Source: Chelativorans alearensis (lineage in GTDB: Bacteria; Pseudomonadota; Alphaproteobacteria; Rhizobiales; Rhizobiaceae). Taken from it: a DNA stretch of 64,000 bases. The notes below the pieces were generated by a model. The model was not told the origin of the DNA. It was given only the letters and a program-made list of their open reading frames with translations, and did not search any database. Of the stretch, positions 1 to 64,000 are shown piece by piece. The DNA is taken from NCBI RefSeq assembly GCF_010993735.1, contig NZ_WQNI01000010.1:1-64000 (forward strand), read 5' to 3'. The first letter of the stretch is position 1. Each line of letters opens with the position of its first letter. The translations under genes and the position numbers were made by a program.

Positions 1-56
1 CGCCATCTCCTGCAACGGCGACGGTGAATCATAAAACCCAATCCGTGTCATCAACG

Positions 57-3000
57 CTACGACTCGGAGTTCAACGGACGTGCTCTAGTCAGGGAAAGCG
101 CACCTCCTTCATAGGCAGCAAGCAGTGCGCGCTTGGCGTATTCCCTGATGACGACATGCGGCAGGTCAGTGGAGAGCGCTGCCTGCATGAGTACGTCTTT
201 CGAACCGGTCAAGAGATGGGCATTTTCTTCGCTCAGTCGATAAGCCGTAAGCGTGAGCCAGAGGCGCGCGCCTAGGTCGTAGAACGGCGATTTCGGATCA
301 CGAAACGCTCGATCGGATGTTCGCCCATACTGAGCGAACAACTCCGTCACCGCGCTCACGTCCTCAAGACGCCCCAGACACCGGGCAGCATGCGCTGTCC
401 GCCATCGCACGCGGGTGTCGATGTCTGAAAAGAAACCGTACAGCAATCGCGACAGGGCTTCCGGTAGCGTAGCTGGAACATCGATCGGGGTCAGCGTGTC
501 GCGGTCTTCCGCTGGCAATCGCGAGACAAGACGATCAAGATACCAGTCGAGGATCTCTCTTGCCTGGACGGCATTGACGGCGTCCACGATGCGAGAGGCT
601 ACGCCGAATAGCGCCGCACTGCCCATCCGCGCTCCGGACTCGGCGATGCCGTCAAGCAGGAGCGCGGTCCTTTGAACCCCGTCCGCTTCCGTTCGTTCCA
701 GCAGCTCATCCAGATTGCTTTGCCGGTAGCGAAGCCAGCGGCTGAATGCGGCCAAATGTGCCGAGATAACCGCGGGAAGCTTCTGCCGACACCAAAGCTG
801 CACCGCAGGCGTACCCTCCCACTCTTTTAGCACGCGAGAAAGTATGAGTGACCAATCCGAGGAATCGGCAATTTCCTCATCGATCGAGGTCAGCGCGTCT
901 AGGAAGGGAACGCGATCACTTGGTGCGCGGAGACTGTTGCTGATGTCGGTGAGAGTAGTCGATGGGTAACGGTACTTTTCGTTCTTTGAGGCCGCTCGAA
1001 CTGCATCTTCGAGTGCCTGCCGCCACGATATTCCATTGGCAGGAGCGAATGGACGGTTCGCCTGTTCGCTAACTTCATCGGTGCCCCGTAAGTGAGGTGT
1101 TCTGTCCTCCATTTTCTCTGATTTGGCTGCTGGTCTAGTCGCATCGAAAGCGACGAGCTGACGTGCTTGCGCGAGCCAGTATCCGGTTCCGGACTCACCC
1201 ACGGCATCGAGCAACACCTTTGCTTGCTCGATACGCACGAGTTGACCATCCGCGAGTAAGGAGGCGCGTGCCAATTCCTCAGCAAGTCTGTTGCCATCGG
1301 CTCGCGACAGGATGCCGTGGGCAGCAACGGCTTTGATAAGCTCGGCGTCTGGACCGTCGACCAGCATGGACAGCGCTGTTGCACGCGTAGGCTCGAGTTG
1401 ACCGAGGGCGAGCATTTCTTGAAGAAGCGGCGGCAAGGTGTTGTATAGTCGGGTCGTTCCGTCATCCATCCACCTCGCAGTGCAGGCAAAAGCGGTGGGA
1501 GCATGAAGCCTAGTGAGTCCGCGCACAACGTCATCCCAACTAAAGCCGTCATACCCATCCAATCGAACCGAGGCAGCAGCCGCGAAGGCGGCAAACTTGC
1601 CCGCAGCATCATCATCACCCTCTGAGCTTGCTGATCTCGCGACTTTGGAAGCACGCGCAACGAACTCTATCTGGTCGATTGCTTCTTCATCGATCTCCTT
1701 TGCGATAGTCACAGCATCACTGAAGAACGCCTCGGCATCGGGTCTGCTAAAGGGAAAGACGAAGCGTGCAAGCGCAACGAGCTCGGCCATTTTTTCGGAG
1801 GCGCGCGCACGCCGCGCCTTGGCATTGTTCCTGGCGATGGCAAGGATCGTCAGCAGGTCAGAATGAAACTCCCGCCGCAACCTGAAACTCGACAACAGGG
1901 TGGTTTCGCGACCGTGATAGGTTCCAAATTCCTTAGTGGCGGCTCGCAATGCCGCTTCACAGAGGGCTGGAACCTGGATGCCTCGCAGAAATAGAAGTTC
2001 CGATATGCTGCGCGCCGCGACCTGACGGAGATAGACAGCCTCGTAGTCTGAATCCAATTCGTACGAGTGCGTCGTGCTCCCGAGCGACGCTAGATCGTCA
2101 GCCAGCAGCGTTCCTGCCACAGCCTTTTGCATCACGTCTAGCCGGCCATGGTACACGCCAAAGAGGACACGCAGCTTGCGATCAGTCCGTTGCTGCTCCT
2201 GGTCCTGTTCATAGGTGTTGGGCTTCTTCGCTCGTTTGCCCTTGGAGGGCTTGGGCACCGACCGCCCCTCCGCGCCTATCCCATGTGCATACTCAAGGAA
2301 AGCATCTGCCGTGGTTGGCTTGCCGTCCAAACTGGCCTGCAGCATCCACAACCTCATAATCGCGTCGACGCGAGAAGCGTCCGATGAGCGCACGGCGATG
2401 ATGTCCTTGGTTAGCACCCGAAGAAGCTTCAGCGCGGTTCGCCGCACAGCGTCCGCTTGTCCACCGACATACAAGATTTCTGTCGCGGCGACGATCAAGC
2501 GGAGCCACTCAGTGGACCAGGAGGACGATGTATAGGAGATGCCCAGTTCGTGTGACGGGATGAACTTCGCACGCAACTTGCCGACGTCGCGCGCAAGTTG
2601 CGCATGATCGATGTCATGACCCGCCAAGGCAAGCTGAACCGTGATCAGCAAACGCCACGGTCCTAGCGGGGATGCTGCTGCGGCGAATTCAAGCAGGGTC
2701 TGGCCGTGACCATCAGCGATGAGACGAGACACAACATCAAGCCCGACACGCAGCCTAACCTCTGGCGGCGTCCAGCGCTGCAAATCGCGTATCGCCGCAT
2801 CGACCCCGGCGATACGGAATACCGCTTCAATTAAGGCCGCTATGTCACGGTCCTCAATTTTCCATTCGACGTGGCGTCCCTGAAATTCTCCATCCTTGCG
2901 CCGCGGGCGCTTGCTGATCCAAGCATCGTACATCCGAAGATAGTGAAGGGTGCCGACGCGATCATCCTTCAAACTGGCGCTCAGCGCGGAGTGGGCTAGA

Positions 3001-5228
3001 ACTGACCCGTGGCTAGGAGCGCGGTCGCGATCAAGGAGCGTTCGCCGTAGCAGTGAAGGGCCGCTAAACTCGACCGAAAGGTCCACTTCCTTGTCGACGA
3101 GATCGTAGAAAGCTCCCTCGTCGTGCTGGGCCTCGGCTCCGATGAGAATGGTTTGTACCGCTTTGACGATGTCGCCAGCTTCTCGGCATGTCGCAAGCGC
3201 AAGGGTCAGACGCCGAATTTGAATCTCGCGTCGTAGCAGTGGATCTCCCACTGCCGCGACAGGTCCATCCACGTCGAGCACCGTGAAGATGTCGGAGATG
3301 CGACTGGCCTTTACAAGAAAGTCGACAACGTACGTGCTGCAATACGGGTCACTGCGATAGTGCGACCAAAAATGTTCGGCGATGCGTGAAACGGTGTCCG
3401 CTTGAGCGGCCTGGCTGCGCTTTGCGATGTGATCTTCAAAGTCTTCATCAGACACTGTCAGTTGGCTACCGCTCAGCCCGATTCCGGGTGCGAGATCGGC
3501 AGCAAAATCTCGGACGAGTTGGTCGTTCGTGCCGCTGACGGCGGCGACGGCCGAAACGGATGCAGGCGTCGGCAAGAATGCTAACGCCGCGGTGAGACGG
3601 TCCAAGTCCGTTTGGCGCCCGAGCTTCTTCAGTGCGAGGGTGAATGATGCATCAATCACGTCTGCCAGCGTCCGGCCGTTCGGAAGCAAGGCCTCAAACA
3701 ATGTATCGAGATTTCCTCCGGACGCCTTCAAGGCGTACGACTGGACACGTGGGTTGCCACCTGTGAGATCGTGGAATGAGGATATGGATGCGTTCGACGC
3801 ATCGGGGAACACGCCGATCAGGTGCTGCCGAGTCTCCGTTTCGGTGAACGGACGGCACAAGACTTCATCCGTTGTCACGGGAAAGCCGAGACCGCTCTTT
3901 CGCGCGGTTCGAGCGGAAACAACGAAGCGGACATTGCTTGGCAGCTTGTTGAGATCGGCGCCAGCAATGTCGTGGATGAACGGACGCTCGACCGGAACAG
4001 CAGATTCAGCGGCAGTTACCGTGTTGTCTGCTGCGTCAACAATGACGAGAAGTATGGCGCCCGGCGATGAAAGTTCGAGCGCCCTACCAGCCATGGTCAT
4101 GCGCTGGAGGAAGGTCTCAATCGTCGTCGGATGGGTGCCACTCCTGGGCAGCAGCAGAGGCAGTTCGGTCGCGACCGCAACATCATTGATGATCTGGAGG
4201 AAGGCGCGCTCGGGGAGATGTCGCTTGTCTTCAGAGTGCATGTAGCTGCCCGCGCCGTAGCAGTCGTAAGTGACCGCAACCGATCCATGGGGCAGTCTCG
4301 ATGCGAGCTGTTGGGTAAGCGTGGTCTTCCCACACCCTCCTTCGCCATGGACGAGAACAGTCCGAACACCAGCCTCGAGCTTTTGCAGAACCTCCCTTGT
4401 GCCGACGCGTTCGATCGTGCTCTTGGGCACTTCGATTGCTGGCGGACAGGGAAATAATCCTTGTCGTCCGCCAAGCCCGAACCATACGAGGAGCTTGCGC
4501 TCGTCGACGAGCTCGCGCAGGCGCTCGGGAAGCATGAGCGTGCGGACCTGAGCTTGCAGGTGCTCGACTTCGCCACGAACATCGTCGCCGAGCAAGGCGA
4601 TGACGTCCTCAGTGACTTTGTCGTCGAGGCCGAATCTTGATAGCGAGCCGCATTCGCCTAGGTCCAGACAATTCAAGAAATCAGCGAACTTGACATTGTC
4701 GAGACCGGTAGCAAGCTGAACTTTGCACCGATCTTCTTCGGGCACCGCAGAAGCACCGCTCCCCGGCAACAATGCAAGAATATCGCTACCTGCGGGCTGA
4801 TTGCTGACGAGCCGGACAACAAGCTGGGCCTCCGGCTTCATACGGCTACGCGCGTGTGCGAAGTCATCGCCCAATCGGCGCAGCACCGAGTTGTTGCCGG
4901 TCGTTCTTGTGCTGGCGCAGAGACGGGCGATGGTCCATGGTGTGGAGGGTGATGATCCCGAGTACTTCAATTGCACGAGCTCGACGCGAGCGGCCTTGTC
5001 GAGGACGCGGTCACCATGCAAGAGGGCGCAATCGACTCCGTCCCACGTTGGCGCGTCGATCGTCGTTTGGGGCTCGGCAAAGGGAATACCTTCGACGGTA
5101 ACCGCCGAGAGCGTGGATCGAGGTTTCAGTAGACCGAGAATCTGCTGTAGCGCCCACAGTTCGTGAAACTGGTCGCCAGCATTTGATCCGCGTGCTCCAC
5201 CGTAATCGGCTGCGTAGTTCGTTGGCAC
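57..5228 (-). CDS. Avs-like STAND NTPase with N-terminal nuclease-like domain
   Basis: A 1723-residue three-part protein. Residues 1-200 resemble the DUF4297/Cap4 restriction-like nuclease fold, with D66 and an E83-x-x-Q86-x-K88 motif as candidate catalytic residues. A STAND-type NTPase follows, with Walker A GEGGCGKT at 295-302, Walker B LLVIVDAAD at 393-401 and a sensor-like FVVSARTAR at 435-443. Residues from about 600 to the end look like long helical repeats with no enzyme motif. This nuclease-NTPase-helical repeat layout is that of Avs antiphage proteins, which sense a viral protein through the C-terminus and then cut DNA. The start is GTG, six bases after GGAG. The layout is seen in the sequence; the antiphage role is inferred. 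It could also belong to another nuclease-NTPase clade. Confidence 0.75.
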   Translation of the reverse strand: MPTNYAADYGGARGSNAGDQFHELWALQQILGLLKPRSTLSAVTVEGIPFAEPQTTIDAPTWDGVDCALLHGDRVLDKAARVELVQLKYSGSSPSTPWTIARLCASTRTTGNNSVLRRLGDDFAHARSRMKPEAQLVVRLVSNQPAGSDILALLPGSGASAVPEEDRCKVQLATGLDNVKFADFLNCLDLGECGSLSRFGLDDKVTEDVIALLGDDVRGEVEHLQAQVRTLMLPERLRELVDERKLLVWFGLGGRQGLFPCPPAIEVPKSTIERVGTREVLQKLEAGVRTVLVHGEGGCGKTTLTQQLASRLPHGSVAVTYDCYGAGSYMHSEDKRHLPERAFLQIINDVAVATELPLLLPRSGTHPTTIETFLQRMTMAGRALELSSPGAILLVIVDAADNTVTAAESAVPVERPFIHDIAGADLNKLPSNVRFVVSARTARKSGLGFPVTTDEVLCRPFTETETRQHLIGVFPDASNASISSFHDLTGGNPRVQSYALKASGGNLDTLFEALLPNGRTLADVIDASFTLALKKLGRQTDLDRLTAALAFLPTPASVSAVAAVSGTNDQLVRDFAADLAPGIGLSGSQLTVSDEDFEDHIAKRSQAAQADTVSRIAEHFWSHYRSDPYCSTYVVDFLVKASRISDIFTVLDVDGPVAAVGDPLLRREIQIRRLTLALATCREAGDIVKAVQTILIGAEAQHDEGAFYDLVDKEVDLSVEFSGPSLLRRTLLDRDRAPSHGSVLAHSALSASLKDDRVGTLHYLRMYDAWISKRPRRKDGEFQGRHVEWKIEDRDIAALIEAVFRIAGVDAAIRDLQRWTPPEVRLRVGLDVVSRLIADGHGQTLLEFAAAASPLGPWRLLITVQLALAGHDIDHAQLARDVGKLRAKFIPSHELGISYTSSSWSTEWLRLIVAATEILYVGGQADAVRRTALKLLRVLTKDIIAVRSSDASRVDAIMRLWMLQASLDGKPTTADAFLEYAHGIGAEGRSVPKPSKGKRAKKPNTYEQDQEQQRTDRKLRVLFGVYHGRLDVMQKAVAGTLLADDLASLGSTTHSYELDSDYEAVYLRQVAARSISELLFLRGIQVPALCEAALRAATKEFGTYHGRETTLLSSFRLRREFHSDLLTILAIARNNAKARRARASEKMAELVALARFVFPFSRPDAEAFFSDAVTIAKEIDEEAIDQIEFVARASKVARSASSEGDDDAAGKFAAFAAAASVRLDGYDGFSWDDVVRGLTRLHAPTAFACTARWMDDGTTRLYNTLPPLLQEMLALGQLEPTRATALSMLVDGPDAELIKAVAAHGILSRADGNRLAEELARASLLADGQLVRIEQAKVLLDAVGESGTGYWLAQARQLVAFDATRPAAKSEKMEDRTPHLRGTDEVSEQANRPFAPANGISWRQALEDAVRAASKNEKYRYPSTTLTDISNSLRAPSDRVPFLDALTSIDEEIADSSDWSLILSRVLKEWEGTPAVQLWCRQKLPAVISAHLAAFSRWLRYRQSNLDELLERTEADGVQRTALLLDGIAESGARMGSAALFGVASRIVDAVNAVQAREILDWYLDRLVSRLPAEDRDTLTPIDVPATLPEALSRLLYGFFSDIDTRVRWRTAHAARCLGRLEDVSAVTELFAQYGRTSDRAFRDPKSPFYDLGARLWLTLTAYRLSEENAHLLTGSKDVLMQAALSTDLPHVVIREYAKRALLAAYEGGALSLTRARPLNSES

Positions 5229-5801
5229 GGTTCACTCCAATGCTCAGACGGAGGCTCGATAGGGAACTCGCGCCGATTCCGAAATCATGCCACAGTCAGT
5301 AAGTATGGCAAACGACCAGAATTTTTATTGGGCTTCAAGGACATCGTCGCCTACCTCCAACCTTGTCGAGAATGCGCTGCATGTCGTCGTTGTTAGACAG
5401 TGTCGTCGCGAAACATGCCTATGCTTGGGGCAAGGACTTGCAGCTGATGCGGCTAGGTAGACAAGCGGCCACCCACGATACTGAATTCCATCTAGCCCCG
5501 GACGTGGCGTTGTGCTTCGGAAGACAACCCCGGCCAGCTTCTAATCTACGATGCCCGCTTCGGGCCACATACAGGACATCGCCGGCTGAACATCAGATGT
5601 CTGCTCTTGTGCTGACCGCACCAAGAGCGGCCAGTCCGTTAGCCGGCCCGATCGCGGCTGTCCGCAACGCGCCTCATTTGGACTAGCGGGCAGCCGGTTA
5701 GCGTTCTAAGAGCGGACCTGGTGCGCGGAGACGTCGGAGGGGTCGGCTACAGGCGGCGATTCGTGTCTAGCAATTCAATTACACGGTTCAGAGGGGCAAC
5801 A
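5229..5801. other. intergenic region, no supported gene
   Basis: About 570 bases between the divergent Avs-like and HEPN genes. Short open frames exist (for example 5363-5686) but lack a recognisable product or a convincing ribosome site. The promoters of both flanking genes must lie here; I cannot place them. Confidence 0.5.
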
Positions 5802-6299
5802 GTGGCTGAGAAATCTGGAATAAGTGGAGCGCTACCCATCGACATGGCGGCGGCGAACAGGCTGCCCGCGCGCGGCGAAGAATTGATGCGCGTGGTAACG
5901 CGGTTCGAGTATGCGCTGAAGGAGATCGGCTATGGGAAGATGGGAGCTGGCGGAGCCGTTGAAGCCAAATGGGACGAGTTCGCGAACAAAGAACTGACGT
6001 CCGATTTCTTGAAACACGTTCGAGAAAATAACATCGCCCCAACCATCCTCAGCAACCCACCCAGCCGGCAGATTCTGAATGGAAGCTCGCTTGACTGGGA
6101 AGCCACCGCACCGCCATCTGATATTCAGTCGCTTATCGGTGCGGTGCGCCGCGTCCGCAACAATCTCGTGCACGGCGGCAAGTCGGGCGACAAAGACTCT
6201 GACCGAAACAACCTCTTGGTTGCTGAGGCCATCGCCGTGTTGATGGAAGCGCTCCGGGCGCACGCCGATCTGCGTTTCATGTTTGAAGGGAAGTGGTAG
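5802..6299 (+). CDS. small HEPN-domain protein
   Basis: A 165-residue, mostly helical protein carrying R119-NNLV-H124, the Rx4H signature of HEPN domains, within RRVRNNLVHGG. In many HEPN proteins this motif forms an RNase site when dimerised; others are only structural. The frame is open further upstream, but GTG at 5802 is preferred because GAGGGG precedes it at good spacing. It lies divergently from the Avs-like gene in a probable defence region and has no MNT nucleotidyltransferase partner next to it. A defence or toxin role is inferred from motif and neighbourhood only. Confidence 0.65.
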   Translation: MAEKSGISGALPIDMAAANRLPARGEELMRVVTRFEYALKEIGYGKMGAGGAVEAKWDEFANKELTSDFLKHVRENNIAPTILSNPPSRQILNGSSLDWEATAPPSDIQSLIGAVRRVRNNLVHGGKSGDKDSDRNNLLVAEAIAVLMEALRAHADLRFMFEGKW

Positions 6300-6738
6300 G
6301 CCCTTCTCTGCCCAGCATTCTCTGTTCGACCTGCTGGAGGCGATGCGCCATTCTCTGTTCCGGTCTGCAATCGGCACGCTGACCTGCCACTGAACTATCA
6401 TCCACCGCGATTAAAGCTTTGATCGTCTCTCGTACGCCGTGTGGCGCGGCTTGAGCAAAACTCGGTGGCAGGTCAACGCCTACGGCGGTGCCTGCGGCAT
6501 CCTTGAGCCCTTGCGCGCGGCGGCATGACGCCTCTTGATAGCTCTCCTGCAGGCTCTCGAGCTCTTGCTTCAGTTCCTCGAACTCAGCCTTCAGTGTTTC
6601 GTGCTGGTCCGCCGTCACGCTGGTCGGCTTGGCCAAGTTCTTTAGAAATCGGCTAAGATCGGCTTTCCAGGCAGTGCGTTTCTTGTCCCAATCGTGTTCA
6701 CTGCGTGGCTCTAGGGTGATCCCGGTCTTCTGAATCAT
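6277..6738 (-). CDS. hypothetical coiled-coil protein (doubtful)
   Basis: A possible 153-residue protein whose first half (about residues 15-75) is charged and helical, with a probable coiled coil. The second half is low in recognisable features. It converges on the HEPN gene and overlaps its last 23 bases. AGGAG sits immediately against the ATG, which is too close for a good ribosome site. I do not recognise a family. It may be the surviving N-terminal part of a longer gene, or may not be expressed. Confidence 0.35.
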   Translation of the reverse strand: MIQKTGITLEPRSEHDWDKKRTAWKADLSRFLKNLAKPTSVTADQHETLKAEFEELKQELESLQESYQEASCRRAQGLKDAAGTAVGVDLPPSFAQAAPHGVRETIKALIAVDDSSVAGQRADCRPEQRMAHRLQQVEQRMLGREGPTTSLQT

Positions 6739-6816
6739 CTCCTGCCGAGATGATGGCCATCCCCGTATGCAGTGCTGTAAATGGAATAAGCGTTACGGTG
6801 GCAGTCGGCTCAAAGC

Positions 6817-7101
6817 ATGGAACACTCGAAAGACGTCATATCGGTACGGCTATCGAAATCGGATATCGCGATTATTGAAGGCGCCGCCGAAAAATCCGGT
6901 CAGTCGCTTACGGAATTTGTGCGTAGCGCTGTCCTGCGAACCGCTAGCGAAATAGGAGATGGTCGACTGATTGCCATGAGTCCTGAAGGGTTCTCGGATT
7001 TCTGCTCGGCTATATACGCGCCGGGCACACCAATTCCGGAAATGATCGAATTGGCAAACCGGCCTGCGCCGTGGGAATCGGGACACACCGCCGATAAGTG
7101 A
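6817..7101 (+). CDS. DUF1778 (TacA-like) antitoxin, orphan
   Basis: A 94-residue protein with an N-terminal ribbon-helix-helix pattern (VRLSKSDIAIIEGAAEKSGQ, then SLTEFVRSAV) and a C-terminal SPEGFSDFC...PIPEMIELA segment. This matches DUF1778/TacA antitoxins, which repress their own operon and neutralise a GNAT acetyltransferase that modifies aminoacyl-tRNA. The partner normally follows directly, but here the next gene is the oppositely oriented recombinase and no GNAT frame is visible. It is therefore an orphan, or acts as a stand-alone regulator. Confidence 0.7.
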   Translation: MEHSKDVISVRLSKSDIAIIEGAAEKSGQSLTEFVRSAVLRTASEIGDGRLIAMSPEGFSDFCSAIYAPGTPIPEMIELANRPAPWESGHTADK

Positions 7102-7176
7102 CGAAGCCCGATGACCGTGCTTCAATGTTCGAGGCGGTTCTTCGTATGCGGTGCTGCTGCTTACCGTCCACCTTGC

Positions 7177-9543
7177 TTACGCCGCTTCCCAAACCTGGTT
7201 CAAAATCCGAGCGGCGAGAGCTGCCTTGTCCTGCGGCAGGAAACGACCGTAGTGCTGCGCGACCATGTCAGGGGTGTCCTGGATGGCGTAGCTCGCCTGC
7301 TCATAGGAACCGGTCTGTTTGAGGATATGCGTTGCCAGCACGTCGCGGACATTGTGGGGGCCGTGAGGGAGGAGACTGGGAATCGCGCCCCGTTTTGTGT
7401 AGGGGTTGTAGATCCCATATCGTTGGATCGTCAGGCGCCAGGCTTCATAGAACGTGTTTTGGTCATAGGAAGCGTCCCTGCTCGTCGTCTTCACTGTCTT
7501 GACGAAGAACGTGCCTGGATCCTTGGCTCCGCCGAGAAGCACACGCCTGTGCCGGTCGATATAAGCCTCAATGTGATCGTAGAGGCCGCCGAGATCAGGC
7601 AGGATCAGTCGAAACGGCTTGCTCCCGAAATAGGACGAATTGGCGTTCTTGAAGGCCACCGACGGGATCAGCACCTCCCAACCCTTGTCGCGTTCGCTCC
7701 ATCGGATCTCGCCGCGTTTCATGTCGGCGAGTTGGCGCTCGGACCGCGGCAGCCGTCCGCGTTCACAGACCATCAGCTGGCGCAGGTTCTTCTGCCGCAA
7801 TCCAAGGTGCAGCCCGAAGCGCAGCATCAGGAACGATCGGACGGCTTCCGCCGCCGGGCGACGATAGAGCCGCTCGTCCGGCATGAGTCGGAGAATCTCC
7901 TCAGTGATCTTTCGATATTCACCGACCGGGCTTTCGGCCTCCAATACCGGCATGATCGGCTCGAACGGGTCACGATGGACCCGCGCGACGCGCTGGATCT
8001 CCTTCACGCGGGAGGAGGCATGCTTGAAATAAACGTCGCAGGCATCGTCCCAGTCGGCACAGGCGCGGTCGATGTCCGCCTGTGTAACCAGTCCGTCGAT
8101 CGGCCGGAGCCGTGATCCGAGACGAGGGTGCTGTCGTAGCCAGCCCGTTTCCTTCCGGGTGAGGGCAAGCGAAATGCGCAGCATGTCCACTTCCCAGGCC
8201 GTATAGAAGCCGCGCCGCCTCTCGCGCCATTGCACATACCAGTCCCAGATCGAGGGGAAGACGAGCAGGCCGAAGGTCAGGTGCTGCAGCGGCACGCCAT
8301 AGCCGCGGACCGGGCCGCGCGGATGGGCGGCCAATGCCCCGAACATCAGACCGAGATGCTCCACCTTCTGAGACGCCGTCTCCTCGCCCCAGACACCGTT
8401 CCGTTGCAGGCCGAATGCGGTGAGCGTCGCGGTCTTGAAGCGGATGAGTTCGGCCATTTCCATGGCGAGGACAGGCGGAGCGTCGATGACGCCGGATCGC
8501 AGGTCTGGATCGGTGAAGGAAGTGCTGTCTTCGTCCGGCTCGTCGTATCTGTTTCGATGGCTGTCCTGCGCAGCGTCAGATTGACCGTATGTGACCCCTG
8601 GAAAGCGGATTGCGTAGCGCTGCTTCATCGCGGCCGCTTGGAACCGCCTGTAGTCGGTCGAGCCCCTGATAATGACGCGCTGAACCCATGCGAGGATCTC
8701 CTCCTGTTCCTGGCGGGGGCGTGTGTTGAAATCATCGGGCAGATGCCAGGCGAGCCTCCGTCGCTCGGCCGGGGCGATATCGTCGAGGACGTGGCCCGAG
8801 GCTGACCGCGTCTGATGCGGGAGCTTCGCCTTGAAGTATCCCGCCGGGAGGCGATAGCGGCGCTCGATGCGACTGAGAACCTCCATGCTCGCCACGCTGC
8901 GGGGCGCCTTCGATCCTTGCAGCCAGTGGCGGATGGTCGAATGGTCGAGCTTTTCGTCTTCGCGAACGACGGCGCGGTGTAGGTGCCAATAGCTGTCGCC
9001 ATGGCGGCGCATGTGCAGGTCCAGCGCCTCCCGGAGGGTTGGCGGGTCGAGCCACTCCTCAAATAAAGGCTTAGGAAATTCCTCGATGATGCGAGGTTTG
9101 GCGCCGGGCTTCTGCCGTGTCGACGCAGGTCTTGGCTCCGATTGCTCCCTAGGGCCAATTCGCAGGGCAGTGCCCGGCTTTTCTTTAGGCTGCCGCGGAG
9201 GACGGTCGCGTCGCGGACGTGGCTCGGAATCGCGAGCCTTTCGGATCTTGGCCGAAGGGCGATCAGCCGGACTTTGAGTGTTCCGTACAATCGCATCCAG
9301 AGCTGGTTCAATCACCGCCCTCGCGCCCCGAATAGCGTCCCTGTCGAGGCCGCATTGAAGGGCGATTTCGTCCCAATCGTAGCCGCGCACCTTGCGAGGC
9401 GGCATTTGCGACTGGGCGATCAGACCGAGGAGAAATTCTTTGATCCGTGTGCTGTCCCGCGGGGGCAATGCGGGATCGACACGGAGGCGGCAGAAATCGG
9501 AGATCTTGCGGGCAAGCAGTTTGGTATGCGGAAGGTCAGGCAT
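7177..9543 (-). CDS. large tyrosine recombinase/integrase
   Basis: A 788-residue protein. The C-terminal third has tyrosine-recombinase features: an arginine in GLRQKNLRQL, HNVR (H730, R733) and the presumed nucleophile Y765 in AQHYGRF. It therefore probably cuts and rejoins DNA at an attachment site. The N-terminal 450 residues are unusual. They include a basic, proline-rich linker (about 90-160) and a region around 175-290 resembling small DNA-binding folds. Ordinary phage integrases are 350-450 residues. It probably serves one of the islands in this window, and the tRNA-like repeats at 12.6 and 21.5 kb are candidate targets, but the link is inferred. Confidence 0.75.
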   Translation of the reverse strand: MPDLPHTKLLARKISDFCRLRVDPALPPRDSTRIKEFLLGLIAQSQMPPRKVRGYDWDEIALQCGLDRDAIRGARAVIEPALDAIVRNTQSPADRPSAKIRKARDSEPRPRRDRPPRQPKEKPGTALRIGPREQSEPRPASTRQKPGAKPRIIEEFPKPLFEEWLDPPTLREALDLHMRRHGDSYWHLHRAVVREDEKLDHSTIRHWLQGSKAPRSVASMEVLSRIERRYRLPAGYFKAKLPHQTRSASGHVLDDIAPAERRRLAWHLPDDFNTRPRQEQEEILAWVQRVIIRGSTDYRRFQAAAMKQRYAIRFPGVTYGQSDAAQDSHRNRYDEPDEDSTSFTDPDLRSGVIDAPPVLAMEMAELIRFKTATLTAFGLQRNGVWGEETASQKVEHLGLMFGALAAHPRGPVRGYGVPLQHLTFGLLVFPSIWDWYVQWRERRRGFYTAWEVDMLRISLALTRKETGWLRQHPRLGSRLRPIDGLVTQADIDRACADWDDACDVYFKHASSRVKEIQRVARVHRDPFEPIMPVLEAESPVGEYRKITEEILRLMPDERLYRRPAAEAVRSFLMLRFGLHLGLRQKNLRQLMVCERGRLPRSERQLADMKRGEIRWSERDKGWEVLIPSVAFKNANSSYFGSKPFRLILPDLGGLYDHIEAYIDRHRRVLLGGAKDPGTFFVKTVKTTSRDASYDQNTFYEAWRLTIQRYGIYNPYTKRGAIPSLLPHGPHNVRDVLATHILKQTGSYEQASYAIQDTPDMVAQHYGRFLPQDKAALAARILNQVWEAA

Positions 9544-9696
9544 GTGAGTAGGCTATGAAGATTGTCCACGACGTTTGACGAAGGTCGCGGTCCTATCCGA
9601 TTCGTCGCATCGGATGCCTAATCTCCTTGCCAATACGCTGGCACTGCCGATCGGACGGCTTTATGCTTCTGATGGAGCAGGCCGAGAGTGACGAGC

Positions 9697-9759
9697 CTAT
9701 TTAAGCGCGCTTACGTTAGCATCTCCGTTATTTAAGTGTCGATGGGATTGTTTAAATAG
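9697..9759. promoter_or_regulatory. repeated TATTTAAG boxes before the fic gene
   Basis: CTATTTAA (9697-9704), TATTTAAG (9729-9736) and the inverse copy TTTAAATAG (9751-9759) lie in the divergent promoter region, ending 23 bases before the fic start. The outer copies form a dyad. They could be binding sites for the winged helix at the Fic C-terminus or for a shared repressor. The repeats are seen; the function is inferred. Confidence 0.4.
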
Positions 9760-9782
9760 CGCCACGCTGCCAAGATGGCGCT

Positions 9783-10964
9783 ATGACCGATTCCGACGCA
9801 GATCAGCGCCTTGGCCGATATGTCGAAACCCCTGTCGCGGGCGAGATCGTGCGCGCCTTCGTTCCGCCGCCTCTGCCGCCGAAGCCGCAGATCGACGTGC
9901 TGGCTCTTCTGGAACGACTGAGCCTCGCCGAGCGCGCGCTCGGGCGACTGGATGGCATTACCATGCTGCTGCCACGCCAGGAACTCTTCCTCTATATGTA
10001 TGTGCGCAAGGAGGCGGTGCTCTCGTCCCAGATCGAGGGGACGCAATCCACACTGACTGATCTTCTGCGCTTCGAGAACCAGGCCCAGACCGGGGAGCCG
10101 ATCGACGACATCCGCGAAGTGTCGAACTACGTTGATGCGATGATGTACGGGCTGGAACGGCTGGAAGAGCTGCCATTGTCGTTGCGCCTGATCCGCGAGA
10201 TGCATGCTCGGCTGCTGCAAAGCGGACGCGGCGGCACCAAAAGCCCGGGTGACTTCCGCCGTTCGCAGAACTGGATCGGTGGCTCACGTCCCGGCAATGC
10301 GCTCTATGTGCCACCGCCCGTCACCGAACTCGATGCCTGCCTGGATGCTCTGGAGCGTTTCATTCACGAAGACGGATCGCAATTGCCGGCGCTGATCAAG
10401 GCCGGACTGCTGCATGTCCAGTTCGAGACCATCCACCCGTTCCTTGATGGGAACGGCCGTATCGGCCGCCTTCTGGTGACACTGTATCTTTGCGTCAACG
10501 GGGTGCTCCGCAAGCCGCTGCTCTATCTCAGTCTGTTCTTGAAGACGCATCGTGCCGACTACTATCGTCTGCTCCAGGAGGTGCGAGAAAACGGCAATTG
10601 GGAGGCTTGGCTCGACTTCTTCTTGGCGGGTGTAGCCGAAACGGCGAACCAGGCTTTCGAGGCGGCCACCCGGATTGTCGACCTCTTCAAGGAAGATCGC
10701 GAGCGGATCACGAACGAAAGTGACCGTGCAGGCTCGGCACTCCGCATCCACGACCTCTTTCAGCAAAACCCGTTCCTGACCTCCAACCAGCTTGTCCAGC
10801 AGACGGGCTTGTCGGCGCCGACAGTCAATGCGGCCTTGGCCGACCTGGAGAAGATGGGCATTGTTGAAGAGATCACCGGGCGCAAGCGGGGGCGGGTGTT
10901 CAGCTACCGACGCTATCTTGCGATCCTCAGTGAGGGGACCGATCCTTTGCCCGTCGGCAGCTGA
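9783..10964 (+). CDS. Fic-family protein AMP-transferase with C-terminal winged helix
   Basis: A 393-residue Fic protein. The catalytic motif HPFLDGNGRIGR is intact at 218-229 (H218). An N-terminal inhibitory helix motif SSQIEG at 81-86 makes it an auto-inhibited class II Fic enzyme. The family transfers AMP from ATP to hydroxyls on target proteins. The last 80 residues look like a winged helix (FLTSNQLVQQTGLSAPTVNAAL, given here as separate pieces FLTSNQLVQQ and TGLSAPTVNAAL), suggesting DNA binding and autoregulation. It is divergent from the recombinase. Such fic genes are common passengers of mobile islands; the target protein cannot be told. Confidence 0.9.
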   Translation: MTDSDADQRLGRYVETPVAGEIVRAFVPPPLPPKPQIDVLALLERLSLAERALGRLDGITMLLPRQELFLYMYVRKEAVLSSQIEGTQSTLTDLLRFENQAQTGEPIDDIREVSNYVDAMMYGLERLEELPLSLRLIREMHARLLQSGRGGTKSPGDFRRSQNWIGGSRPGNALYVPPPVTELDACLDALERFIHEDGSQLPALIKAGLLHVQFETIHPFLDGNGRIGRLLVTLYLCVNGVLRKPLLYLSLFLKTHRADYYRLLQEVRENGNWEAWLDFFLAGVAETANQAFEAATRIVDLFKEDRERITNESDRAGSALRIHDLFQQNPFLTSNQLVQQTGLSAPTVNAALADLEKMGIVEEITGRKRGRVFSYRRYLAILSEGTDPLPVGS

Positions 10965-11146
10965 AATCCTTCACGAGCCGAGCTCACCTCATAGTCAGCA
11001 ACTGCCGCGCCAGCAAATGAACGACCTTATCGGTCCGATGATGCGGTCCAACTTCAAAATTCCAAGAACGATCAGGTGGTCTCCCTAATGGGCAACCGAA
11101 TCTAGCTTGCATTGTCATCCTGACAATGTCGATCATGCCCGGCATA

Positions 11147-12127
11147 TTAATCTACTCTCTCGACCGTAAAAACAGCGGAGTCAATGCTGATCTCTTCAGA
11201 TACTCCTAACTTTTCCAGTATTATAGGCATGATTTTGTGAATGGCGCGCATACCACACAAAAGTTCGTTCATGTAAATATCTGGGTGTAGACGAACGGAA
11301 TTCCGCCCGAGACTTTCAAGTTCTGCCATGCGCCCTAGATCCTCATGGGGAAAATAAACCAAGTCTAACAGTTCCGCTCGAAGAGGGGCGCCTGCTCGGA
11401 TTGCCTTATGTTTAACAAGGTTTAACCAGCTCCGGTATTCCTTTCGTGTACGATGTCGAAACTCATTAAATTTAGGAGCGAACGCCGGATCTACCTCTAT
11501 CTTGGTCGCAGCGAGATCCATAAGGCATGGCTCAATATTTCCGGCTGGAGAATCGAAAAGATCGAGATCTTCGTCCATAATCAGTTCGTCTACGTAGGCT
11601 GCGTAGAAACCATACACATCGTTGAGGGCATGGTAGATCGCTCTAATGAGCGAAGTGAAAGTATGCTCTTCGAGAGCTTCTATTCTTTTTTCATCATCTT
11701 CATCTTTTTCGAAAAACCGTACATTATAATCAAACTCTAATTCCTTCGGGAAATCTTGAGGAATGGCTACTCCCATCTCCCGAAGGGTATGAAATGTCTG
11801 CCATCCCAGTAGCCCTAAATCGTCATCGGCCAATGGCGCCGTGTCGTAGCCAGTTTCGGCGTTCTCCGAAATTAGCTGAGCCAGAAAATGAAGAAGACTG
11901 TTCCACTTTCTTGCTTTTTCGGTGGATCCGGACCAGAGGACAAATGAGGGATCCAAATCGCCGATCTTAGCCAGCGCGCGCAATCGATCGCTCATATCCA
12001 ATGAGATATGCTCCCCCTTCTTCCATTTGCTGATCTGCGTCGGGGAAACCTTGAGGAGTGCGGCAAGGTCTTTTTGGGAACACGATTGCGCGGCAAGTGC
12101 TAATTGTACCAAGGCGTCACTATCCAT
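11147..12127 (-). CDS. XRE-family transcriptional regulator, AT-rich
   Basis: A 326-residue protein. Residues 5-50 form a Cro/CI-type helix-turn-helix (SQKDLAALLKVSPTQISKWK). The remaining 270 residues are acidic and not recognised. Base composition is clearly more AT-rich than the flanking genes, which points to recent transfer. ATG follows AGGATC by seven bases. A perfect 10-bp inverted repeat lies 44 bases upstream and is the obvious autoregulatory operator. It is isolated, with no evident controlled operon beside it. The C-terminal part could sense a phage or cell signal. Confidence 0.7.
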   Translation of the reverse strand: MDSDALVQLALAAQSCSQKDLAALLKVSPTQISKWKKGEHISLDMSDRLRALAKIGDLDPSFVLWSGSTEKARKWNSLLHFLAQLISENAETGYDTAPLADDDLGLLGWQTFHTLREMGVAIPQDFPKELEFDYNVRFFEKDEDDEKRIEALEEHTFTSLIRAIYHALNDVYGFYAAYVDELIMDEDLDLFDSPAGNIEPCLMDLAATKIEVDPAFAPKFNEFRHRTRKEYRSWLNLVKHKAIRAGAPLRAELLDLVYFPHEDLGRMAELESLGRNSVRLHPDIYMNELLCGMRAIHKIMPIILEKLGVSEEISIDSAVFTVERVD

Positions 12128-12170
12128 GATCTGATCCTATCGCTGCGGAGTTGGATCGAGCTTCTCATGA

Positions 12171-12200
12171 TTTACTAAATTGTCAATTAGATTTAGTAAA
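12171..12200. promoter_or_regulatory. perfect inverted repeat, probable XRE operator
   Basis: TTTACTAAAT (12171-12180) and its exact reverse complement ATTTAGTAAA (12191-12200) are separated by ten bases, so the half-sites are two helical turns apart centre to centre. It lies just upstream of the XRE gene. Binding by that protein is inferred. Confidence 0.65.
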
Positions 12201-12571
12201 TTTCGGAAATTGCTGGGAATAGACGTAGCCCGGTATAAGCCGATAGTTCATTCGTATCCCTCAAGGCGATGGTGTGCCCATTCGGCGCTGCTGGGAACCA
12301 TCGCTAGAGGGCGCGCTACCACAGGCCTCACGTGAGGCGGAGACGCAGCCGCCGGATTTTGATCAGGGCCAGTAGGATGAGGTGATAGGCGCCTGGGCAT
12401 GCCAGCACTATGCTTCCCGGTCCGCTTTTGAGCCTGCTCTAAGCCTTGTGCGTATTCTGGCTATAAAGTTCTACGCGGCAGTACGAAATAGTCCGTTGCG
12501 ACCGTACGTGAGAAGAATTTTCAGTAGAGCATTGGATAGCTGCGATGATCGCAAGTAAAGATGATTGCAGG
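12201..12571. other. intergenic region, no supported gene
   Basis: No gene with a recognisable product or good start is visible. The stretch ends at the left copy of the tRNA-end-like direct repeat and probably contains the right edge of the defence/mobility segment. Confidence 0.4.
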
Positions 12572-12633
12572 CCCCCGCAACCACTTTCGTCATAACTCAA
12601 TAAAATGTGAGATCTAGCAAGCACTTAGGCTGC
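12572..12633 (+). repeat. direct repeat copy A with tRNA 3'-end-like core (candidate att)
   Basis: This 62-base sequence matches 21549-21610 at 56 of 62 positions in the same orientation. It begins with CCCCCGCAACCA, the 3' end of many bacterial initiator tRNA genes including the CCA. The next 12 bases (13-24) are also identical between copies, and the last 11 bases again. The T-arm and the rest of a tRNA are absent. It is best read as an attachment-site remnant marking the left end of the stress cassette. Confidence 0.6.
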
Positions 12634-12925
12634 TAAAGGGCGATCCTCGTTGCCTGACTCTGGTGTCGCCACAGAGAAAAGTTCGCCGGAGGCTGATCGT
12701 GACGCGTTCCATTTGCGCGTTAAAAACGGGTTATTGACCGGGGCAGGACGGCAACGGTGGTCCCTACACAAGCAGGGGATCGCGAAAGATCCTCGTGAGG
12801 TGCCAGCGGTCCCTGAAAGTTATCGACAGCGGACCTTCGCGCATACGTGTACCCGGAATGGAAAGCTGCCGTTGATCTATCAAGAAAGAGCGTCCGAACT
12901 CTTCGAGAGCTAGCTTTACCGACTT
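12634..12925. other. intergenic region, no supported gene
   Basis: An 87-codon frame at 12650-12913 starts well but has no family resemblance and no clear ribosome site, so I do not call it. Nothing else is recognised. Confidence 0.4.
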
Positions 12926-13072
12926 TTAGTTCGAGCCTTCAGCTTCGCTCTGTTCCGTCTGGGCCGGGCGCTCTTTTGCGGCCGCCTTGGCTGCCAGCTT
13001 CTCGGCTTTCTTCGCTGCCTTGATGCGGTCGCGTTCCTTGCGCTCGTGATTATAATTCGGTGCTCGTGCCAT
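12926..13072 (-). CDS. small basic hypothetical protein
   Basis: A 48-residue lysine/alanine-rich protein beginning MARAPNYNHERKERDR, followed by an alanine-lysine helix and an acidic tail. Near-identical small proteins are common in rhizobia and their function is unknown. The ATG at 13072 is chosen because GAGGAAGG lies seven bases upstream; a longer frame to 13165 adds an unlikely cysteine-rich leader. It is transcribed away from groES. Confidence 0.6.
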   Translation of the reverse strand: MARAPNYNHERKERDRIKAAKKAEKLAAKAAAKERPAQTEQSEAEGSN

Positions 13073-13299
13073 GCTGAATCCTTCCTCTGTTCGGGCGATG
13101 AATACGGAGACAAGGCTGGAAATACAATGGCAAGCGAGACAAATCCGATAGCATACTGGTTCCAACCTATGCTCGTGCGGTGAGAGAGATCTCTTCCTTC
13201 ATTGTGAATCGACGCCCGAATTATTGAAATTCTTCTGAGAAATTATCGATCGAGGGCTTGCTGGAACGCTCGGAGTTTTTTCTGCCGAGAAGATTGTTT

Positions 13300-13326
13300 T
13301 TGGCACTCCTGTTATTCGACTGCCAA
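13300..13326 (+). promoter_or_regulatory. CIRCE-like HrcA operator upstream of groES
   Basis: TTGGCACTC, nine bases, then GACTGCCAA. This is the CIRCE arrangement (consensus TTAGCACTC-N9-GAGTGCTAA) with one mismatch between the two arms. HrcA binds CIRCE to repress chaperone operons until heat shock. A TATATA element follows at 13333-13338. The accessory groESL copy is therefore likely under HrcA control. Confidence 0.75.
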
Positions 13327-13380
13327 AGAGTCTATATAAAAGGTGTGGCCCCCTATACCCGGCCGCAGAAAGAACCCTCC

Positions 13381-15379
<1,999 letters not shown>

Positions 15380-15486
15380 GCAGCACGGTATCGGCCGGAA
15401 ATGGCCGGATTGCCATGAACAGCAATATGCACCCGCCCGTTTGGGACAGGTTAATCTACGGACAGAGGGCATGTCAGGTGAGAAAC

Positions 15487-15717
15487 ATGTCAAGCCACCG
15501 CTTCGCCATCGGACAACATGTCCGTATGAGCAACAGGTTCAGTCTTTCACCCGACACGGCCAAAATCTATCACATCACCGCAACCCTGCCGGCGAGGGAC
15601 AATTCGCTTCAATACCGCATCCGCAACGACGACGAGCGTCACGACCGTGTGACGACAGAAGATAGTCTCGAAGAGATAAAAGTACAGCAAGCCTCCGGCG
15701 ACGCTGCACACGACTAG
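15487..15717 (+). CDS. small conserved hypothetical protein
   Basis: A 76-residue protein beginning MSSHRFAIGQHVRMSNRF. A central IYHITATLPARDNSLQYRIR segment reads like a small beta-barrel domain, and the C-terminal tail is acidic. Similar short proteins occur in rhizobia with no known function. The start at 15487 is supported by AGGTGAG just upstream. It lies 107 bases after groEL and 13 bases before the next small gene, so the three may be co-transcribed. Confidence 0.6.
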   Translation: MSSHRFAIGQHVRMSNRFSLSPDTAKIYHITATLPARDNSLQYRIRNDDERHDRVTTEDSLEEIKVQQASGDAAHD

Positions 15718-15730
15718 AAGGAATTTACAC

Positions 15731-15871
15731 ATGGCCAAAGGACAGCAACGCAGCAACCGCGAAGCGAGAAAGCCGAAGAAGGAAAAGGCGGCCGTGAAGG
15801 TGGACACACCTCTTGGCTCTCAGGTCAAGCAGGCGACCAGCAGCGCATTGCGCGGTAAGGCGAAGAAATAA
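15731..15871 (+). CDS. tiny lysine-rich hypothetical protein
   Basis: A 46-residue very basic protein: it starts MAKGQQRSNREARKPKKEK and ends SALRGKAKK. The ATG follows AGAAGGAATTTACAC, giving AAGGA at good spacing. The sequence resembles small basic alphaproteobacterial proteins of unknown role, possibly nucleic-acid or ribosome associated. It continues the groESL-proximal run of small genes. Confidence 0.6.
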   Translation: MAKGQQRSNREARKPKKEKAAVKVDTPLGSQVKQATSSALRGKAKK

Positions 15872-16067
15872 GGCTTACGCTGTGTCCGCCGTGTTCCACC
15901 ACACGCACATGGATGAAGGCCTTCGGGTCGGTGGGTTACGGTGCTAGGCCCCGGTGTGAAGCGCCGGGACGTTACGCTGTGGCGCCATATCCAGCCCGCT
16001 CACAGGGCGTGCCAAGGACCTACGAGCCGTTGACGCCCCACTGCCTACGCGATGGAGATACACAATC

Positions 16068-16322
16068 ATGACGCTCACTTTTCCCAATAGAAGCCGCAGC
16101 TATGACGAAGCCGGGCAGCGCGTTCGCTTCATCGGCCATGATGGAATGTTCGAGGTGCCCTTCTTCGTCGAGACTGATGCGCTCTCCACCGCAGCCGCCG
16201 GCGAGGTGCATTATCTGGCCGCGTTCGATGCAGCGCGCGCCATGATCCACGATGTCGCGCGTGAAATATACGGGAGCGCCCGCAGGACCGTGTATGTGTT
16301 AACGGCAGCGGATTTCCGGTAA
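16068..16322 (+). CDS. DUF1488 family protein
   Basis: An 84-residue protein with the DUF1488 pattern: LTFPNRSRSYDEAG, then VRFIGHDGMFEVPFFVE and a central alanine-rich helix. The function of this family is unknown. GGAG lies upstream of the ATG. It is often found near stress genes in Hyphomicrobiales, which fits this cassette. Confidence 0.75.
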   Translation: MTLTFPNRSRSYDEAGQRVRFIGHDGMFEVPFFVETDALSTAAAGEVHYLAAFDAARAMIHDVAREIYGSARRTVYVLTAADFR

Positions 16323-16366
16323 GCCGGTGGCTCCCAGACCTCCCCGACGAGAACACGAAAGAAGCA

Positions 16367-16657
16367 ATGGATTCTGCCATGACCGTTCGCACCACCGATA
16401 CAGAGGTCACGTTCAGGCAACCGTTCATGTTGAGCGCCTTTGACGCTCGGCAGGCTGCAGGAACCTATCGCCTCGTAATTGAGGAGGAGGAGATCTTGGG
16501 TCTTTCCTTTCTTGCCTACCGGCGCACGGCTACGATGCTGCACACTCCGGCGATTTCCGTCCAAAGCGGCCGACATCAGGTCGTCGAAGTCGACCCGGAG
16601 GAATTGACCGTGGCTCTGGACGCGGATGCACTCACATGCCGATCGCTCAAGGAATAG
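16367..16657 (+). CDS. conserved hypothetical protein
   Basis: A 96-residue protein with a VTFRQPFMLSAFDARQAAGTY opening (first 20 residues of the motif VTFRQPFMLSAFDARQAAGT) and EEEEILGLSFLAYRRTAT in the middle. This reads as a compact beta-rich domain known only as a hypothetical family in rhizobia. The start is ATG 16367 after GAAAGAAG; ATG 16379 is an alternative. It follows DUF1488 by 44 bases and probably shares its transcript. Confidence 0.55.
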   Translation: MDSAMTVRTTDTEVTFRQPFMLSAFDARQAAGTYRLVIEEEEILGLSFLAYRRTATMLHTPAISVQSGRHQVVEVDPEELTVALDADALTCRSLKE

Positions 16658-16736
16658 GCGTTCATGGAGTATCTTAGTGGAATTCACGGAGCCGGCGCCT
16701 TGAAATGCGGGAGCAAAACACTTGCCCGTGCGAACT

Positions 16737-16964
16737 ATGATTTTGACTGTTTCCCGAAGGAGCCGGGGGGAAGTGATCAGCAGCGGCGAAATCTGCATGC
16801 CTCCCGACACGCTGCGGCAGGTATTCGGGCGCGAGGATCTCCATCTCCTGACCGATGACGGGCTCCGCCTTCGCTTCTCGGAAAAGCATCTGCCTGCGGC
16901 CAGTGACGCTGCTCACGCCGATGTCGCAGGCAACCCGCCGCCGCAATCCGAGTGGCGCCATTGA
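16737..16964 (+). CDS. small hypothetical protein
   Basis: A possible 75-residue protein. The middle (MPPDTLRQVFGREDLHLLT, then DGLRLRFSEKHL) looks like genuine protein, and the C-terminal tail is low in features. No good ribosome site is seen, and I do not recognise a family. It lies in the same direction as DUF1488 and its neighbour. Confidence 0.4.
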   Translation: MILTVSRRSRGEVISSGEICMPPDTLRQVFGREDLHLLTDDGLRLRFSEKHLPAASDAAHADVAGNPPPQSEWRH

Positions 16965-17201
16965 CGGTCCGATTTCCGCAGCACGTGATCGTCGATCGAC
17001 CCACGTGAGAGATTCCAATCCCGGCGCCTTGTTTTGAACACTGGCGGTGCCTATCTAGCCAGCATCGATCTTGATTGCCGAACTTTGTTGCGGTGCGGAA
17101 GCCGCGCCGATGGCGATCTTCCTGTCAAAATCGACTCAAATGCACCATCGCGCATTCGGCGTGGCGGGCATTAAACCGAGACCGATTGAAAGGAAATCGT
17201 C

Positions 17202-17411
17202 ATGACCATCGGAACCGTAAAGTTCTTCAATGCCACCAAAGGCTTCGGCTTCATCCAGCCCGATGATGGCGCTTCGGACGTCTTCGTTCATATCTCCGCC
17301 GTCGAGCGCGCCGGCATGCGCACTATCGTGGAAGGCCAGAAGCTGAGCTTCGACGTCGTCAGGGACAACCGCTCGGGCAAGAGCGCCGCGGAAAACCTGC
17401 AGGCTGCATAA
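17202..17411 (+). CDS. CspA-family cold-shock protein
   Basis: A 69-residue cold-shock domain with both RNA-binding motifs visible (KGFGFI and VFVHISAV). These proteins bind single-stranded RNA/DNA and melt structure at low temperature. AAGGA precedes the ATG. The upstream gap of 237 bases allows a long leader typical of csp genes. A strong terminator follows 62 bases after the stop, so it is monocistronic. Confidence 0.95.
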
Positions 17412-17472
17412 GCATTCGTCTTCGAGCCGTGCCCACGGATGTACCTGGCACGGATCGTCGAGACGAGAAGAG

Positions 17473-17498
17473 AGGTCGGGCTTCTGCCCGGCCTTTTT
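17473..17498 (+). terminator. rho-independent terminator after the cold-shock gene
   Basis: AGGTCGGGC, loop TTCT, GCCCGGCCT (one G-T pair) followed by TTTTT. Confidence 0.85.
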
Positions 17499-17606
17499 GC
17501 TTTCAGCCGGAAGGGTTCGCTTCCCGCCGTGCAGCCTGAGCACCGCATACGTTCCTGATTGTTAACACGCGTCCTGCCCGGGCGCATATCTAACCTTGGA
17601 GATCTT

Positions 17607-18635
17607 GTGAAAAGTAAAGTTGCCAATGGCGCCTCCATTGAGCGGAAGGGGCGCTCCTGGACTGCGGTTCTCGCACAGTACAGACAACCGAGCCCGGCCC
17701 GGAGCATGGTCGAAATAGCCGCCACGGCATTCCCTTTTGTCGCCTTATGGGCTTTGGCAGCGGTCGCTGTCGTGCACGGCTACTGGTGGGGCCTCTTGCT
17801 GACGATCCCGGCAGCCGGCTTTCTGGTCCGTCTTTTCATCCTGCAGCACGATTGCGGCCACGGCACCTTATTCGCCCGACGCAGCATCAACGACTGGATC
17901 GGTCGCGTCATCGGCGTTTTTACGCTCACGCCCTACGACTATTGGCGTCGCACTCATGCCGTCCATCATGCAACGGCAGGCAATCTCGACAAGCGGGGGA
18001 TCGGCGATGTCAACACCCTCACGGTCCGGGAATATCGTGCTTTGCTCTGGTGGGGCCGCGCACGCTACCGGCTCTATCGCCATCCCCTGGTGATGTTCGG
18101 TCTCGGCCCCGCCTGGCTGTTCATTTGTCAGTATCGATTGCCTTTCGGCCTCATGCGCGCCGGAGTACAGCCGTGGACGTCGACGATCGCCACCAACCTC
18201 GGTGTCGCTCTCCCGGTCGCGAGCCTGATGTGGCTTGTTGGGGTCGGCCCCTTTCTCCTGGTGCAGGTGCCGATCACGCTGATGGCGGCCACAGCGGGCG
18301 TCTGGCTGTTTTACGTTCAGCATCAGTTCGAGGGAACGCACTGGTCCGAGGGCGACGATTGGAACTTTCAGCACGCAGCGCTGCACGGCAGTTCACACTA
18401 CGATCTTCCGTTCCCGCTGCGCTGGCTCACAGGGAATATAGGCATCCACCATGTGCACCACTTATCGGCCAAGGTACCGTTTTATCGTCTGCCGGAGGTG
18501 CTGCGAGACCATCCCGATCTGCGCGACATGGGCCGCATCACCTTTCTCCAGAGCCTGAGCTGCGTCAAACTGGTGCTGTGGGATGAAAGCACCAAACGCC
18601 TTGTCTCGTTTCGGCAAGCGCGGGCGACAGGCTAG
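17607..18635 (+). CDS. membrane fatty-acid desaturase
   Basis: A 342-residue membrane desaturase with the three histidine boxes that bind the di-iron centre: HDCGH (81-85), HAVHH (117-121) and HHVHH (281-285). Several hydrophobic segments lie between them. The family introduces double bonds into acyl chains and so raises membrane fluidity in the cold; the delta position cannot be told. GTG 17607 is chosen because GGAG lies five bases upstream; an earlier TTG at 17559 is less likely. It fits functionally with the cold-shock gene before it. Confidence 0.88.
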   Translation: MKSKVANGASIERKGRSWTAVLAQYRQPSPARSMVEIAATAFPFVALWALAAVAVVHGYWWGLLLTIPAAGFLVRLFILQHDCGHGTLFARRSINDWIGRVIGVFTLTPYDYWRRTHAVHHATAGNLDKRGIGDVNTLTVREYRALLWWGRARYRLYRHPLVMFGLGPAWLFICQYRLPFGLMRAGVQPWTSTIATNLGVALPVASLMWLVGVGPFLLVQVPITLMAATAGVWLFYVQHQFEGTHWSEGDDWNFQHAALHGSSHYDLPFPLRWLTGNIGIHHVHHLSAKVPFYRLPEVLRDHPDLRDMGRITFLQSLSCVKLVLWDESTKRLVSFRQARATG

Positions 18636-19108
18636 TCGGAAACAGCACCAGTTCATCGAGGAGGTTCACTAGCGCCTCGTGGTCTCCAGGAAACCGCACC
18701 GGCGGTGTCATGGAGAGGAGACAGTCTCACAGGCGTCCATGGTCGTGCCCCCTGGCCGCTGGCTGCCGAGACGCTGATGATCGACGCTGCGAGCCGCGGT
18801 CCCCATCTGATAGGATGGCTGCTCAATCCGCCCCGCGGTCGGAAGCGGCTCGATAGCAAGAGCAATGACAGAACAAACGCCGCACCAGTGCCGCCACATG
18901 GACAATAGTGGGCCAGGTCCACTGACGTGCTAGCGCTAGCCAATCGAGGCGGGGTGTGGAGTGCCAGCTTCCACGCCTTCGCCTATTAGGCGGTTCTGCG
19001 GCGTTCCTTAGACATGCTTGGCGATCAAGTATTCATCGACGAGGTGGCGCTGTTGTCGGTAAGGGCCCATGTGTGGTCTCCTCCGATGCTCATCAGAAGG
19101 AAACACAA
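18636..19108. other. intergenic region, no supported gene
   Basis: About 470 bases with only short frames that have no recognisable product. The promoter of the zinc-ribbon gene presumably lies at its right end. Confidence 0.45.
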
Positions 19109-19378
19109 ATGCAGTGCCCAATCGACGGATCTGAGTTGGTTTCGAGTGAACGTCAGGGCATCGAGATTGACTACTGCCCGAAGTGCCGCGGCGTCTGGCT
19201 CGATCGCGGAGAGCTTGACAAGATTATTGAGCGCTCCGCCAATGAAGCATTGCCTGGGCAATTTGAGCAGCGGTCACGTGATCGCGACGAGGGACGACAT
19301 CACGACGAGCGCCAATACGGTTCGCAGCATCCCCGCAAGAAGAAGAAATCGCTGCTCGGCGAGATCTTTGATTTTTGA
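19109..19378 (+). CDS. TFIIB-type zinc-ribbon protein
   Basis: An 89-residue protein with the zf-TFIIB signature: MQCPIDGSELV, then IDYCPKCRGVWLDRGEL, giving C-x2-D and C-x2-C ligands. A charged, histidine-rich tail ends in a basic patch and SLLGEIFDF. Function is unknown; such proteins are small zinc-binding factors. AGAAGGA precedes the ATG at 19109. Confidence 0.8.
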   Translation: MQCPIDGSELVSSERQGIEIDYCPKCRGVWLDRGELDKIIERSANEALPGQFEQRSRDRDEGRHHDERQYGSQHPRKKKKSLLGEIFDF

Positions 19379-19477
19379 TGGAAATGGGGGCGGAGGTAAA
19401 GACAGTTTTCGCGCATGCTGTGCACTGCGGAGGGTTCCATGTATGCTCCTGCAGCACACGAACCCGGGATCGAGTTT

Positions 19478-19882
19478 ATGCGAAACCAACTATCATTCGC
19501 CTATGGCGCTGTTGGGTTGGCGGCAGTTGTTTCTGGCGCATTTCCCGCATTGGCAGATTCGCGGATGTGGGTCGCAGTTGAAGACCTGAGACGCTTCACA
19601 TGCCCTTCAACACAGTGCGGGATCGTCGGCCGTTTCTTCTTTCGAGAGACCCTACCGGTTCTCGAAACATCCAACGGCTGGTCGCGGGTTTCACGCCAAA
19701 AGGCGGCAGGGTGCTTCGATGGAAAGTCTCTGTATGTCGAATCAGGCCCCAGTGACTGCACCGCTGAGAATGGCATCAAGCAGGGCAAGTTCTCGGAATG
19801 GGTAAGATCGAAGTTCCTCGTTGAGGATCGTCCGAGCGAGCCCATGGAGGGACCGAAGAAAGATCATCTCGGAGAAAGCTGA
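19478..19882 (+). CDS. exported SH3-like protein
   Basis: A 134-residue protein with an N-terminal signal peptide (about residues 1-24, cleavage after FPALA). A small domain follows, with a VGRFFFRETLPVLETSNGWSRV pattern (first 20 residues VGRFFFRETLPVLETSNGWS) resembling bacterial SH3 domains. Cysteines occur in CPSTQCG and later. It is probably periplasmic. The ATG at 19478 is chosen to give a proper signal peptide. Role unknown. Confidence 0.55.
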   Translation: MRNQLSFAYGAVGLAAVVSGAFPALADSRMWVAVEDLRRFTCPSTQCGIVGRFFFRETLPVLETSNGWSRVSRQKAAGCFDGKSLYVESGPSDCTAENGIKQGKFSEWVRSKFLVEDRPSEPMEGPKKDHLGES

Positions 19883-19961
19883 CGAGCCAGAGATAATACC
19901 AGCGCTGCGTAGTCTGAACGCGCTATCCACGGGCGAGGGCGCTTTACCGGTGAAGAGACTC

Positions 19962-20210
19962 ATGCTCCGCATTCATAAAGTCAGGATCGACGACATCTAT
20001 GTGCCAACCGCGCGGCGGAGGACGCTGCATCCAGAGACGGTGAGGCTGCTCGCTGAAGATGTCCTGGAGAACGGAATGAAAATGCCGATCCAGTTGCGTA
20101 GCGACGGCAAACGCTATGTGCTGGTCGAGGGATTGCATCGGCTCGAAGCCATGAAGTGGCTCGGCGAAGCCGAGATTGAAGCTTATCTGGTGCAGGCGCG
20201 GAAGCATTGA
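19962..20210 (+). CDS. ParB-like nuclease-fold protein
   Basis: An 82-residue protein matching the ParB N-terminal fold: a conserved ETVRLLAEDVLENGMKMPIQ stretch, then a LVEGLHRLEAMKWLG motif corresponding to the ParB GERRxxA box (here EGLHRLEA). It lacks the helix-turn-helix and dimer domains of chromosome-partitioning ParB. It is probably a stand-alone CTP- or DNA-binding module. Alternative start GTG 19950. Function not known. Confidence 0.6.
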   Translation: MLRIHKVRIDDIYVPTARRRTLHPETVRLLAEDVLENGMKMPIQLRSDGKRYVLVEGLHRLEAMKWLGEAEIEAYLVQARKH

Positions 20211-20690
20211 GTCTCCGTGCGAAGAAGTCAGCGCCCGAACTGACGATTAGGCAGAAATCAGCAGCAACCAACCCCCTGATCTCGCTCGGCCAAGGAGTCG
20301 GCACGCTCGGCGCCGGCGGCCGGCATTTTGAGATCCGGTGTAGCCCGCGCCCACGGCCCGAAAGCTCCGTCAATGTGCAGCCATACGTCGGTGCGCTCCG
20401 CAAGATCGGCATAGCGTTAAACTGGTCGAAGGCCCCCCTAACGAGGCGCGCTGTGAATGACTGGTGATGGCGCGCAACCGCACCTTTTAGATCGAGGATT
20501 CCGATGGTTATAGAGCGGCAATCTGGATGAGATCACGCGTCTCACCTTGATTGTCGCGCCGCAGATGGTAGCGGTCTGCATTGAACAGTGGTCTGCAGAT
20601 TTCTGCGCCAAGGGTTCGTCGTTATAAGTTTTTTCCGACTCCTCCCAACCCGTGACTGCGCTTCTGCGCCGGGCCGATGTCATGCAAGTT
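20211..20690. other. intergenic region, no supported gene
   Basis: No recognisable product in any frame. This is the start of a zone of gene debris that continues to about 22.1 kb. Confidence 0.4.
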
Positions 20691-20870
20691 AAGGGCCGTT
20701 CCGATCAGGGCGAGACGCGCGGGCGTGTAGTCGGCGTGGAGGTCAAAGTGTTGGCCACCGTGGCGGCGGCGGATTTCAAAGGTTTAAAGCAACTCCAGGC
20801 AGCGTGCGGCGACAAATTCGTCTGCGGCATGGTCCTGTACGACCATGACAAGACGGTGCCTCTGGCTCGA
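20691..20870 (+). pseudogene. C-terminal remnant of an AAA/DUF4143-type ATPase
   Basis: About 60 codons read VVGVEVKVLATVAAADFKGL and then KQLQAACGDKFVCGMVLYDH, which matches the restriction-like C-terminal end of DUF4143 ATPases (GIEVKAS...DF.GL..L....G..F..GVVLY). The ATPase part is missing, and the frame then runs into unrelated sequence. Confidence 0.5.
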
Positions 20871-21450
20871 TGCCAAGCCTGCCGCTACATTCCTGAACGA
20901 GGCCCGTGCGCCGCTCAATCCGGAACCGTTTCGCCGCCGCACCGAAGCGCTTTTGTCCGAAGGGGGTTACAAGCGCGGCCGCCGGCGTTGGGACGAATGG
21001 GACGCGAGTGTCGATGAAGCCGCGCTCGAAGAGTTGATTGGCGCGGCGGAACCCTTTCTTGCCGTGGGACGTGGCGCCGATGCGTTGGCGATCCTGAAGC
21101 CGGTGGCCGGAGCGCTGGCCGACTATTGATCCCGAATGCGCCCATTGGGAGAAACTCTGCATGAATTCCATGACGCCTTTTCCGCAACCATCGCGGCCTG
21201 CATGAGGGGCTGGGACGATCCAGGGCTCCAGGACACGCTTACCGGGCGGGGCAGGGTTGGCCGCCGGGGGACAACGCGATCCGCAGGAAGACAATCTGAC
21301 GCAGGCGCGATCCGCAACGCTTCTGGCTACGACCGCGCCACCGCCTTGCTCGCCGACCTCAAACAGCTTGTCGGGGAGCAGGGAGCCGCCGCCGATTTTT
21401 CACGCCGCCTCGCTGCCATCCGCGAGCGTCACGCGGCAAGGGCCAGTTCA
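20871..21450 (+). pseudogene. decayed SWIM zinc-finger-family protein, C-terminal pieces
   Basis: One frame gives WDEWDASVDEAALEELIGAA and ILKPVAGALADY. A second frame continues with ETLHEFHDAF and MRGWDDPGLQ. Near the end comes GYDRATALLADLKQL and RRLAAIRERHAA. These blocks, in this order, resemble the C-terminal half of SWIM zinc-finger proteins, with frameshifts and a large internal deletion. Identification is from memory of the family and is not certain. Confidence 0.4.
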
Positions 21451-21548
21451 TCAAACGGTCGCAGGGGCTGTGATGCACGCAGAGTATGATGATGTAGGAG
21501 GGCGCACAAGAAAAGCCGTCAGCGCAAGTGAGCGTATTTGGTTGCGCA

Positions 21549-21610
21549 CCCCCGCAACCACTTTCGTCATAATTCAATAAAATGTGATATATAACAATTA
21601 CTTAGGCTGC
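21549..21610 (+). repeat. direct repeat copy B with tRNA 3'-end-like core (candidate att)
   Basis: This is the partner of 12572-12633: same 62-base length, same orientation, six mismatches. It again begins with CCCCCGCAACCA. It marks the right end of the stress cassette 8977 bases after copy A. The palindrome GCTGCCGGCAGC overlaps its right edge. Confidence 0.6.
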
Positions 21611-21773
21611 CGGCAGCAGTCTTTGTTGTTTTTGGCTCTGGCGTCGATCTGATTCCTGTGGACTTTGCGGCTGTCAAGCGCCGATTCATCGGTGTTTTGC
21701 GTCCGACCGCCGCCAAGGAGATTACGAACTTCACCGCGACCACCGCGGCGATCTCTCAAGACTTGTTTTCAGG

Positions 21774-21899
21774 CGCTGGCGGCGCGTCGATCTGCAGAAG
21801 GTTATCAAGGAGCGCTTCGGCGTCGACTATCACGAGCGCCATGTGTCGACCCTTTTGAAGAAGCTGGGCATTTCCCACATGAGCGCCCGGCCGCGTCAC
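21774..21899 (+). pseudogene. IS630-family transposase fragment
   Basis: About 42 codons read RWRRVDLQKVIKERFGVDYH, then ERHVSTLLKKLGISHMSARP. This is the N-terminal DNA-binding part of IS630-type transposases, which normally continues with PxxD. Neither the catalytic DDE domain nor IS ends are present. Confidence 0.65.
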
Positions 21900-22177
21900 G
21901 TTTTCAATCGTGTAGGTGTGGACCACGGTGCCGTTTTCGAAGCGGGCATATTCCTTGGCCGAATGCTACACGGTGTCGTGCTTGGCGTGTTCGGTTCCTC
22001 TATGCGGATCAAAGCGATTGGAACGATCAGCGAAAACCTTTTCGGCATCCTCGACCATCTCGGCCCCCCACCAGGACGAAGCAGTCTGAAAGGCCATTCC
22101 GCAAGGGATCATGCAGTGGCCCCAGAACCGGGCAATAGATGGGAAAAAGCGCGTGGCCCTACCGCTCCCTGCGCTGC
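21900..22177. other. gene debris, not identified
   Basis: A minus-strand frame here (71 codons, 21966-22181) contains FWGHCMIPCGMAFQTASSWW and could be the end of a lost gene. I do not recognise it. Confidence 0.3.
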
Positions 22178-22894
22178 TCAACCGCAGTGCCAGATTGGGC
22201 CATTTTGGGCGTCGGTGGCGTCTTTCTCGATCCCGTGGAACAAAGCCACGACCGCCTCCTGCGCCACCGTGATGTGGTCGCGTAGAGCTCCGAGCAATTC
22301 TTTGCGGTCGCTCCTTTTCAACGCCGCCACAATGGGCTCGTGGGTTTTGGCAATCCGATGCGGATCATCATAGAGCTTGCCGATCAGCGTAATACCTGCG
22401 CGCATCTCGGTGGCGAGTTCGTCATAAACCTTGACGAGGCGGGCATTGTGGCTTGCCGCGCACAACATGCGGTGGAAGGCGAAGTCCTCGAATATCTGAC
22501 TCTCCGCGGAGCCCGCATCGGCCAGCCGGTAGAGCTTTTCGATCTGCCGCTCGAGCCCAGCAACCTCCGCTTGGCCGATTCGCTCTAGTGCAAGACTAGC
22601 TGCATGCAGTTCGAGGCCGATGCGCAATTCATAAATGTCACGCAGATCGACAGCAGTTAGCGTGCGAACGAAGAAGCCCCGACGCGGGCTGAAGACGACG
22701 AGGCCCTGGCTTTCCAGAAGGCGGGCGGCCTCGCGCACAGGTGCGCGACTAGTGCCGAACTCGCGCGACAATTGCAGCTCCGTCAAGCGCGCGCCCGGCT
22801 TCAGCCGGCCGGTGACGATGGCTTCGGTGATCTGTCTGGAGATCTGCGTCACCAGATCGGTGGTTGAGATTTCGGAGAACATGCTTTCTGCCAT
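22178..22894 (-). CDS. GntR-family regulator (FCD/FadR type)
   Basis: A 238-residue regulator. Residues 10-75 form the GntR winged helix (LKPGARLTELQLSREFGTSR, then APVREAARLLESQGLV). The rest is an FCD effector-binding domain with metal-site residues around ELRIGLELHAA and DFAFHRMLCAASHN. The ATG at 22894 with AAGGGAAAT upstream is preferred to the TTG at 22921. It is divergent from the aldolase/ABC operon and probably represses it until the substrate binds. A matching palindrome lies between them. Confidence 0.9.
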   Translation of the reverse strand: MAESMFSEISTTDLVTQISRQITEAIVTGRLKPGARLTELQLSREFGTSRAPVREAARLLESQGLVVFSPRRGFFVRTLTAVDLRDIYELRIGLELHAASLALERIGQAEVAGLERQIEKLYRLADAGSAESQIFEDFAFHRMLCAASHNARLVKVYDELATEMRAGITLIGKLYDDPHRIAKTHEPIVAALKRSDRKELLGALRDHITVAQEAVVALFHGIEKDATDAQNGPIWHCG

Positions 22895-22974
22895 GATTTC
22901 CCTTGTCAGTGGCCTTCTCAAAAATCTGCCGGCCAGAGCTCCACTGAAGGATCATTATTGCAGGAGCGGTGCCG

Positions 22975-22994
22975 ATTGTCGACAAATTGACAAT
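22975..22994. promoter_or_regulatory. probable GntR operator
   Basis: The perfect palindrome TTGTCGACAA (22976-22985) lies inside a larger dyad ATTGTC-N8-GACAAT (22975-22994). It fits the TNGTNNNACNA-like sites of FCD regulators and sits between the regulator and the divergent aldolase gene. Confidence 0.6.
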
Positions 22995-23108
22995 TATGTG
23001 ATGCTATGGTTGCTTGTCGCAACGTCAAACTCGGCCCGATGGGCTGGGCAATCACGAAGCAGAACGCCCACATGCGCGACAGCGGTCGCGGCGGGCAGGG
23101 GAAAGTCG

Positions 23109-23894
23109 ATGAGAGTTCAATCGCAGTTTGGAACCGATACGGCCGGCGCCGCCGGACAGCCGCGCGAGCGCGTCGAGCTTGCCGCGGCCTACCGGCTGAT
23201 CGCGCATTACCATATGGACGACAGCATCTTCACCCACATCTCCAGCCGCGCGCCGGCAGAGGAGGGGGAGCATGCCTTTCTCATCAATCCCTTCGGTCTG
23301 CGCTTCGACGAGGTGACGGCCAGCAGCCTCGTCACCGTCGACATCGATGGCGCCATCCTGCGCGACGAATACGGCGCCGGCATCAACAAGGCCGGCTTCA
23401 CCATCCATAGCGCCGTGCATGCCGCCCGCCCCGACGTGCACTGCGTCTTACACACGCATACGGTGGCGGGTGTTGCCGTCTCCTCCATGGAGGAGGGCAT
23501 CCTGCCGCTCAACCAATGGTCGCTGCAGTTTTTCAACCGCATAGCCTTCCACGACTACGAGGGGATCGCGCTCGACCTTTCGGAGCGGGAGCGCCTGGTG
23601 AGCGATCTCGGCGACCGCAAGGTCATGATCCTGCGCAACCACGGTCTTCTGACCTGCGGGCGCACGGTGGGCGAGGCGTTCGCGCTGATGTTCAATATGG
23701 AGCGCGCGTGCCGGGCGCAGCTCGCCATCATGTCGTCGGGCGGCGCGCCGCGGGCTATCGACCGGGAACTCGCGGAAAAGACCGCCCGCCAGTGCGAAGG
23801 CTGGGACAAGCATCACGCGGGCAACAAGCCGGACCCGCAATGGGACGCCTTCCAGCGTCTCGCCATCAAGCATTATCCCGACCTCCTGGACTGA
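23109..23894 (+). CDS. class II aldolase/adducin family protein
   Basis: A 261-residue protein of the AraD/FucA family. Zinc ligands are visible as HTHT (in VLHTHTVAGVAV) and the later H in LRNHGLLTCGRTVGEAF. Members cleave or epimerise sugar phosphates, or act on related hydroxy-acids; the adducin-like subgroup includes many enzymes of unknown substrate. AGGGGAAAG precedes the ATG. First gene of an operon with a Dpp-type ABC importer, so it probably acts on the imported compound or its product. Confidence 0.85.
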   Translation: MRVQSQFGTDTAGAAGQPRERVELAAAYRLIAHYHMDDSIFTHISSRAPAEEGEHAFLINPFGLRFDEVTASSLVTVDIDGAILRDEYGAGINKAGFTIHSAVHAARPDVHCVLHTHTVAGVAVSSMEEGILPLNQWSLQFFNRIAFHDYEGIALDLSERERLVSDLGDRKVMILRNHGLLTCGRTVGEAFALMFNMERACRAQLAIMSSGGAPRAIDRELAEKTARQCEGWDKHHAGNKPDPQWDAFQRLAIKHYPDLLD

Positions 23895-23977
23895 ACGGGG
23901 GGCCAGGCAGGAACACAGCAAAGCCATCGGCGGAAGAAGAGGCGAAGGCCCGTGCCGCCCGCGAAACCAAGGGGAAC

Positions 23978-25534
23978 ATGAAAGCCATGCTGAAACGACT
24001 GTCGCTACTTGCCGCCGCGCTCTTCATCTCGACGGCGCTCCATGCCGAGCCGGTTACGGGCGGGCGCGCCAATGTCGTCATCCAGCCGGAGCCGCCGAGC
24101 CTGATGGTCGGGCTGGTGCAGAACGGACCCACGCAGATGGTGGCCGGCAACATCTACGAGGGCCTGTTGCGCTACGACACGGACCTGAAGCCGATGCCGC
24201 AGCTCGCCACGTCCTGGGAGGTATCCGAGGACGGGCTGACCTACACCTTCCACCTGCACGAGAACGTCAAATGGCATGACGGCGAGCCCTTTACCGCCGC
24301 GGACGTGGTGTTCTCGGCCGACGTTTTCCTGCGCGAGACCCACCCGCGCCTGCGCGCTTCGCTCGAGCACGTGGAGGAGATCAGCGCGCCGGACGACCAC
24401 ACGGTGGTCTTCAAGCTGAAGCAACCCTTCGGGCCCTTCATCGGCATCTTCGAGGTCGGCACGATGCCGATGATCCCCAAGCACATCTATGAAGGCACGG
24501 ATTTCGCCAACAACCCCGCCAACAACACGCCCATCGGCACCGGGCCCTTCAAATTCGCGGAATGGGAAAAGGGCTCTCACATCCTCTTGACGAAGAACGA
24601 GGACTATTACGAGGAGGGCAAGCCCTATCTCGACGAGATCTACTGGCACGTGATCCCCGACGCGGCCTCGCGCGCGGTCGCCTATGAAACCGGCGTCGTC
24701 GACGTCCTGCCCGGCGGCTCGATCGAGAATTTCGACGTGCAGCGCATCGCCGGTATGGAGAACACGTGCATCACCGACAAGGGCTGGGAGTATTTCGGCC
24801 CGCACTCCTGGATGTGGCTCAACAACCGCGAGGGACCGACCTCGGACGTGCGTTTCCGCAAGGCGGTGATGTATGCCATGGATCGCGAATTCGCCCGCGA
24901 CGCGCTGTGGAACGGGCTCGGCAAGATCGCCAACAGCCCCGTCTCCTCGTCCACGCGGTTCCACACGGACGACGTGACGGAATACGCCTACGACCCGGAC
25001 AAGGCGCGCGCCCTCTTGGAAGAGATGGGCTATGACGGTGCGCCGGTGCGCCTTCTGCCGCTGCCCTATGGCGAGACCTGGCAGCGCTGGGCCGAGGCCG
25101 TGAAGCAGAACCTCGACGAGGTCGGCATCGAGGTCGAGATCGTCGCTACCGACGTCGCCGGCTGGAACCAGAAGCTGGCCGAGTGGGACTACGACATCGC
25201 CTTCACCTATCTCTACCAGTACGGCGATCCGGCGCTGGGCGTTGCGCGGACCTACGTTTCGACCAACATCGCCAAGGGCTCGCAGTGGAACAATGTCGAA
25301 GGCTACGTCAACGAGGATGTGGACGCGCTGTTCGACCAGGCCGCCGTCGCCGTGACGCCCGAGGAGCGGCAGGAGCTCTACACCAAGGTGCAGCAGGTGC
25401 TGACCGACGAGGTGCCCGTGGCATGGCTGCTGGAGCTCGGCTTTCCGACCATCTACCGCTGCAATGTGAAGGATCTCGTGACGACGGCCATCGGCGTCAA
25501 TGACGGCTTCAAGGATGCGTATATCGAGAAATAG
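23978..25534 (+). CDS. ABC importer substrate-binding protein (Dpp/Opp family)
   Basis: A 518-residue periplasmic family 5 binding protein. The signal peptide is about residues 1-24 (LSLLAAALFISTALHAEP). Family blocks are YEGLLRYDTDLKPMPQLATS, GEPFTAADVVFS, IGTGPFKF and DVRFRKAVMYAMDRE. The family binds peptides, opines, nickel or glycosides, so the ligand is open. AGGGG sits before the ATG. Its permease and ATPase genes follow in order. Confidence 0.93.
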   Translation: MKAMLKRLSLLAAALFISTALHAEPVTGGRANVVIQPEPPSLMVGLVQNGPTQMVAGNIYEGLLRYDTDLKPMPQLATSWEVSEDGLTYTFHLHENVKWHDGEPFTAADVVFSADVFLRETHPRLRASLEHVEEISAPDDHTVVFKLKQPFGPFIGIFEVGTMPMIPKHIYEGTDFANNPANNTPIGTGPFKFAEWEKGSHILLTKNEDYYEEGKPYLDEIYWHVIPDAASRAVAYETGVVDVLPGGSIENFDVQRIAGMENTCITDKGWEYFGPHSWMWLNNREGPTSDVRFRKAVMYAMDREFARDALWNGLGKIANSPVSSSTRFHTDDVTEYAYDPDKARALLEEMGYDGAPVRLLPLPYGETWQRWAEAVKQNLDEVGIEVEIVATDVAGWNQKLAEWDYDIAFTYLYQYGDPALGVARTYVSTNIAKGSQWNNVEGYVNEDVDALFDQAAVAVTPEERQELYTKVQQVLTDEVPVAWLLELGFPTIYRCNVKDLVTTAIGVNDGFKDAYIEK

Positions 25535-25580
25535 GCGCGAACCGCTGATCTTGTGGCGCTTCACGTCGACCCCACCCAAG

Positions 25581-25602
25581 CCCCTCCCACAAGGGGGAGG
25601 GG
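25581..25602. repeat. GC-rich intergenic palindrome
   Basis: CCCCTCCC, six bases, GGGAGGGG. This looks like the short palindromic repeats scattered in rhizobial genomes. Placed between the binding-protein and permease genes, it may stabilise the upstream mRNA and so raise binding-protein levels. Confidence 0.6.
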
Positions 25603-25680
25603 AGCGAGGTTGCGCATGTGGGAGGTGTTGGGCGCGGCCTGAGCGATCTTTCCATTCGCACGCTGTACGTTAGAGGTCCG

Positions 25681-26652
25681 ATGCTACGCTTCATCCTCAT
25701 GCGGCTGGTGAAGGCGGCGATCATCCTGATCGCAATCCTCACGCTGAACTTCTTCCTCATCCACGCGGCACCCGGCGATCCGGCCGCGGTTCTGGCGGGA
25801 GAGGCGGGGGCGGCCGACGCGCAATTCATCGAACAACTGCGCGAGCGGTTCGGTCTCGACAAGCCGCTCCTCACTCAGCTCGGCATCTATCTGGGCGGCG
25901 TCCTGCAGCTCGATCTCGGCTACTCCTACCGCCAGCAGATGCCGGTGGCGGATCTCATCTTCGCCCGGCTGCCGGCCACGTTGCTCCTTACCCTTACGGC
26001 CTTCGTCATCGCGCTGGTACTCGGCACGCTGGCCGGCGTTCTGGCCTCGGCGCGGGTGGGCAAGTGGTCGGACACGGTGATCTCGACGCTGGCGCTCCTG
26101 TTCTACGCCACGCCGCTCTTCTGGGTGGCGCTGATGGCGGTGCTCGTCTTTTCGGTATTCCTCAACTGGCTGCCGGGCTTCGGCTATGAGACGGTGGGTG
26201 CGAACCATACCGGCTTCAGGCGCGCACTCGACATCGCTCAGCACCTCATCCTGCCAGCCACCACGTTGGGGCTCTTCTTCATGGCGGTTTATATGCGCAT
26301 GACGCGGGCCTCCATGCTGGAGGTGAGCCGGCTCGACTTCGTGAAGACCGCGCGGGCCAAGGGTCTGAAGCCGGGCATCATCCAGCGCCGGCACATCTTC
26401 CGCAATGCCATGCTGCCGGTGGTCACGCTGGCGGGCCTCCAGGCGGGCCAGCTCGTCGGCGGGGCGGTGCTGACGGAGACGGTGTTCGCCTGGCCCGGCA
26501 TCGGGCGGCTGATGTTCGAGGCGCTGGCCCAGCGCGACTACAACCTGCTTCTTGGCATCTTCTTCGTCTCGGCGGCGATGGTGCTCCTGTTCAATCTCAT
26601 CACCGACATCCTCTACCGGGTCGTCGATCCCAGGATCAGGGTGGCGTCATGA
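25681..26652 (+). CDS. ABC importer permease (DppB-like)
   Basis: A 323-residue inner-membrane permease with six hydrophobic segments and the family N-terminus (LNFFLIHAAPGDPA, ERFGLDKPLLTQ). The EAA loop is visible as DFVKTARAKGLKPGIIQRRH. It forms the channel with the DppC-like partner, whose start codon overlaps its stop. Confidence 0.93.
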   Translation: MLRFILMRLVKAAIILIAILTLNFFLIHAAPGDPAAVLAGEAGAADAQFIEQLRERFGLDKPLLTQLGIYLGGVLQLDLGYSYRQQMPVADLIFARLPATLLLTLTAFVIALVLGTLAGVLASARVGKWSDTVISTLALLFYATPLFWVALMAVLVFSVFLNWLPGFGYETVGANHTGFRRALDIAQHLILPATTLGLFFMAVYMRMTRASMLEVSRLDFVKTARAKGLKPGIIQRRHIFRNAMLPVVTLAGLQAGQLVGGAVLTETVFAWPGIGRLMFEALAQRDYNLLLGIFFVSAAMVLLFNLITDILYRVVDPRIRVAS

Positions 26653-27488
26653 GCGATTTCTGGAAGCGCTTCAGCCGAAATCGCGGCGCGGTGATCGGGA
26701 TCGTCATCCTGGCCGTGGTCGTGCTGGTGGCGATCCTCGCACCCATGCTCTTTCCGCAATCGCCCTGGCGGATGGTGCAGCGCCCCTTCCTGCCGCCCCT
26801 TTCCATGAACCAGTATCCGCTGGGGACGGACGCGCTCGGCCGCGACGTATTGGCAGGCCTTGCCTATGGCGCCCAGGTCTCGCTTCTCGTCGGTATCGTC
26901 TCGACAGTCGCGGCTCTCCTGGTCGGCATCCCCATTGGCGCGCTGGCCGGCTACTTCGGCGGGGCGGCGGACGATGTGCTGATGCGCTTCACCGAATTCT
27001 TCCAGACGGTGCCGAGCTTCGCGCTGGCCATCGTGCTGGTGGCGATCTTCGAGCCGAACATCCAGTCGATCATCGCCGCGATCGCCATCGTGAGCTGGCC
27101 GCCCGTGGCTCGCCTGGTTCGCGGCGAGGTGCTGTCATTGCGCTCGCGCGAATATATCGAGGCGGCGATCCTATCCGGCCAGACGAGCGCGGCGATCATC
27201 TGGCGGCAGGTCCTGCCCAATACCCTGTCGCCCATCATCGTGCTTGCCTCGCTGATGGTGGCGACGGCCATTCTCTTGGAATCCTCGCTCTCCTTCCTGG
27301 GGCTGGGCGACCCGAACATGATGTCGTGGGGCTACATGATCGGGGCCGCGCGGACGGTTATCCGGCAGGCCTGGTGGCTATCCTTCTTCCCCGGCGTGGC
27401 GATCCTTTTGACGGTGCTGGCGCTCAACCTCATCGGCGAGGGGCTGAACGATGCGCTGAACCCCCGCCTGGCGCGGCGGGGGAAATAG
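26649..27488 (+). CDS. ABC importer permease (DppC-like)
   Basis: A 279-residue permease with N-terminal FSRNRGAVIGIVIL, the LGTDALGRDVLAGLAYGAQV block and an EAA loop EYIEAAILSGQTSAAIIWRQ. ATGA overlaps the DppB-like stop, showing translational coupling. It is the second half of the transmembrane channel. Confidence 0.93.
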   Translation: MSDFWKRFSRNRGAVIGIVILAVVVLVAILAPMLFPQSPWRMVQRPFLPPLSMNQYPLGTDALGRDVLAGLAYGAQVSLLVGIVSTVAALLVGIPIGALAGYFGGAADDVLMRFTEFFQTVPSFALAIVLVAIFEPNIQSIIAAIAIVSWPPVARLVRGEVLSLRSREYIEAAILSGQTSAAIIWRQVLPNTLSPIIVLASLMVATAILLESSLSFLGLGDPNMMSWGYMIGAARTVIRQAWWLSFFPGVAILLTVLALNLIGEGLNDALNPRLARRGK

Positions 27489-27493
27489 GGGAT

Positions 27494-29119
27494 ATGGCGA
27501 TGACGGAACCGGTCCTCAGCATCGAAAACCTGACCATTGCCCTGCCGGAAGGGGCGGAACGGGCATTCGCCGTCGATGGTGTGAGCCTGCAGCTCTTCGC
27601 CGGCGAGATCCTCTGCATCGTCGGCGAATCCGGCTCCGGCAAATCCATGTCGGCCAACGCCATGATGGGGCTGCTGCCGGATCTCGTACGTCCGGTAGGC
27701 GGCAGGATCGTCTTTGGCGGGGTCGATCTTCTCGACAAGACGGAAGCCGAGCTGATGGACCTGCGCGGGCGCAAGCTCGCCATGATCTTTCAGGAGCCCA
27801 TGTCGGCGCTCAACCCGCTCATGCGGGTGGAGGACCAGATCGCCGAGGTCTACGAGGCGCATCGGCTTCTGAGCCCGAAGACACGGGCTGCCCGCGCCGT
27901 GGAACTCCTGACGGAAGTGGGCATCCCCGATCCGGCAAAGGCGGCAGAGGCCTATCCGTTCCAGCTTTCCGGCGGCCAGCGCCAGCGCGTCATGATCGCC
28001 ATGGCGCTGGCGCTCGAACCGGAGATCCTGATCGCGGACGAGCCCACCACGGCGCTCGATGTCACGACACAGGCGCAGATCCTGAAGCTCATTCGCGACC
28101 TGCAGCGCAAGCGCGGCATGGCGGTGATGTTCATCACCCACGATTTCGGCGTGGTGGCCGAGATCGCCGACCGGGTGGCCGTGATGCAGCTCGGCAAGCT
28201 CATGGAGACCGGAACGGCCGACGCCGTGCTGGACAATCCGCAGCATGCCTATACGCGCAAGCTCATCGCCGCCATTCCGAGGCTCGCCGCCGGCCAGGCG
28301 CCGGCGCGGAAGGAAAAGCCGCCGGTTCTGGAGGTCGAAAGCCTCTCCAAGACGTATCGTACGGGCGGCGGCCTGTTCTCCAGGCCGCGTGTCGTGGAAG
28401 CGGTGAAGGATGTGAGCCTGCAGCTTGCCGAGGGGGAGACCTTGGGCATTGTCGGGGAATCCGGCTCCGGCAAATCGAGCGTTGGGCGCTGCCTGGTGCG
28501 GCTGATGGAGCCGGATCGGGGCACAGTGCGGCTTGCCGGCCGGGACATGGCGCATCTCAAGGGTGAGCGCCTGCGCGCGGCGCGCGGCTCGATCCAGATG
28601 ATCTTCCAGGACCCCTATGCATCGCTCAATCCACGCGCGAGGATTGGCCGCATCATCGCCGAGGGGCCGATGGCCCATGGCGTGGCGCGGCGCGAGGCCT
28701 ATGAGCGCGCGGCACGGCTGCTCGAACTCGTCGGGCTGGATGTCTCGGCCATCAACCGCTACCCGCACGAGTTTTCCGGAGGCCAGCGCCAGCGCGTCGG
28801 CATTGCACGGGCGCTGGCGCTCGAGCCGCGCGTCATCATCGCCGACGAAGCCGTCTCGGCGCTCGACGTCTCCATCCAGGCGCAGGTGCTGGACCTGCTT
28901 GCGGACCTGAAGGAACGACTCGACCTTGCCTTGATCTTCATCACCCACGATTTGCGGGTCGCCGCCCAGATCTGCGACCGTATCGCCGTGATGCACAAGG
29001 GCGAGTTGGTCGAGACCGGGCCTGCGCATGACATCTTCAACCGCCCGCGGAATGCCTATACCCGTACCTTGATCGAGGCCATCCCTGGCCGTGAGAAGGA
29101 GCTGGCGACGGCGGGTTGA
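27494..29119 (+). CDS. fused dual ABC ATPase (DppD-DppF-like)
   Basis: A 541-residue protein with two complete nucleotide-binding domains. The first has Walker A GESGSGKS, signature [11 protein letters not shown] and Walker [13 protein letters not shown]. The second has a second [19 protein letters not shown] and [12 protein letters not shown]. The two subunits are usually separate genes, though fusions are common in rhizobia. It powers the importer. GGGG lies before ATG 27494; ATG 27500 is possible. Confidence 0.93.
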
Positions 29120-29133
29120 AGAGGCAGTGGCTC

Positions 29134-30471
29134 ATGCGGCGACAAGCTGCTGGTCAAGGATTTGAGGAAAAACCATTGGACGAAAAACTGGCGCAAGAGA
29201 TCCTGTCTTCGGTCGAACGGGGTTTTGAAGATCAGATCACGTTCACCGAGGACCTGATCCGCCTTCCCTCGCTGCGCGGGAAGGAAAAGCCGGCGCAGGA
29301 CCTTGTCCACGAAGCGCTGGAACAGCGTGGCTACGCCGTCGAGACCTTCACGATCGATGTCGATAAGATCCGCGACCATCCGGGTTTCTCCCCGGTCACC
29401 GTCGACTATTCCAATGCCGTAAACGTCGTCGCCACGCACCGCCCGCGCGAGGAGACGGGTCGATCCCTGATCCTCAACGGCCACATGGACGTGGTGCCGG
29501 AGGGACCGCACGAGATGTGGGAGGTCACACCTCCCTTCGAGCCGAAGCGGGTAGGGGACTGGCTCTATGGCCGGGGCGGCGGCGACATGAAGGCAGGGAT
29601 TGCAGCCAACATCTTCGCGTTGGACGCGCTGCGCCGGCTCGGCCTTCAGCCGGCGGCGCGCGTGCATGTGCAAAGCGTGGTGGAAGAGGAGTGCACCGGC
29701 AATGGCGCGCTTGCCTGCCTGGTCGAGGGCTATACGGCCGATGCCGCCATCATCCCCGAGCCGGAGGACGAGAAGCTGGTGCGGGCCAATTGCGGCGTCT
29801 TGTGGTTCGACGTCCATGTGGCCGGCCATCCGGTGCATGTACGCGAGGCCGGCACCGGGGCGAATGCCATCGAGGCGAGCTTCCGCGTCATCGAAAGCCT
29901 GAAGAAGATGACGGAGGTGTGGAACGCGGAAAAGGCGAACTATCCCTACTTCGCCGATCTCGACCATCCCATCAATTTCAACGTCGGCAAGATCAAGGGC
30001 GGCGATTGGGCCTCCACGGTGGCGGCATGGTGCAGGCTTTCCTGCCGCATTGCCATCTATCCCGGCGACGATCCTGCCGAGCGCGCACGACGGATCGAAG
30101 AGCATCTTGCCCGGGACCTCGCCGGTGATGCCTTCCTCGGCAACCGCCCGCCGCAGATCACCTGGAACGGCTTTTTCGCCCGCGGCTACGTACTGGAGGA
30201 AGGCGGGGAGGCGGAAGCCGCACTTGCCGAAGCGCATCGCCGGGCGACGTCGAGCGCGTTGGAGAGTTTCGTCACGCCGGGCTATCTGGATGCGCGGGTC
30301 TTCGTCATCTATGCCGGGATGCCCTGTCTCGTCTACGGCCCGGTGACGGAGAACATCCACGGCTTCGACGAGCGGGTGAGCCTTGCCTCCATCAAACGCG
30401 TGACCGGCGCCATCGCGCTCTTCATTGCCGAGTGGTGCGGGTTGGAACCCGTCGAGGCCGGCCATGACTGA
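29134..30471 (+). CDS. M20-family deacylase (ArgE/DapE type)
   Basis: About 445 residues. Zinc-site motifs are all present: NGHMDVVPEG (His, Asp), GRGGGDMKAG (bridging Asp), EEECTGNG (catalytic Glu pair), and a C-terminal NIHGFDERV (His). The family hydrolyses N-acyl amino acids or small amides. ATG 29134 is used, but TTG 29176, right after GAGGAAAAACCA, matches the family N-terminus and may be the true start. It follows the importer, so it likely deacylates the imported compound. Confidence 0.88.
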   Translation: MRRQAAGQGFEEKPLDEKLAQEILSSVERGFEDQITFTEDLIRLPSLRGKEKPAQDLVHEALEQRGYAVETFTIDVDKIRDHPGFSPVTVDYSNAVNVVATHRPREETGRSLILNGHMDVVPEGPHEMWEVTPPFEPKRVGDWLYGRGGGDMKAGIAANIFALDALRRLGLQPAARVHVQSVVEEECTGNGALACLVEGYTADAAIIPEPEDEKLVRANCGVLWFDVHVAGHPVHVREAGTGANAIEASFRVIESLKKMTEVWNAEKANYPYFADLDHPINFNVGKIKGGDWASTVAAWCRLSCRIAIYPGDDPAERARRIEEHLARDLAGDAFLGNRPPQITWNGFFARGYVLEEGGEAEAALAEAHRRATSSALESFVTPGYLDARVFVIYAGMPCLVYGPVTENIHGFDERVSLASIKRVTGAIALFIAEWCGLEPVEAGHD

Positions 30472-31429
30472 CGGGCGCCCTATCGAGGGTGTCTATCTCA
30501 GCGGCGCGTTCGACCTGGAGGCGCTGTTCGGGCGCTATTTCGCCGCCCATTCGGACAGCGTGCGCCTGCGCCGTCCAGAAGAGATCGAGCGGCCGGAGGA
30601 GGTGCGCTTCGCACTGGCGTGGCTGCCGGCGGCGGATGCCTTCCGGCCTTATCCGAACCTCCGGCTCGCCGCCTCCATCGCGGCTGGCGTCGACAGCATC
30701 GTCCATTGCCCCAGCCTGCCGGAGGAAGCAGTCGTGACGCGCGTGCGCGACGAAAACCAGGGCGACCTGATGGCTGGCTTTGCCGCCTGGCAGGTCATCT
30801 GGCACCACCGCAACATGCGCTTCCACATCGATCATCAGGCGCGTGGCGAATGGACGCGACGCAGCGTCGATGAATATATCCCGCCGCGCGATTTCCCCGT
30901 CGGCCTTCTGGGCTACGGTCTCATGGGCAAGGCGATCGCTAGGGCGGTGACGGCGATGGGTTTCCCGGTCACGGCGGCGGTGCGCACCGCGCCGCCGGAA
31001 CAGGCAAACGGCGTCACCTTCGAGGCCGGGGAGGGCGCCATCGTGAAGACCGCGGCGCGCTCGCGCATCCTCATCAACGTCCTGCCGCTGACGCAGGCCA
31101 CGCACGGCATATTGAACGCCCGGCTCTTTTCCGCGATGCCGAAAGGTGCCGCGCTCGTCCAGCTCGGGCGTGGCGAGCATCTGGTGGAGGAGGATTTGAA
31201 CCATGCGCTCGCCAGCGGCCAGCTTGCCGGTGCCTCGCTCGACGTCTTCAGCCGCGAACCGCTGCCGCCCGACCATCCCTGGTGGCGCGATCCGCGGATC
31301 CTGGTCACGCCGCACCAGGCGAGCGACTGTTCACCCGTCCTCGTCGCCGCCCAGGTTTGCCGGGCCGCGCTCGACGTGGTGGCGGGAATGAGGCCCGAGA
31401 CGGCGGTGCACCGGGCGAACGGCTACTGA
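30464..31429 (+). CDS. D-2-hydroxyacid dehydrogenase (GhrA-like)
   Basis: A 321-residue NAD(P)-dependent dehydrogenase. It has the nucleotide-binding GLLGYGLMGKAIA, the catalytic Arg in VQLGRGEHLV, Glu in SREPLP and His in VTPHQASD. The short N-terminal domain and order resemble glyoxylate/hydroxypyruvate reductase A. It converts 2-keto acids and D-2-hydroxyacids. ATG overlaps the deacylase gene by eight bases, so they are coupled. Confidence 0.88.
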   Translation: MTDGRPIEGVYLSGAFDLEALFGRYFAAHSDSVRLRRPEEIERPEEVRFALAWLPAADAFRPYPNLRLAASIAAGVDSIVHCPSLPEEAVVTRVRDENQGDLMAGFAAWQVIWHHRNMRFHIDHQARGEWTRRSVDEYIPPRDFPVGLLGYGLMGKAIARAVTAMGFPVTAAVRTAPPEQANGVTFEAGEGAIVKTAARSRILINVLPLTQATHGILNARLFSAMPKGAALVQLGRGEHLVEEDLNHALASGQLAGASLDVFSREPLPPDHPWWRDPRILVTPHQASDCSPVLVAAQVCRAALDVVAGMRPETAVHRANGY

Positions 31430-31448
31430 ACGAATGGAAAGGATCGGC

Positions 31449-32492
31449 GTGAAAGCGATTTTCGACGAGCGGCAGCTTCTCCACAAGCCCGAGCGCTATT
31501 TCCGACGCGGCGCCTATATCCCGCACCCCGAGCAGCCCGAGCGCGCCATCCTCATCCGCGACATGCTGGAGCGCAACGGTTTCCCGATCGAGCGCCCGCG
31601 CGACTTCGGCGATGCGCCCATCAAGGCCGTGCATGACGCGGCCTATGTCGACTTCCTGAAAGACGCCTATGCCCGCTGGCGCGCGGCGGCCGGCGATGCC
31701 GAGCCGATACCGAACTATCATCCCGGCCGCAGGGCGGGCCGGCGGCCCTCGCAGATTTTCGGCCAGCTCGGCTGGTATGTCAGCGATACCTCCGTACCGT
31801 TGACGCAAGGCCTTTGGGAGGCAGTTTACTGGTCCGCCCAGACAGCGGCGGAGACCGCCGAGCGCGTGATGAGCGGCGAGCGGATGGTCTACGGACTGTG
31901 CCGCCCACCCGGCCACCACGCGCTCTCCGACGCCGCCAATGGCTTCTGCGCCTTCAACAATGCGGCGATCGCGGCACAGAAATTGAGGGAGCGGTTTTCG
32001 AAGGTCGCCATCCTCGACATCGACACCCATACGGGCAATGGCACGCTCGACATCTTCTACGAGCGTGGAGACGTCTTCTTTTGCTCCCTTCATGTCGACC
32101 CCGCCAACTATCCGACCTACTATCTGGGCTATGCCGACGAACGCGGCGAAGGGGAGGGGGAGGGTGCGACGCTGAACCTTCTTCTGTCACCGGGCGCGGG
32201 TGTGCAAACGATCCTGGAGCGCTTCGCGGAAGGGCTCGCCGCCATCCGCGCCTTCGGCGCCGAGGCACTCGTCGTCTCGCTCGGCTTCGACATGGCGGAG
32301 AACGACCCCCTGTCGGAGGTGAAGATGACGGGCGAGGGTTTTGCCGCGATGGCACGCGAGATCGTGCGGCTGCGGCTGCCTACGGCGCTTATTCAGGAGG
32401 GCGGCTATCTGGGGCCGTCTCTCGCCAGGAATGCAGAAATCTACCTGACGGCCAGCCGGGACGAGCTTGCCAAGGATATCCAAGAGATCTGA
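31449..32492 (+). CDS. HDAC-fold amidohydrolase (acetylpolyamine amidohydrolase-like)
   Basis: A 347-residue class II histone-deacetylase-like enzyme. Active-site elements are PPGHHA (His pair), DIDTHTGNGT (zinc Asp and His) and SLGFDMAENDPL (third zinc ligand Asp). Relatives remove acetyl groups from polyamines or other amines. GTG 31449 with AAAGGA upstream gives the family start (KAIFDERQLL); ATG 31434 is an alternative. It is the last gene of the operon and the second deacylase in it. Confidence 0.88.
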   Translation: MKAIFDERQLLHKPERYFRRGAYIPHPEQPERAILIRDMLERNGFPIERPRDFGDAPIKAVHDAAYVDFLKDAYARWRAAAGDAEPIPNYHPGRRAGRRPSQIFGQLGWYVSDTSVPLTQGLWEAVYWSAQTAAETAERVMSGERMVYGLCRPPGHHALSDAANGFCAFNNAAIAAQKLRERFSKVAILDIDTHTGNGTLDIFYERGDVFFCSLHVDPANYPTYYLGYADERGEGEGEGATLNLLLSPGAGVQTILERFAEGLAAIRAFGAEALVVSLGFDMAENDPLSEVKMTGEGFAAMAREIVRLRLPTALIQEGGYLGPSLARNAEIYLTASRDELAKDIQEI

Positions 32493-32549
32493 CATGCCGC
32501 GCCACCCGTCAGTCCGGCGCGTAACCGCGCAGGAAGTGGTCGTCCGATT

Positions 32550-32566
32550 TAATCAACCATTGATTA
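32550..32566. promoter_or_regulatory. inverted repeat upstream of the LysR gene
   Basis: TAATCAA-CCA-TTGATTA, a perfect 7-bp dyad 88 bases before the LysR start. It may be a regulator binding site or weak hairpin. Confidence 0.4.
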
Positions 32567-32653
32567 CGAACTAACGCTCGCGCGGTCAGCCGCCTTATTG
32601 TTTTTTGCGCAAACTTCGGCAAGATTCACACGTTTAGCTTTGTAGGGTTCGTT

Positions 32654-33592
32654 TTGACCATTCTCTATCGCCGCATCAAGAACCTTAACTGGAATCTTTT
32701 AAAGACTTTTCTCGTCATTGCCGAGGAAAAGAGCATAACGAGAGCCGCAGACAAACTTCTCGTTCGCCAGCCCTCCGTAACAGCAGCGCTGCAAAAGCTC
32801 GAAGAAGCCCTCGGAGCCCAACTAATCCAGCGCGACAGCCGCCGTTTCGTTCTGACAAGCAGCGGGGAACTGCTGCGTCAGGAATGCCTTGAAATCTTCC
32901 AGAGGGTCGAGCGGATCTTCGAGGCGATCGTCTCCGACACCGACAAGTTGACGGGCGAAATCCGGATCATGACCATTTCACATCTGGTCGTCCCTGCGCT
33001 CGACGAAGCGCTTTTCAAACTGCATCAACTCCATCCCTCCGTCAGCGTCCGCGTTGAGGTCGGCCAGAGCAAGGATATCGTCAGGGCAATCGCACAGAAG
33101 CAGGCGCCATTCGGCTTCTGCCTTCTTCCGAAGCCCGTCGCAGCGCTCGACTCTACCTTCATCATCCGTGAGCAATTCGGCATCTACTGCAGCGTTAATC
33201 ACCGGATGAGCGGGCGCCGGGACGTACCGATCCAGTCGCTAAGGGAAGAAGCTTTTATCGCTCTTGCCTGCAGCCAGGACGGCGGCGGGCTTGAGCCGAT
33301 GAATTATCTGCGCGACGGCGCCGGCCTTGGAAGGCGTACGGTAGGTAGCAGCCCGAATGTCGAGGAGGTCAGGCGGCTGATCGCAGCAGGTCTCGGTATC
33401 GGCATCCTGCCGACAGACGCAGTCAGAGTTGCCCCGCAAAGCGAGCAATTGTGGCTTCTGTCGACGCTGAACGGAGCGTTGGGGGCCGACGCTTATTTCG
33501 TAAGGAATCCCGAGGCCGATCTGCGACCTGCGGAACGTGTCTTCTTGGACATGCTGAGCGCTGCATTGCCAGCTCAACCCGAGCTCGCTTGA
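32654..33592 (+). CDS. LysR-family transcriptional regulator
   Basis: A 312-residue LysR protein. The helix-turn-helix lies in WNLLKTFLVIAEEKSITRAA, then RQPSVTAALQKLEEALG (residues 13-60). An effector domain follows from about residue 95. The only plausible start is TTG 32654. It stands alone between the amidohydrolase operon and a broken aminotransferase, so its target is unclear; the divergent partner usual for LysR is missing. Confidence 0.85.
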   Translation: MTILYRRIKNLNWNLLKTFLVIAEEKSITRAADKLLVRQPSVTAALQKLEEALGAQLIQRDSRRFVLTSSGELLRQECLEIFQRVERIFEAIVSDTDKLTGEIRIMTISHLVVPALDEALFKLHQLHPSVSVRVEVGQSKDIVRAIAQKQAPFGFCLLPKPVAALDSTFIIREQFGIYCSVNHRMSGRRDVPIQSLREEAFIALACSQDGGGLEPMNYLRDGAGLGRRTVGSSPNVEEVRRLIAAGLGIGILPTDAVRVAPQSEQLWLLSTLNGALGADAYFVRNPEADLRPAERVFLDMLSAALPAQPELA

Positions 33593-33613
33593 GCCCGGTA
33601 TTCCGGCTCGTCC

Positions 33614-34350
33614 TCAGTTCCTGCTGGTCATGACCCTGTCGATTGCCGCACCCAGTTTGGCGACAATGCGATCGGCTCCCTGGATATCCAGGATCAAAGG
33701 CGGAACGAGGACGAGGACGTGGCTCATGCTGCCGAGTGCCCGGACAATAAGGCCGTCGGCGAGCGCTGCGGCAGACACCGCCTTGCCGGTCTCGCCGGGA
33801 ACCGGCACGCCGTTGCGATCAACGAGCTCGATACCATACAGCAAACCCATGCCGCGAATATCGCCGATGCTGCTGGTCGAATCCTTGAGATCGCAGAGTT
33901 TTCGGTAGAGATGCCCGCCGACGGCACCGACGTTGTCAAGGATAGCCTCTTCTTCCATGACATCTAGTGTCGCAAGCGCCACAGCGCAGGAAACCGGATG
34001 GCCCCCATAGGTGTAGGCGTTCGAAAATGCCCGTCCGGACTGATTTGATCCCAGAAATCCGTCGTAAAGCGCGTCGCTCGCGATCACTGCGCCAAGCGGT
34101 AGATAGCCACTGGTCAAGCCCTTCGAGACCGCAATTATATCCGGTTCGATACCGGCATGCTCGAATGCGAACATTTTGCCGGTCCGGCCAAAGCCGGTGG
34201 TGACCTCGTCCATCACCAGGAGCGCGCCGGTCCTTTTTTTTGCGAGCTGTGCGACATCGGTGAGATAACCGTAGGAGGGGACGACGATACCGCCGGAAGC
34301 CATGATTGGTTCAATTACGATTGCCGCAATCAATCCCGGCGAGGGCGGAC
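33614..34350 (-). pseudogene. class III aminotransferase, 5'-truncated
   Basis: About 245 codons of the C-terminal part of a PLP-dependent class III aminotransferase. It has AAIVIEPIMASGG, LLVMDEVTTGFGRTG and the PLP lysine in AVSKGLTSGYLPLGA, and runs to a normal C-terminus. The first 200 or so residues are absent. Similarity stops at about 34350, a few dozen bases from the tRNA-end-like sequence at 34384. The break therefore coincides with an inferred island boundary. Confidence 0.8.
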
Positions 34351-34383
34351 AAGTTGGAGAAGTTAGGACAACGGTCGAAGCAC

Positions 34384-34396
34384 GCCCCCGCAACCA
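34384..34396 (+). repeat. third tRNA 3'-end-like core (candidate att)
   Basis: GCCCCCGCAACCA, identical to the core at 12571-12583 and in the same orientation, but with different downstream sequence that leads directly into a terminator. The 5' part of a tRNA is absent; its place is taken by the truncated aminotransferase. It is likely the distal attachment remnant keeping the native downstream flank of the tRNA gene. Confidence 0.55.
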
Positions 34397-34408
34397 TCGA
34401 TAACAGCG

Positions 34409-34442
34409 CCCGTTCATCCCTAGGATGAGCGGGTTTTTTTTT
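34409..34442 (+). terminator. rho-independent terminator behind the tRNA-end remnant
   Basis: CCCGTTCATCC, loop CTA, GGATGAGCGGG (one G-T pair), then nine T. It probably is the native terminator of the tRNA gene whose end remains at 34384-34396. It overlaps the 3' end of the next, leftward GntR gene. Confidence 0.8.
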
Positions 34443-35298
34443 GCCCGAGGCCAGGCTGAGAATGCCGGCGACCGAACTTGTCTACCTTGCCGGAATCGCC
34501 AGCACCGATTGCCGAAGTTGTGCGAGGCGTGGCGCCGGGCATTCCGCCTGTGCGCCGGGCAGTCTGCCTGTTTTTCTCAAGCATTTCGGCCATCGCTTTA
34601 CGTGCCGCCGCGGGGTTGCCGTCAGCGATGGCTTCAGCAACGAGGATATGGCCTCTTCGCGTCACCAGTTCGCCGTCAATCGCAAGGACGCCATATTCGT
34701 AAGAGATCCGGAGCATCGCCAGAATTATCCGGCGCATCTGCCGCATCATGAGATTTCCCGTCGCCTCGAGCAACGTCGCGTGGAACCGGCAGTCGGCTTC
34801 GAACAGCGCCTGCAAATCGTCCTGCCCGGGATGCATTGCATTGGCCGCCTCGCGGATAATCTGCCGCTGCTCGTCTGTGGCACGCTCGGCGGCCAAAGCC
34901 GCAGCCTCGGGCTCGAGAATGCAGCGCAACTCGGTCGTTTCGGCGAACATCAGGCTTAGGCGTGGATGGGTGGGCTCGTGCCAGCCGACGACGTCGGCAT
35001 CGAGCAAATTCCATTCCTCCACAGGCCGGACGCGGGTTCCATAGCGCCGAGCGGTGCGTACTAGACCCTTGCCCGACAGCACTTTGATCGCGTCGCGCAC
35101 CGTGGTCCGGCTGACGCCGAGCGAGGCTGCGAGTTCCAGCTCGGTCGGCATGATTTCCCCTTGGGCATAGATGTCGCTGGCTATGCGGTGCCCGAGTGTC
35201 TCGACCGCCACGCGGGTTGCGCCGGTGGGCAGGGAGGGATCGGTTTCGAATGGAATCGTCAGGCGCAGACGGCTGCCGACGGCCCGTGGATCTCTCAT
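34420..35298 (-). CDS. GntR-family regulator (FCD type)
   Basis: A 292-residue regulator. The winged helix is near residues 35-100 (MPTELELAASLGVSRTTVRD, then AIKVLSGKGLVRT). An FCD domain follows (SLMFAETTELRCILEPEAAA, FEADCRFHATLLEATGN). The FCD ends near residue 245; the last 45 residues are low-complexity and run into the tRNA-type terminator, so this tail may be an extension created at the island junction. Divergent from a TRAP/galactonate-dehydratase-like operon, which it probably controls. Confidence 0.87.
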   Translation of the reverse strand: MRDPRAVGSRLRLTIPFETDPSLPTGATRVAVETLGHRIASDIYAQGEIMPTELELAASLGVSRTTVRDAIKVLSGKGLVRTARRYGTRVRPVEEWNLLDADVVGWHEPTHPRLSLMFAETTELRCILEPEAAALAAERATDEQRQIIREAANAMHPGQDDLQALFEADCRFHATLLEATGNLMMRQMRRIILAMLRISYEYGVLAIDGELVTRRGHILVAEAIADGNPAAARKAMAEMLEKNRQTARRTGGMPGATPRTTSAIGAGDSGKVDKFGRRHSQPGLGQKKTRSS

Positions 35299-35421
35299 TT
35301 TTCTCCCTTTACATATGATCTAAAGATTTGCACAGTACGGTTTGTGGCCGGGGCGGTGGCAACACAGGTTCCCTGTCGGCCCGCGCAGGCCGTCATCTGG
35401 CCATCTTGAAGGGAGGATAAG

Positions 35422-36444
35422 ATGAGATTCAAGCATTTGATCGCCGCGCTATCCGTGACCTTGGGGGCGGTCACCTCGTCCCAAGCGTTTGCCCAGCAAG
35501 AGATCAAGTTTGGCATCGGTATTCCCGAGGGGGACTTCCCCGAATACAACGCGCTTGTAAGGTTCAAGGAATACGTCGAGTTCAAGACCAATGGTGAGCT
35601 CACCGTTCGCCTCTTTCCAAACAACCAACTCGGCGGTGAGCGCGAGATGCTGGAACAGGTGCAGCAGGGCAGCCTCGAACTGACTTTTCCAGCTGACGGG
35701 GCAATGGCAGGGTATTACCAGCCAATGCAGGTCTGGTCGATCCCGTATCTTTTCGAGAGTGCGCCCGTCGCTTGGAGGGTCATGAACAGTGATTTCGCTG
35801 ATGAAATGCGCTCCGACATCCTCGAAGAAACGGGAATGAGGGCGCTGGCCTTCTCTCAGAACGGGTTCCGCTCATTCACAAACAATGTCCGCCCGATCAT
35901 CAATCCCGAGGACATCTCAGGTCTCAAGATCCGAACGATGGAGAGCCCCGTCTTCATGGAGCTCGTGAACTCTCTTGGCGCCACAGCAACGCCGATCAGC
36001 GGCGCCGAGGTGCTGATGTCACTGCGCCAGGGTGTCGTCGACGGGCAGGAGAACCCGCCCGCGGTGGTCTACGGAGGCGGACTCGGGGAGGTGCAGAAGT
36101 ACTACACGCTGAACGAGCACGTCTTCGGCCTGCACGTCATCATCGCCAACAACGAGTGGTTCGAGTCGCTCGATCCCGGCCACCAGCGTGTCATCATGGA
36201 CGCCGCCCAACTCATGGCCTGGACTGAGAACCTGCAGAAGACCGAAGGCGACTGGCGCTTCAGTGAAAAGCTTCGCGAGGAACTCGACATGGAGATCCAT
36301 GTCTCCACTCCGGAGGAAAAGGAGGCTTTCAAGGAGCTGACACAAGGCCCGGTCACCGAGTTCATCCGCGAGAACGTCGGGGACGAGTTGGTCGATGAGC
36401 TTCTCGCTGCCGTCGAGGAAGCCGAAAACGCACTCTACGACTGA
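35422..36444 (+). CDS. TRAP transporter substrate-binding protein (DctP family)
   Basis: A 340-residue periplasmic binding protein. The signal peptide is residues 1-25 (ending SQAFAQ). The DctP fold shows FPNNQLGGEREMLEQVQQGS, GLKIRTMESPVFMELVNSLG and SLRQGVVDGQENPP. The family captures carboxylates, including sugar acids, through a conserved arginine. GGGAGGA precedes the ATG. First gene of the TRAP operon. Confidence 0.93.
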   Translation: MRFKHLIAALSVTLGAVTSSQAFAQQEIKFGIGIPEGDFPEYNALVRFKEYVEFKTNGELTVRLFPNNQLGGEREMLEQVQQGSLELTFPADGAMAGYYQPMQVWSIPYLFESAPVAWRVMNSDFADEMRSDILEETGMRALAFSQNGFRSFTNNVRPIINPEDISGLKIRTMESPVFMELVNSLGATATPISGAEVLMSLRQGVVDGQENPPAVVYGGGLGEVQKYYTLNEHVFGLHVIIANNEWFESLDPGHQRVIMDAAQLMAWTENLQKTEGDWRFSEKLREELDMEIHVSTPEEKEAFKELTQGPVTEFIRENVGDELVDELLAAVEEAENALYD

Positions 36445-36495
36445 CCTTCAACGCGACTGCCGTCGTCCCGGGCGGCGGTTGCGGAGATTTTCACT

Positions 36496-36999
36496 ATGTA
36501 CGCCATCGCCCGGCGCCTTGCGCGCCTTCTCGCCCGGACGACCGAGACGCTCGCCTGCCTGCTGATGGTCGCGGTAACTGCGCTCAATCTCACGCAGGTG
36601 GGCGGGCGATACCTCTTCAACACCGGCTTCAGCTGGACCGAGGAGGCGATGCGCTACGGCATGATCTGGCTGATGATGCTTGGTTCGGTCGCCTGCATCT
36701 ACCGCGCCGAGCATATGGGGATCGAGGCGCTGGAGAGCCTTGCCGGTAGGCACGCGCAGCTCGTGAAGTCCGCGCTCTACACCATCGCGTCGATCTTCTG
36801 CGTGTTCCTGCTGCTCTATGGATGGCCACTGGCACTCAGGAATGCAGGCCAACTCGCGCCGGCATCGCAAATCCCGATGATCTATCCATACATGGCGCTG
36901 CCGGTCGGTGCGGCGCTGATGCTGGTGCAGATTGCGCTCAGCTGGATCTCCGGGTTCGAGCCCGACCATGACGAGGACGAGGGGGTCGGCGCTGCATGA
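36496..36999 (+). CDS. TRAP transporter small permease (DctQ family)
   Basis: A 167-residue membrane protein with four hydrophobic segments and the DctQ pattern GFSWTEEAMRYGMIWLMMLG followed by EHMGIEAL. It pairs with the large permease, whose start overlaps its stop by four bases. Confidence 0.9.
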   Translation: MYAIARRLARLLARTTETLACLLMVAVTALNLTQVGGRYLFNTGFSWTEEAMRYGMIWLMMLGSVACIYRAEHMGIEALESLAGRHAQLVKSALYTIASIFCVFLLLYGWPLALRNAGQLAPASQIPMIYPYMALPVGAALMLVQIALSWISGFEPDHDEDEGVGAA

Positions 37000-38270
37000 T
37001 CTGGGTTGCCTTCACCGGTCTCGGGTTGCTCTTTATCGGCGTCCCCGTTGCCTTCGCGCTGGGCCTAGCGGGCCTTGTGGGCGTTTGGCTTGCCGGAATC
37101 CCCCTCAGCATAGTGGCAACGCGCATCTTCGCGGGCGTTGACAGCTTCGTTTTCCTCGCTGTTCCGTTCTACATCCTCGCGGCCGAGATCATGAGCCAGG
37201 GCGGTATCACCACCCGCCTCATCCGCATTACGGGACACGCAACGCAATGGCTGCGCGGCGGGACGGCCTTCGCCAATATCGGCTCGTCGGTCCTGTTCGC
37301 AGGCATCTCCGGCTCGGCCGTGGCCGATTCCGCCGCGCTCGGCCGGGTGTTCATCAGCGAGATGCCGAAGGAGGGCTACACCAAGCCGTACGCCGCCGCT
37401 GTCACGGTGGCGTCCTCGATCATCGGTCCGATCATCCCACCTTCGGGCCTCGCCATTATCCTAGGCGCGGTCGCGGGCATCTCGGTCGTCGACCTCTTTC
37501 TTGCAGGCGTCATTCCCGGGCTGTTGCTCGGCATCGCTTGCGCCGGCGTCGTCGCGATCGATGCCTTCCGCGGACGCATCCCGCGCCCCGCGCCAGCGCC
37601 TGCCGATGAATCGCCTCTACGGATGTTCCTGTCCGGCCTCGCCGTGGCGACGCTTCCGGTTGTCATAGTCGGTGGCATGGTGGTCGGTGCCTACACCGCG
37701 ACAGAGGGGGGCGGCGTGGCAGTGGCCTACGCCCTCTTCCTCGCCACCGTTGTCTTCCGCGAACTCGACCTCGCCGGGCTCTGGCGCGCCTTCATGAAGG
37801 CCGCGCGCATCTCTGCCACGATCTATCTACTGGTTGCGGCTGCGACGGTACTCTCCTACGCGCTGAATTTGCTCGGCGTCACCTCCTGGGTCACCGCTGC
37901 CGCGGAGACGTTCGAGGGACAGCCAATACTATTCCTCTTCGCCATCGCGCTTCTGATGCTGATACTCGGCACTTTCCTGGACATCGGCGCGGCGATCCTG
38001 ATCTTCATTCCGCTGCTAATGCCCGCCGTGCGCGAGCTCGGTATCGACCCGCTCCAGGCCAGCATGGTGGTGATGCTGACACTCGCTATCGGCCTCGTGA
38101 CTCCCCCCGTTGGTGTCGTGCTATTCGTCGTCATGCGGATCGGTCGGATCGGAATGTATCCGCTCCTGCAGGCGCTTATGCCGTTCCTGATCGCCGAGCT
38201 CTGCGCCGTTGCGCTGCTCTGCCTCGTGCCGGGCTTCTCCACCTGGCTGCCCAAGCTTTTGAACCCGTAA
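36996..38270 (+). CDS. TRAP transporter large permease (DctM family)
   Basis: A 424-residue protein with about twelve hydrophobic segments. Family motifs include FAGVDSFVFLAVPFYILAAE, GGTAFANIGSSVLFAGISGS and LAIGLVTPPVGVVLFV. It carries sodium-driven transport of the ligand delivered by the DctP protein. Translationally coupled to DctQ. Confidence 0.93.
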   Translation: MIWVAFTGLGLLFIGVPVAFALGLAGLVGVWLAGIPLSIVATRIFAGVDSFVFLAVPFYILAAEIMSQGGITTRLIRITGHATQWLRGGTAFANIGSSVLFAGISGSAVADSAALGRVFISEMPKEGYTKPYAAAVTVASSIIGPIIPPSGLAIILGAVAGISVVDLFLAGVIPGLLLGIACAGVVAIDAFRGRIPRPAPAPADESPLRMFLSGLAVATLPVVIVGGMVVGAYTATEGGGVAVAYALFLATVVFRELDLAGLWRAFMKAARISATIYLLVAAATVLSYALNLLGVTSWVTAAAETFEGQPILFLFAIALLMLILGTFLDIGAAILIFIPLLMPAVRELGIDPLQASMVVMLTLAIGLVTPPVGVVLFVVMRIGRIGMYPLLQALMPFLIAELCAVALLCLVPGFSTWLPKLLNP

Positions 38271-38281
38271 GAGGTGCTGCT

Positions 38282-39457
38282 GTGAAGATCACCGCCGTCG
38301 AGACCGTTGTCGTCAATGCCGTCATGCGCAACTGGATCTTTGTCAAGGTTCTGACCGATCAGCCGGGCTTGCATGGCTGGGGCGAGGCGACGCTGGAATG
38401 GAAGACGCGCGCGGTGACGGGCGCCGTCGAAGATCTCGCGCCGTTTGTCGTCGGCGAGGACCCGATGCGGATCGAGCACCTCTCTGCCAAAATGGCGCGC
38501 TTCAGTTTCTGGCCGCTTGGCGCTATCGGTATGAGCGCGCTGTCGGGAATTGAACAGGCGCTTTGGGATATCAAGGGCAAGGCGCTGGGCGTCCCGGTTT
38601 GGGAACTTCTTGGCGGCCGCGTCCGCGACCGTGTACGGATCTACACACATTTGCGTCGCGGCAGGGTCGATGGCTTCGTCGGTACCGGCGACATCTCTGC
38701 CTTCTGCGACGCCGTGCAGGAAACGGTCGAGATGGGCTACGACGCGATAAAGCTCGGCTTCGTGCCCTACACCGGCTACGACGCTCCGCTGCCCTCAATC
38801 CGCCACGTCGAGAAGCTCGCTGCGGTCGTGCGTGAACGGGTAGGCGAGAGCGTCGATATAATGACCGACTTCCATGGCCGGCCTGACAGCCTCGACGCGG
38901 CCAAGGCCTATATCGACGCGATCGCGCCGATCAGGCCGCTCTTCGTCGAGGAGCCGATCCAGCCCGGTGATGCATCGGCGATGGCCGACCTCGCCCGCCG
39001 CGTCGACTGCCCGCTCGCAACCGGTGAGCGCTTGTTTACGCCGCGCGAGTTCTTGGACGTAGCAGAGAAACGCGCGGTCGCCTACGTACAGCCCGACTTG
39101 GCCCATTGCGGCGGCCTGTCTGGCGGGCGTCGAATCGCCTCTATAGCAGAGGCGGCGCACATGGGCGTGGCTCCTCATAACCCGATGGGGCCTGTGGCGG
39201 GGGCGGTAGCGCTGCACTTCGACGTTGCGACACCGAACTTCGTGATCCAGGAAGAGGCGGTGGGTGTTGTTCCTTGGTTCGAGGAGATATGTTCGAGCTA
39301 TCCCCTCGCGCTCGAGGAAAAGGCGTGGCAGGTGCCGACCGCTCCTGGTCTAGGCATTGAGGTGGACGAGAAAGCTGCCGCTCGCTATCCGTTCGAGCAG
39401 GAACAGATCCCTGCCTTGGACGCTATTCTATCCGACGGACGCATCGCGAACTGGTAA
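38282..39457 (+). CDS. enolase-superfamily sugar-acid dehydratase (galactonate dehydratase-like)
   Basis: A 391-residue mandelate-racemase-type enzyme. D196 and H198 in DFHGRP, E223 in VEEP, E249 in TGER and H299 in APHNPMGP match the residue types and spacing of D-galactonate dehydratases. It removes water from an aldonate to give a 2-keto-3-deoxy acid. GTG start after AGAGGTG, 11 bases behind DctM. With a TRAP importer and a GntR regulator, it forms a self-contained aldonate uptake unit. The exact sugar acid is not shown. Confidence 0.85.
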   Translation: MKITAVETVVVNAVMRNWIFVKVLTDQPGLHGWGEATLEWKTRAVTGAVEDLAPFVVGEDPMRIEHLSAKMARFSFWPLGAIGMSALSGIEQALWDIKGKALGVPVWELLGGRVRDRVRIYTHLRRGRVDGFVGTGDISAFCDAVQETVEMGYDAIKLGFVPYTGYDAPLPSIRHVEKLAAVVRERVGESVDIMTDFHGRPDSLDAAKAYIDAIAPIRPLFVEEPIQPGDASAMADLARRVDCPLATGERLFTPREFLDVAEKRAVAYVQPDLAHCGGLSGGRRIASIAEAAHMGVAPHNPMGPVAGAVALHFDVATPNFVIQEEAVGVVPWFEEICSSYPLALEEKAWQVPTAPGLGIEVDEKAAARYPFEQEQIPALDAILSDGRIANW

Positions 39458-39745
39458 CGCTATTTCCCGGGAGACTGAGTCAGCCCTTTTGGAATGACGC
39501 AGCATCCCTTGCCCTCCTGGAACTTCTCTTCGCCTCAGCTTCGTGATGATCGCGCCCAGCTTTTTCAACTTTTACGCCGCGATGCGGTTGGCCGCCGGCT
39601 GAAAAGACCCTGCTGATATCGACGGTTGTCTGCTCAAAGATCTTTGGCACCGCGTCGCTACATATTCCTGTCCGCCGCCGCTCATACCCATCGTTGGACG
39701 GCCTACAGAATGTATATTATCATTAAGAACATTTTTGCGGAGGAG
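39458..39745. other. intergenic region, possible old gene end
   Basis: No gene is supported. Bases 39594-39626 resemble 56073-56106 (about 28 of 33 positions), possibly a remnant of the same mobile element. An AT-rich stretch before the next gene (TATATTATC near 39713) may be its promoter. Confidence 0.35.
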
Positions 39746-40873
39746 ATGGCAGATCCAATGACCCCAATCCTGCAATTCGGCACCAGCCGCTTCCTTCAGG
39801 CGCATGCGGATTTGTTCATTTCCGAGGCGCTGGCGTCCGGGCAGGCGCTCGGACCGGTCACGGTGGTGCAGTCGAGCGGCGATCCCGCGCGGCGCGCACG
39901 CCTGGAGGCGCTTGCCGCGCCGGGCGGCTATCCGGTTCGCATCGAGGGGCTGGAGGGCGGTGTGCCGGTGATGCGGGAGGTGCGCGGCGTCTCGATTGCG
40001 CGGGCGCTGACGACGGAACAGGACTGGCCGGAGATCGCTCGCATTGCAGCCGCCGAGGCGGAGATTATCCTATCCAACACCGGTGACGCCGGGTGGACGG
40101 AGCGGGCCGACGACGCCGAGCCTGTCTTCCGGCAGGGCATGTCCTACCCGGCGAAGTTGACACAGCTTCTGCTCGCCCGATTCAATACGGGTGGCCGGCC
40201 AATCCAGGTGATGCCGACGGAACTGGTGGCCCGTAATGGCGAGCAATTGCGGGCGCGGGTGCTCGCGCTTGCTCCCGGCTTCGGATCCACCTTCGCGGAC
40301 TGGGTCGCGGAGCGGGTGGTGTTTGTGAATTCGCTCGTCGATCGTATCGTGTCGGAGCCGCTGCATCCGGCAGGCGCCGTCGCCGAACCTTATGCGCTGT
40401 GGGCAATCGAGGACTGCCCCGGCCTCGTCCTTCCGTGCCGCCATCCGGCGGTTCAGGTGGTTGCCTCGCTAGACCGGATTGAACGGCAGAAGCTCCATAT
40501 CCTCAACCTTGGGCACAGCTATCTTGTCGCCGGCTGGCTGGAGCGGGGCGGAGAAGGATCGCCGCTGGTGCGGGACCGGATGGCAGACCCGGCAATTCGC
40601 GCCGATCTCGAGGACCTCTACGATCGCGAGGTGCTGCCGGTCTTCGCGGCGGCGGGCTATGGCGACGCGGCGCCAGCCTATGCGGCGACTACGCTCGACC
40701 GCTTTGCCAACCCATATCTGGCGCACCGCCTCTCCGATATCGCCCAGAACCACAAGGAGAAAGTCTTCCGCAGGATCGGCGCCCTGCTCGAATGGAGCGC
40801 GGCACTGGGCGTGGCGACGCGGCAGCCTCGATTATCGCACACCGTCCGGCAGGCGGAGAGCTTCAGCAGCTAG
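39746..40873 (+). CDS. mannitol dehydrogenase/tagaturonate reductase family protein
   Basis: A 375-residue member of the polyol/uronate long-chain dehydrogenase family. The start ILQFGTSRFLQAHADLFISE is diagnostic. Later blocks are MPTELVARNGEQLR, VNSLVDRIV and LNLGHSYLVAGW, with YLAHRLSDIAQNHKEKVFRR near the end. It interconverts a keto-sugar or keto-acid and a polyol or aldonate with NAD(P). It is shorter than UxaB-type enzymes (about 480). ATG 39746 or 39758 is possible. Its stop codon overlaps that of the convergent GntR gene. Confidence 0.82.
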   Translation: MADPMTPILQFGTSRFLQAHADLFISEALASGQALGPVTVVQSSGDPARRARLEALAAPGGYPVRIEGLEGGVPVMREVRGVSIARALTTEQDWPEIARIAAAEAEIILSNTGDAGWTERADDAEPVFRQGMSYPAKLTQLLLARFNTGGRPIQVMPTELVARNGEQLRARVLALAPGFGSTFADWVAERVVFVNSLVDRIVSEPLHPAGAVAEPYALWAIEDCPGLVLPCRHPAVQVVASLDRIERQKLHILNLGHSYLVAGWLERGGEGSPLVRDRMADPAIRADLEDLYDREVLPVFAAAGYGDAAPAYAATTLDRFANPYLAHRLSDIAQNHKEKVFRRIGALLEWSAALGVATRQPRLSHTVRQAESFSS

Positions 40874-41808
40874 GCCAGCGCGTGGCTGCGCAGGGATGAT
40901 ACGAGCGTCTGCTTCGAGGTGAGAAGATGGTCACGGGCGGCGCTTGTCGCCGCCGCTTCGTCGCGGGCCTGGAGCGCCTCGATCAGGCGGAGGTGTTCGC
41001 CGATCGCCGCCAGATTGCGCTCTCTCTCGTCGGTCTTGTCCCATTGGTAGTGGTAATGGAAGATCAACGTGATGACCTTCTGGAACTCGGCCACGAAGCG
41101 GTTGCGCACCACACCGCCGATCGCCGTATGGAACCGCTCGTCGAGCCCCGAGAAATCGTGATAGCGCTCGTCAATGTCCTCGGCGAGCCGGCGATGCTCG
41201 TCGGCGAGTTCCGCGAGCCGCTTCCATATGGCGTGGTCGTCGGGGAGGGCGATCAGATGCGAAACAGCGTTCAGCTCGAGCATGAGGCGGAAGTCCGACA
41301 GCTCCAGTGCATAGTCGAGCGTGAAGCCGACCAGTTCCCAGCCGCCCCGTGGGCGGCGGCTGACGAGGCTGAACCTGCTGAGAGAGGCGAGGAACTCCTG
41401 CAATCCGTAGGCTGGCACACGGAACTTGCGGGCAAGCTCGGTCACGTTGAGGCTCGTGCCCGGCGGAACGTCGAAGCGCAGTATCCAGTCGAGGAACTGC
41501 CGCTCCAGTTCCTCCTGTGAGATCTGGTCAGACTGGACGACGAGGCGGTCGCTTTTTTTCGGCGTGCGAAGCAGCGACTTGTTTCGGCCCATCCACGCGA
41601 TGATGCCTTCGTCTCGAAGGCGGTCCAACGCGGACCGCACCACGGTTCGGCTGACCTCCAGATGGCGCGCGAGCGCCAGCTCGGAAGGGAGTTCGTCGCC
41701 CCGTTTCAACGTACCGCAATAGTCCAGCAGCGCGTTGAAGGCTGTCCTGAACCGTTCGTCCGTTCGCGCCAATTTCTCGTTCTCCCGATGGCTGCACAGG
41801 CCTATCAC
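40870..41808 (-). CDS. GntR-family transcriptional regulator
   Basis: About 312 residues with a central GntR winged helix (PSELALARHLEVSRTVVRSA then LDRLRDEGII). An extra segment (QISQEELERQFLDWILRFDV) looks like a second small helical DNA-binding-like unit, and an FCD domain follows. No ATG lies near; GTG 41808 is used, with TTG and upstream GTG alternatives. It is divergent from the Rbs-type importer and convergent with the mannitol-dehydrogenase gene, so it probably controls both. Confidence 0.8.
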   Translation of the reverse strand: MIGLCSHRENEKLARTDERFRTAFNALLDYCGTLKRGDELPSELALARHLEVSRTVVRSALDRLRDEGIIAWMGRNKSLLRTPKKSDRLVVQSDQISQEELERQFLDWILRFDVPPGTSLNVTELARKFRVPAYGLQEFLASLSRFSLVSRRPRGGWELVGFTLDYALELSDFRLMLELNAVSHLIALPDDHAIWKRLAELADEHRRLAEDIDERYHDFSGLDERFHTAIGGVVRNRFVAEFQKVITLIFHYHYQWDKTDERERNLAAIGEHLRLIEALQARDEAAATSAARDHLLTSKQTLVSSLRSHALA

Positions 41809-41907
41809 GCTGGCTCGTATGACGACAATAATTAAAAACAATTGACATAGCACCTCGATCTGCCCACTTTGCTTTTAATAATATTGAACCGTCATGGGAG
41901 GAGGGGT

Positions 41908-42930
41908 ATGTCGGCCGCCGCAGGCAGCGCATATGCCACGGGAGGCATGGGGCAATCCAACGCCGAGACACTCCACAAGCTGTCGGCGCTCGCCACGCTC
42001 GGCATCCTGATAGGCATTTTCGCCTTCGGGAACGCTGCCTTCCTGTCGGTGAACAACGGGCTGACCGTCCTGCTGCAGACCTCGGTCATCGGCCTCCTCG
42101 GCATCGGCATGACGATGGTCATCATCACTGGTGGTATCGATCTCAGCGTCGGTGCTGTGCTCGCCCTGTCGGGCACGGCCACCGGCCTGATGGTCAAGGC
42201 GGGTGTGCCTGTACCTCTCGCCATGGCGGGTGGGGTCGGCGTCGGCGCTCTATGCGGGTTGATCAACGGCCTCGTCGTTACCAAGCTGCGCATCACACCA
42301 TTCGTCGCCACGCTCGGCATGATGATGATCGCGCGCGGAACCGCGCTCCAGCTTACCGGGGCCGCCCCGGTCTCGCGACTGGGCGAGGCGTTCGGCAGGC
42401 TGGGCAATGGCGCGCTGTTCCGTATCGTCGAGCAGCAGCCCAACGGCCTGTCGAAGGTCGCCTTTCCCGGAATTCCCTATCCTGCGATCCTGTTGTTGGT
42501 CGTTGCACTCATGGCGGCGTTCCTGCTCAAGCGTCGCCCGCTCGGACGCCACATCTACGCAACGGGCTCGAATGAGGAGGCGGCCCGGCTTTCCGGTGTC
42601 AACGTCAATCGCACCAAGATTGCCGCCTATGTCATGTCGGGCGCGCTCGCCGGGCTGGCCGGTAATGTTTTGATGTCGCGCCTCGTCACCGCGCAGCCGA
42701 ACGAAGGCGTCATGTACGAGCTTGATGCGATTGCGGCGGCGGTCATCGGGGGTGCCTCGCTGATGGGCGGCGTGGGCACGATCTCGGGCACGATGATCGG
42801 CGCCTTCATCATCGGTGTGCTGCGCAACGGCCTGAACATGGCCGGCGTATCCGCCTTCATCCAGCAGATCATCATCGGCTTCGTCGTCATAGCAGCGGTC
42901 TTTGTCGACCAGCTTCGAAGCCGCCGGTGA
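41908..42930 (+). CDS. sugar ABC importer permease (RbsC family)
   Basis: A 340-residue permease with eight to ten hydrophobic segments and family motifs: GMTMVIITGGIDLSVGAVLA, ITPFVATLGMMMIARG, GRHIYATGSNEEAARLSGV and GGASLMGGVGTISGT. GGGAGGAGGGG gives a very strong ribosome site. The gene order permease, binding protein, ATPase is unusual for this family. A single permease gene implies a homodimeric channel. Confidence 0.92.
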   Translation: MSAAAGSAYATGGMGQSNAETLHKLSALATLGILIGIFAFGNAAFLSVNNGLTVLLQTSVIGLLGIGMTMVIITGGIDLSVGAVLALSGTATGLMVKAGVPVPLAMAGGVGVGALCGLINGLVVTKLRITPFVATLGMMMIARGTALQLTGAAPVSRLGEAFGRLGNGALFRIVEQQPNGLSKVAFPGIPYPAILLLVVALMAAFLLKRRPLGRHIYATGSNEEAARLSGVNVNRTKIAAYVMSGALAGLAGNVLMSRLVTAQPNEGVMYELDAIAAAVIGGASLMGGVGTISGTMIGAFIIGVLRNGLNMAGVSAFIQQIIIGFVVIAAVFVDQLRSRR

Positions 42931-42962
42931 GTGCGACCAACCAGCAACAAGTGGAGGAACAC

Positions 42963-43904
42963 GTGAAGACTTCTCTCAAGACCCTGCTCGCAGTCGGCGT
43001 CGCAATGGCCCTGCCGGCCCTGGCATCAGCCGGCGAGATCGCGGTGATCGTCAAGACCACCAACTCGAACTTCTGGCAGAACGTCAACAAGGGGGCGAGT
43101 GCCGCGATCGAAGGCCAGTCCGAACATACGATGACCTTCGACGGTCCCGCCTCGGAGTCGGCCATCGCCGACCAGGTCAACCTTGTCGACAATGCGGTCA
43201 ACCGCGGCGTGGCCGGCATCGTTCTCGCACCGTCCGACCCGGAATCGCTCATTCCCGCCGTGAAGCGGGCCAACGAGTCGGGCATCCCGGTCGCGATTAT
43301 CGATTCCGCGCTCGGTGAAGGCGGAAAAGGCACGTATCAGGCCTTCCTTTCCACCGACAATTGCGCGGCCGGCAAACTCGCAGCCGACAAGATGATCGAA
43401 CTTGCCGGCAGCGAGGGCAAGATCGCCGTCATGTCTTATGTCGCGGGTGTCGGCTCGGAGATTGGTCGTGTCGGCTGCTTCGTCGAGCAGATCAAGGCAA
43501 ATTCCAAGCTCGAGATCGTCGGCCCCTACTATTCGCAGTCACAGATGGCGACGGCATTGAACCAGACCACCGACGTTCTTGCCGCCAACCCGGACCTCAA
43601 GGGTATCTTCGGTGCCAACGAGCCGACAGCGGTCGGCATGGGCCGCGCCATTCAGCAGGCCGGAAAGGCCGGCGACATTGTCGCCATCGGCTTCGACGGA
43701 AACGAGGATCTGCAGGCCTTCGTGCGCGACGGCACGCTCGACGCGACGCTGGTTCAGGGTTCGTTCCAGATGGGTGAACTCGGAGTGAATGCAGTCCTCG
43801 ACCTGATCGCCGGCAACTCTGTCGAAGCACAGATCGATACCGGCGTTGTCCTCGTCACCAAGGACAATATTGACGCCGACGAAGCGAAAAACGTCCTCTA
43901 TTGA
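42963..43904 (+). CDS. sugar ABC importer substrate-binding protein (RbsB family)
   Basis: A 313-residue periplasmic protein with a signal peptide (residues 1-23, LPALASA) and a type I binding fold: VIVKTTNSNFWQNVNKGASA, GIVLAPSDPESLIPAVKRAN, GIFGANEPTAVGMGRAIQQA and AIGFDGNEDLQAFVRDGTLD. GTG start with GGAGG upstream. It likely binds a sugar or polyol used by the neighbouring dehydrogenases. Confidence 0.92.
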   Translation: MKTSLKTLLAVGVAMALPALASAGEIAVIVKTTNSNFWQNVNKGASAAIEGQSEHTMTFDGPASESAIADQVNLVDNAVNRGVAGIVLAPSDPESLIPAVKRANESGIPVAIIDSALGEGGKGTYQAFLSTDNCAAGKLAADKMIELAGSEGKIAVMSYVAGVGSEIGRVGCFVEQIKANSKLEIVGPYYSQSQMATALNQTTDVLAANPDLKGIFGANEPTAVGMGRAIQQAGKAGDIVAIGFDGNEDLQAFVRDGTLDATLVQGSFQMGELGVNAVLDLIAGNSVEAQIDTGVVLVTKDNIDADEAKNVLY

Positions 43905-43972
43905 CCAGTTCTACCGGCGCGGTGGTGTCAGTTGCCGCGCCGGAATTCTTGCATCGACGTTTGAGGCCCTCA

Positions 43973-44743
43973 ATGTCTCCCCTTGTGGAAATGATCGACA
44001 TCGAAAAGCACTTCGGTGGCATAAAGGCGGTGGACCGTGTCTCGCTCGACCTTCGTGAAGGTGAGGTCGTGGGCGTTCTTGGACACAATGGCGCGGGCAA
44101 GTCGTGCCTCATGCGCATTCTCTCGGGCGCGATGGCACCCAGCGCCGGCACCATCCGCGTCGGCGGCGCGGAAGCGAACATCGATTCTCCGCATGCCGCC
44201 CGCGGCCTCGGGATCGAGACCATCTACCAGACGCTCGCGCTGGCCGATCACCTCGATGCACCGGCTAACCTCTTTCTCGGCCGCGAGTTGCGGACGCGTT
44301 GGGGCAACCTTGACGAGCGGAGGATGCTGGAGGAGGCGCGCAAGGTGCTTGCCCGGCTGAACCCGAATTTTCGCAATCTCGGCGATCCGGTGTCGCGCCT
44401 GTCGGGTGGCCAGCGGCAGGTCATCGCGATCGCGCGGGCGATCTATTTCGACGTCAAGATACTTATCATGGACGAGCCGACGGCAGCCCTCGGTCCGGCG
44501 GAGACGGCCATGGTGAGCGAACTGATCAGGCAATTGAAGCAGGAAGGCATCGGCATCTTTCTGGTCAGTCACGACATGCATGACGTGTTCGAGCTTTGCG
44601 ACCGCGTCGTGGTCATGAACCGCGGGCGCAAGGTAGGTTCCCATAGCGTGAGCGAGGTGTCCAAGGACGATGTGCTCAGCCTGATCATCAAGGGCGAACT
44701 GCCCGGCGGCTGGGTACCGCGTGAAGCGGAGAGAGTGCAGTGA
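43973..44743 (+). CDS. sugar ABC importer ATPase, single domain
   Basis: A 256-residue ATPase with one nucleotide-binding domain: Walker A GHNGAGKS, signature [12 protein letters not shown] and Walker [13 protein letters not shown]. RbsA-type partners usually have two fused domains; this short single-domain form is used by some RbsC/B systems such as fructose or polyol importers. Its stop overlaps the next start by four bases. Confidence 0.92.
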
Positions 44744-45774
44744 ATGTTGCTGAATTATTCGGGTCCGGCGCCGCGACCATGCCGACCGGTACCTGTGTCG
44801 AGCCGGGTCGGTTCGAATTGCGCGAAGCCGCCGTGCCACGGGAGGTGCCGCAAGGCTGGGCCTTGGTCGACATCAGCGCGGTGGGTTTGTGCGGCACAGA
44901 CTACCATATCTTCGAGGGCAAACACCCCTATCTGCAATATCCGCGCGTCATCGGTCATGAACTGAGCGGCCGCCTGGTGGCTTCAGAAGGCGGTATGGCG
45001 GCCGGCACGCTGGTCGTGGTCAATCCCTATCTGTCATGCGGGTCTTGCCGCGCGTGTCTGCGCGGCAAGCCGAATTGCTGCATGCGCATCGAGGTTCTCG
45101 GCGTCCACCGGGACGGCGGGTTGTGCAGCCGCATCGCGGTTCCCGTCTCCAATCTTTATCCTGCCGACGGGCTCGACGAGTTGCAGGCGGCGATGGTGGA
45201 GTTCCTGGCCATCGGCGCACATGCGGTCTCGCGCTCGGGCATTCAGTCTGGCGACCGCGTTCTGGTGACGGGCGCCGGCCCGATCGGCCTCGGGGCGGCT
45301 CTTTTCGCCAGGCTGGAAGGCGCGGAGGTCCATCTGCTCGACCTCAGCGCCACACGAACGGCACTGGCGGGCCGGAAGTTCGGCTTCGACCTCCTCCACA
45401 ACGACCCGGAGCGTATCCTGGAGGGTGAGTTGGCGGACGGCTTCGACGCGGTCTTCGATGCCACCGGCAACGCCAAGGCCATGGAGGCGGGCTTTCGGCT
45501 GCTGGCGCACGGCTCGACCTATATCCTGGTCAGCGTGGTCAAGGACCGCATCGGCTTCGACGATGCAGAATTCCACAAACGCGAGCCCTGCATCGTCGGA
45601 AGCCGCAACGCGTTGAAGTCCGACTTCGAGCGGGTGATGGAGGCAATCCGGCAAGGCAGGATCGACACCAGCGCGCTCCTCTCGGCGGAGGTCGCGCTCG
45701 CGGACTTGCCGTCGCGGTTCGCCGCGCTTGCCGCCGACCGCGAGGGCCTGATCAAGGCCGTGGTGCGCCCATGA
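44740..45774 (+). CDS. zinc-dependent medium-chain dehydrogenase
   Basis: A 344-residue alcohol dehydrogenase of the polyol type. Catalytic zinc ligands are GLCGTD (Cys) and GHELSG (His, Glu). The structural zinc cysteines lie in CGSCRACLRGKPNC, and the NAD site is VTGAGPIGLGAA. It oxidises a secondary alcohol of a sugar or polyol. Coupled (4-base overlap) to the importer, so it probably acts first on the imported substrate. Confidence 0.9.
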   Translation: MNVAELFGSGAATMPTGTCVEPGRFELREAAVPREVPQGWALVDISAVGLCGTDYHIFEGKHPYLQYPRVIGHELSGRLVASEGGMAAGTLVVVNPYLSCGSCRACLRGKPNCCMRIEVLGVHRDGGLCSRIAVPVSNLYPADGLDELQAAMVEFLAIGAHAVSRSGIQSGDRVLVTGAGPIGLGAALFARLEGAEVHLLDLSATRTALAGRKFGFDLLHNDPERILEGELADGFDAVFDATGNAKAMEAGFRLLAHGSTYILVSVVKDRIGFDDAEFHKREPCIVGSRNALKSDFERVMEAIRQGRIDTSALLSAEVALADLPSRFAALAADREGLIKAVVRP

Positions 45775-45870
45775 GAGCCGGTGCGCCAGTGTCGTGATTT
45801 CGAAGCTCGCATCGAGCTGGAGACGCCAGGAACGGGCTGGATTGCGACCTTGCTTTATCCTGCCGGCACC

Positions 45871-45948
45871 GCGCTCTATCTGGCAGCGGCCTTAGCCGCG
45901 TTTGTGACCGGAACGCTGCACATGGTCGACGGCGGAATGAGCACCTGA
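45871..45948 (+). pseudogene. C-terminal fragment of a short-chain dehydrogenase
   Basis: Twenty-five codons read ALYLAAALAAFVTGTLHMVD and then GGMST before a stop. This is the conserved end of SDR enzymes (VTG...VDGG). No start or Rossmann motif precedes it. Confidence 0.6.
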
Positions 45949-45962
45949 GTCCGAAGATCGAG

Positions 45963-46002
45963 CATGTCCGAAAAAGACAAGTGATTTGTCCGGTCCGGAC
46001 AA
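45963..46002 (+). promoter_or_regulatory. bipartite motif, copy 1 (candidate AraC-regulator site)
   Basis: CATGTCCGAAAAAGACA, six bases, then TTGTCCGG-T-CCGGACAA (a perfect 8-bp dyad at 45986-46002). A closely similar arrangement, inverted, lies upstream of the oppositely directed cupin operon (55921-55965). The shared motif suggests one regulator, probably the AraC protein at 53471-54442. It lies about 240 bases before the SDR start. Confidence 0.6.
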
Positions 46003-46242
46003 CGACTATCGTGACGCCGCTGGCTATGGTTGTCGCATACAGTTGCGGTTGTGCGCCCGAAACCGCAAGGTTGGCGCTGAGGAATTCCGAGCTGCCAAGA
46101 CCGCGAGTGTCACAGTCTGGGCGACGGCGAGAAGGATCACGACAAGGCCTTGGGCGAGGGGGAGGCTAGACCAGCCATATACTGACGCACCTGAGAAGCG
46201 TGCGGATCGGCGGCGGAAAGCCGACTGTTCGGGAGGGGCGAA

Positions 46243-47061
46243 TTGGCAGCGCTTGACGAAATGTTCGATGTCCGGGGCAAGTCGACAATCGTTACAGGCG
46301 GCGCCAGCGGCATTGGCCGCGCCTATGCGGAAATAATGGCTGAGCACGGCGCACGCGTCTGCATCTTCGACATAGACGCATCGGGTCTGAACAAAACCGT
46401 CGCGGCAATTCGCGGGACGGGCGGAGATGTCTGGAGCCAGACGGCCGACGTGGCCGACCGCACGGCGATGGCCGATGCGTTCGACAAGGTAGCCGCCGAA
46501 CACGGGCGCATCGACGTCGTGTTCGCCAATGCCGGCATCGACGCGGGCCCCGGTTTCATGACGCCGGAGGGCGAGCGAAATCCTGACGGCGCCATCGACG
46601 TCATGGACGATGCCCACTGGGACAGGGTCATCGAGGTCAACCTTTCAAGCGTCTACACGACCATCAAGCTCTCCGCGCGTCACATGAAGAGGACCGGCGG
46701 CGGCCGGATCATCGTCACGTCGTCGGTGGCGGCGCAGATCAACGAGGCCATCGTCGGCCTGCCCTACATGCCGGCCAAGGCCGGCGTGGATCACCTCGTG
46801 CGCAACGCGGCGATGGAGCTTGGAGTCTTCGGCATCCATGTGAACTGCATCTCGCCGGGGCCGTTCATGACCAACATCGCCGGCGGGCGCCTCAAGAACC
46901 CGGCGGACAGGGCGGCCTTCGAGGCCCAGTCGCTGATCGGCCGGATCGGCGATCCCGAAGACATCAAAGGGCTGGCGCTGTACCTTGCCTCGCCGGCCGC
47001 GTCCTACGTGACCGGCGCGCAGTTCGTGATCGATGGGGGGTCGCGTCTGCGAATAGCCTGA
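46243..47061 (+). CDS. short-chain dehydrogenase/reductase
   Basis: A 272-residue classical SDR. Cofactor motif TGGASGIGRA (residues 19-28), NAG in FANAGID, the catalytic serine in VTSSVAA and YMPAK (YxxxK) are present; the C-terminal VTGAQFVIDGGS is normal. TTG start, supported by GGGAGGGG five bases upstream. First gene of a seven-gene operon with a Liv-type importer; probably oxidises or reduces a hydroxyl/keto group of the imported compound. Confidence 0.9.
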   Translation: MAALDEMFDVRGKSTIVTGGASGIGRAYAEIMAEHGARVCIFDIDASGLNKTVAAIRGTGGDVWSQTADVADRTAMADAFDKVAAEHGRIDVVFANAGIDAGPGFMTPEGERNPDGAIDVMDDAHWDRVIEVNLSSVYTTIKLSARHMKRTGGGRIIVTSSVAAQINEAIVGLPYMPAKAGVDHLVRNAAMELGVFGIHVNCISPGPFMTNIAGGRLKNPADRAAFEAQSLIGRIGDPEDIKGLALYLASPAASYVTGAQFVIDGGSRLRIA

Positions 47062-47137
47062 TCGGCGGGTCGTGCATCCGCGGGGAGGCGGTGCGCCATT
47101 GCATGTCGAAGCTCAGCAAGAAAATCGGGAGGAAACC

Positions 47138-48433
47138 ATGATCAAATACAAATCCAATCTGACCGCCGGGGCATCGAGACGCACCGTCCTTAAGGGCATG
47201 GGAGCGGGTGCTGCGGCGTTGGCCATGCCGAACATAACCCGCGCCCAGGCCGGCACGATCAAGATCGGCTACGTGACGCCGGCGACCGGCCCGATGGCCC
47301 TGTTCGGCGAGACCGACGGCTTCGCCGTGGAGCGGATCAAGAAGCTTGTTGCCGGCGGGCTCGAGGTCAATGGCGAGCGCTACAACGTCGATATCCTCGT
47401 CCAGGACAGCCAATCCGACTCCAACCGCTCCGCGGAGGTGTCCGGCGATCTGATCCTGGACCAGGAGATCGACATGCTGATCCCGGCATCGACCACGCCG
47501 ACGATCACCGCGGCCGCCGACCAAGCGGAACTGTACGAGATACCCTGCATCTCCTGTGCTGCGCCGTGGCAGGCGATCATCTTCCCGCGTGGCGGACAGG
47601 ACAATCCATTCAACTGGACCTACCACTTCTTCTGGGGGCTGGACGAGGCCCTCAACACTTTCGTCGGACTTTGGAACACGATCGAGACCAACAAGAAGGT
47701 CGGGATGCTGTTCCCCCAGAACATCGATGGCGAGACGTGGGGCAACGAGGAGTACGGCCTGCCGTCGCCGACGCGGGAAGCGGGCTACGAGGTGGTCAAG
47801 CCCGGCTATTTCCAACCGCGAACCAACGATTTCACGGCCCAGATCGCGACCTTCAAGCAGGACGGCTGCGATATCGTCGGCGGCATCGCCTTCGTCGACG
47901 ACTTCAAGACCTTCGTGAATCAGTGCAATCAGCAGGGCTATCATCCCAGAGCGATGACCATGGCCGCCGCATTGCTCTTCCCGTCCGGCGTCGAGGCACT
48001 GGGCGATCTCGGCAACGGGATGTCCTCGGAGGTCTGGTGGACGCCGGCCTTCCCGTTCAAGTCGTCGCTCACCGGCCAGGTCAGCCGCGACATCGCCGAC
48101 GAGTGGGAGGCCGAGACCAACCGGCAGTGGACCCAGCCGCTCGGCTACAGCCATGCTGTCTGGGAGGTTGCGCTCGACGCGTTCAAGCGGTCGGGTAATC
48201 CGAAGGACAAGGCAGCCGTGCGCGATGCCATCAAGGCGACGAACCTCGACACCCTCATCGGCCCGGTCAATTTCTCCACCGGACCGCACCCGAACGTCTC
48301 CACCACGCCGATCTTCGGCGGCCAGTGGGTGCCGGGCGAGAAGTGGATGTACGACCTGAAGATCGTCGACAACTCGGTCAACCAGCTGTTCAAGCCCGAG
48401 CAGCAGATGAAGATCCTGCCATGGGCGCAATGA
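47138..48433 (+). CDS. branched-chain-type ABC substrate-binding protein, Tat signal
   Basis: A 431-residue periplasmic binding protein of the HAAT (LivJ-like) family. The N-terminus has SRRTVLKGMGAGAAALAMP, a twin-arginine export signal, so it is folded before export. Binding-fold blocks are IKIGYVTPATGPMALFGETD, DLILDQEIDMLIPASTTPTI and CDIVGGIAFVDDFKTFVNQC. HAAT relatives in catabolic operons often bind aromatic acids or other organics rather than amino acids. GGGAGGAAACC precedes the ATG. Confidence 0.92.
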   Translation: MIKYKSNLTAGASRRTVLKGMGAGAAALAMPNITRAQAGTIKIGYVTPATGPMALFGETDGFAVERIKKLVAGGLEVNGERYNVDILVQDSQSDSNRSAEVSGDLILDQEIDMLIPASTTPTITAAADQAELYEIPCISCAAPWQAIIFPRGGQDNPFNWTYHFFWGLDEALNTFVGLWNTIETNKKVGMLFPQNIDGETWGNEEYGLPSPTREAGYEVVKPGYFQPRTNDFTAQIATFKQDGCDIVGGIAFVDDFKTFVNQCNQQGYHPRAMTMAAALLFPSGVEALGDLGNGMSSEVWWTPAFPFKSSLTGQVSRDIADEWEAETNRQWTQPLGYSHAVWEVALDAFKRSGNPKDKAAVRDAIKATNLDTLIGPVNFSTGPHPNVSTTPIFGGQWVPGEKWMYDLKIVDNSVNQLFKPEQQMKILPWAQ

Positions 48434-48440
48434 GCCGCTG

Positions 48441-49211
48441 ATGCCGACGGTGGACATGAAGGCATCGGCGATCGAAACGGCGGCCGGCAAGGCGGCACTG
48501 CTGGAAGGCATCGGGCTCGGCAAGTCGTTCGGCGCCAACCGCGTCCTTCACGACGTCAGTTTCGAAGTCCGTCCCGGCGACGTCCTGGGAATTCTCGGAC
48601 CGAACGGGGCGGGCAAGACGACGCTGTTCAACCTGATTTCGGGCGATCTTCGCCCGAACGCGGGCACGATCCGCTTCGACGGCGTCGAACTGGGCAGGGA
48701 ACCGCCCTTCCGCCGGGCCCAACGCGGCATCGGCCGCACCTACCAGATTCCGTTGCCCTATGGCGGGATGACGACCTTCGAGAACCTGCTCGTGTCGGCC
48801 AGCTTCGCCGGCCGCCAGAGCGAGCGCGCGGCCTACGACCATTGCGCCGCGGTGCTTAAGCAGTGCGAGCTTGCCGGCAAGGCCAACAAGATGGCCGGCA
48901 CGCTGACATTGCTCGACCGCAAGCGGCTGGAACTGGCGCGCGCGCTCGCGTCGCGGCCGAAGCTGCTGCTGCTCGACGAAATCGCCGGCGGACTGACCGA
49001 CGAGGAGGGCAAGGACCTCGTCGAGCTGGTGCGCAGGATCAGGGACCAGGGCGTGACGATCGTGTGGATCGAGCACGTCCTGCATGCGCTGATGGCCGCG
49101 GCCGACCGCGTCATGGTTCTGGACTTCGGCGAGAAGATCATCGAGGGACCGCCGAAGCAGGTGATCGAGGATCCGCAGGTCAAGCGCGTCTATATGGGGA
49201 TCGAGGCATGA
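48441..49211 (+). CDS. HAAT importer ATPase (LivG-like)
   Basis: A 256-residue ATPase: Walker A GPNGAGKT, IGRTYQIPLPYGGMTTFENL (typical LivG), Walker B LLLLDEIAGGLTDEE. The signature motif is divergent (GTLTLLDRKRLELARALA) where LSGGQ/LSYG is usual, a known LivG trait. It starts eight bases after the binding-protein gene and overlaps the next start. Confidence 0.92.
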   Translation: MPTVDMKASAIETAAGKAALLEGIGLGKSFGANRVLHDVSFEVRPGDVLGILGPNGAGKTTLFNLISGDLRPNAGTIRFDGVELGREPPFRRAQRGIGRTYQIPLPYGGMTTFENLLVSASFAGRQSERAAYDHCAAVLKQCELAGKANKMAGTLTLLDRKRLELARALASRPKLLLLDEIAGGLTDEEGKDLVELVRRIRDQGVTIVWIEHVLHALMAAADRVMVLDFGEKIIEGPPKQVIEDPQVKRVYMGIEA

Positions 49212-49933
49212 GCGCTCCGCTGCTTTCCACCCACGGGCTGCAGGCCTTCTACGGGGATTTCCAGGCGCTCTTCGGGATCGATTTCGAGGTGGCGGCCGGT
49301 GAGGTGGTCGCGCTCATCGGCGCGAACGGCGCCGGCAAATCGACGCTTCTGAACGCGATCATGGGCGCGATCCGCGTCGCGCCGGACATGGTGAGGCTCG
49401 ACGGCGCGCCGACGGGTGGCGCCGCACCCCATGTCATGGTGGCCAAGGGCGTGGGCATCGTGCCCGAAGGCCGGCGGTTGTTCACCGGCATGTCCGTCGA
49501 GGACAATCTGCGCGTGGCCATCGATCATTCAGCAGGGGGCAATGACGCCTGGACGCTGGAGCGGGTCTACGCGCTGTTCCCGATTCTGAAGGACAAGCGC
49601 CGCGATCTCGTGCAGAGCCTGTCGGGCGGGCAACAGCAGATGGTGGCCGTCGCGCGCGCCCTCCTGAACCAGCCGCGCGTGCTTCTGTGCGACGAGATAT
49701 CGCTCGGGCTGGCGCCGAAGGTCATCAACGAGATCTATGCGGCTATCCCGTCGATCTCGGACGCCGGCACAGCCATCGTCCTCGTCGAGCAGGACGTCGG
49801 GCTCGCCAAGAAGGCGTCCGACCGGTTGTACTGCATGCTGGAGGGAAAGGTGACACTGACGGGCAAGTCGGCCGACGTCTCGAGAGAAGATATTTCCGCC
49901 GCCTATTTCGGAGCCGGCCATGCAGTGGCTTGA
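49208..49933 (+). CDS. HAAT importer ATPase (LivF-like)
   Basis: A 241-residue ATPase with LSTHGLQAFYGDFQALFGID, Walker A GANGAGKS, signature LSGGQQQMVAVARAL and Walker B VLLCDEISLGLAP. It is the second ATPase of the importer; ATGA overlap with LivG-like and a 14-base overlap with the next permease. Confidence 0.92.
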   Translation: MSAPLLSTHGLQAFYGDFQALFGIDFEVAAGEVVALIGANGAGKSTLLNAIMGAIRVAPDMVRLDGAPTGGAAPHVMVAKGVGIVPEGRRLFTGMSVEDNLRVAIDHSAGGNDAWTLERVYALFPILKDKRRDLVQSLSGGQQQMVAVARALLNQPRVLLCDEISLGLAPKVINEIYAAIPSISDAGTAIVLVEQDVGLAKKASDRLYCMLEGKVTLTGKSADVSREDISAAYFGAGHAVA

Positions 49934-50777
49934 TGCGCTGATACAGGGGGTCCTGCTGGGCGGGCTCTACGCGCAATACGCGCTCGGCATGGCGCTCATG
50001 TTCGGAGTCATGCGGATCGTGAACATTTCGCATGGCGACCTGATGATCCTGCTCGCGCTGGTCGGGGTGTCGCTGGCGGTTTCCTTCAGCCTCGGGCCGT
50101 TCGTCCTGCTGGTGCTTCTGGTGCCGATCGCGGCGGCCATCGGCTACGTGCTGCAGCACGCGGTGCTCAACCGGGTGGTCAGCCAGGATCCGCTGCCGTC
50201 GATTATTGCCACCTTCGGGCTCTCCATCGCGATGCAGAATGCCATGCTTCAGATCTGGTCCGCCGACACGCGTTCCATCCCCGGCGGCGGCATCGAGCAG
50301 GCGTCGTGGCAGGTGGGGCCGATCTTCATCGGCGTGCTTCCGGTGATCGTTCTCGTCGTGGCAACGGCGCTGACCGGTGGGCTCGACGCGGTGCTGCGTT
50401 TCTCGAAGTTCGGCCGTGCGCTGCGCGCCTCGGCGGCGGACGTGGAGGCGGCGGCTCTGACCGGCATAAACCCGAAGGCGGTCTACGCCTGGGCGACGGC
50501 GCTGGCCGTCGGCATCCTCGGCTTCGCGGCGGTCTTCCAGGGGTTGCGCTCCACGGTCGCCCCGTCCGACGGCCCGGCGCAGCTCATCTACGCTTTCGAG
50601 GCTGTCATTATCGGCGGCATGGGATCGGTCTGGGGTGCGTTCATGGGCTCGATGGTGCTCGGCATCAGCCAGGCGATCGGGTTCCGCATCAGTCCTGGCT
50701 TCGGCATTCTCGCCGGGCATCTCGTTTTCCTGGCCGTCTTGGCCGTGCGCCCGCAGGGCATTTTCGGGAGGTCGTGA
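49920..50777 (+). CDS. HAAT importer permease (LivH-like)
   Basis: A 285-residue permease with about eight hydrophobic segments. Family motifs are GGLYAQYALGMALMFGVMRI, VNISHGDLMIL and FEAVIIGGMGSVWGAFMGSM. Forms the membrane channel with the LivM-like partner immediately downstream. Confidence 0.92.
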   Translation: MQWLDALIQGVLLGGLYAQYALGMALMFGVMRIVNISHGDLMILLALVGVSLAVSFSLGPFVLLVLLVPIAAAIGYVLQHAVLNRVVSQDPLPSIIATFGLSIAMQNAMLQIWSADTRSIPGGGIEQASWQVGPIFIGVLPVIVLVVATALTGGLDAVLRFSKFGRALRASAADVEAAALTGINPKAVYAWATALAVGILGFAAVFQGLRSTVAPSDGPAQLIYAFEAVIIGGMGSVWGAFMGSMVLGISQAIGFRISPGFGILAGHLVFLAVLAVRPQGIFGRS

Positions 50778-50778
50778 G

Positions 50779-51807
50779 ATGACAGCGTCGATCAGCGCCT
50801 CCGGCGACCTTCCCGCCGTCACGGTCCGCAGGCAGACCTTGTCCGGCACGGTGGCCATAATCATCGGGATCGCGCTCCTTGTCGGGCTGGTCGCGATGCC
50901 CTGGTGGGCCGGGCAGGGCACCATCCGCTCGGTCGTGGAGCTATGCTGCTACATCGCCATCGCCCAGATGTGGAACCTGCTTGCCGGCTATGGCGGCCTC
51001 GTCTCGGTCGGCCAGCAGGCCTTCAGCGGCGTCGCCGCCTACATGATGTTCGCGCTGGCCCAGAATCTCGGCCTCAATCCCTTCCTCGCCGTGCCTCTTT
51101 GTCTGATCGCCCCGGCGATCCTGGCGGTGCCCACCTATGCCCTGCTTCACCGGCTCGACGGCCCCTATTTCGCCATCGGGACCTGGGTGGTGGCCGAGGT
51201 CGTGCGTCTCCTGACGACCAATTTCAGCTACGTGAACGCCGGCGCCGGCATGAGCCTGCGGGTGATGACGCAGTACAGCGCCCACGAACGCGCCATCGGG
51301 GTGACCCTCCTGTGCGCCCTCATGCTGCTGGTCACGGTGGGCGGCACCTACTGGCTCCTGAGATCGCGCTACGGCCTGGCGCTCACCGCCATGCGCGACA
51401 ATCCGGTTTCGGCCGCCAGCCAGGGCGTGAACGTGCCGCGCCTGCGGTTCCTGATCTTCGTGGCGGCCGCCGTCGGCACCGGACTTGCCGGGGCGATCTA
51501 CTTCATGGCGCAGCTGCGCATCACGCCCGAGGCCGCATATGGCCCGCAATGGGCGACGGTCGCCATCTTCATCGTGATGATCGGCGGCATCGGCAGCATC
51601 GAAGGCGTCCTCATCGGGGCTCTGATCTATTTCTTCGCGGATCGCTGGTTCGGAGAGTTCGGGGCCACCTATCTCGTGGTGCTGGGTGTTTTGACCCTTC
51701 TTGTCGCGCTCTTCGCCCGCGGCGGCCTCTGGGGTCTCGTCAACAAGGTGGTGGACGCGCCGTGGTTTCCGACCAGGCGCATCCTGGTTTCAGGAGGCGG
51801 CGAATGA
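50779..51807 (+). CDS. HAAT importer permease (LivM-like)
   Basis: A 342-residue permease with about nine hydrophobic segments: MWNLLAGYGGLVSVGQQAFS, YFAIGTWVVAEVVRLLTTNF, MRDNPVSAASQGVNV and IGGIGSIEGVLIGA. It begins one base after the LivH-like stop codon and overlaps the next start by four bases. Confidence 0.92.
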   Translation: MTASISASGDLPAVTVRRQTLSGTVAIIIGIALLVGLVAMPWWAGQGTIRSVVELCCYIAIAQMWNLLAGYGGLVSVGQQAFSGVAAYMMFALAQNLGLNPFLAVPLCLIAPAILAVPTYALLHRLDGPYFAIGTWVVAEVVRLLTTNFSYVNAGAGMSLRVMTQYSAHERAIGVTLLCALMLLVTVGGTYWLLRSRYGLALTAMRDNPVSAASQGVNVPRLRFLIFVAAAVGTGLAGAIYFMAQLRITPEAAYGPQWATVAIFIVMIGGIGSIEGVLIGALIYFFADRWFGEFGATYLVVLGVLTLLVALFARGGLWGLVNKVVDAPWFPTRRILVSGGGE

Positions 51808-52817
51808 AGGCTGCATTGTTCGATACCGTGGGCCGCCCGCTGCGCATAGACGGCGTGGACGACCCGCGGCCCGGCGCGGACGAGGTTCTTCTGAAGATCG
51901 CCGCCTGCGGCATCTGCGGAAGCGATCTGCACATGACGGAAGACCCGGCGACCTTCGGGATCGGGCAGGGCGCGGTCCTCGGTCACGAGTTCGCCGGCGA
52001 GATCGTGGAGCTCGGCGCCGATGTCACCGGCCTGGCGAAGGGCGACCGCGTGGCCGTCGCCCCGGTGTGGGGCTGCGGGCACTGCGCGCGCTGCCGCGCG
52101 GGCGATCCGGCCTGGTGCGCCGAGATGAAGCTGATCGGCGGCGGCTATGCCGAGTTCAGCGCCGTGGCGGCGCGTCAGTGCCGCAAGCTGCCCGAGGGCG
52201 TGCCGTTGCTGGAAGGCGCGCTCGCCGAGCCGACGGCGATCGGCCTTCACAGCGTCATGCGCTCCGGGCTGAAGCCGGGTGATACGGTGCTCATCCTCGG
52301 CGCCGGCCCCATCGGGCTGTTGGTCGCCTTCTGGGCGCGCCGTATGGGCGCGCGCCACGTCGTGGTCGCCGATCTGAACGACTATCAGAAGGAGCGCGCC
52401 GAAGCCCTGGGCGCAACGGGCTTCGCGATCTCGGGGCCGGGCCTTGCGGATGCGTTCCAGGACATGGCGGGCGGTCCGCCGGACATCGTTTTCGAATGCG
52501 TCGGCAAGAAGGGCCTGATCGACTTCTCGTGCCGGTTGGCGCGTGTGCACGGCACGGTCGTGGGCGTCGGCCTTTGCGTGGGCGGCGACGAATGGGATCC
52601 CTTCGCGGTGCTGTCCAAGGAACTGACCATCGTCATGGCTGCCTTTTTCGACATGCACGAATTCGCGCTGGCGCTCGATGCGCTGGCCTCGCAAGGCCCG
52701 TTTCGCCCGCAGAACCTGATCACCGACCGGATCGGCCTTTCCGACGTTCCCGAGGCGTTCGAGGCGCTGCGCCGGCGCACCACGCAGTGCAAGGTCCTCA
52801 TCGAGGCCGCCGCCTGA
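51804..52817 (+). CDS. zinc-dependent medium-chain dehydrogenase
   Basis: A 337-residue enzyme of the butanediol/sorbitol dehydrogenase type: catalytic GICGSD and GHEFAG, structural zinc cysteines CGHCARCRAGDPAWC, NAD site LGAGPIGLLVA. It is the last gene of the rightward operon, coupled by ATGA, and ends just before the bidirectional terminator. It probably oxidises a hydroxyl of the imported substrate, perhaps making an alpha-hydroxyketone for the cupin enzymes. Confidence 0.9.
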   Translation: MKAALFDTVGRPLRIDGVDDPRPGADEVLLKIAACGICGSDLHMTEDPATFGIGQGAVLGHEFAGEIVELGADVTGLAKGDRVAVAPVWGCGHCARCRAGDPAWCAEMKLIGGGYAEFSAVAARQCRKLPEGVPLLEGALAEPTAIGLHSVMRSGLKPGDTVLILGAGPIGLLVAFWARRMGARHVVVADLNDYQKERAEALGATGFAISGPGLADAFQDMAGGPPDIVFECVGKKGLIDFSCRLARVHGTVVGVGLCVGGDEWDPFAVLSKELTIVMAAFFDMHEFALALDALASQGPFRPQNLITDRIGLSDVPEAFEALRRRTTQCKVLIEAAA

Positions 52818-52843
52818 GGCGGCTTTGCGCTTGCCTTCCCGAC

Positions 52844-52875
52844 AAAAAAGCCCGGATCAACGATCCGGGCTTTTT
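52844..52875. terminator. bidirectional terminator between convergent operons
   Basis: A-tract, GCCCGGATC, loop AAC, GATCCGGGC, T-tract. The hairpin has A6 on one side and T5 on the other, so it can end both the rightward importer operon and the leftward cupin operon. Confidence 0.9.
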
Positions 52876-52897
52876 CTTCGCGAATGTGGGCAGGCGG

Positions 52898-53407
52898 TCA
52901 GATGAACATCTCCCTGTTGATCGGCAGCCCCTTCTCCTCGCAGTACTTCGTATAGTGGTCGATGAACCAGAAGACGTCGGCGGTGAAATCGAACTTGCCG
53001 TTGTCGTCGTAGAACTCGATCGGCCCGTTGATCCAGAACAGCGCCTTCATGCCCTCGTCCGAATAGAGCGTGTGGGCTGCGCCGGGGAGCTCGTAGACGA
53101 AGTCGCCGGGCCGCGCGACCCAGTCATATTCGTAATAGGCCCAGGACCCCTCGAGCGTGATCGCGGAGACGACGCCGCGGTGCTTGTGCGTGCCGATCCT
53201 GCCGCCCCCCTTCACCCACAGGATGTTGGCGACCGAGTTGGTGCGCACGTCGAAGCAGAAGTGCTTGATCGACGCGGCATCGCCGAAGGGAACCCAAGGA
53301 TTGGTGCCGTCGTCGCCCGGTATGTGAGCTCCCTCGCGGGCGAACTTCCGGATTGTGTCCTCGTAGGCTTCCTCCGGCAGCCTGGTGATGTTGTCCACCC
53401 TGTTCAT
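52898..53407 (-). CDS. cupin dioxygenase-like protein (dihydroxyacetophenone dioxygenase family)
   Basis: A 169-residue cupin related to 2,4'-dihydroxyacetophenone dioxygenase. That enzyme cleaves the C-C bond of an aromatic alpha-hydroxyketone with O2, giving a benzoate and formate. Metal-binding positions are GTHKHRG and the later ELPGAAHTLY; WINGPIEFYDDNG is a family block. It is the last gene of the leftward operon. It is a paralogue of the first gene (55312-55845). Substrate inferred only by family. Confidence 0.75.
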   Translation of the reverse strand: MNRVDNITRLPEEAYEDTIRKFAREGAHIPGDDGTNPWVPFGDAASIKHFCFDVRTNSVANILWVKGGGRIGTHKHRGVVSAITLEGSWAYYEYDWVARPGDFVYELPGAAHTLYSDEGMKALFWINGPIEFYDDNGKFDFTADVFWFIDHYTKYCEEKGLPINREMFI

Positions 53408-53470
53408 GGCTCGCTCCCTTTGTTCGCGGCGTACCGCCGTGTTGGCAGACGCCGCAGGGCGCCTGCATCG

Positions 53471-54442
53471 CTAGTGCTGCGTTCCGTCACTCGCGTCCCT
53501 GACCTCGCTCGGCGCGCTGCCGAAGTGCTTGCGGAAGCTTTTCGAGAAATGCGACGGACCGGAGAACCCGCAGCTGTAGGCAAGTTCGGCCATGTGCACG
53601 CCGCCCGGTCCGGAGCGCTCGATCAGGCGGCGCGCCTGCTCGAGCCGTTCGGCAAGGATGAGCTTTTTGACCGTCAGCCTGTGCAGCGCCAGGATGCGAT
53701 TGAGCTGGCGCGAGCTCATGCCGATCTCCTCGGCGACCTGCTCCGTGTTCAGATGCGGGTCTTCGAGCCGGGCGCGGATATAGCTGCGCACGCGCTGGAT
53801 GATGCCCAGGTGGTAGGCGGTCATCCTGCCGTCGCCCAACACCAGGTCGCGCGAGACCTCAAGCGCCGACCAGATGTCGTGTACCAACGCGGGCTCCGGC
53901 GCAAGGTACTTGCGTGCCCGCACGTCGGAATAGGTCTTGCGGACCGCGCGCGCGACCGCCACGCCGGGGCCGCTGTTGCCGTCGATGCGTACGGCATCGC
54001 GCAGGTCCCAGCCCGGGAAACGCGCCCGGAACTCACGGCCCGGCACGTCGAAAACGACCTGACGCGCCCGGTCGGCGAAGCCGTGTATGTATGGGGTGTT
54101 CGTGTCGTAGAGCACGAGATCCCCCGCCGTCAGCACGTCACACCGCTCCCGCCGGTTCACGAAGATCGTCCCTCCCATCACAAGTGTCAGGAAGACGGAG
54201 TCCTTATCGTATTTTCGCATCGTCTCCGCCGAGCGGCAGATGACGTGCGGCTGCCCCGCGATGTCGAACACCGAGAAGCTGCCGAAATTGTAGTGGTCGA
54301 ACTTGGCCTGGAAGCCGTCCTCCTCGGCGGTGGAGCATTTCAGCCCGACGACATCTATCGAGCAGCGCTCCTCCCAGTAGTCGAGCCGTTCGCCTTTCAA
54401 CACGCTGCGCGTGTCGAAGGATTTTCTCAGTACGCAATCCAT
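53471..54442 (-). CDS. AraC-family transcriptional regulator
   Basis: A 323-residue regulator. An N-terminal AraC-binding-like sensing domain spans about residues 1-200. The C-terminal 100 residues carry the two helix-turn-helices (LNTEQVAEEIGMSSRQLNRI; MAELAYSCGFSGPSHFSKSF). ATG 54442 is preferred, with GGGAGGA upstream; an open extension to 54565 looks non-coding. It lies inside the cupin operon and is the likely activator of the motif found before both convergent operons. Confidence 0.9.
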   Translation of the reverse strand: MDCVLRKSFDTRSVLKGERLDYWEERCSIDVVGLKCSTAEEDGFQAKFDHYNFGSFSVFDIAGQPHVICRSAETMRKYDKDSVFLTLVMGGTIFVNRRERCDVLTAGDLVLYDTNTPYIHGFADRARQVVFDVPGREFRARFPGWDLRDAVRIDGNSGPGVAVARAVRKTYSDVRARKYLAPEPALVHDIWSALEVSRDLVLGDGRMTAYHLGIIQRVRSYIRARLEDPHLNTEQVAEEIGMSSRQLNRILALHRLTVKKLILAERLEQARRLIERSGPGGVHMAELAYSCGFSGPSHFSKSFRKHFGSAPSEVRDASDGTQH

Positions 54443-54565
54443 CTGGCCACGATCCTCCCTATCGTTGCAGACTGGAGGCGATGGTACTACAGCATGCGCC
54501 CGCTGCCCAAGGCGCAAGGGGGGCGGGCGGCATTGCCGAGGGCTTGCCGTGGGTGGTCCCGACAC

Positions 54566-55291
54566 TCATAGGGTCAGATAGCCGCCATCGACGGGCAGGA
54601 TCGCGCCTGTCACGTAGCCAGCGAGCGGTGATGCAAGGAAGGCGATCGCGTCGGCCACTTCGGTCGGCTGTCCCCAGCGCCCCATAGGAAGGCGCGCCAT
54701 GATCGGGGCCGATGCCACGGGGTCGTCGAGAAGGCCCTCGCCGAGGGGCGTGTCGATCCAGCCCGGCGCGACGGCGTTCACCCTTATTCCCGCGCCGGCA
54801 TATTCGATCGCGAGCGACTTGGTGAGTTGCACAAGCGCGCCCTTGCTGGCGGCATAGCCCGGCCGGTCCGCCGCGCCGAAGGTCGAATACATGGACGCGA
54901 TATTGACTATGGAGCCGCCGGCTGCTGCCAGGAGCGGGCGGGCCGCCTGGCTCGTGCGGAAGGCGGCGGCAAGATTGACGTCCATGACGTCGTCGAAGTG
55001 CGGCTCCTCCCATTCGTCCCGGTCGCGGCTGAGGCCCGCACAATTGACCAGTACGTCGAGGCGCGGCAGTCCGTCGAAGAACCGTTTCACGGCATCGCGG
55101 TCGCGGAGATCGCACTCGACGCGTTCGATGCGGTCGTGGCGGGGCGCGTTCGCTCCGCCCGCGTTCAGCCCGAGCGCGAAGGCCCGCGCGCCCAACCCGG
55201 CGAAGCGCAGTGCCGTCGCCGCGCCGATGCCGGAGGTGCCGCCGGTCACGGCGACGACCCGGTTCGAGAATATTTGGTCGGCGAAACCCAT
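54566..55291 (-). CDS. short-chain dehydrogenase/reductase
   Basis: A 241-residue classical SDR: cofactor [10 protein letters not shown] (residues 16-25), VNCAGLS, catalytic serine in [13 protein letters not shown] (YxxxK) and C-terminal [11 protein letters not shown]. It may interconvert an alcohol and a ketone in the pathway that feeds the cupins. Twenty bases separate it from the upstream cupin gene, so they are co-transcribed. Confidence 0.9.
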
Positions 55292-55311
55292 TGCGTGCCA
55301 AACCGTCGATG

Positions 55312-55845
55312 TCAGCGAAACAGGGACTCGACGTATTTCGCGCCGATACCGACTTTCTCATAGTGCGTCTTGCACAGGTCGATATACATGTGCACGTCGA
55401 AGAAGCCGTCGGGATCGCCATTCTCGTCCAGCCAGATCAGTGGGCCGGTGACCTTGAAATGCACCTTCATCGGCTCTTCGTGCTCATAGGCCACCAGCGT
55501 ATGGCCCTCGCCGGGCGTTTCGTAGATGAAATCGCCGGCCGTCGCGATCCAGTCATGCTCGAGGTAACCCCACTTGCCGGAGATCGTGTAGGCGAAGACC
55601 TCGTGCGGGTGGTAGTGCCGGCTCACCAGGCCGGGACCCTTGGCATAGAGAACGTCGCACCACATGTTGCGCGACGGCGATATCCAGACCGGCTTCGACG
55701 AGACCGTCTCGGTGAACGGCACGTAGTATCGCTCGTCGTCCCCGGCGATGTTCTTCATGTACACTTCCGGCTGGGCGTCGGGCTGAAAGACCTTCTCGAT
55801 CGGCTTGATGTCTCGCCAGAACTCGGAACCTGTCTGTTTGGTCAT
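55312..55845 (-). CDS. cupin dioxygenase-like protein (dihydroxyacetophenone dioxygenase family)
   Basis: A 177-residue cupin, first gene of the leftward operon. Metal-ligand pattern [11 protein letters not shown] (His-x-His-x-His...Glu) and a later His in [32 protein letters not shown] matches the family end. It shares the layout of the cupin at 52898-53407 but is clearly divergent in sequence. The two may form a heteromer or act on successive substrates. GGAGGGATCC precedes the ATG. Confidence 0.77.
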
Positions 55846-55920
55846 GGATCCCTCCTCCGTCGAACGGACGCCGCTGGTGGGTTTCCGTCACCGCAGGAGC
55901 GTAGCGTCCGGTGGAGGACG

Positions 55921-55965
55921 TGTCTTTGCCGGTTCCGGACATAACGGCTGTCATTTTCGGACATG
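55921..55965 (-). promoter_or_regulatory. bipartite motif, copy 2 (candidate AraC-regulator site)
   Basis: On the minus strand it reads CATGTCCGAAAATGACA, six or so bases, then ATGTCCGGAACCGGCAAAGA. This matches the motif at 45963-46002 in both blocks and spacing. It ends 76 bases before the first cupin gene, a normal position for an AraC activator site. Confidence 0.6.
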
Positions 55966-56174
55966 GTCGACGGTGCTTCGATCCATGCCACGCCCGGCTT
56001 CCCAAAGGCTCCCAAAGGGCTGCGTACTCCGGAACGAGCTGTCGGGAGCCAGCTTTGATTATCTTGGCCGGTCATGCCGCCGCTTGGAAAAGGCCCTGCT
56101 GACATCGACGGCTGCGCGCCCCCTTCGTGCAGCCACAACTGAGACAGAGACCATTCTGGCGGGCCTAGCCCACC

Positions 56175-56234
56175 GTCCTCGCCCGCACCGGCCTGTCCCG
56201 CTCCACCATCTACCGCAAGATCACCGAGGGCCGG
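56175..56234 (+). pseudogene. AlpA-type excisionase/regulator remnant
   Basis: Twenty codons read VLARTGLSRSTIYRKITEGR, the helix-turn-helix core of AlpA-family phage/ICE regulators. Flanking frames are broken on both sides. Confidence 0.6.
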
Positions 56235-56275
56235 CGAACGACAACCACCCGCCGGATGGGCGGAATGCCGGGAGC

Positions 56276-56449
56276 GATGCCGATGCTTTCGAGCGGCTAG
56301 ATGCGGTGGTGCTGTCCTTTGCCCGGCTGATCGGCAGGCACATGGCGCGCGAAGATTACGAGAAGGCTATGCGCGCCGCCAACGATAATAGCGATCCAGC
56401 AGGAAAGACTGACGCGCGGGAAGATTATCACGGTGCTGATGATGATTGA
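56276..56449 (+). pseudogene. fragment of a small recombination-region protein
   Basis: About 57 codons contain AFERLDAVVLSFARLIGRHM, then AREDYEKAMRAANDN and an acidic tail. It resembles small proteins found beside resolvases in rhizobia. No start codon is seen in this frame nearby, so the beginning is lost or shifted relative to the adjacent alpA remnant. Confidence 0.4.
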
Positions 56450-56498
56450 GGTAGGCCGGAAGCGGCCTTTGCATTTGAACTCAGGCTGCCCATATGCT

Positions 56499-56520
56499 AT
56501 CTAGAAAAATGATCTAGAAA
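56499..56520 (+). promoter_or_regulatory. direct repeats upstream of vapB
   Basis: ATCTAGAAA at 56499-56507 and again at 56512-56520 (13-base period), ending 11 bases before the vapB start. Each contains CTAG. Such repeats are typical antitoxin operators; VapB or VapBC binding is inferred. Confidence 0.55.
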
Positions 56521-56531
56521 GAAGTACTGCT

Positions 56532-56804
56532 ATGGGCCTCAGCATCAAGACCGAGGAAGCCGACAGGCTGGCGCGAGAGTTGTCCCGCCTTACCGGCGAG
56601 ACAATGACCGACGCCATCACCAAGGCCATGCGCGAGCGGCTGGAGCGTTTGCGCGCCGAGCGGGAGGCGCAGGGTGATTATACCGCCCGTGTACAGGCTT
56701 TCGTGCGTGAGCGTGCCCATCTGTTCGACCGTCGTCCCGTCACGAAGGAAGAATGGGATGAAGCCGTCGGAGACACGCCTGAGCAGTTGGGCTTGCCGAA
56801 ATGA
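56532..56804 (+). CDS. vapB: VapB-family antitoxin
   Basis: A 90-residue antitoxin of the Rv0623/PSK type. The N-terminal ribbon-helix-helix ([20 protein letters not shown], then [16 protein letters not shown]) binds DNA. The C-terminal [15 protein letters not shown] segment should wrap around the toxin. It overlaps the toxin gene by four bases and has operator-like repeats in front. Confidence 0.88.
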
Positions 56805-57259
56805 TGGTGGTGGACAGTTCCGCCATCATCGCCATTCTGTTCGATGAGCCGGAAGGCCCCGATTGCACCAAGGTCCTTGAGGGTGCGTCTGCCCGGCTGA
56901 TTTCCGCTGTCAACTATGTGGAGACGGGAACGGTTCTGGCTGGTCGTTTCACCGGGGTGAGGCGGTCGAAGGCTATCGGAATTCTGGACGAGTTTCTGAC
57001 CATGCTGGGCATCGGCATTGCCCCGGTCGATGATCGTCTGGCCCGCGCGGCGATGAAGGCAAGGATCGAATACGGTCAGGGGCTCGGCACGCGCGGCGGG
57101 CTGAACTTCGGTGATTGCTTCGCCTACGCACTGGCAAGACAGCATTCGGCCCCGTTGCTTTATATCGGCAACAATTTTGGCCTGACCGATATTCGCTCGG
57201 CACTGGAAGCTCCGAACCCGAAAGGCCGAAGAGGTAGATGGCCGGGAAAGGGAGCGTAA
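56801..57259 (+). CDS. vapC: VapC-family PIN-domain ribonuclease toxin
   Basis: A 152-residue PIN protein. Acidic residues D5 (VVDSSA), E41 (NYVETG) and D104 (NFGDCF) are in place. The fourth position, usually Asp in GNDF, is Asn here (GNNF, N124), which might weaken metal binding, although this position varies among PIN proteins. The family cleaves tRNA or rRNA. The C-terminus ([15 protein letters not shown]) is extended and basic. Coupled to vapB (ATGA overlap). Confidence 0.85.
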
Positions 57260-57288
57260 ATCCCGGCAGAATTGAGAGAAGATCAGCA

Positions 57289-58020
57289 ATGACCCGCGCA
57301 GCCCTTTACGCTCGCTATTTATCGGACAACCAGAGCGAGGCGTCCATCGAGGACCAGTTTCGGCTTTGCCGCGAACATGCGCGGCGGGAGTGGTGGCAGA
57401 TCGTGGGTTCATACGAGGATACGAGGATGCGGCGATGTGGGGATCAAAGCACGATCCTGCGGCCTGGTATCCAGCGGCTCATGCGAGACGCGCAGCATGG
57501 TGAGTTCAACGTCCTCTTGGCCGAGGCGCTGGACCGGATCAGCCGCGACTAGGCCAGGGCGAAGCGCCTGCATTGTGCGAACTGGCCTGGTTCCCTCCTT
57601 TCTGGCCTTCTCACCTGCGGCTGCTGCGGCGGGAAGGTCGGCATCATCCTCTCCGACCGTCTCGGCTGCCTGAACCATCACCGGCGCGGCACCTGCACCA
57701 ACAACCGCACCATCCTGCGCGAGAAGCTGGAGGCACGGGTGCTGACCGGGTTGCAGGAGCGACTGGTTTCGGCCGAAGCGGTCGAGGAGGCCGTGCGCGC
57801 CTATGTTGAGGAAACCAACCGGCTGACCACCAGCGCCGTGCCCAGCACGAAACCGACCGTCGCGCCCTGGCGAAGATCGAGCGCGCCATTGCGGGGATCG
57901 TCTCGGCCATCGAGGACGGCATGTATCAGCCATCCATGAAGGCCCGGATGGACGAGTTGGAACGGCAGAAGGCCGAGATCGCTACCCGCATAGCGGAAGC
58001 GCCTGCCGGCCTCGCGGTGT
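57289..58020 (+). pseudogene. large serine recombinase, decayed and interrupted
   Basis: The N-terminal catalytic part (ALYARYLSDNQSEASIEDQF, EALDRISRD) stays open to a stop at 57550. An eight-base tandem duplication (ACGAGGAT twice near 57415-57430) and a compensating insertion scramble residues in the middle. After an internal deletion, a second frame gives the zinc ribbon (LTCGCCGGKVGIIL, CLNHHRRGTCTNN) and a coiled coil (ERLVSAEAVEEAVRAYVEET). The last recognisable codons ([20 protein letters not shown]) abut the IS3-family remnant. Not functional. Confidence 0.75.
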
Positions 58021-58990
58021 TGAAATCGTCCACCCGTTCCGCGATGGTGCTACGGGCGTGGGCGAGGCCGAAGAACAGGCTCTCGTTCAACAACTCGTTG
58101 CGCATGCGCCCGTTGAAGCTCTCGACAAAGCCGTTTTGCATCGGCTTGCCGGGCGCGATGTAATGCCAGTCGATCCTGTGATCCTTCAACCAGGCGAGGA
58201 TCGCGTTCGAGGTGAACTCGGTGCCATGGTCGGAGACGATCATCCCGGCTTGCCGCGACGGCCGATCAGATCGGTCAGTTCGCGCGACACGTCGGCCGGA
58301 GATCGAGGTGTCGGGCACTGCCGCCAGGCATTCGTGTGTCACGTCGTCGACGATGTTGAGCACGCGGAACCTGCGGCCGCGGGTGAACTGGTCATGGACG
58401 AAATCCAGCGACCAGCGCGCGTTCGGCCGCGCCTCGACTAGGATCGGGGCCCGAGTGCCGACAACTCGCCCTCACGCCGGAGCAGGATGAACAGCCGCCG
58501 GTAGCCGAAGCGCCGGCGCTCGTTGGCGAGTTCGCGCAGTCTTCCGCGCAGTGCCGTCTCCAGCGTACGGCAGGAGCGATAGCGGATCATCTTGCGATCC
58601 GCGCCGACAAGATCGTGCAGGCTCGCCGCTCCGATAGGCCCATGGCGGCCCTCAGATGTGCAGCGGCGTCGCGTTTTGCAGCGGGCCTTACCATTTTTTT
58701 GACAGAAGCTCGCGCAGTGCCGTCGCATCCAGCATCTGCTCGGCGAGCGGCTTCTTCAGCTTGGCGTTCTCCTCCTCGAGCGCTTTCAGGCGCTTGGCAT
58801 CGGAGACGTCCATGCCGCCATACTTGGCTTTCCAATTGTAATAGGTCACATCGGAAATGCCGTGCCTGCGGCAGACATCCGCCACCTTCGCACCGGCTTC
58901 CTGCTCGCGCAAAACCGCGATGATCTGCTCTTCCGTAAACCGCTTTCGCTTCATCCGTCCGTCCTTCAAATGAGGCCGGACTCTAATCAA
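58021..58990 (-). mobile_element. degraded IS3-family element
   Basis: Minus-strand orfA (58688-58954) is intact. orfB is broken: MVRPAAKRDAAAHL-like start, a frameshift near 58690-58620, a deletion after FILLRREGE (near 58470), then the DDE region ([48 protein letters not shown]). It ends abruptly at DDFNTARP near 58021, where recombinase sequence resumes. The last 30 or so codons and one IS end are missing. It inserted into, or recombined with, the recombinase pseudogene. Confidence 0.8.
58688..58954 (-). CDS. IS3-family transposase OrfA
   Basis: An 88-residue DNA-binding OrfA with MKRKRFTEEQIIAVLREQEA, the helix-turn-helix VADVCRRHGISDVTYYNWKA and a leucine-rich coiled coil (LKALEEENAKLKKPLAEQML). 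With OrfB gone it cannot form a transposase; it might still act as a regulator of related elements. ATG 58954 is chosen by family start. Confidence 0.8.
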   Translation of the reverse strand: MKRKRFTEEQIIAVLREQEAGAKVADVCRRHGISDVTYYNWKAKYGGMDVSDAKRLKALEEENAKLKKPLAEQMLDATALRELLSKKW

Positions 58991-59125
58991 AACTGGAGGA
59001 AATTACCCGTGGCAGGTCAAAATCGGCCACCTTCATCCGCGCGATCGTGCCTGTGGGAATCCCTGCGGCAATGCTTCGCGCTGCGTGGCAGCAAATGCTA
59101 AGGACGGTGCTCGAAAGGGTGCCGG

Positions 59126-60622
59126 ATGAAGGTCAACATCGACATGGGCGCCACGGCCGGCGGCGCCGTGGCGGAGCTGGATCTGGAAGAGCTGCTCGCG
59201 ACCCGCCTGCTGGTGCAGGGCAATTCCGGGTCCGGCAAGTCGCATCTGCTGCGCCGCCTTTTGGAACAAAGTGCGCCCTGGGTGCAGCAATGCATCGTCG
59301 ATCCCGAAGGCGATTTTGTCACGCTGGCGGAAGAATTCGGCCACCAAGTGGTCGACGCCGCCCGCTCCGAGGCGGAGCTCACGCGCATCGCCGGCCGCGT
59401 GCGTCAGCACCGCGTCTCCGTCGTGCTCAATCTCGAGGGGCTCGAGGTCGAGCAGCAGATGCGCGCCGCAGCCGCCTTCCTCGGCGGCATGTTCGATGTT
59501 GAGCGAGACCATTGGTATCCCGTGCTCGTGGTGGTCGACGAGGCGCAGCTTTTCGCGCCCGCCGTTGCCGGCGAAGTCTCGGACAATGCGCGAAAGCTCT
59601 CGCTGGGCGCCATGACCAATCTGATGTGCCGCGGCCGCAAGCGCGGGCTGGCCGGCGTCATCGCCACCCAGCGCCTGGCCAAGCTGGCGAAGAACGTCGC
59701 GGCGGAAGCCTCCAATTTCCTGATGGGCCGCACCTTCCTGGACATCGACATGGCGCGCGCCGCCGACCTGCTTGGAATGGACCGTCGCCAAGCTGAGATG
59801 TTCCGCGAACTTCAACGCGGAAACTTCATCGCGCTGGGCCCGGCTTTGTCGCGCCGACCGTTGGCGATCACCATCGGGCCTGTCGAAACCTCTGCGCGCT
59901 CGACCAGCCCGAAACTCATGCCGCTGCCTGAGGCGCCGGAGGACGCCCGCGACCTGATCCTCACGCCCGGTCCCGAAGAAGCCTCTACAGTGGTGCGCAA
60001 ACCGCCGCCCAAACCGATTCCGACAGCCGACCTTCTGACGCTACTGTCGCGGCCCAGGCCAGCGCCGGAACCGCCGGCCGAGCCGGCTTTCACCGTCATC
60101 GACGAGGCTGAGCGCGATGCCGGCATCGACGCGGTGCTGCGCGAGATCCTAGAAGACCCCGATGCGGCTTTCCGCTCCGATGCCGTGCTCTATCAGGATT
60201 TTCAAGTGCGCTGCCGTATCCACCGCGTGCCCGGAGAGCCGCTGCCGCTTTCCACCTTCCGCCGGCGGCTGGTGATAGCCCGCGCCGGCGTCGATGAAAG
60301 CTCTGGTGGCGAAGCCTGGGCGATGGCGCTGTCGCTCTCTGAAACATTGCCAGAGGATCTTCAGGGCATATTCTTGATGGTCGCCCGCGCTGCGATCAAC
60401 AAGGATCCCTGCCCCTCCGACGCCGCTTTGGCGCGTGCCTATGGCAGCCACTCGCCGCGCCGGGCGCGGCGTCTGCTCGCCTATTTCGAGGAGCGCGGCC
60501 TGCTTGTCGCTCGCACCGATTTTCATGGGCACCGCGTGCTCGCCTTCCCGGACCTCGGCTGCGAGACCGCCCCCGGCCACCCCGACGTGGCGGACGGGCC
60601 TCAGCGCGACGCAGCGGAGTAA
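59126..60622 (+). CDS. HerA-like ATP-binding protein (DUF87 type)
   Basis: A 498-residue P-loop ATPase. Walker A GNSGSGKS (residues 32-39), DPEGDF shortly after, Walker B PVLVVVDEAQLF and the arginine-rich CRGRKRGLAGVIATQRLAKL block are those of HerA/DUF87 motors, which move double-stranded DNA. After about residue 260 comes a proline-rich linker, then a helical region (370-480) with a probable winged helix (PSDAALARAYGSHSPRRARR). No NurA nuclease or Sir2 partner is adjacent. It lies beside mobile-element debris, so a phage/ICE origin is plausible. Confidence 0.8.
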   Translation: MKVNIDMGATAGGAVAELDLEELLATRLLVQGNSGSGKSHLLRRLLEQSAPWVQQCIVDPEGDFVTLAEEFGHQVVDAARSEAELTRIAGRVRQHRVSVVLNLEGLEVEQQMRAAAAFLGGMFDVERDHWYPVLVVVDEAQLFAPAVAGEVSDNARKLSLGAMTNLMCRGRKRGLAGVIATQRLAKLAKNVAAEASNFLMGRTFLDIDMARAADLLGMDRRQAEMFRELQRGNFIALGPALSRRPLAITIGPVETSARSTSPKLMPLPEAPEDARDLILTPGPEEASTVVRKPPPKPIPTADLLTLLSRPRPAPEPPAEPAFTVIDEAERDAGIDAVLREILEDPDAAFRSDAVLYQDFQVRCRIHRVPGEPLPLSTFRRRLVIARAGVDESSGGEAWAMALSLSETLPEDLQGIFLMVARAAINKDPCPSDAALARAYGSHSPRRARRLLAYFEERGLLVARTDFHGHRVLAFPDLGCETAPGHPDVADGPQRDAAE

Positions 60623-61140
60623 GGCTACCTCTGTCCAGACCGGATAAAGGCTAACCGTGAGCCGGATTGGACGGGTGACGGTTTTTTGGCCGGGACGACC
60701 CAAAGTGCTCAACGGTTGAGGTGGTGCCCATCATCCAGCTTCAGCTCAAACGGGCATCGGGAAAAGCCGACAGGTAGCCGCCGGAACCGTATCGAACAAG
60801 GCGCTTTGTAAGGGCCCCGAACACACTGATGCGAGAGGGGGAACGCCGCGGGATCTCAAATGGTTTTAGAACCGGCGCAGGCTGCGTTTATGGAGCACTC
60901 GGCTACCGGGGTGCTGGTGATTTCTGCACAGGCGGCATTCAGCGCGCCGCGTTCGACTGAACCTCGCACAATTGCAACTCTCGACGCAATCTCAGCCACG
61001 ACTTCGGTATCCCGAAATCAAAATAATCGATCATAGTGGCGAATATCACAGAAAAATCGATATTATATTGACAGCGGCCCGTTTATCGCCATGATGCTGG
61101 CCATGCCTTTCGATCTTAGGCTGGCAAAAGGGAGGAATAT
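60623..61140. other. intergenic region, no supported gene
   Basis: About 520 bases. No gene is recognisable. An AT-rich segment (61015-61075) ahead of the TRAP genes probably holds their promoter. Confidence 0.45.
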
Positions 61141-62070
61141 ATGAAACGGATTCTCGGCAGGATTGCCGTGATCGCTGCGGCATTTGGGCTGGCGTTGGGT
61201 GTCGCGCGGGCGGAGGAACTGCGCATCGGAACAGCCAGCCAGGGCGGCGCCTTCTATCCGATAGGGCAGGCCATCTCAAATCTGGTCTCGAAGTATGTGG
61301 AAGGCGCCACAATGGTGCCGATCGTCACCCAGGGAGCGCTGCAGAACCCACGGCTGGTTGCCGATGGCGAGGTGGACATCGGCATTACCAACAACAACCT
61401 TGCCTATTTCGCCGCCAACGGTACGGGGCCATACGAGGACGGCAAGCTGCCGATTGCCGGTGTAGCCGCCCTGCACCCCAGCGTGCTGCACATCGTGACG
61501 CTGGAAGGGTCCGACATTCGAGATGTTGGGGACCTCAAGGGCAAGCGCGTGGCGGTCGGGCCTGCTGGTGGCGGCACGGTGAGCGTGCTGGGCGATCTCT
61601 TCGCCGCCTACGGCATGTCGCTCGACGATATCACGGCGAGCTTCTTGTCCTATGCAGATGGCTTCAGCGAATTGGGCGACGGCAATGTGGATGCCGCCCT
61701 GGCACTCGCGGGCTATCCCACCTCCGCTGTCACCCAGATTCAGGCAACGAAGGATATCAGGTTCGTTCCGATTGCCGAGGACAAGCTGAGTGCCGTGGTC
61801 GCGGAGCATCCTTACTACACTTCGATCAGCGTTCCGGCGGAGACCTACAAAACTAATGACTCTGCGACGATGATTGGCGTGAACAATGCGCTGATCGTCA
61901 ATGCGGACATGGATGCCGACAAGGTCTACGCCATCACCAAGGCGGTATTCGACCACATGGACGAGTTCGCTGCCGAAAACGCCGTGGCCAAGCAGATCGA
62001 CCCAGCGCAGTCGAAATCGTTACCGATCCCATTGCATCCCGGTGCAAAACGCTACTTCGACGGCAAATAG
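61141..62070 (+). CDS. TAXI-family TRAP substrate-binding protein
   Basis: A 309-residue periplasmic protein. Signal peptide residues 1-24 (ending ARAEE). TAXI motifs: LRIGTASQGGAFYPIGQAIS, VPIVTQGALQNPRLVADGEV and VDIGITNNNLAYFAANG, followed by DLKGKRVAVGPAGGGT. Such proteins deliver acids such as glutamate or other carboxylates. GGGAGG lies before the ATG. Its fused permease follows. Confidence 0.92.
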   Translation: MKRILGRIAVIAAAFGLALGVARAEELRIGTASQGGAFYPIGQAISNLVSKYVEGATMVPIVTQGALQNPRLVADGEVDIGITNNNLAYFAANGTGPYEDGKLPIAGVAALHPSVLHIVTLEGSDIRDVGDLKGKRVAVGPAGGGTVSVLGDLFAAYGMSLDDITASFLSYADGFSELGDGNVDAALALAGYPTSAVTQIQATKDIRFVPIAEDKLSAVVAEHPYYTSISVPAETYKTNDSATMIGVNNALIVNADMDADKVYAITKAVFDHMDEFAAENAVAKQIDPAQSKSLPIPLHPGAKRYFDGK

Positions 62071-62168
62071 CCCTCAAAACCTTTCGCGCCCCAGGCCTCT
62101 CCCGATAAATTCGGCAGCCGCCGCTCGGGAGGGGCTGATCTCCGCAGTATCCATCGACGGTCAAAAAC

Positions 62169-64000
62169 ATGCCGCTCCGCCTGCCGGTCCTTATAAGCGC
62201 CATCGCCTTCCTGCTTGGCACCTTTCACCTGCTCAACGTGGCGGGAGTGATAGTGCTGTCCACACAGGACGTGCGCATTGTCCATCTCATGGGCGCCTTG
62301 GCGATCGTCTATCTTTCCACGCCAACATTGCATCGGCTTGACGCCTCGCGGCTGGATAAGGCCTTCGGTGTTGCCCTAGCTGCGGTGGCCACGGCGGCAA
62401 GTCTCTATCTCTACTGGCGCTGGCAGGCGATCGCTCTCTCCGGAGGGACGGGCACCGCACGCGACGCCATGGTGGGCCTCGTGCTCCTCGTTCTCGTCCT
62501 CGAGGCAGCACGCAGGCGAGTGGGCTTGATGCTTGCGCTGATCGTCGCTGCCTTCTTCGTGTATCCGCTTGTCTCGCCCCATCTGCCGGGATTTCTCGAA
62601 GGCCGCGGCTACACCATCAAGCGGCTTTCCGGATTCCTGTCGACGACCAGCGAGGGAATCTACGGCATCCCGATCGGCGTATCGGCCAGCTATATAGTGC
62701 TTTTCGCCATCTATGGCGCCTTCCTCGGGCAATTCGGCGCGAGCAACTTCTTCCTTGCATTGGCTAGCCGGCTCACCCGTTCCATGCGCGCGGCCTCAGC
62801 GAAAACGGCGGTCATCTTCTCCGCGTTGATCGGGATGATCTCCGGGTCCGCCGCCGGAAATGTCGCCGTTACCGGCTCCATGACCATTCCGATGATGAAG
62901 CGCGAGGGCTACGCACCGCACCAGGCCGGTGCCATTGAGGCGGTAGTCTCGACCGGCGGGCAGATCATGCCACCCGTGATGGGCGCAGCCGCCTTCGTCA
63001 TGGCCGAGCTGATCGGCCGCCCCTACGTGGACATCATGCAGGCGGCCACCCTGCCTGCGCTTCTCTTCTTCGTCTCCATCCTCTTCGTCGTTCACCTGCA
63101 GGCGGTGAAGAATGGGCTGAAACCGGGCGCCGGCATCGCATTGCCCCACGCCGTGGAACAGATGCGCGGGTGGCGCCTCTTGGTCGGTGGCGCGCCGTTC
63201 CTGCTTTCCTTCTTTACTCTTCTCGGCCTCATGGTCTCCGGCTACTCGCCTTTCAAGGCGTGTTTCGCCGCCATTGTCGTCATTGTGCTCGCGGATATCG
63301 TCGTGCGGCGGCGACTCGACCGCGATTTCTTCACGCGTGTCGCGCGCGCCATCATCAGCGGTGTGGAAGGCGCCGTGCCCATCGCGATCGCCTGTGCGGC
63401 TGCCGGCATCATTTCAGGTGTGCTTTCGATCACCGGGCTCGGCCCGAAGATCGCCGGCATGATCGTGACCGCCGCCGGCGGCGAACCGCTGATCGCATTG
63501 GTGCTCACCATGTTGACCGCGATCGTTCTAGGCATGGGCCTTCCCACGACCGCCGCCTACCTCATCCTCGCCACCGTAGTGGCGCCTTCGCTGGTCACTA
63601 TCGGTGTTCCGCTGCTTACCGCGCATATGTTCGTCTTCTTCTTCGGCTGCGTGTCCACCATCACCCCGCCGGTCGCACTTGCGTCATACGTGGCCGCCGG
63701 CATTGCCGGCGCGGATATCAACAAGGTGGGCTGGACCGCCTTCTTCTACGGCATCACCAGCTATCTCCTCCCTTTCATGTTCTTTCTCGGCCCTGCCATA
63801 ATGATGCAGGGCGAGGCAGGCGAGATCATCGGCGCGGCGGCAAGTGGACTGCTCGGCGTGCTGGCGATCGCGGCGGCGGTGGTGGGCCAGCTTCGCACCC
63901 CGCTCGGGCCTTTCTGGCGGGCAATATTGTTTGCGGGCGGCGTGGTGCTGATGAAGCCCGGGCTGATCACCGATGTGGCCGGTGTCGCGGTATTGCTGGC
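62169..64000 (+). CDS. fused TRAP permease (4TM/12TM), 3' end outside window
   Basis: An open frame of 610 codons without a stop up to the window edge, starting MPLRLPVLISAIAFLLGTFH. The N-terminal part has small-permease-like segments. The large-permease part has ASYIVLFAIYGAFLGQFGAS, SGSAAGNVAVTGSMTIPMMK, TGGQIMPPVMGAAAFVMAEL and GMGLPTTAAYLILATVVAP. This is the DctQM fusion that partners TAXI binding proteins. Complete proteins are about 620-700 residues, so little is missing. Confidence 0.92.
   Translation, partial: MPLRLPVLISAIAFLLGTFHLLNVAGVIVLSTQDVRIVHLMGALAIVYLSTPTLHRLDASRLDKAFGVALAAVATAASLYLYWRWQAIALSGGTGTARDAMVGLVLLVLVLEAARRRVGLMLALIVAAFFVYPLVSPHLPGFLEGRGYTIKRLSGFLSTTSEGIYGIPIGVSASYIVLFAIYGAFLGQFGASNFFLALASRLTRSMRAASAKTAVIFSALIGMISGSAAGNVAVTGSMTIPMMKREGYAPHQAGAIEAVVSTGGQIMPPVMGAAAFVMAELIGRPYVDIMQAATLPALLFFVSILFVVHLQAVKNGLKPGAGIALPHAVEQMRGWRLLVGGAPFLLSFFTLLGLMVSGYSPFKACFAAIVVIVLADIVVRRRLDRDFFTRVARAIISGVEGAVPIAIACAAAGIISGVLSITGLGPKIAGMIVTAAGGEPLIALVLTMLTAIVLGMGLPTTAAYLILATVVAPSLVTIGVPLLTAHMFVFFFGCVSTITPPVALASYVAAGIAGADINKVGWTAFFYGITSYLLPFMFFLGPAIMMQGEAGEIIGAAASGLLGVLAIAAAVVGQLRTPLGPFWRAILFAGGVVLMKPGLITDVAGVAVLL

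Follow-up and report, generated by a model that had tools for sequence, protein, structure and literature searches.

An avs3A gene of Chelativorans alearensis that appears to be split by an IS630-type insertion sequence

Introduction

A 1723-codon open reading frame (ORF) at the edge of a Chelativorans alearensis contig raises the question of whether it encodes a complete antiphage receptor of a new kind. The ORF, which has a GTG start, lies at positions 57-5228 (minus strand) of the window, i.e., the analyzed stretch of 64,000 nucleotides with which contig C2 of a 5.7-Mb genome (36 contigs) begins. The original prediction described an intact gene, located in an accessory region, for an Avs-like STAND NTPase whose sensor part did not clearly resemble any named Avs clade. 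The accessory location is accepted here. The locus is very probably an AVAST type 3 system whose avs3A gene was interrupted at codon 1714 by an IS630-type element, the receptor being recently disabled and SeAvs3-like when intact. The features of the locus are collected in Table 1.

Table 1. Features of the Avs3 locus and its surroundings. Plain coordinates refer to the window; those with the prefixes L019 and L037 refer to loci on contig C34.
Feature	Location	Strand	Basis
IS630-type multicopy insertion sequence, end; source of the final 9 codons and stop of the ORF	1..85	.	repeats compared base by base
TA at IS/gene junction	86..87	.	read from sequence
avs3A homologue, 5' part (native residues 1-1714)	87..5228	-	PADLOC, NF041816, 8DGC, NACHT matches
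avs3A domains (approximate limits): nuclease head, ~1-230; STAND/NACHT NTPase, ~270-620; then repeats			NACHT match and model
Walker A, GEGGCGKT (residues 295-302)	4323..4346	-	translation
192-aa upstream neighbor, RxRNNLVHG motif, HEPN-like in our reading	5721..6299	+	phrog_19013
788-aa probable recombinase, C-terminus tyrosine-recombinase-like in our reading	7177..9543	-	plasmid matches
37-bp exact repeat, possible attachment site of an Avs3 island	12549..12585; second copy L019:3312-3348	.	sequence comparison
avs3A, remaining C-terminal part (~436 codons)	L019:5613-6924	-	search with the Ensifer C-terminus
TA at the other IS/gene junction	L019:6926-6927	.	read from sequence
Avs3B relative, 268-codon ORF following the avs3A C-terminal piece	L019:4931-5737	-	NCBIfam, PADLOC
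PDC-S05 protein (2.2e-29)	L019:187-1068		PADLOC
RecD-like helicase protein, 1290 aa, PDC-S68 (1431 bits)	L037:12036-15908 (C34:226035-229907)	-	PADLOC
ResIII/DEAD helicase near the PDC-S68 protein	L037:15989-18919		
Poly-gamma-glutamate hydrolase-like protein near the PDC-S68 protein	L037:19390-19968		

Assignment to the Avs3 family

The NCBIfam Avs3a profile (NF041816) matched the window ORF with an E-value of 7.8e-167 and a score of 557 bits. Its cut-off of 2800 bits was reached by none of 397 genomes and none of 14 controls, and was also missed by the intact relatives from Ensifer adhaerens ST2 (locus L002, 750 bits) and Rhizobium sp. BT03 (777 bits); since all miss it, the window protein is regarded as a relative within Avs3 and not as an NF041816 equivalog. 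The Avs3a profiles are matched over their whole length by two pieces, one in the window and one on contig C34. Of the 2083 positions of NF041816, the window piece covers 2-1668 and the C34 piece 1678-2081. In the PADLOC Avs3a profile (2090 positions), residues 13-1714 correspond to 8-1675 (E 1e-149) and the C34 piece to 1675-2088 (E 3.5e-58). A phmmer search against PDB retrieved SeAvs3 (8DGC) at E 8.4e-93, the sole other match having an E-value of 0.5.

No other Avs model in PADLOC, the library of which presumably includes Avs1, Avs2, Avs4, and Avs5, matched the window ORF at E up to 1, and an identity as one of these four was rejected on this basis. The profile search suggested with the original prediction thus bore out an Avs-type receptor and identified its clade as Avs3, so that the supposed lack of a named clade gave way to an Avs3 likeness along the whole length (PADLOC, NCBIfam, and 8DGC) accompanied by an Avs3B relative. 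A housekeeping NTPase was likewise rejected, as none of the 60 other genomes searched as relatives yielded a match and the distribution in the order is sparse. In the BT03 relative, the nuclease region gave a weak PADLOC match to LmuA (4.1e-5).

Probable interruption of avs3A by an IS630-type element

Residues 1715-1723 of the ORF and its stop codon lie inside the end of an insertion sequence (IS), an end that also occurs at other places in the genome. The sequence of window bases 1-74 is found unchanged at the end of contig C34, and 74-91 bases starting at the window edge recur at five other genome places, each of which lies no more than 1 base from a contig end (C14, C35, C6, C2, and C34). 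A full copy (C34:241011-242047) contains two overlapping frames for a transposase of the IS630 type (DDE_3, 2.6e-35; HTH_Tnp_IS630, 4.9e-6). Elements of the IS630 family have TA at their junctions as a rule. TA follows all five right ends compared (the window and four others) and precedes the left ends on C34, and both transposase type and junction dinucleotide assign the element to IS630. A search with the full copy found at least five left ends, at least five right ends, the full copy itself, and one 87% internal match; the end counts are lower bounds, 40 of 78 candidates having been scored. We take this element to be the repeat that breaks the assembly. At L019:6925-7097 on C34, an 86-base IS end is followed by one base and then by the full copy; this duplicated end is probably an artefact of assembly joining and possibly a nested insertion.

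The absent part of the protein was found, with the Ensifer C-terminus as query, at C34:239621-240934, where it is 66% identical to the query, contains no stops, and adjoins the opposite end of the same IS630-type element. Hence the C-terminal domain and the N-terminal part are not encoded in one chain in C. alearensis, the IS lying between them, and the gene assumed to be intact has proved to be an IS-truncated ORF. The E. adhaerens frame, by contrast, is uninterrupted (2146 codons), and eight of ten relatives from the genome collection have such a frame of 2124-2160 codons, the two shorter ones (L008, ending at 1801, and L010, ending at 884) being metagenome bins. Departing from the norm of AVAST type 3, avs3A of C. 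alearensis thus appears to be cut in two by a jumping element. We infer that a single IS copy bridges contigs C2 and C34, because the avs3A pieces are colinear with the relatives; the join is absent from the assembly, and the number of left and right IS ends in the genome argues against regarding it as certain.

Domain organization and predicted structures

Pfam NACHT matched residues 289-476 at 28.0 bits (cut-off 26.7, E 2.2e-6). Residues G295, G298, G300, K301, and T302 of the Walker A motif are invariant in all 11 aligned sequences, as is D398, in line with a STAND NTPase carrying Walker motifs. Residues E46, D66, Q86, and K88, also identical in 11 of 11 sequences, are aligned opposite the E, D, and QxK of SeAvs3; in our reading they are probably catalytic, and the N-terminal PD-(D/E)xK motif marks the head as a predicted nuclease. 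A head of this type with conserved E, D, and QxK is shared with Cap4 and DUF4297, from which the protein differs in that the remainder is Avs3. The heads of SeAvs3, Cap4, and DUF4297 are linked in PMC11291478. Pfam DUF4297 itself had no match in the window ORF at E up to 1.

Residues 1-640 were modeled with AlphaFold2 from 11 sequences, with a mean pLDDT of 81.4 and a pTM of 0.73. The best Foldseek match of this model was 8DGC (E 1.2e-34, 633 columns, TMq 0.65), and the rmsd of 12 suggests that the domains of the model are arranged differently. Other STAND proteins (CED-4, Apaf-1, MalT, Avs4, and Avs5) followed at E 1e-9 or weaker. Avs4 (8DGF, 8e-7) and Avs5 (9JAP, 4e-6) share the STAND core and differ by the missing PADLOC match noted above; as they rank below CED-4, Apaf-1, RPP1, and MalT, their likeness is that of STAND proteins in general. 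Both the nuclease-like head and the STAND NTPase with Walker A at residues 295-302 that had been proposed are consequently upheld, the former by the conserved residues and the fold match, the latter by the motif and the above-threshold NACHT match. The long helical C-terminus proposed along with them stands in part: it was modeled in the Ensifer relative alone, and at modest confidence (mean pLDDT 67.4, pTM 0.54, a weak model).

Two chains of 8DGC ranked first among the matches of this C-terminal model (E 4e-26 and 9e-26, TMq 0.41 and 0.46). By arithmetic, the IS cut corresponds to position ~510 of 946, where the repeat helices are almost over, the last long helix spanning 488-503; then come a low-confidence segment (526-556) and a mixed region with strands from 721 to 936. 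A profile of the C-terminal halves of eight relatives found SeAvs3 alone, positions 24-941 corresponding to 1194-2081 (E 3.1e-105). With its two pieces, the locus is colinear with the SeAvs3 system from end to end, and an N-terminal nuclease, a STAND NTPase, repeats, a C-terminal domain, and an overlapping downstream Avs3B are features that the two have in common.

Partner gene

The ORF downstream of the C34 piece matched the Avs3b profiles of NCBIfam (5.9e-28; 98 bits with a cut-off of 200; positions 1-93 of 211) and PADLOC (1.6e-29; positions 3-104 of 238). It is thus a downstream Avs3B whose match is confined to the N-terminal half of the profile and lies under the NCBIfam cut-off. Between this ORF and the end of avs3A there is an overlap of 125 nt. 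An overlapping downstream ORF was found in 11 of 13 loci, including E. adhaerens; the exceptions are L008, in which the downstream ORF looks like an extension of Avs3A, and L010, which lacks such an ORF. The overlaps in this survey are upper values, as the longest frames were used. Annotated overlaps between avs3A and avs3B amount to 41 nt in BT03, 107 nt in Klebsiella variicola (K. variicola), and 35 nt in J. lividum. The Avs3b profile search was run on the C34 and BT03 ORFs, the latter matching at 8.2e-26, whereas in K. variicola and J. lividum avs3b is present by annotation.

Relatives and distribution

The nearest Avs3 relative found was that of E. adhaerens ST2, with 63% identity over residues 6-1714. 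The groEL of the source genome reaches at most 82% identity with Sinorhizobium copies among the plasmid records. In a midpoint-rooted tree of 17 rows, computed from the first 890 residues of each, these two proteins group together (100/100) inside a group of 13 rows (100/100) consisting of the window protein, L002-L011, Rhizobium sp. BT03, and G242. The group stands apart from the Avs3a proteins of K. variicola and J. lividum and from L027 and L028, two partial, long-branched rows; L026 (12 codons read from the start of the match) and the pieces L029-L033 were left off the tree. Given a long-branch warning, the order of the groups is uncertain: the tree shows a separate group, and its sister relation is unproven. 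The window protein is 28% identical to K. variicola Avs3a over residues 13-852 and 22% over 1137-1714, in the sensor, and 26% identical to J. lividum Avs3a over 13-1291. At about 22-28% identity (~25-28% in the longest stretches), the 13-row group is clearly separate from the two named proteins.

According to their labels, the genomes and bins that host the group belong to Alpha- and Betaproteobacteria, Thermodesulfobacteriota, Myxococcota, and Bacteroidota, and at least one member is annotated as a hypothetical protein. Of the 397 genomes sampled from the order, six gave a match to NF041816, including the source genome and G358, the latter only by a short weak stretch. Among 72,556 plasmid records, tblastn matched 18, several of them within the NTPase part only; one place in one record covers 80% of the query.

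Genomic neighborhood

If the contigs are joined as proposed, the Avs3 region is enclosed by the two copies of the 37-bp repeat. Moreover, 462 bp surrounding the start of the 788-aa recombinase gene recur with 91% identity on C34, on the far side of the Avs3 region. These repeats fit a mobile island, and the 37-bp repeat is a possible attachment site. Near-copies of it (97% over 36 and 35 bases) occur in the same-genus genomes G007 and G011. An integration-site search with a 361-base query gave partial matches in 7 of 61 genomes, source included, and groES was found in none of the 11 loci examined. A resolvase-like ORF, in our reading, overlaps a near-copy in a same-genus genome (L042:1426-3036, minus strand). 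No Rfam family matched at the repeat within window positions 9000-24000; the sole two matches in that interval, both under their gathering scores, were the cspA thermoregulator (49 of 78 bits) and the ar35 sRNA (44.8 of 45 bits) at 17020-17502 (plus strand).

The 788-aa recombinase matched no family in PADLOC, Pfam, NCBIfam, or PHROGs at the thresholds used. It has matches in 209 plasmid records, 177 of which are from Rhizobium, Sinorhizobium, or Agrobacterium. The 192-aa neighbor matched phrog_19013, a PHROG with no assigned function (E 1.3e-14); Pfam and NCBIfam yielded no family for it at E up to 1. Also encoded in the window are a TacA-like ribbon-helix-helix protein of antitoxin type (6817-7101, plus strand; PF08681, 4.4e-10) and a SoFic-type Fic-domain protein (9783-10964, plus strand; PADLOC 7.5e-128; NCBIfam 187 bits, cut-off 550). 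On C34, Avs3B is adjoined by a 413-aa protein with no Pfam or PADLOC family (L019:3683-4924, plus strand), and an adjacent second cassette carries PDC-S68 and PDC-S05 proteins, which are candidate defence families of PADLOC.

Age of the break

Relative-rate counts for the window and E. adhaerens proteins, taken with three outgroups, were 92 and 90, 94 and 111, and 89 and 93 for the N-terminal piece, and 19 and 35, 17 and 39, and 22 and 30 for the C-terminal piece, in which the C. alearensis protein has changed less (p 0.04, 0.005, and 0.33). Positions invariant in nine relatives were retained in 234 of 246 cases in the N-terminal piece and in all 52 cases in the C-terminal one. Differences fall mostly on third codon positions (0.65, with 0.19 at second positions, in the N-terminal piece); dS is saturated. 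As neither piece shows an excess of change, the break looks recent, and avs3A would have been constrained until shortly before the insertion or may be constrained still.

Proposed mechanism and alternative explanations

By analogy with SeAvs3, the intact receptor would recognize a phage protein through its sensor and C-terminal domain, the most probable ligand being the large terminase subunit; its STAND NTPase would then allow tetramers to form, which would pair the N-terminal nuclease domains, and the paired nucleases would cut DNA, aborting the infection. Tetramers and nuclease activation are described for SeAvs3 in PMC11291478, and 8DGC bears the title 'Avs3 bound to phage PhiV-1 terminase'. 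Located close to where the helical sensor repeats end and ahead of the C-terminal domain, the IS would leave a 5' piece that retains the nuclease, NTPase, and repeats and has lost the C-terminal domain; such a copy is most likely inactive.

We consider it rather unlikely that the 13-row group recognizes another phage protein than canonical Avs3 does, or another face of the terminase, and that the break was favored by a cost of the receptor, e.g., one imposed by a resident terminase. A different phage protein, which the original prediction had suggested, stays conceivable because the sensor is so dissimilar to that of K. variicola Avs3a. Recognition of terminase and portal by Avs1-4, and their triggering by a third protein, Ksap1, are reported in PMC12931631; as portal and Ksap1 also act as triggers, terminase is not certain for this group. 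Against a different ligand, the C-terminal profile of the relatives matches terminase-bound SeAvs3. Regarding a resident terminase, Terminase_6N (PF03237) had one match in the genome (C36:48607-49227, minus strand, 1.7e-28, in a frame of 464 codons), and the PF04466 and PF05876 terminase profiles had none.

The lack of excess change in two open frames, the C34 one being a 396-codon ORF from an internal ATG, together with a cut close to where the repeat helices run out, would also suit a receptor of two co-acting pieces, the 1714-residue N-terminal one and the C-terminal one, perhaps expressed from IS promoters. A recent insertion accounts for the absence of decay without any function, however, and none of the ten relatives' loci is split at that place, which makes this explanation improbable. 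An assembly artefact, in which an IS copy or contig end was misplaced and the true chromosome, or the majority of cells, carries an unbroken gene, appears even less probable: the break does fall on a repeat that ends contigs, and the full copy on C34 does come after a duplicated 86-base end, but the gene pieces meet opposite IS ends at TA, as at the other ends compared, and a misassembly would need to hit exactly two facing codons of one gene. Finally, a natural short Avs3A of 1723 residues, able to sense phage with no C-terminal domain, for which the single open frame with a stop might speak, is largely refuted, since its last nine codons are IS sequence present elsewhere in the genome, eight of ten relatives are ~430 codons longer (with the two bins ending elsewhere), and the absent part sits in an open frame on C34.

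Discussion

A search of titles and the beginnings of abstracts revealed no description of such an Avs3 group, and an earlier one may exist. With an avs3A interrupted by an IS630-type element as the preferred explanation, the Avs3/Avs3B locus of C. alearensis is probably an ordinary known system that has been disabled in this genome. The analysis adds a divergent group, complete with a partner gene, to AVAST type 3, and it carries the lesson that an ORF truncated by an IS at the edge of a contig can pass for a novel receptor.
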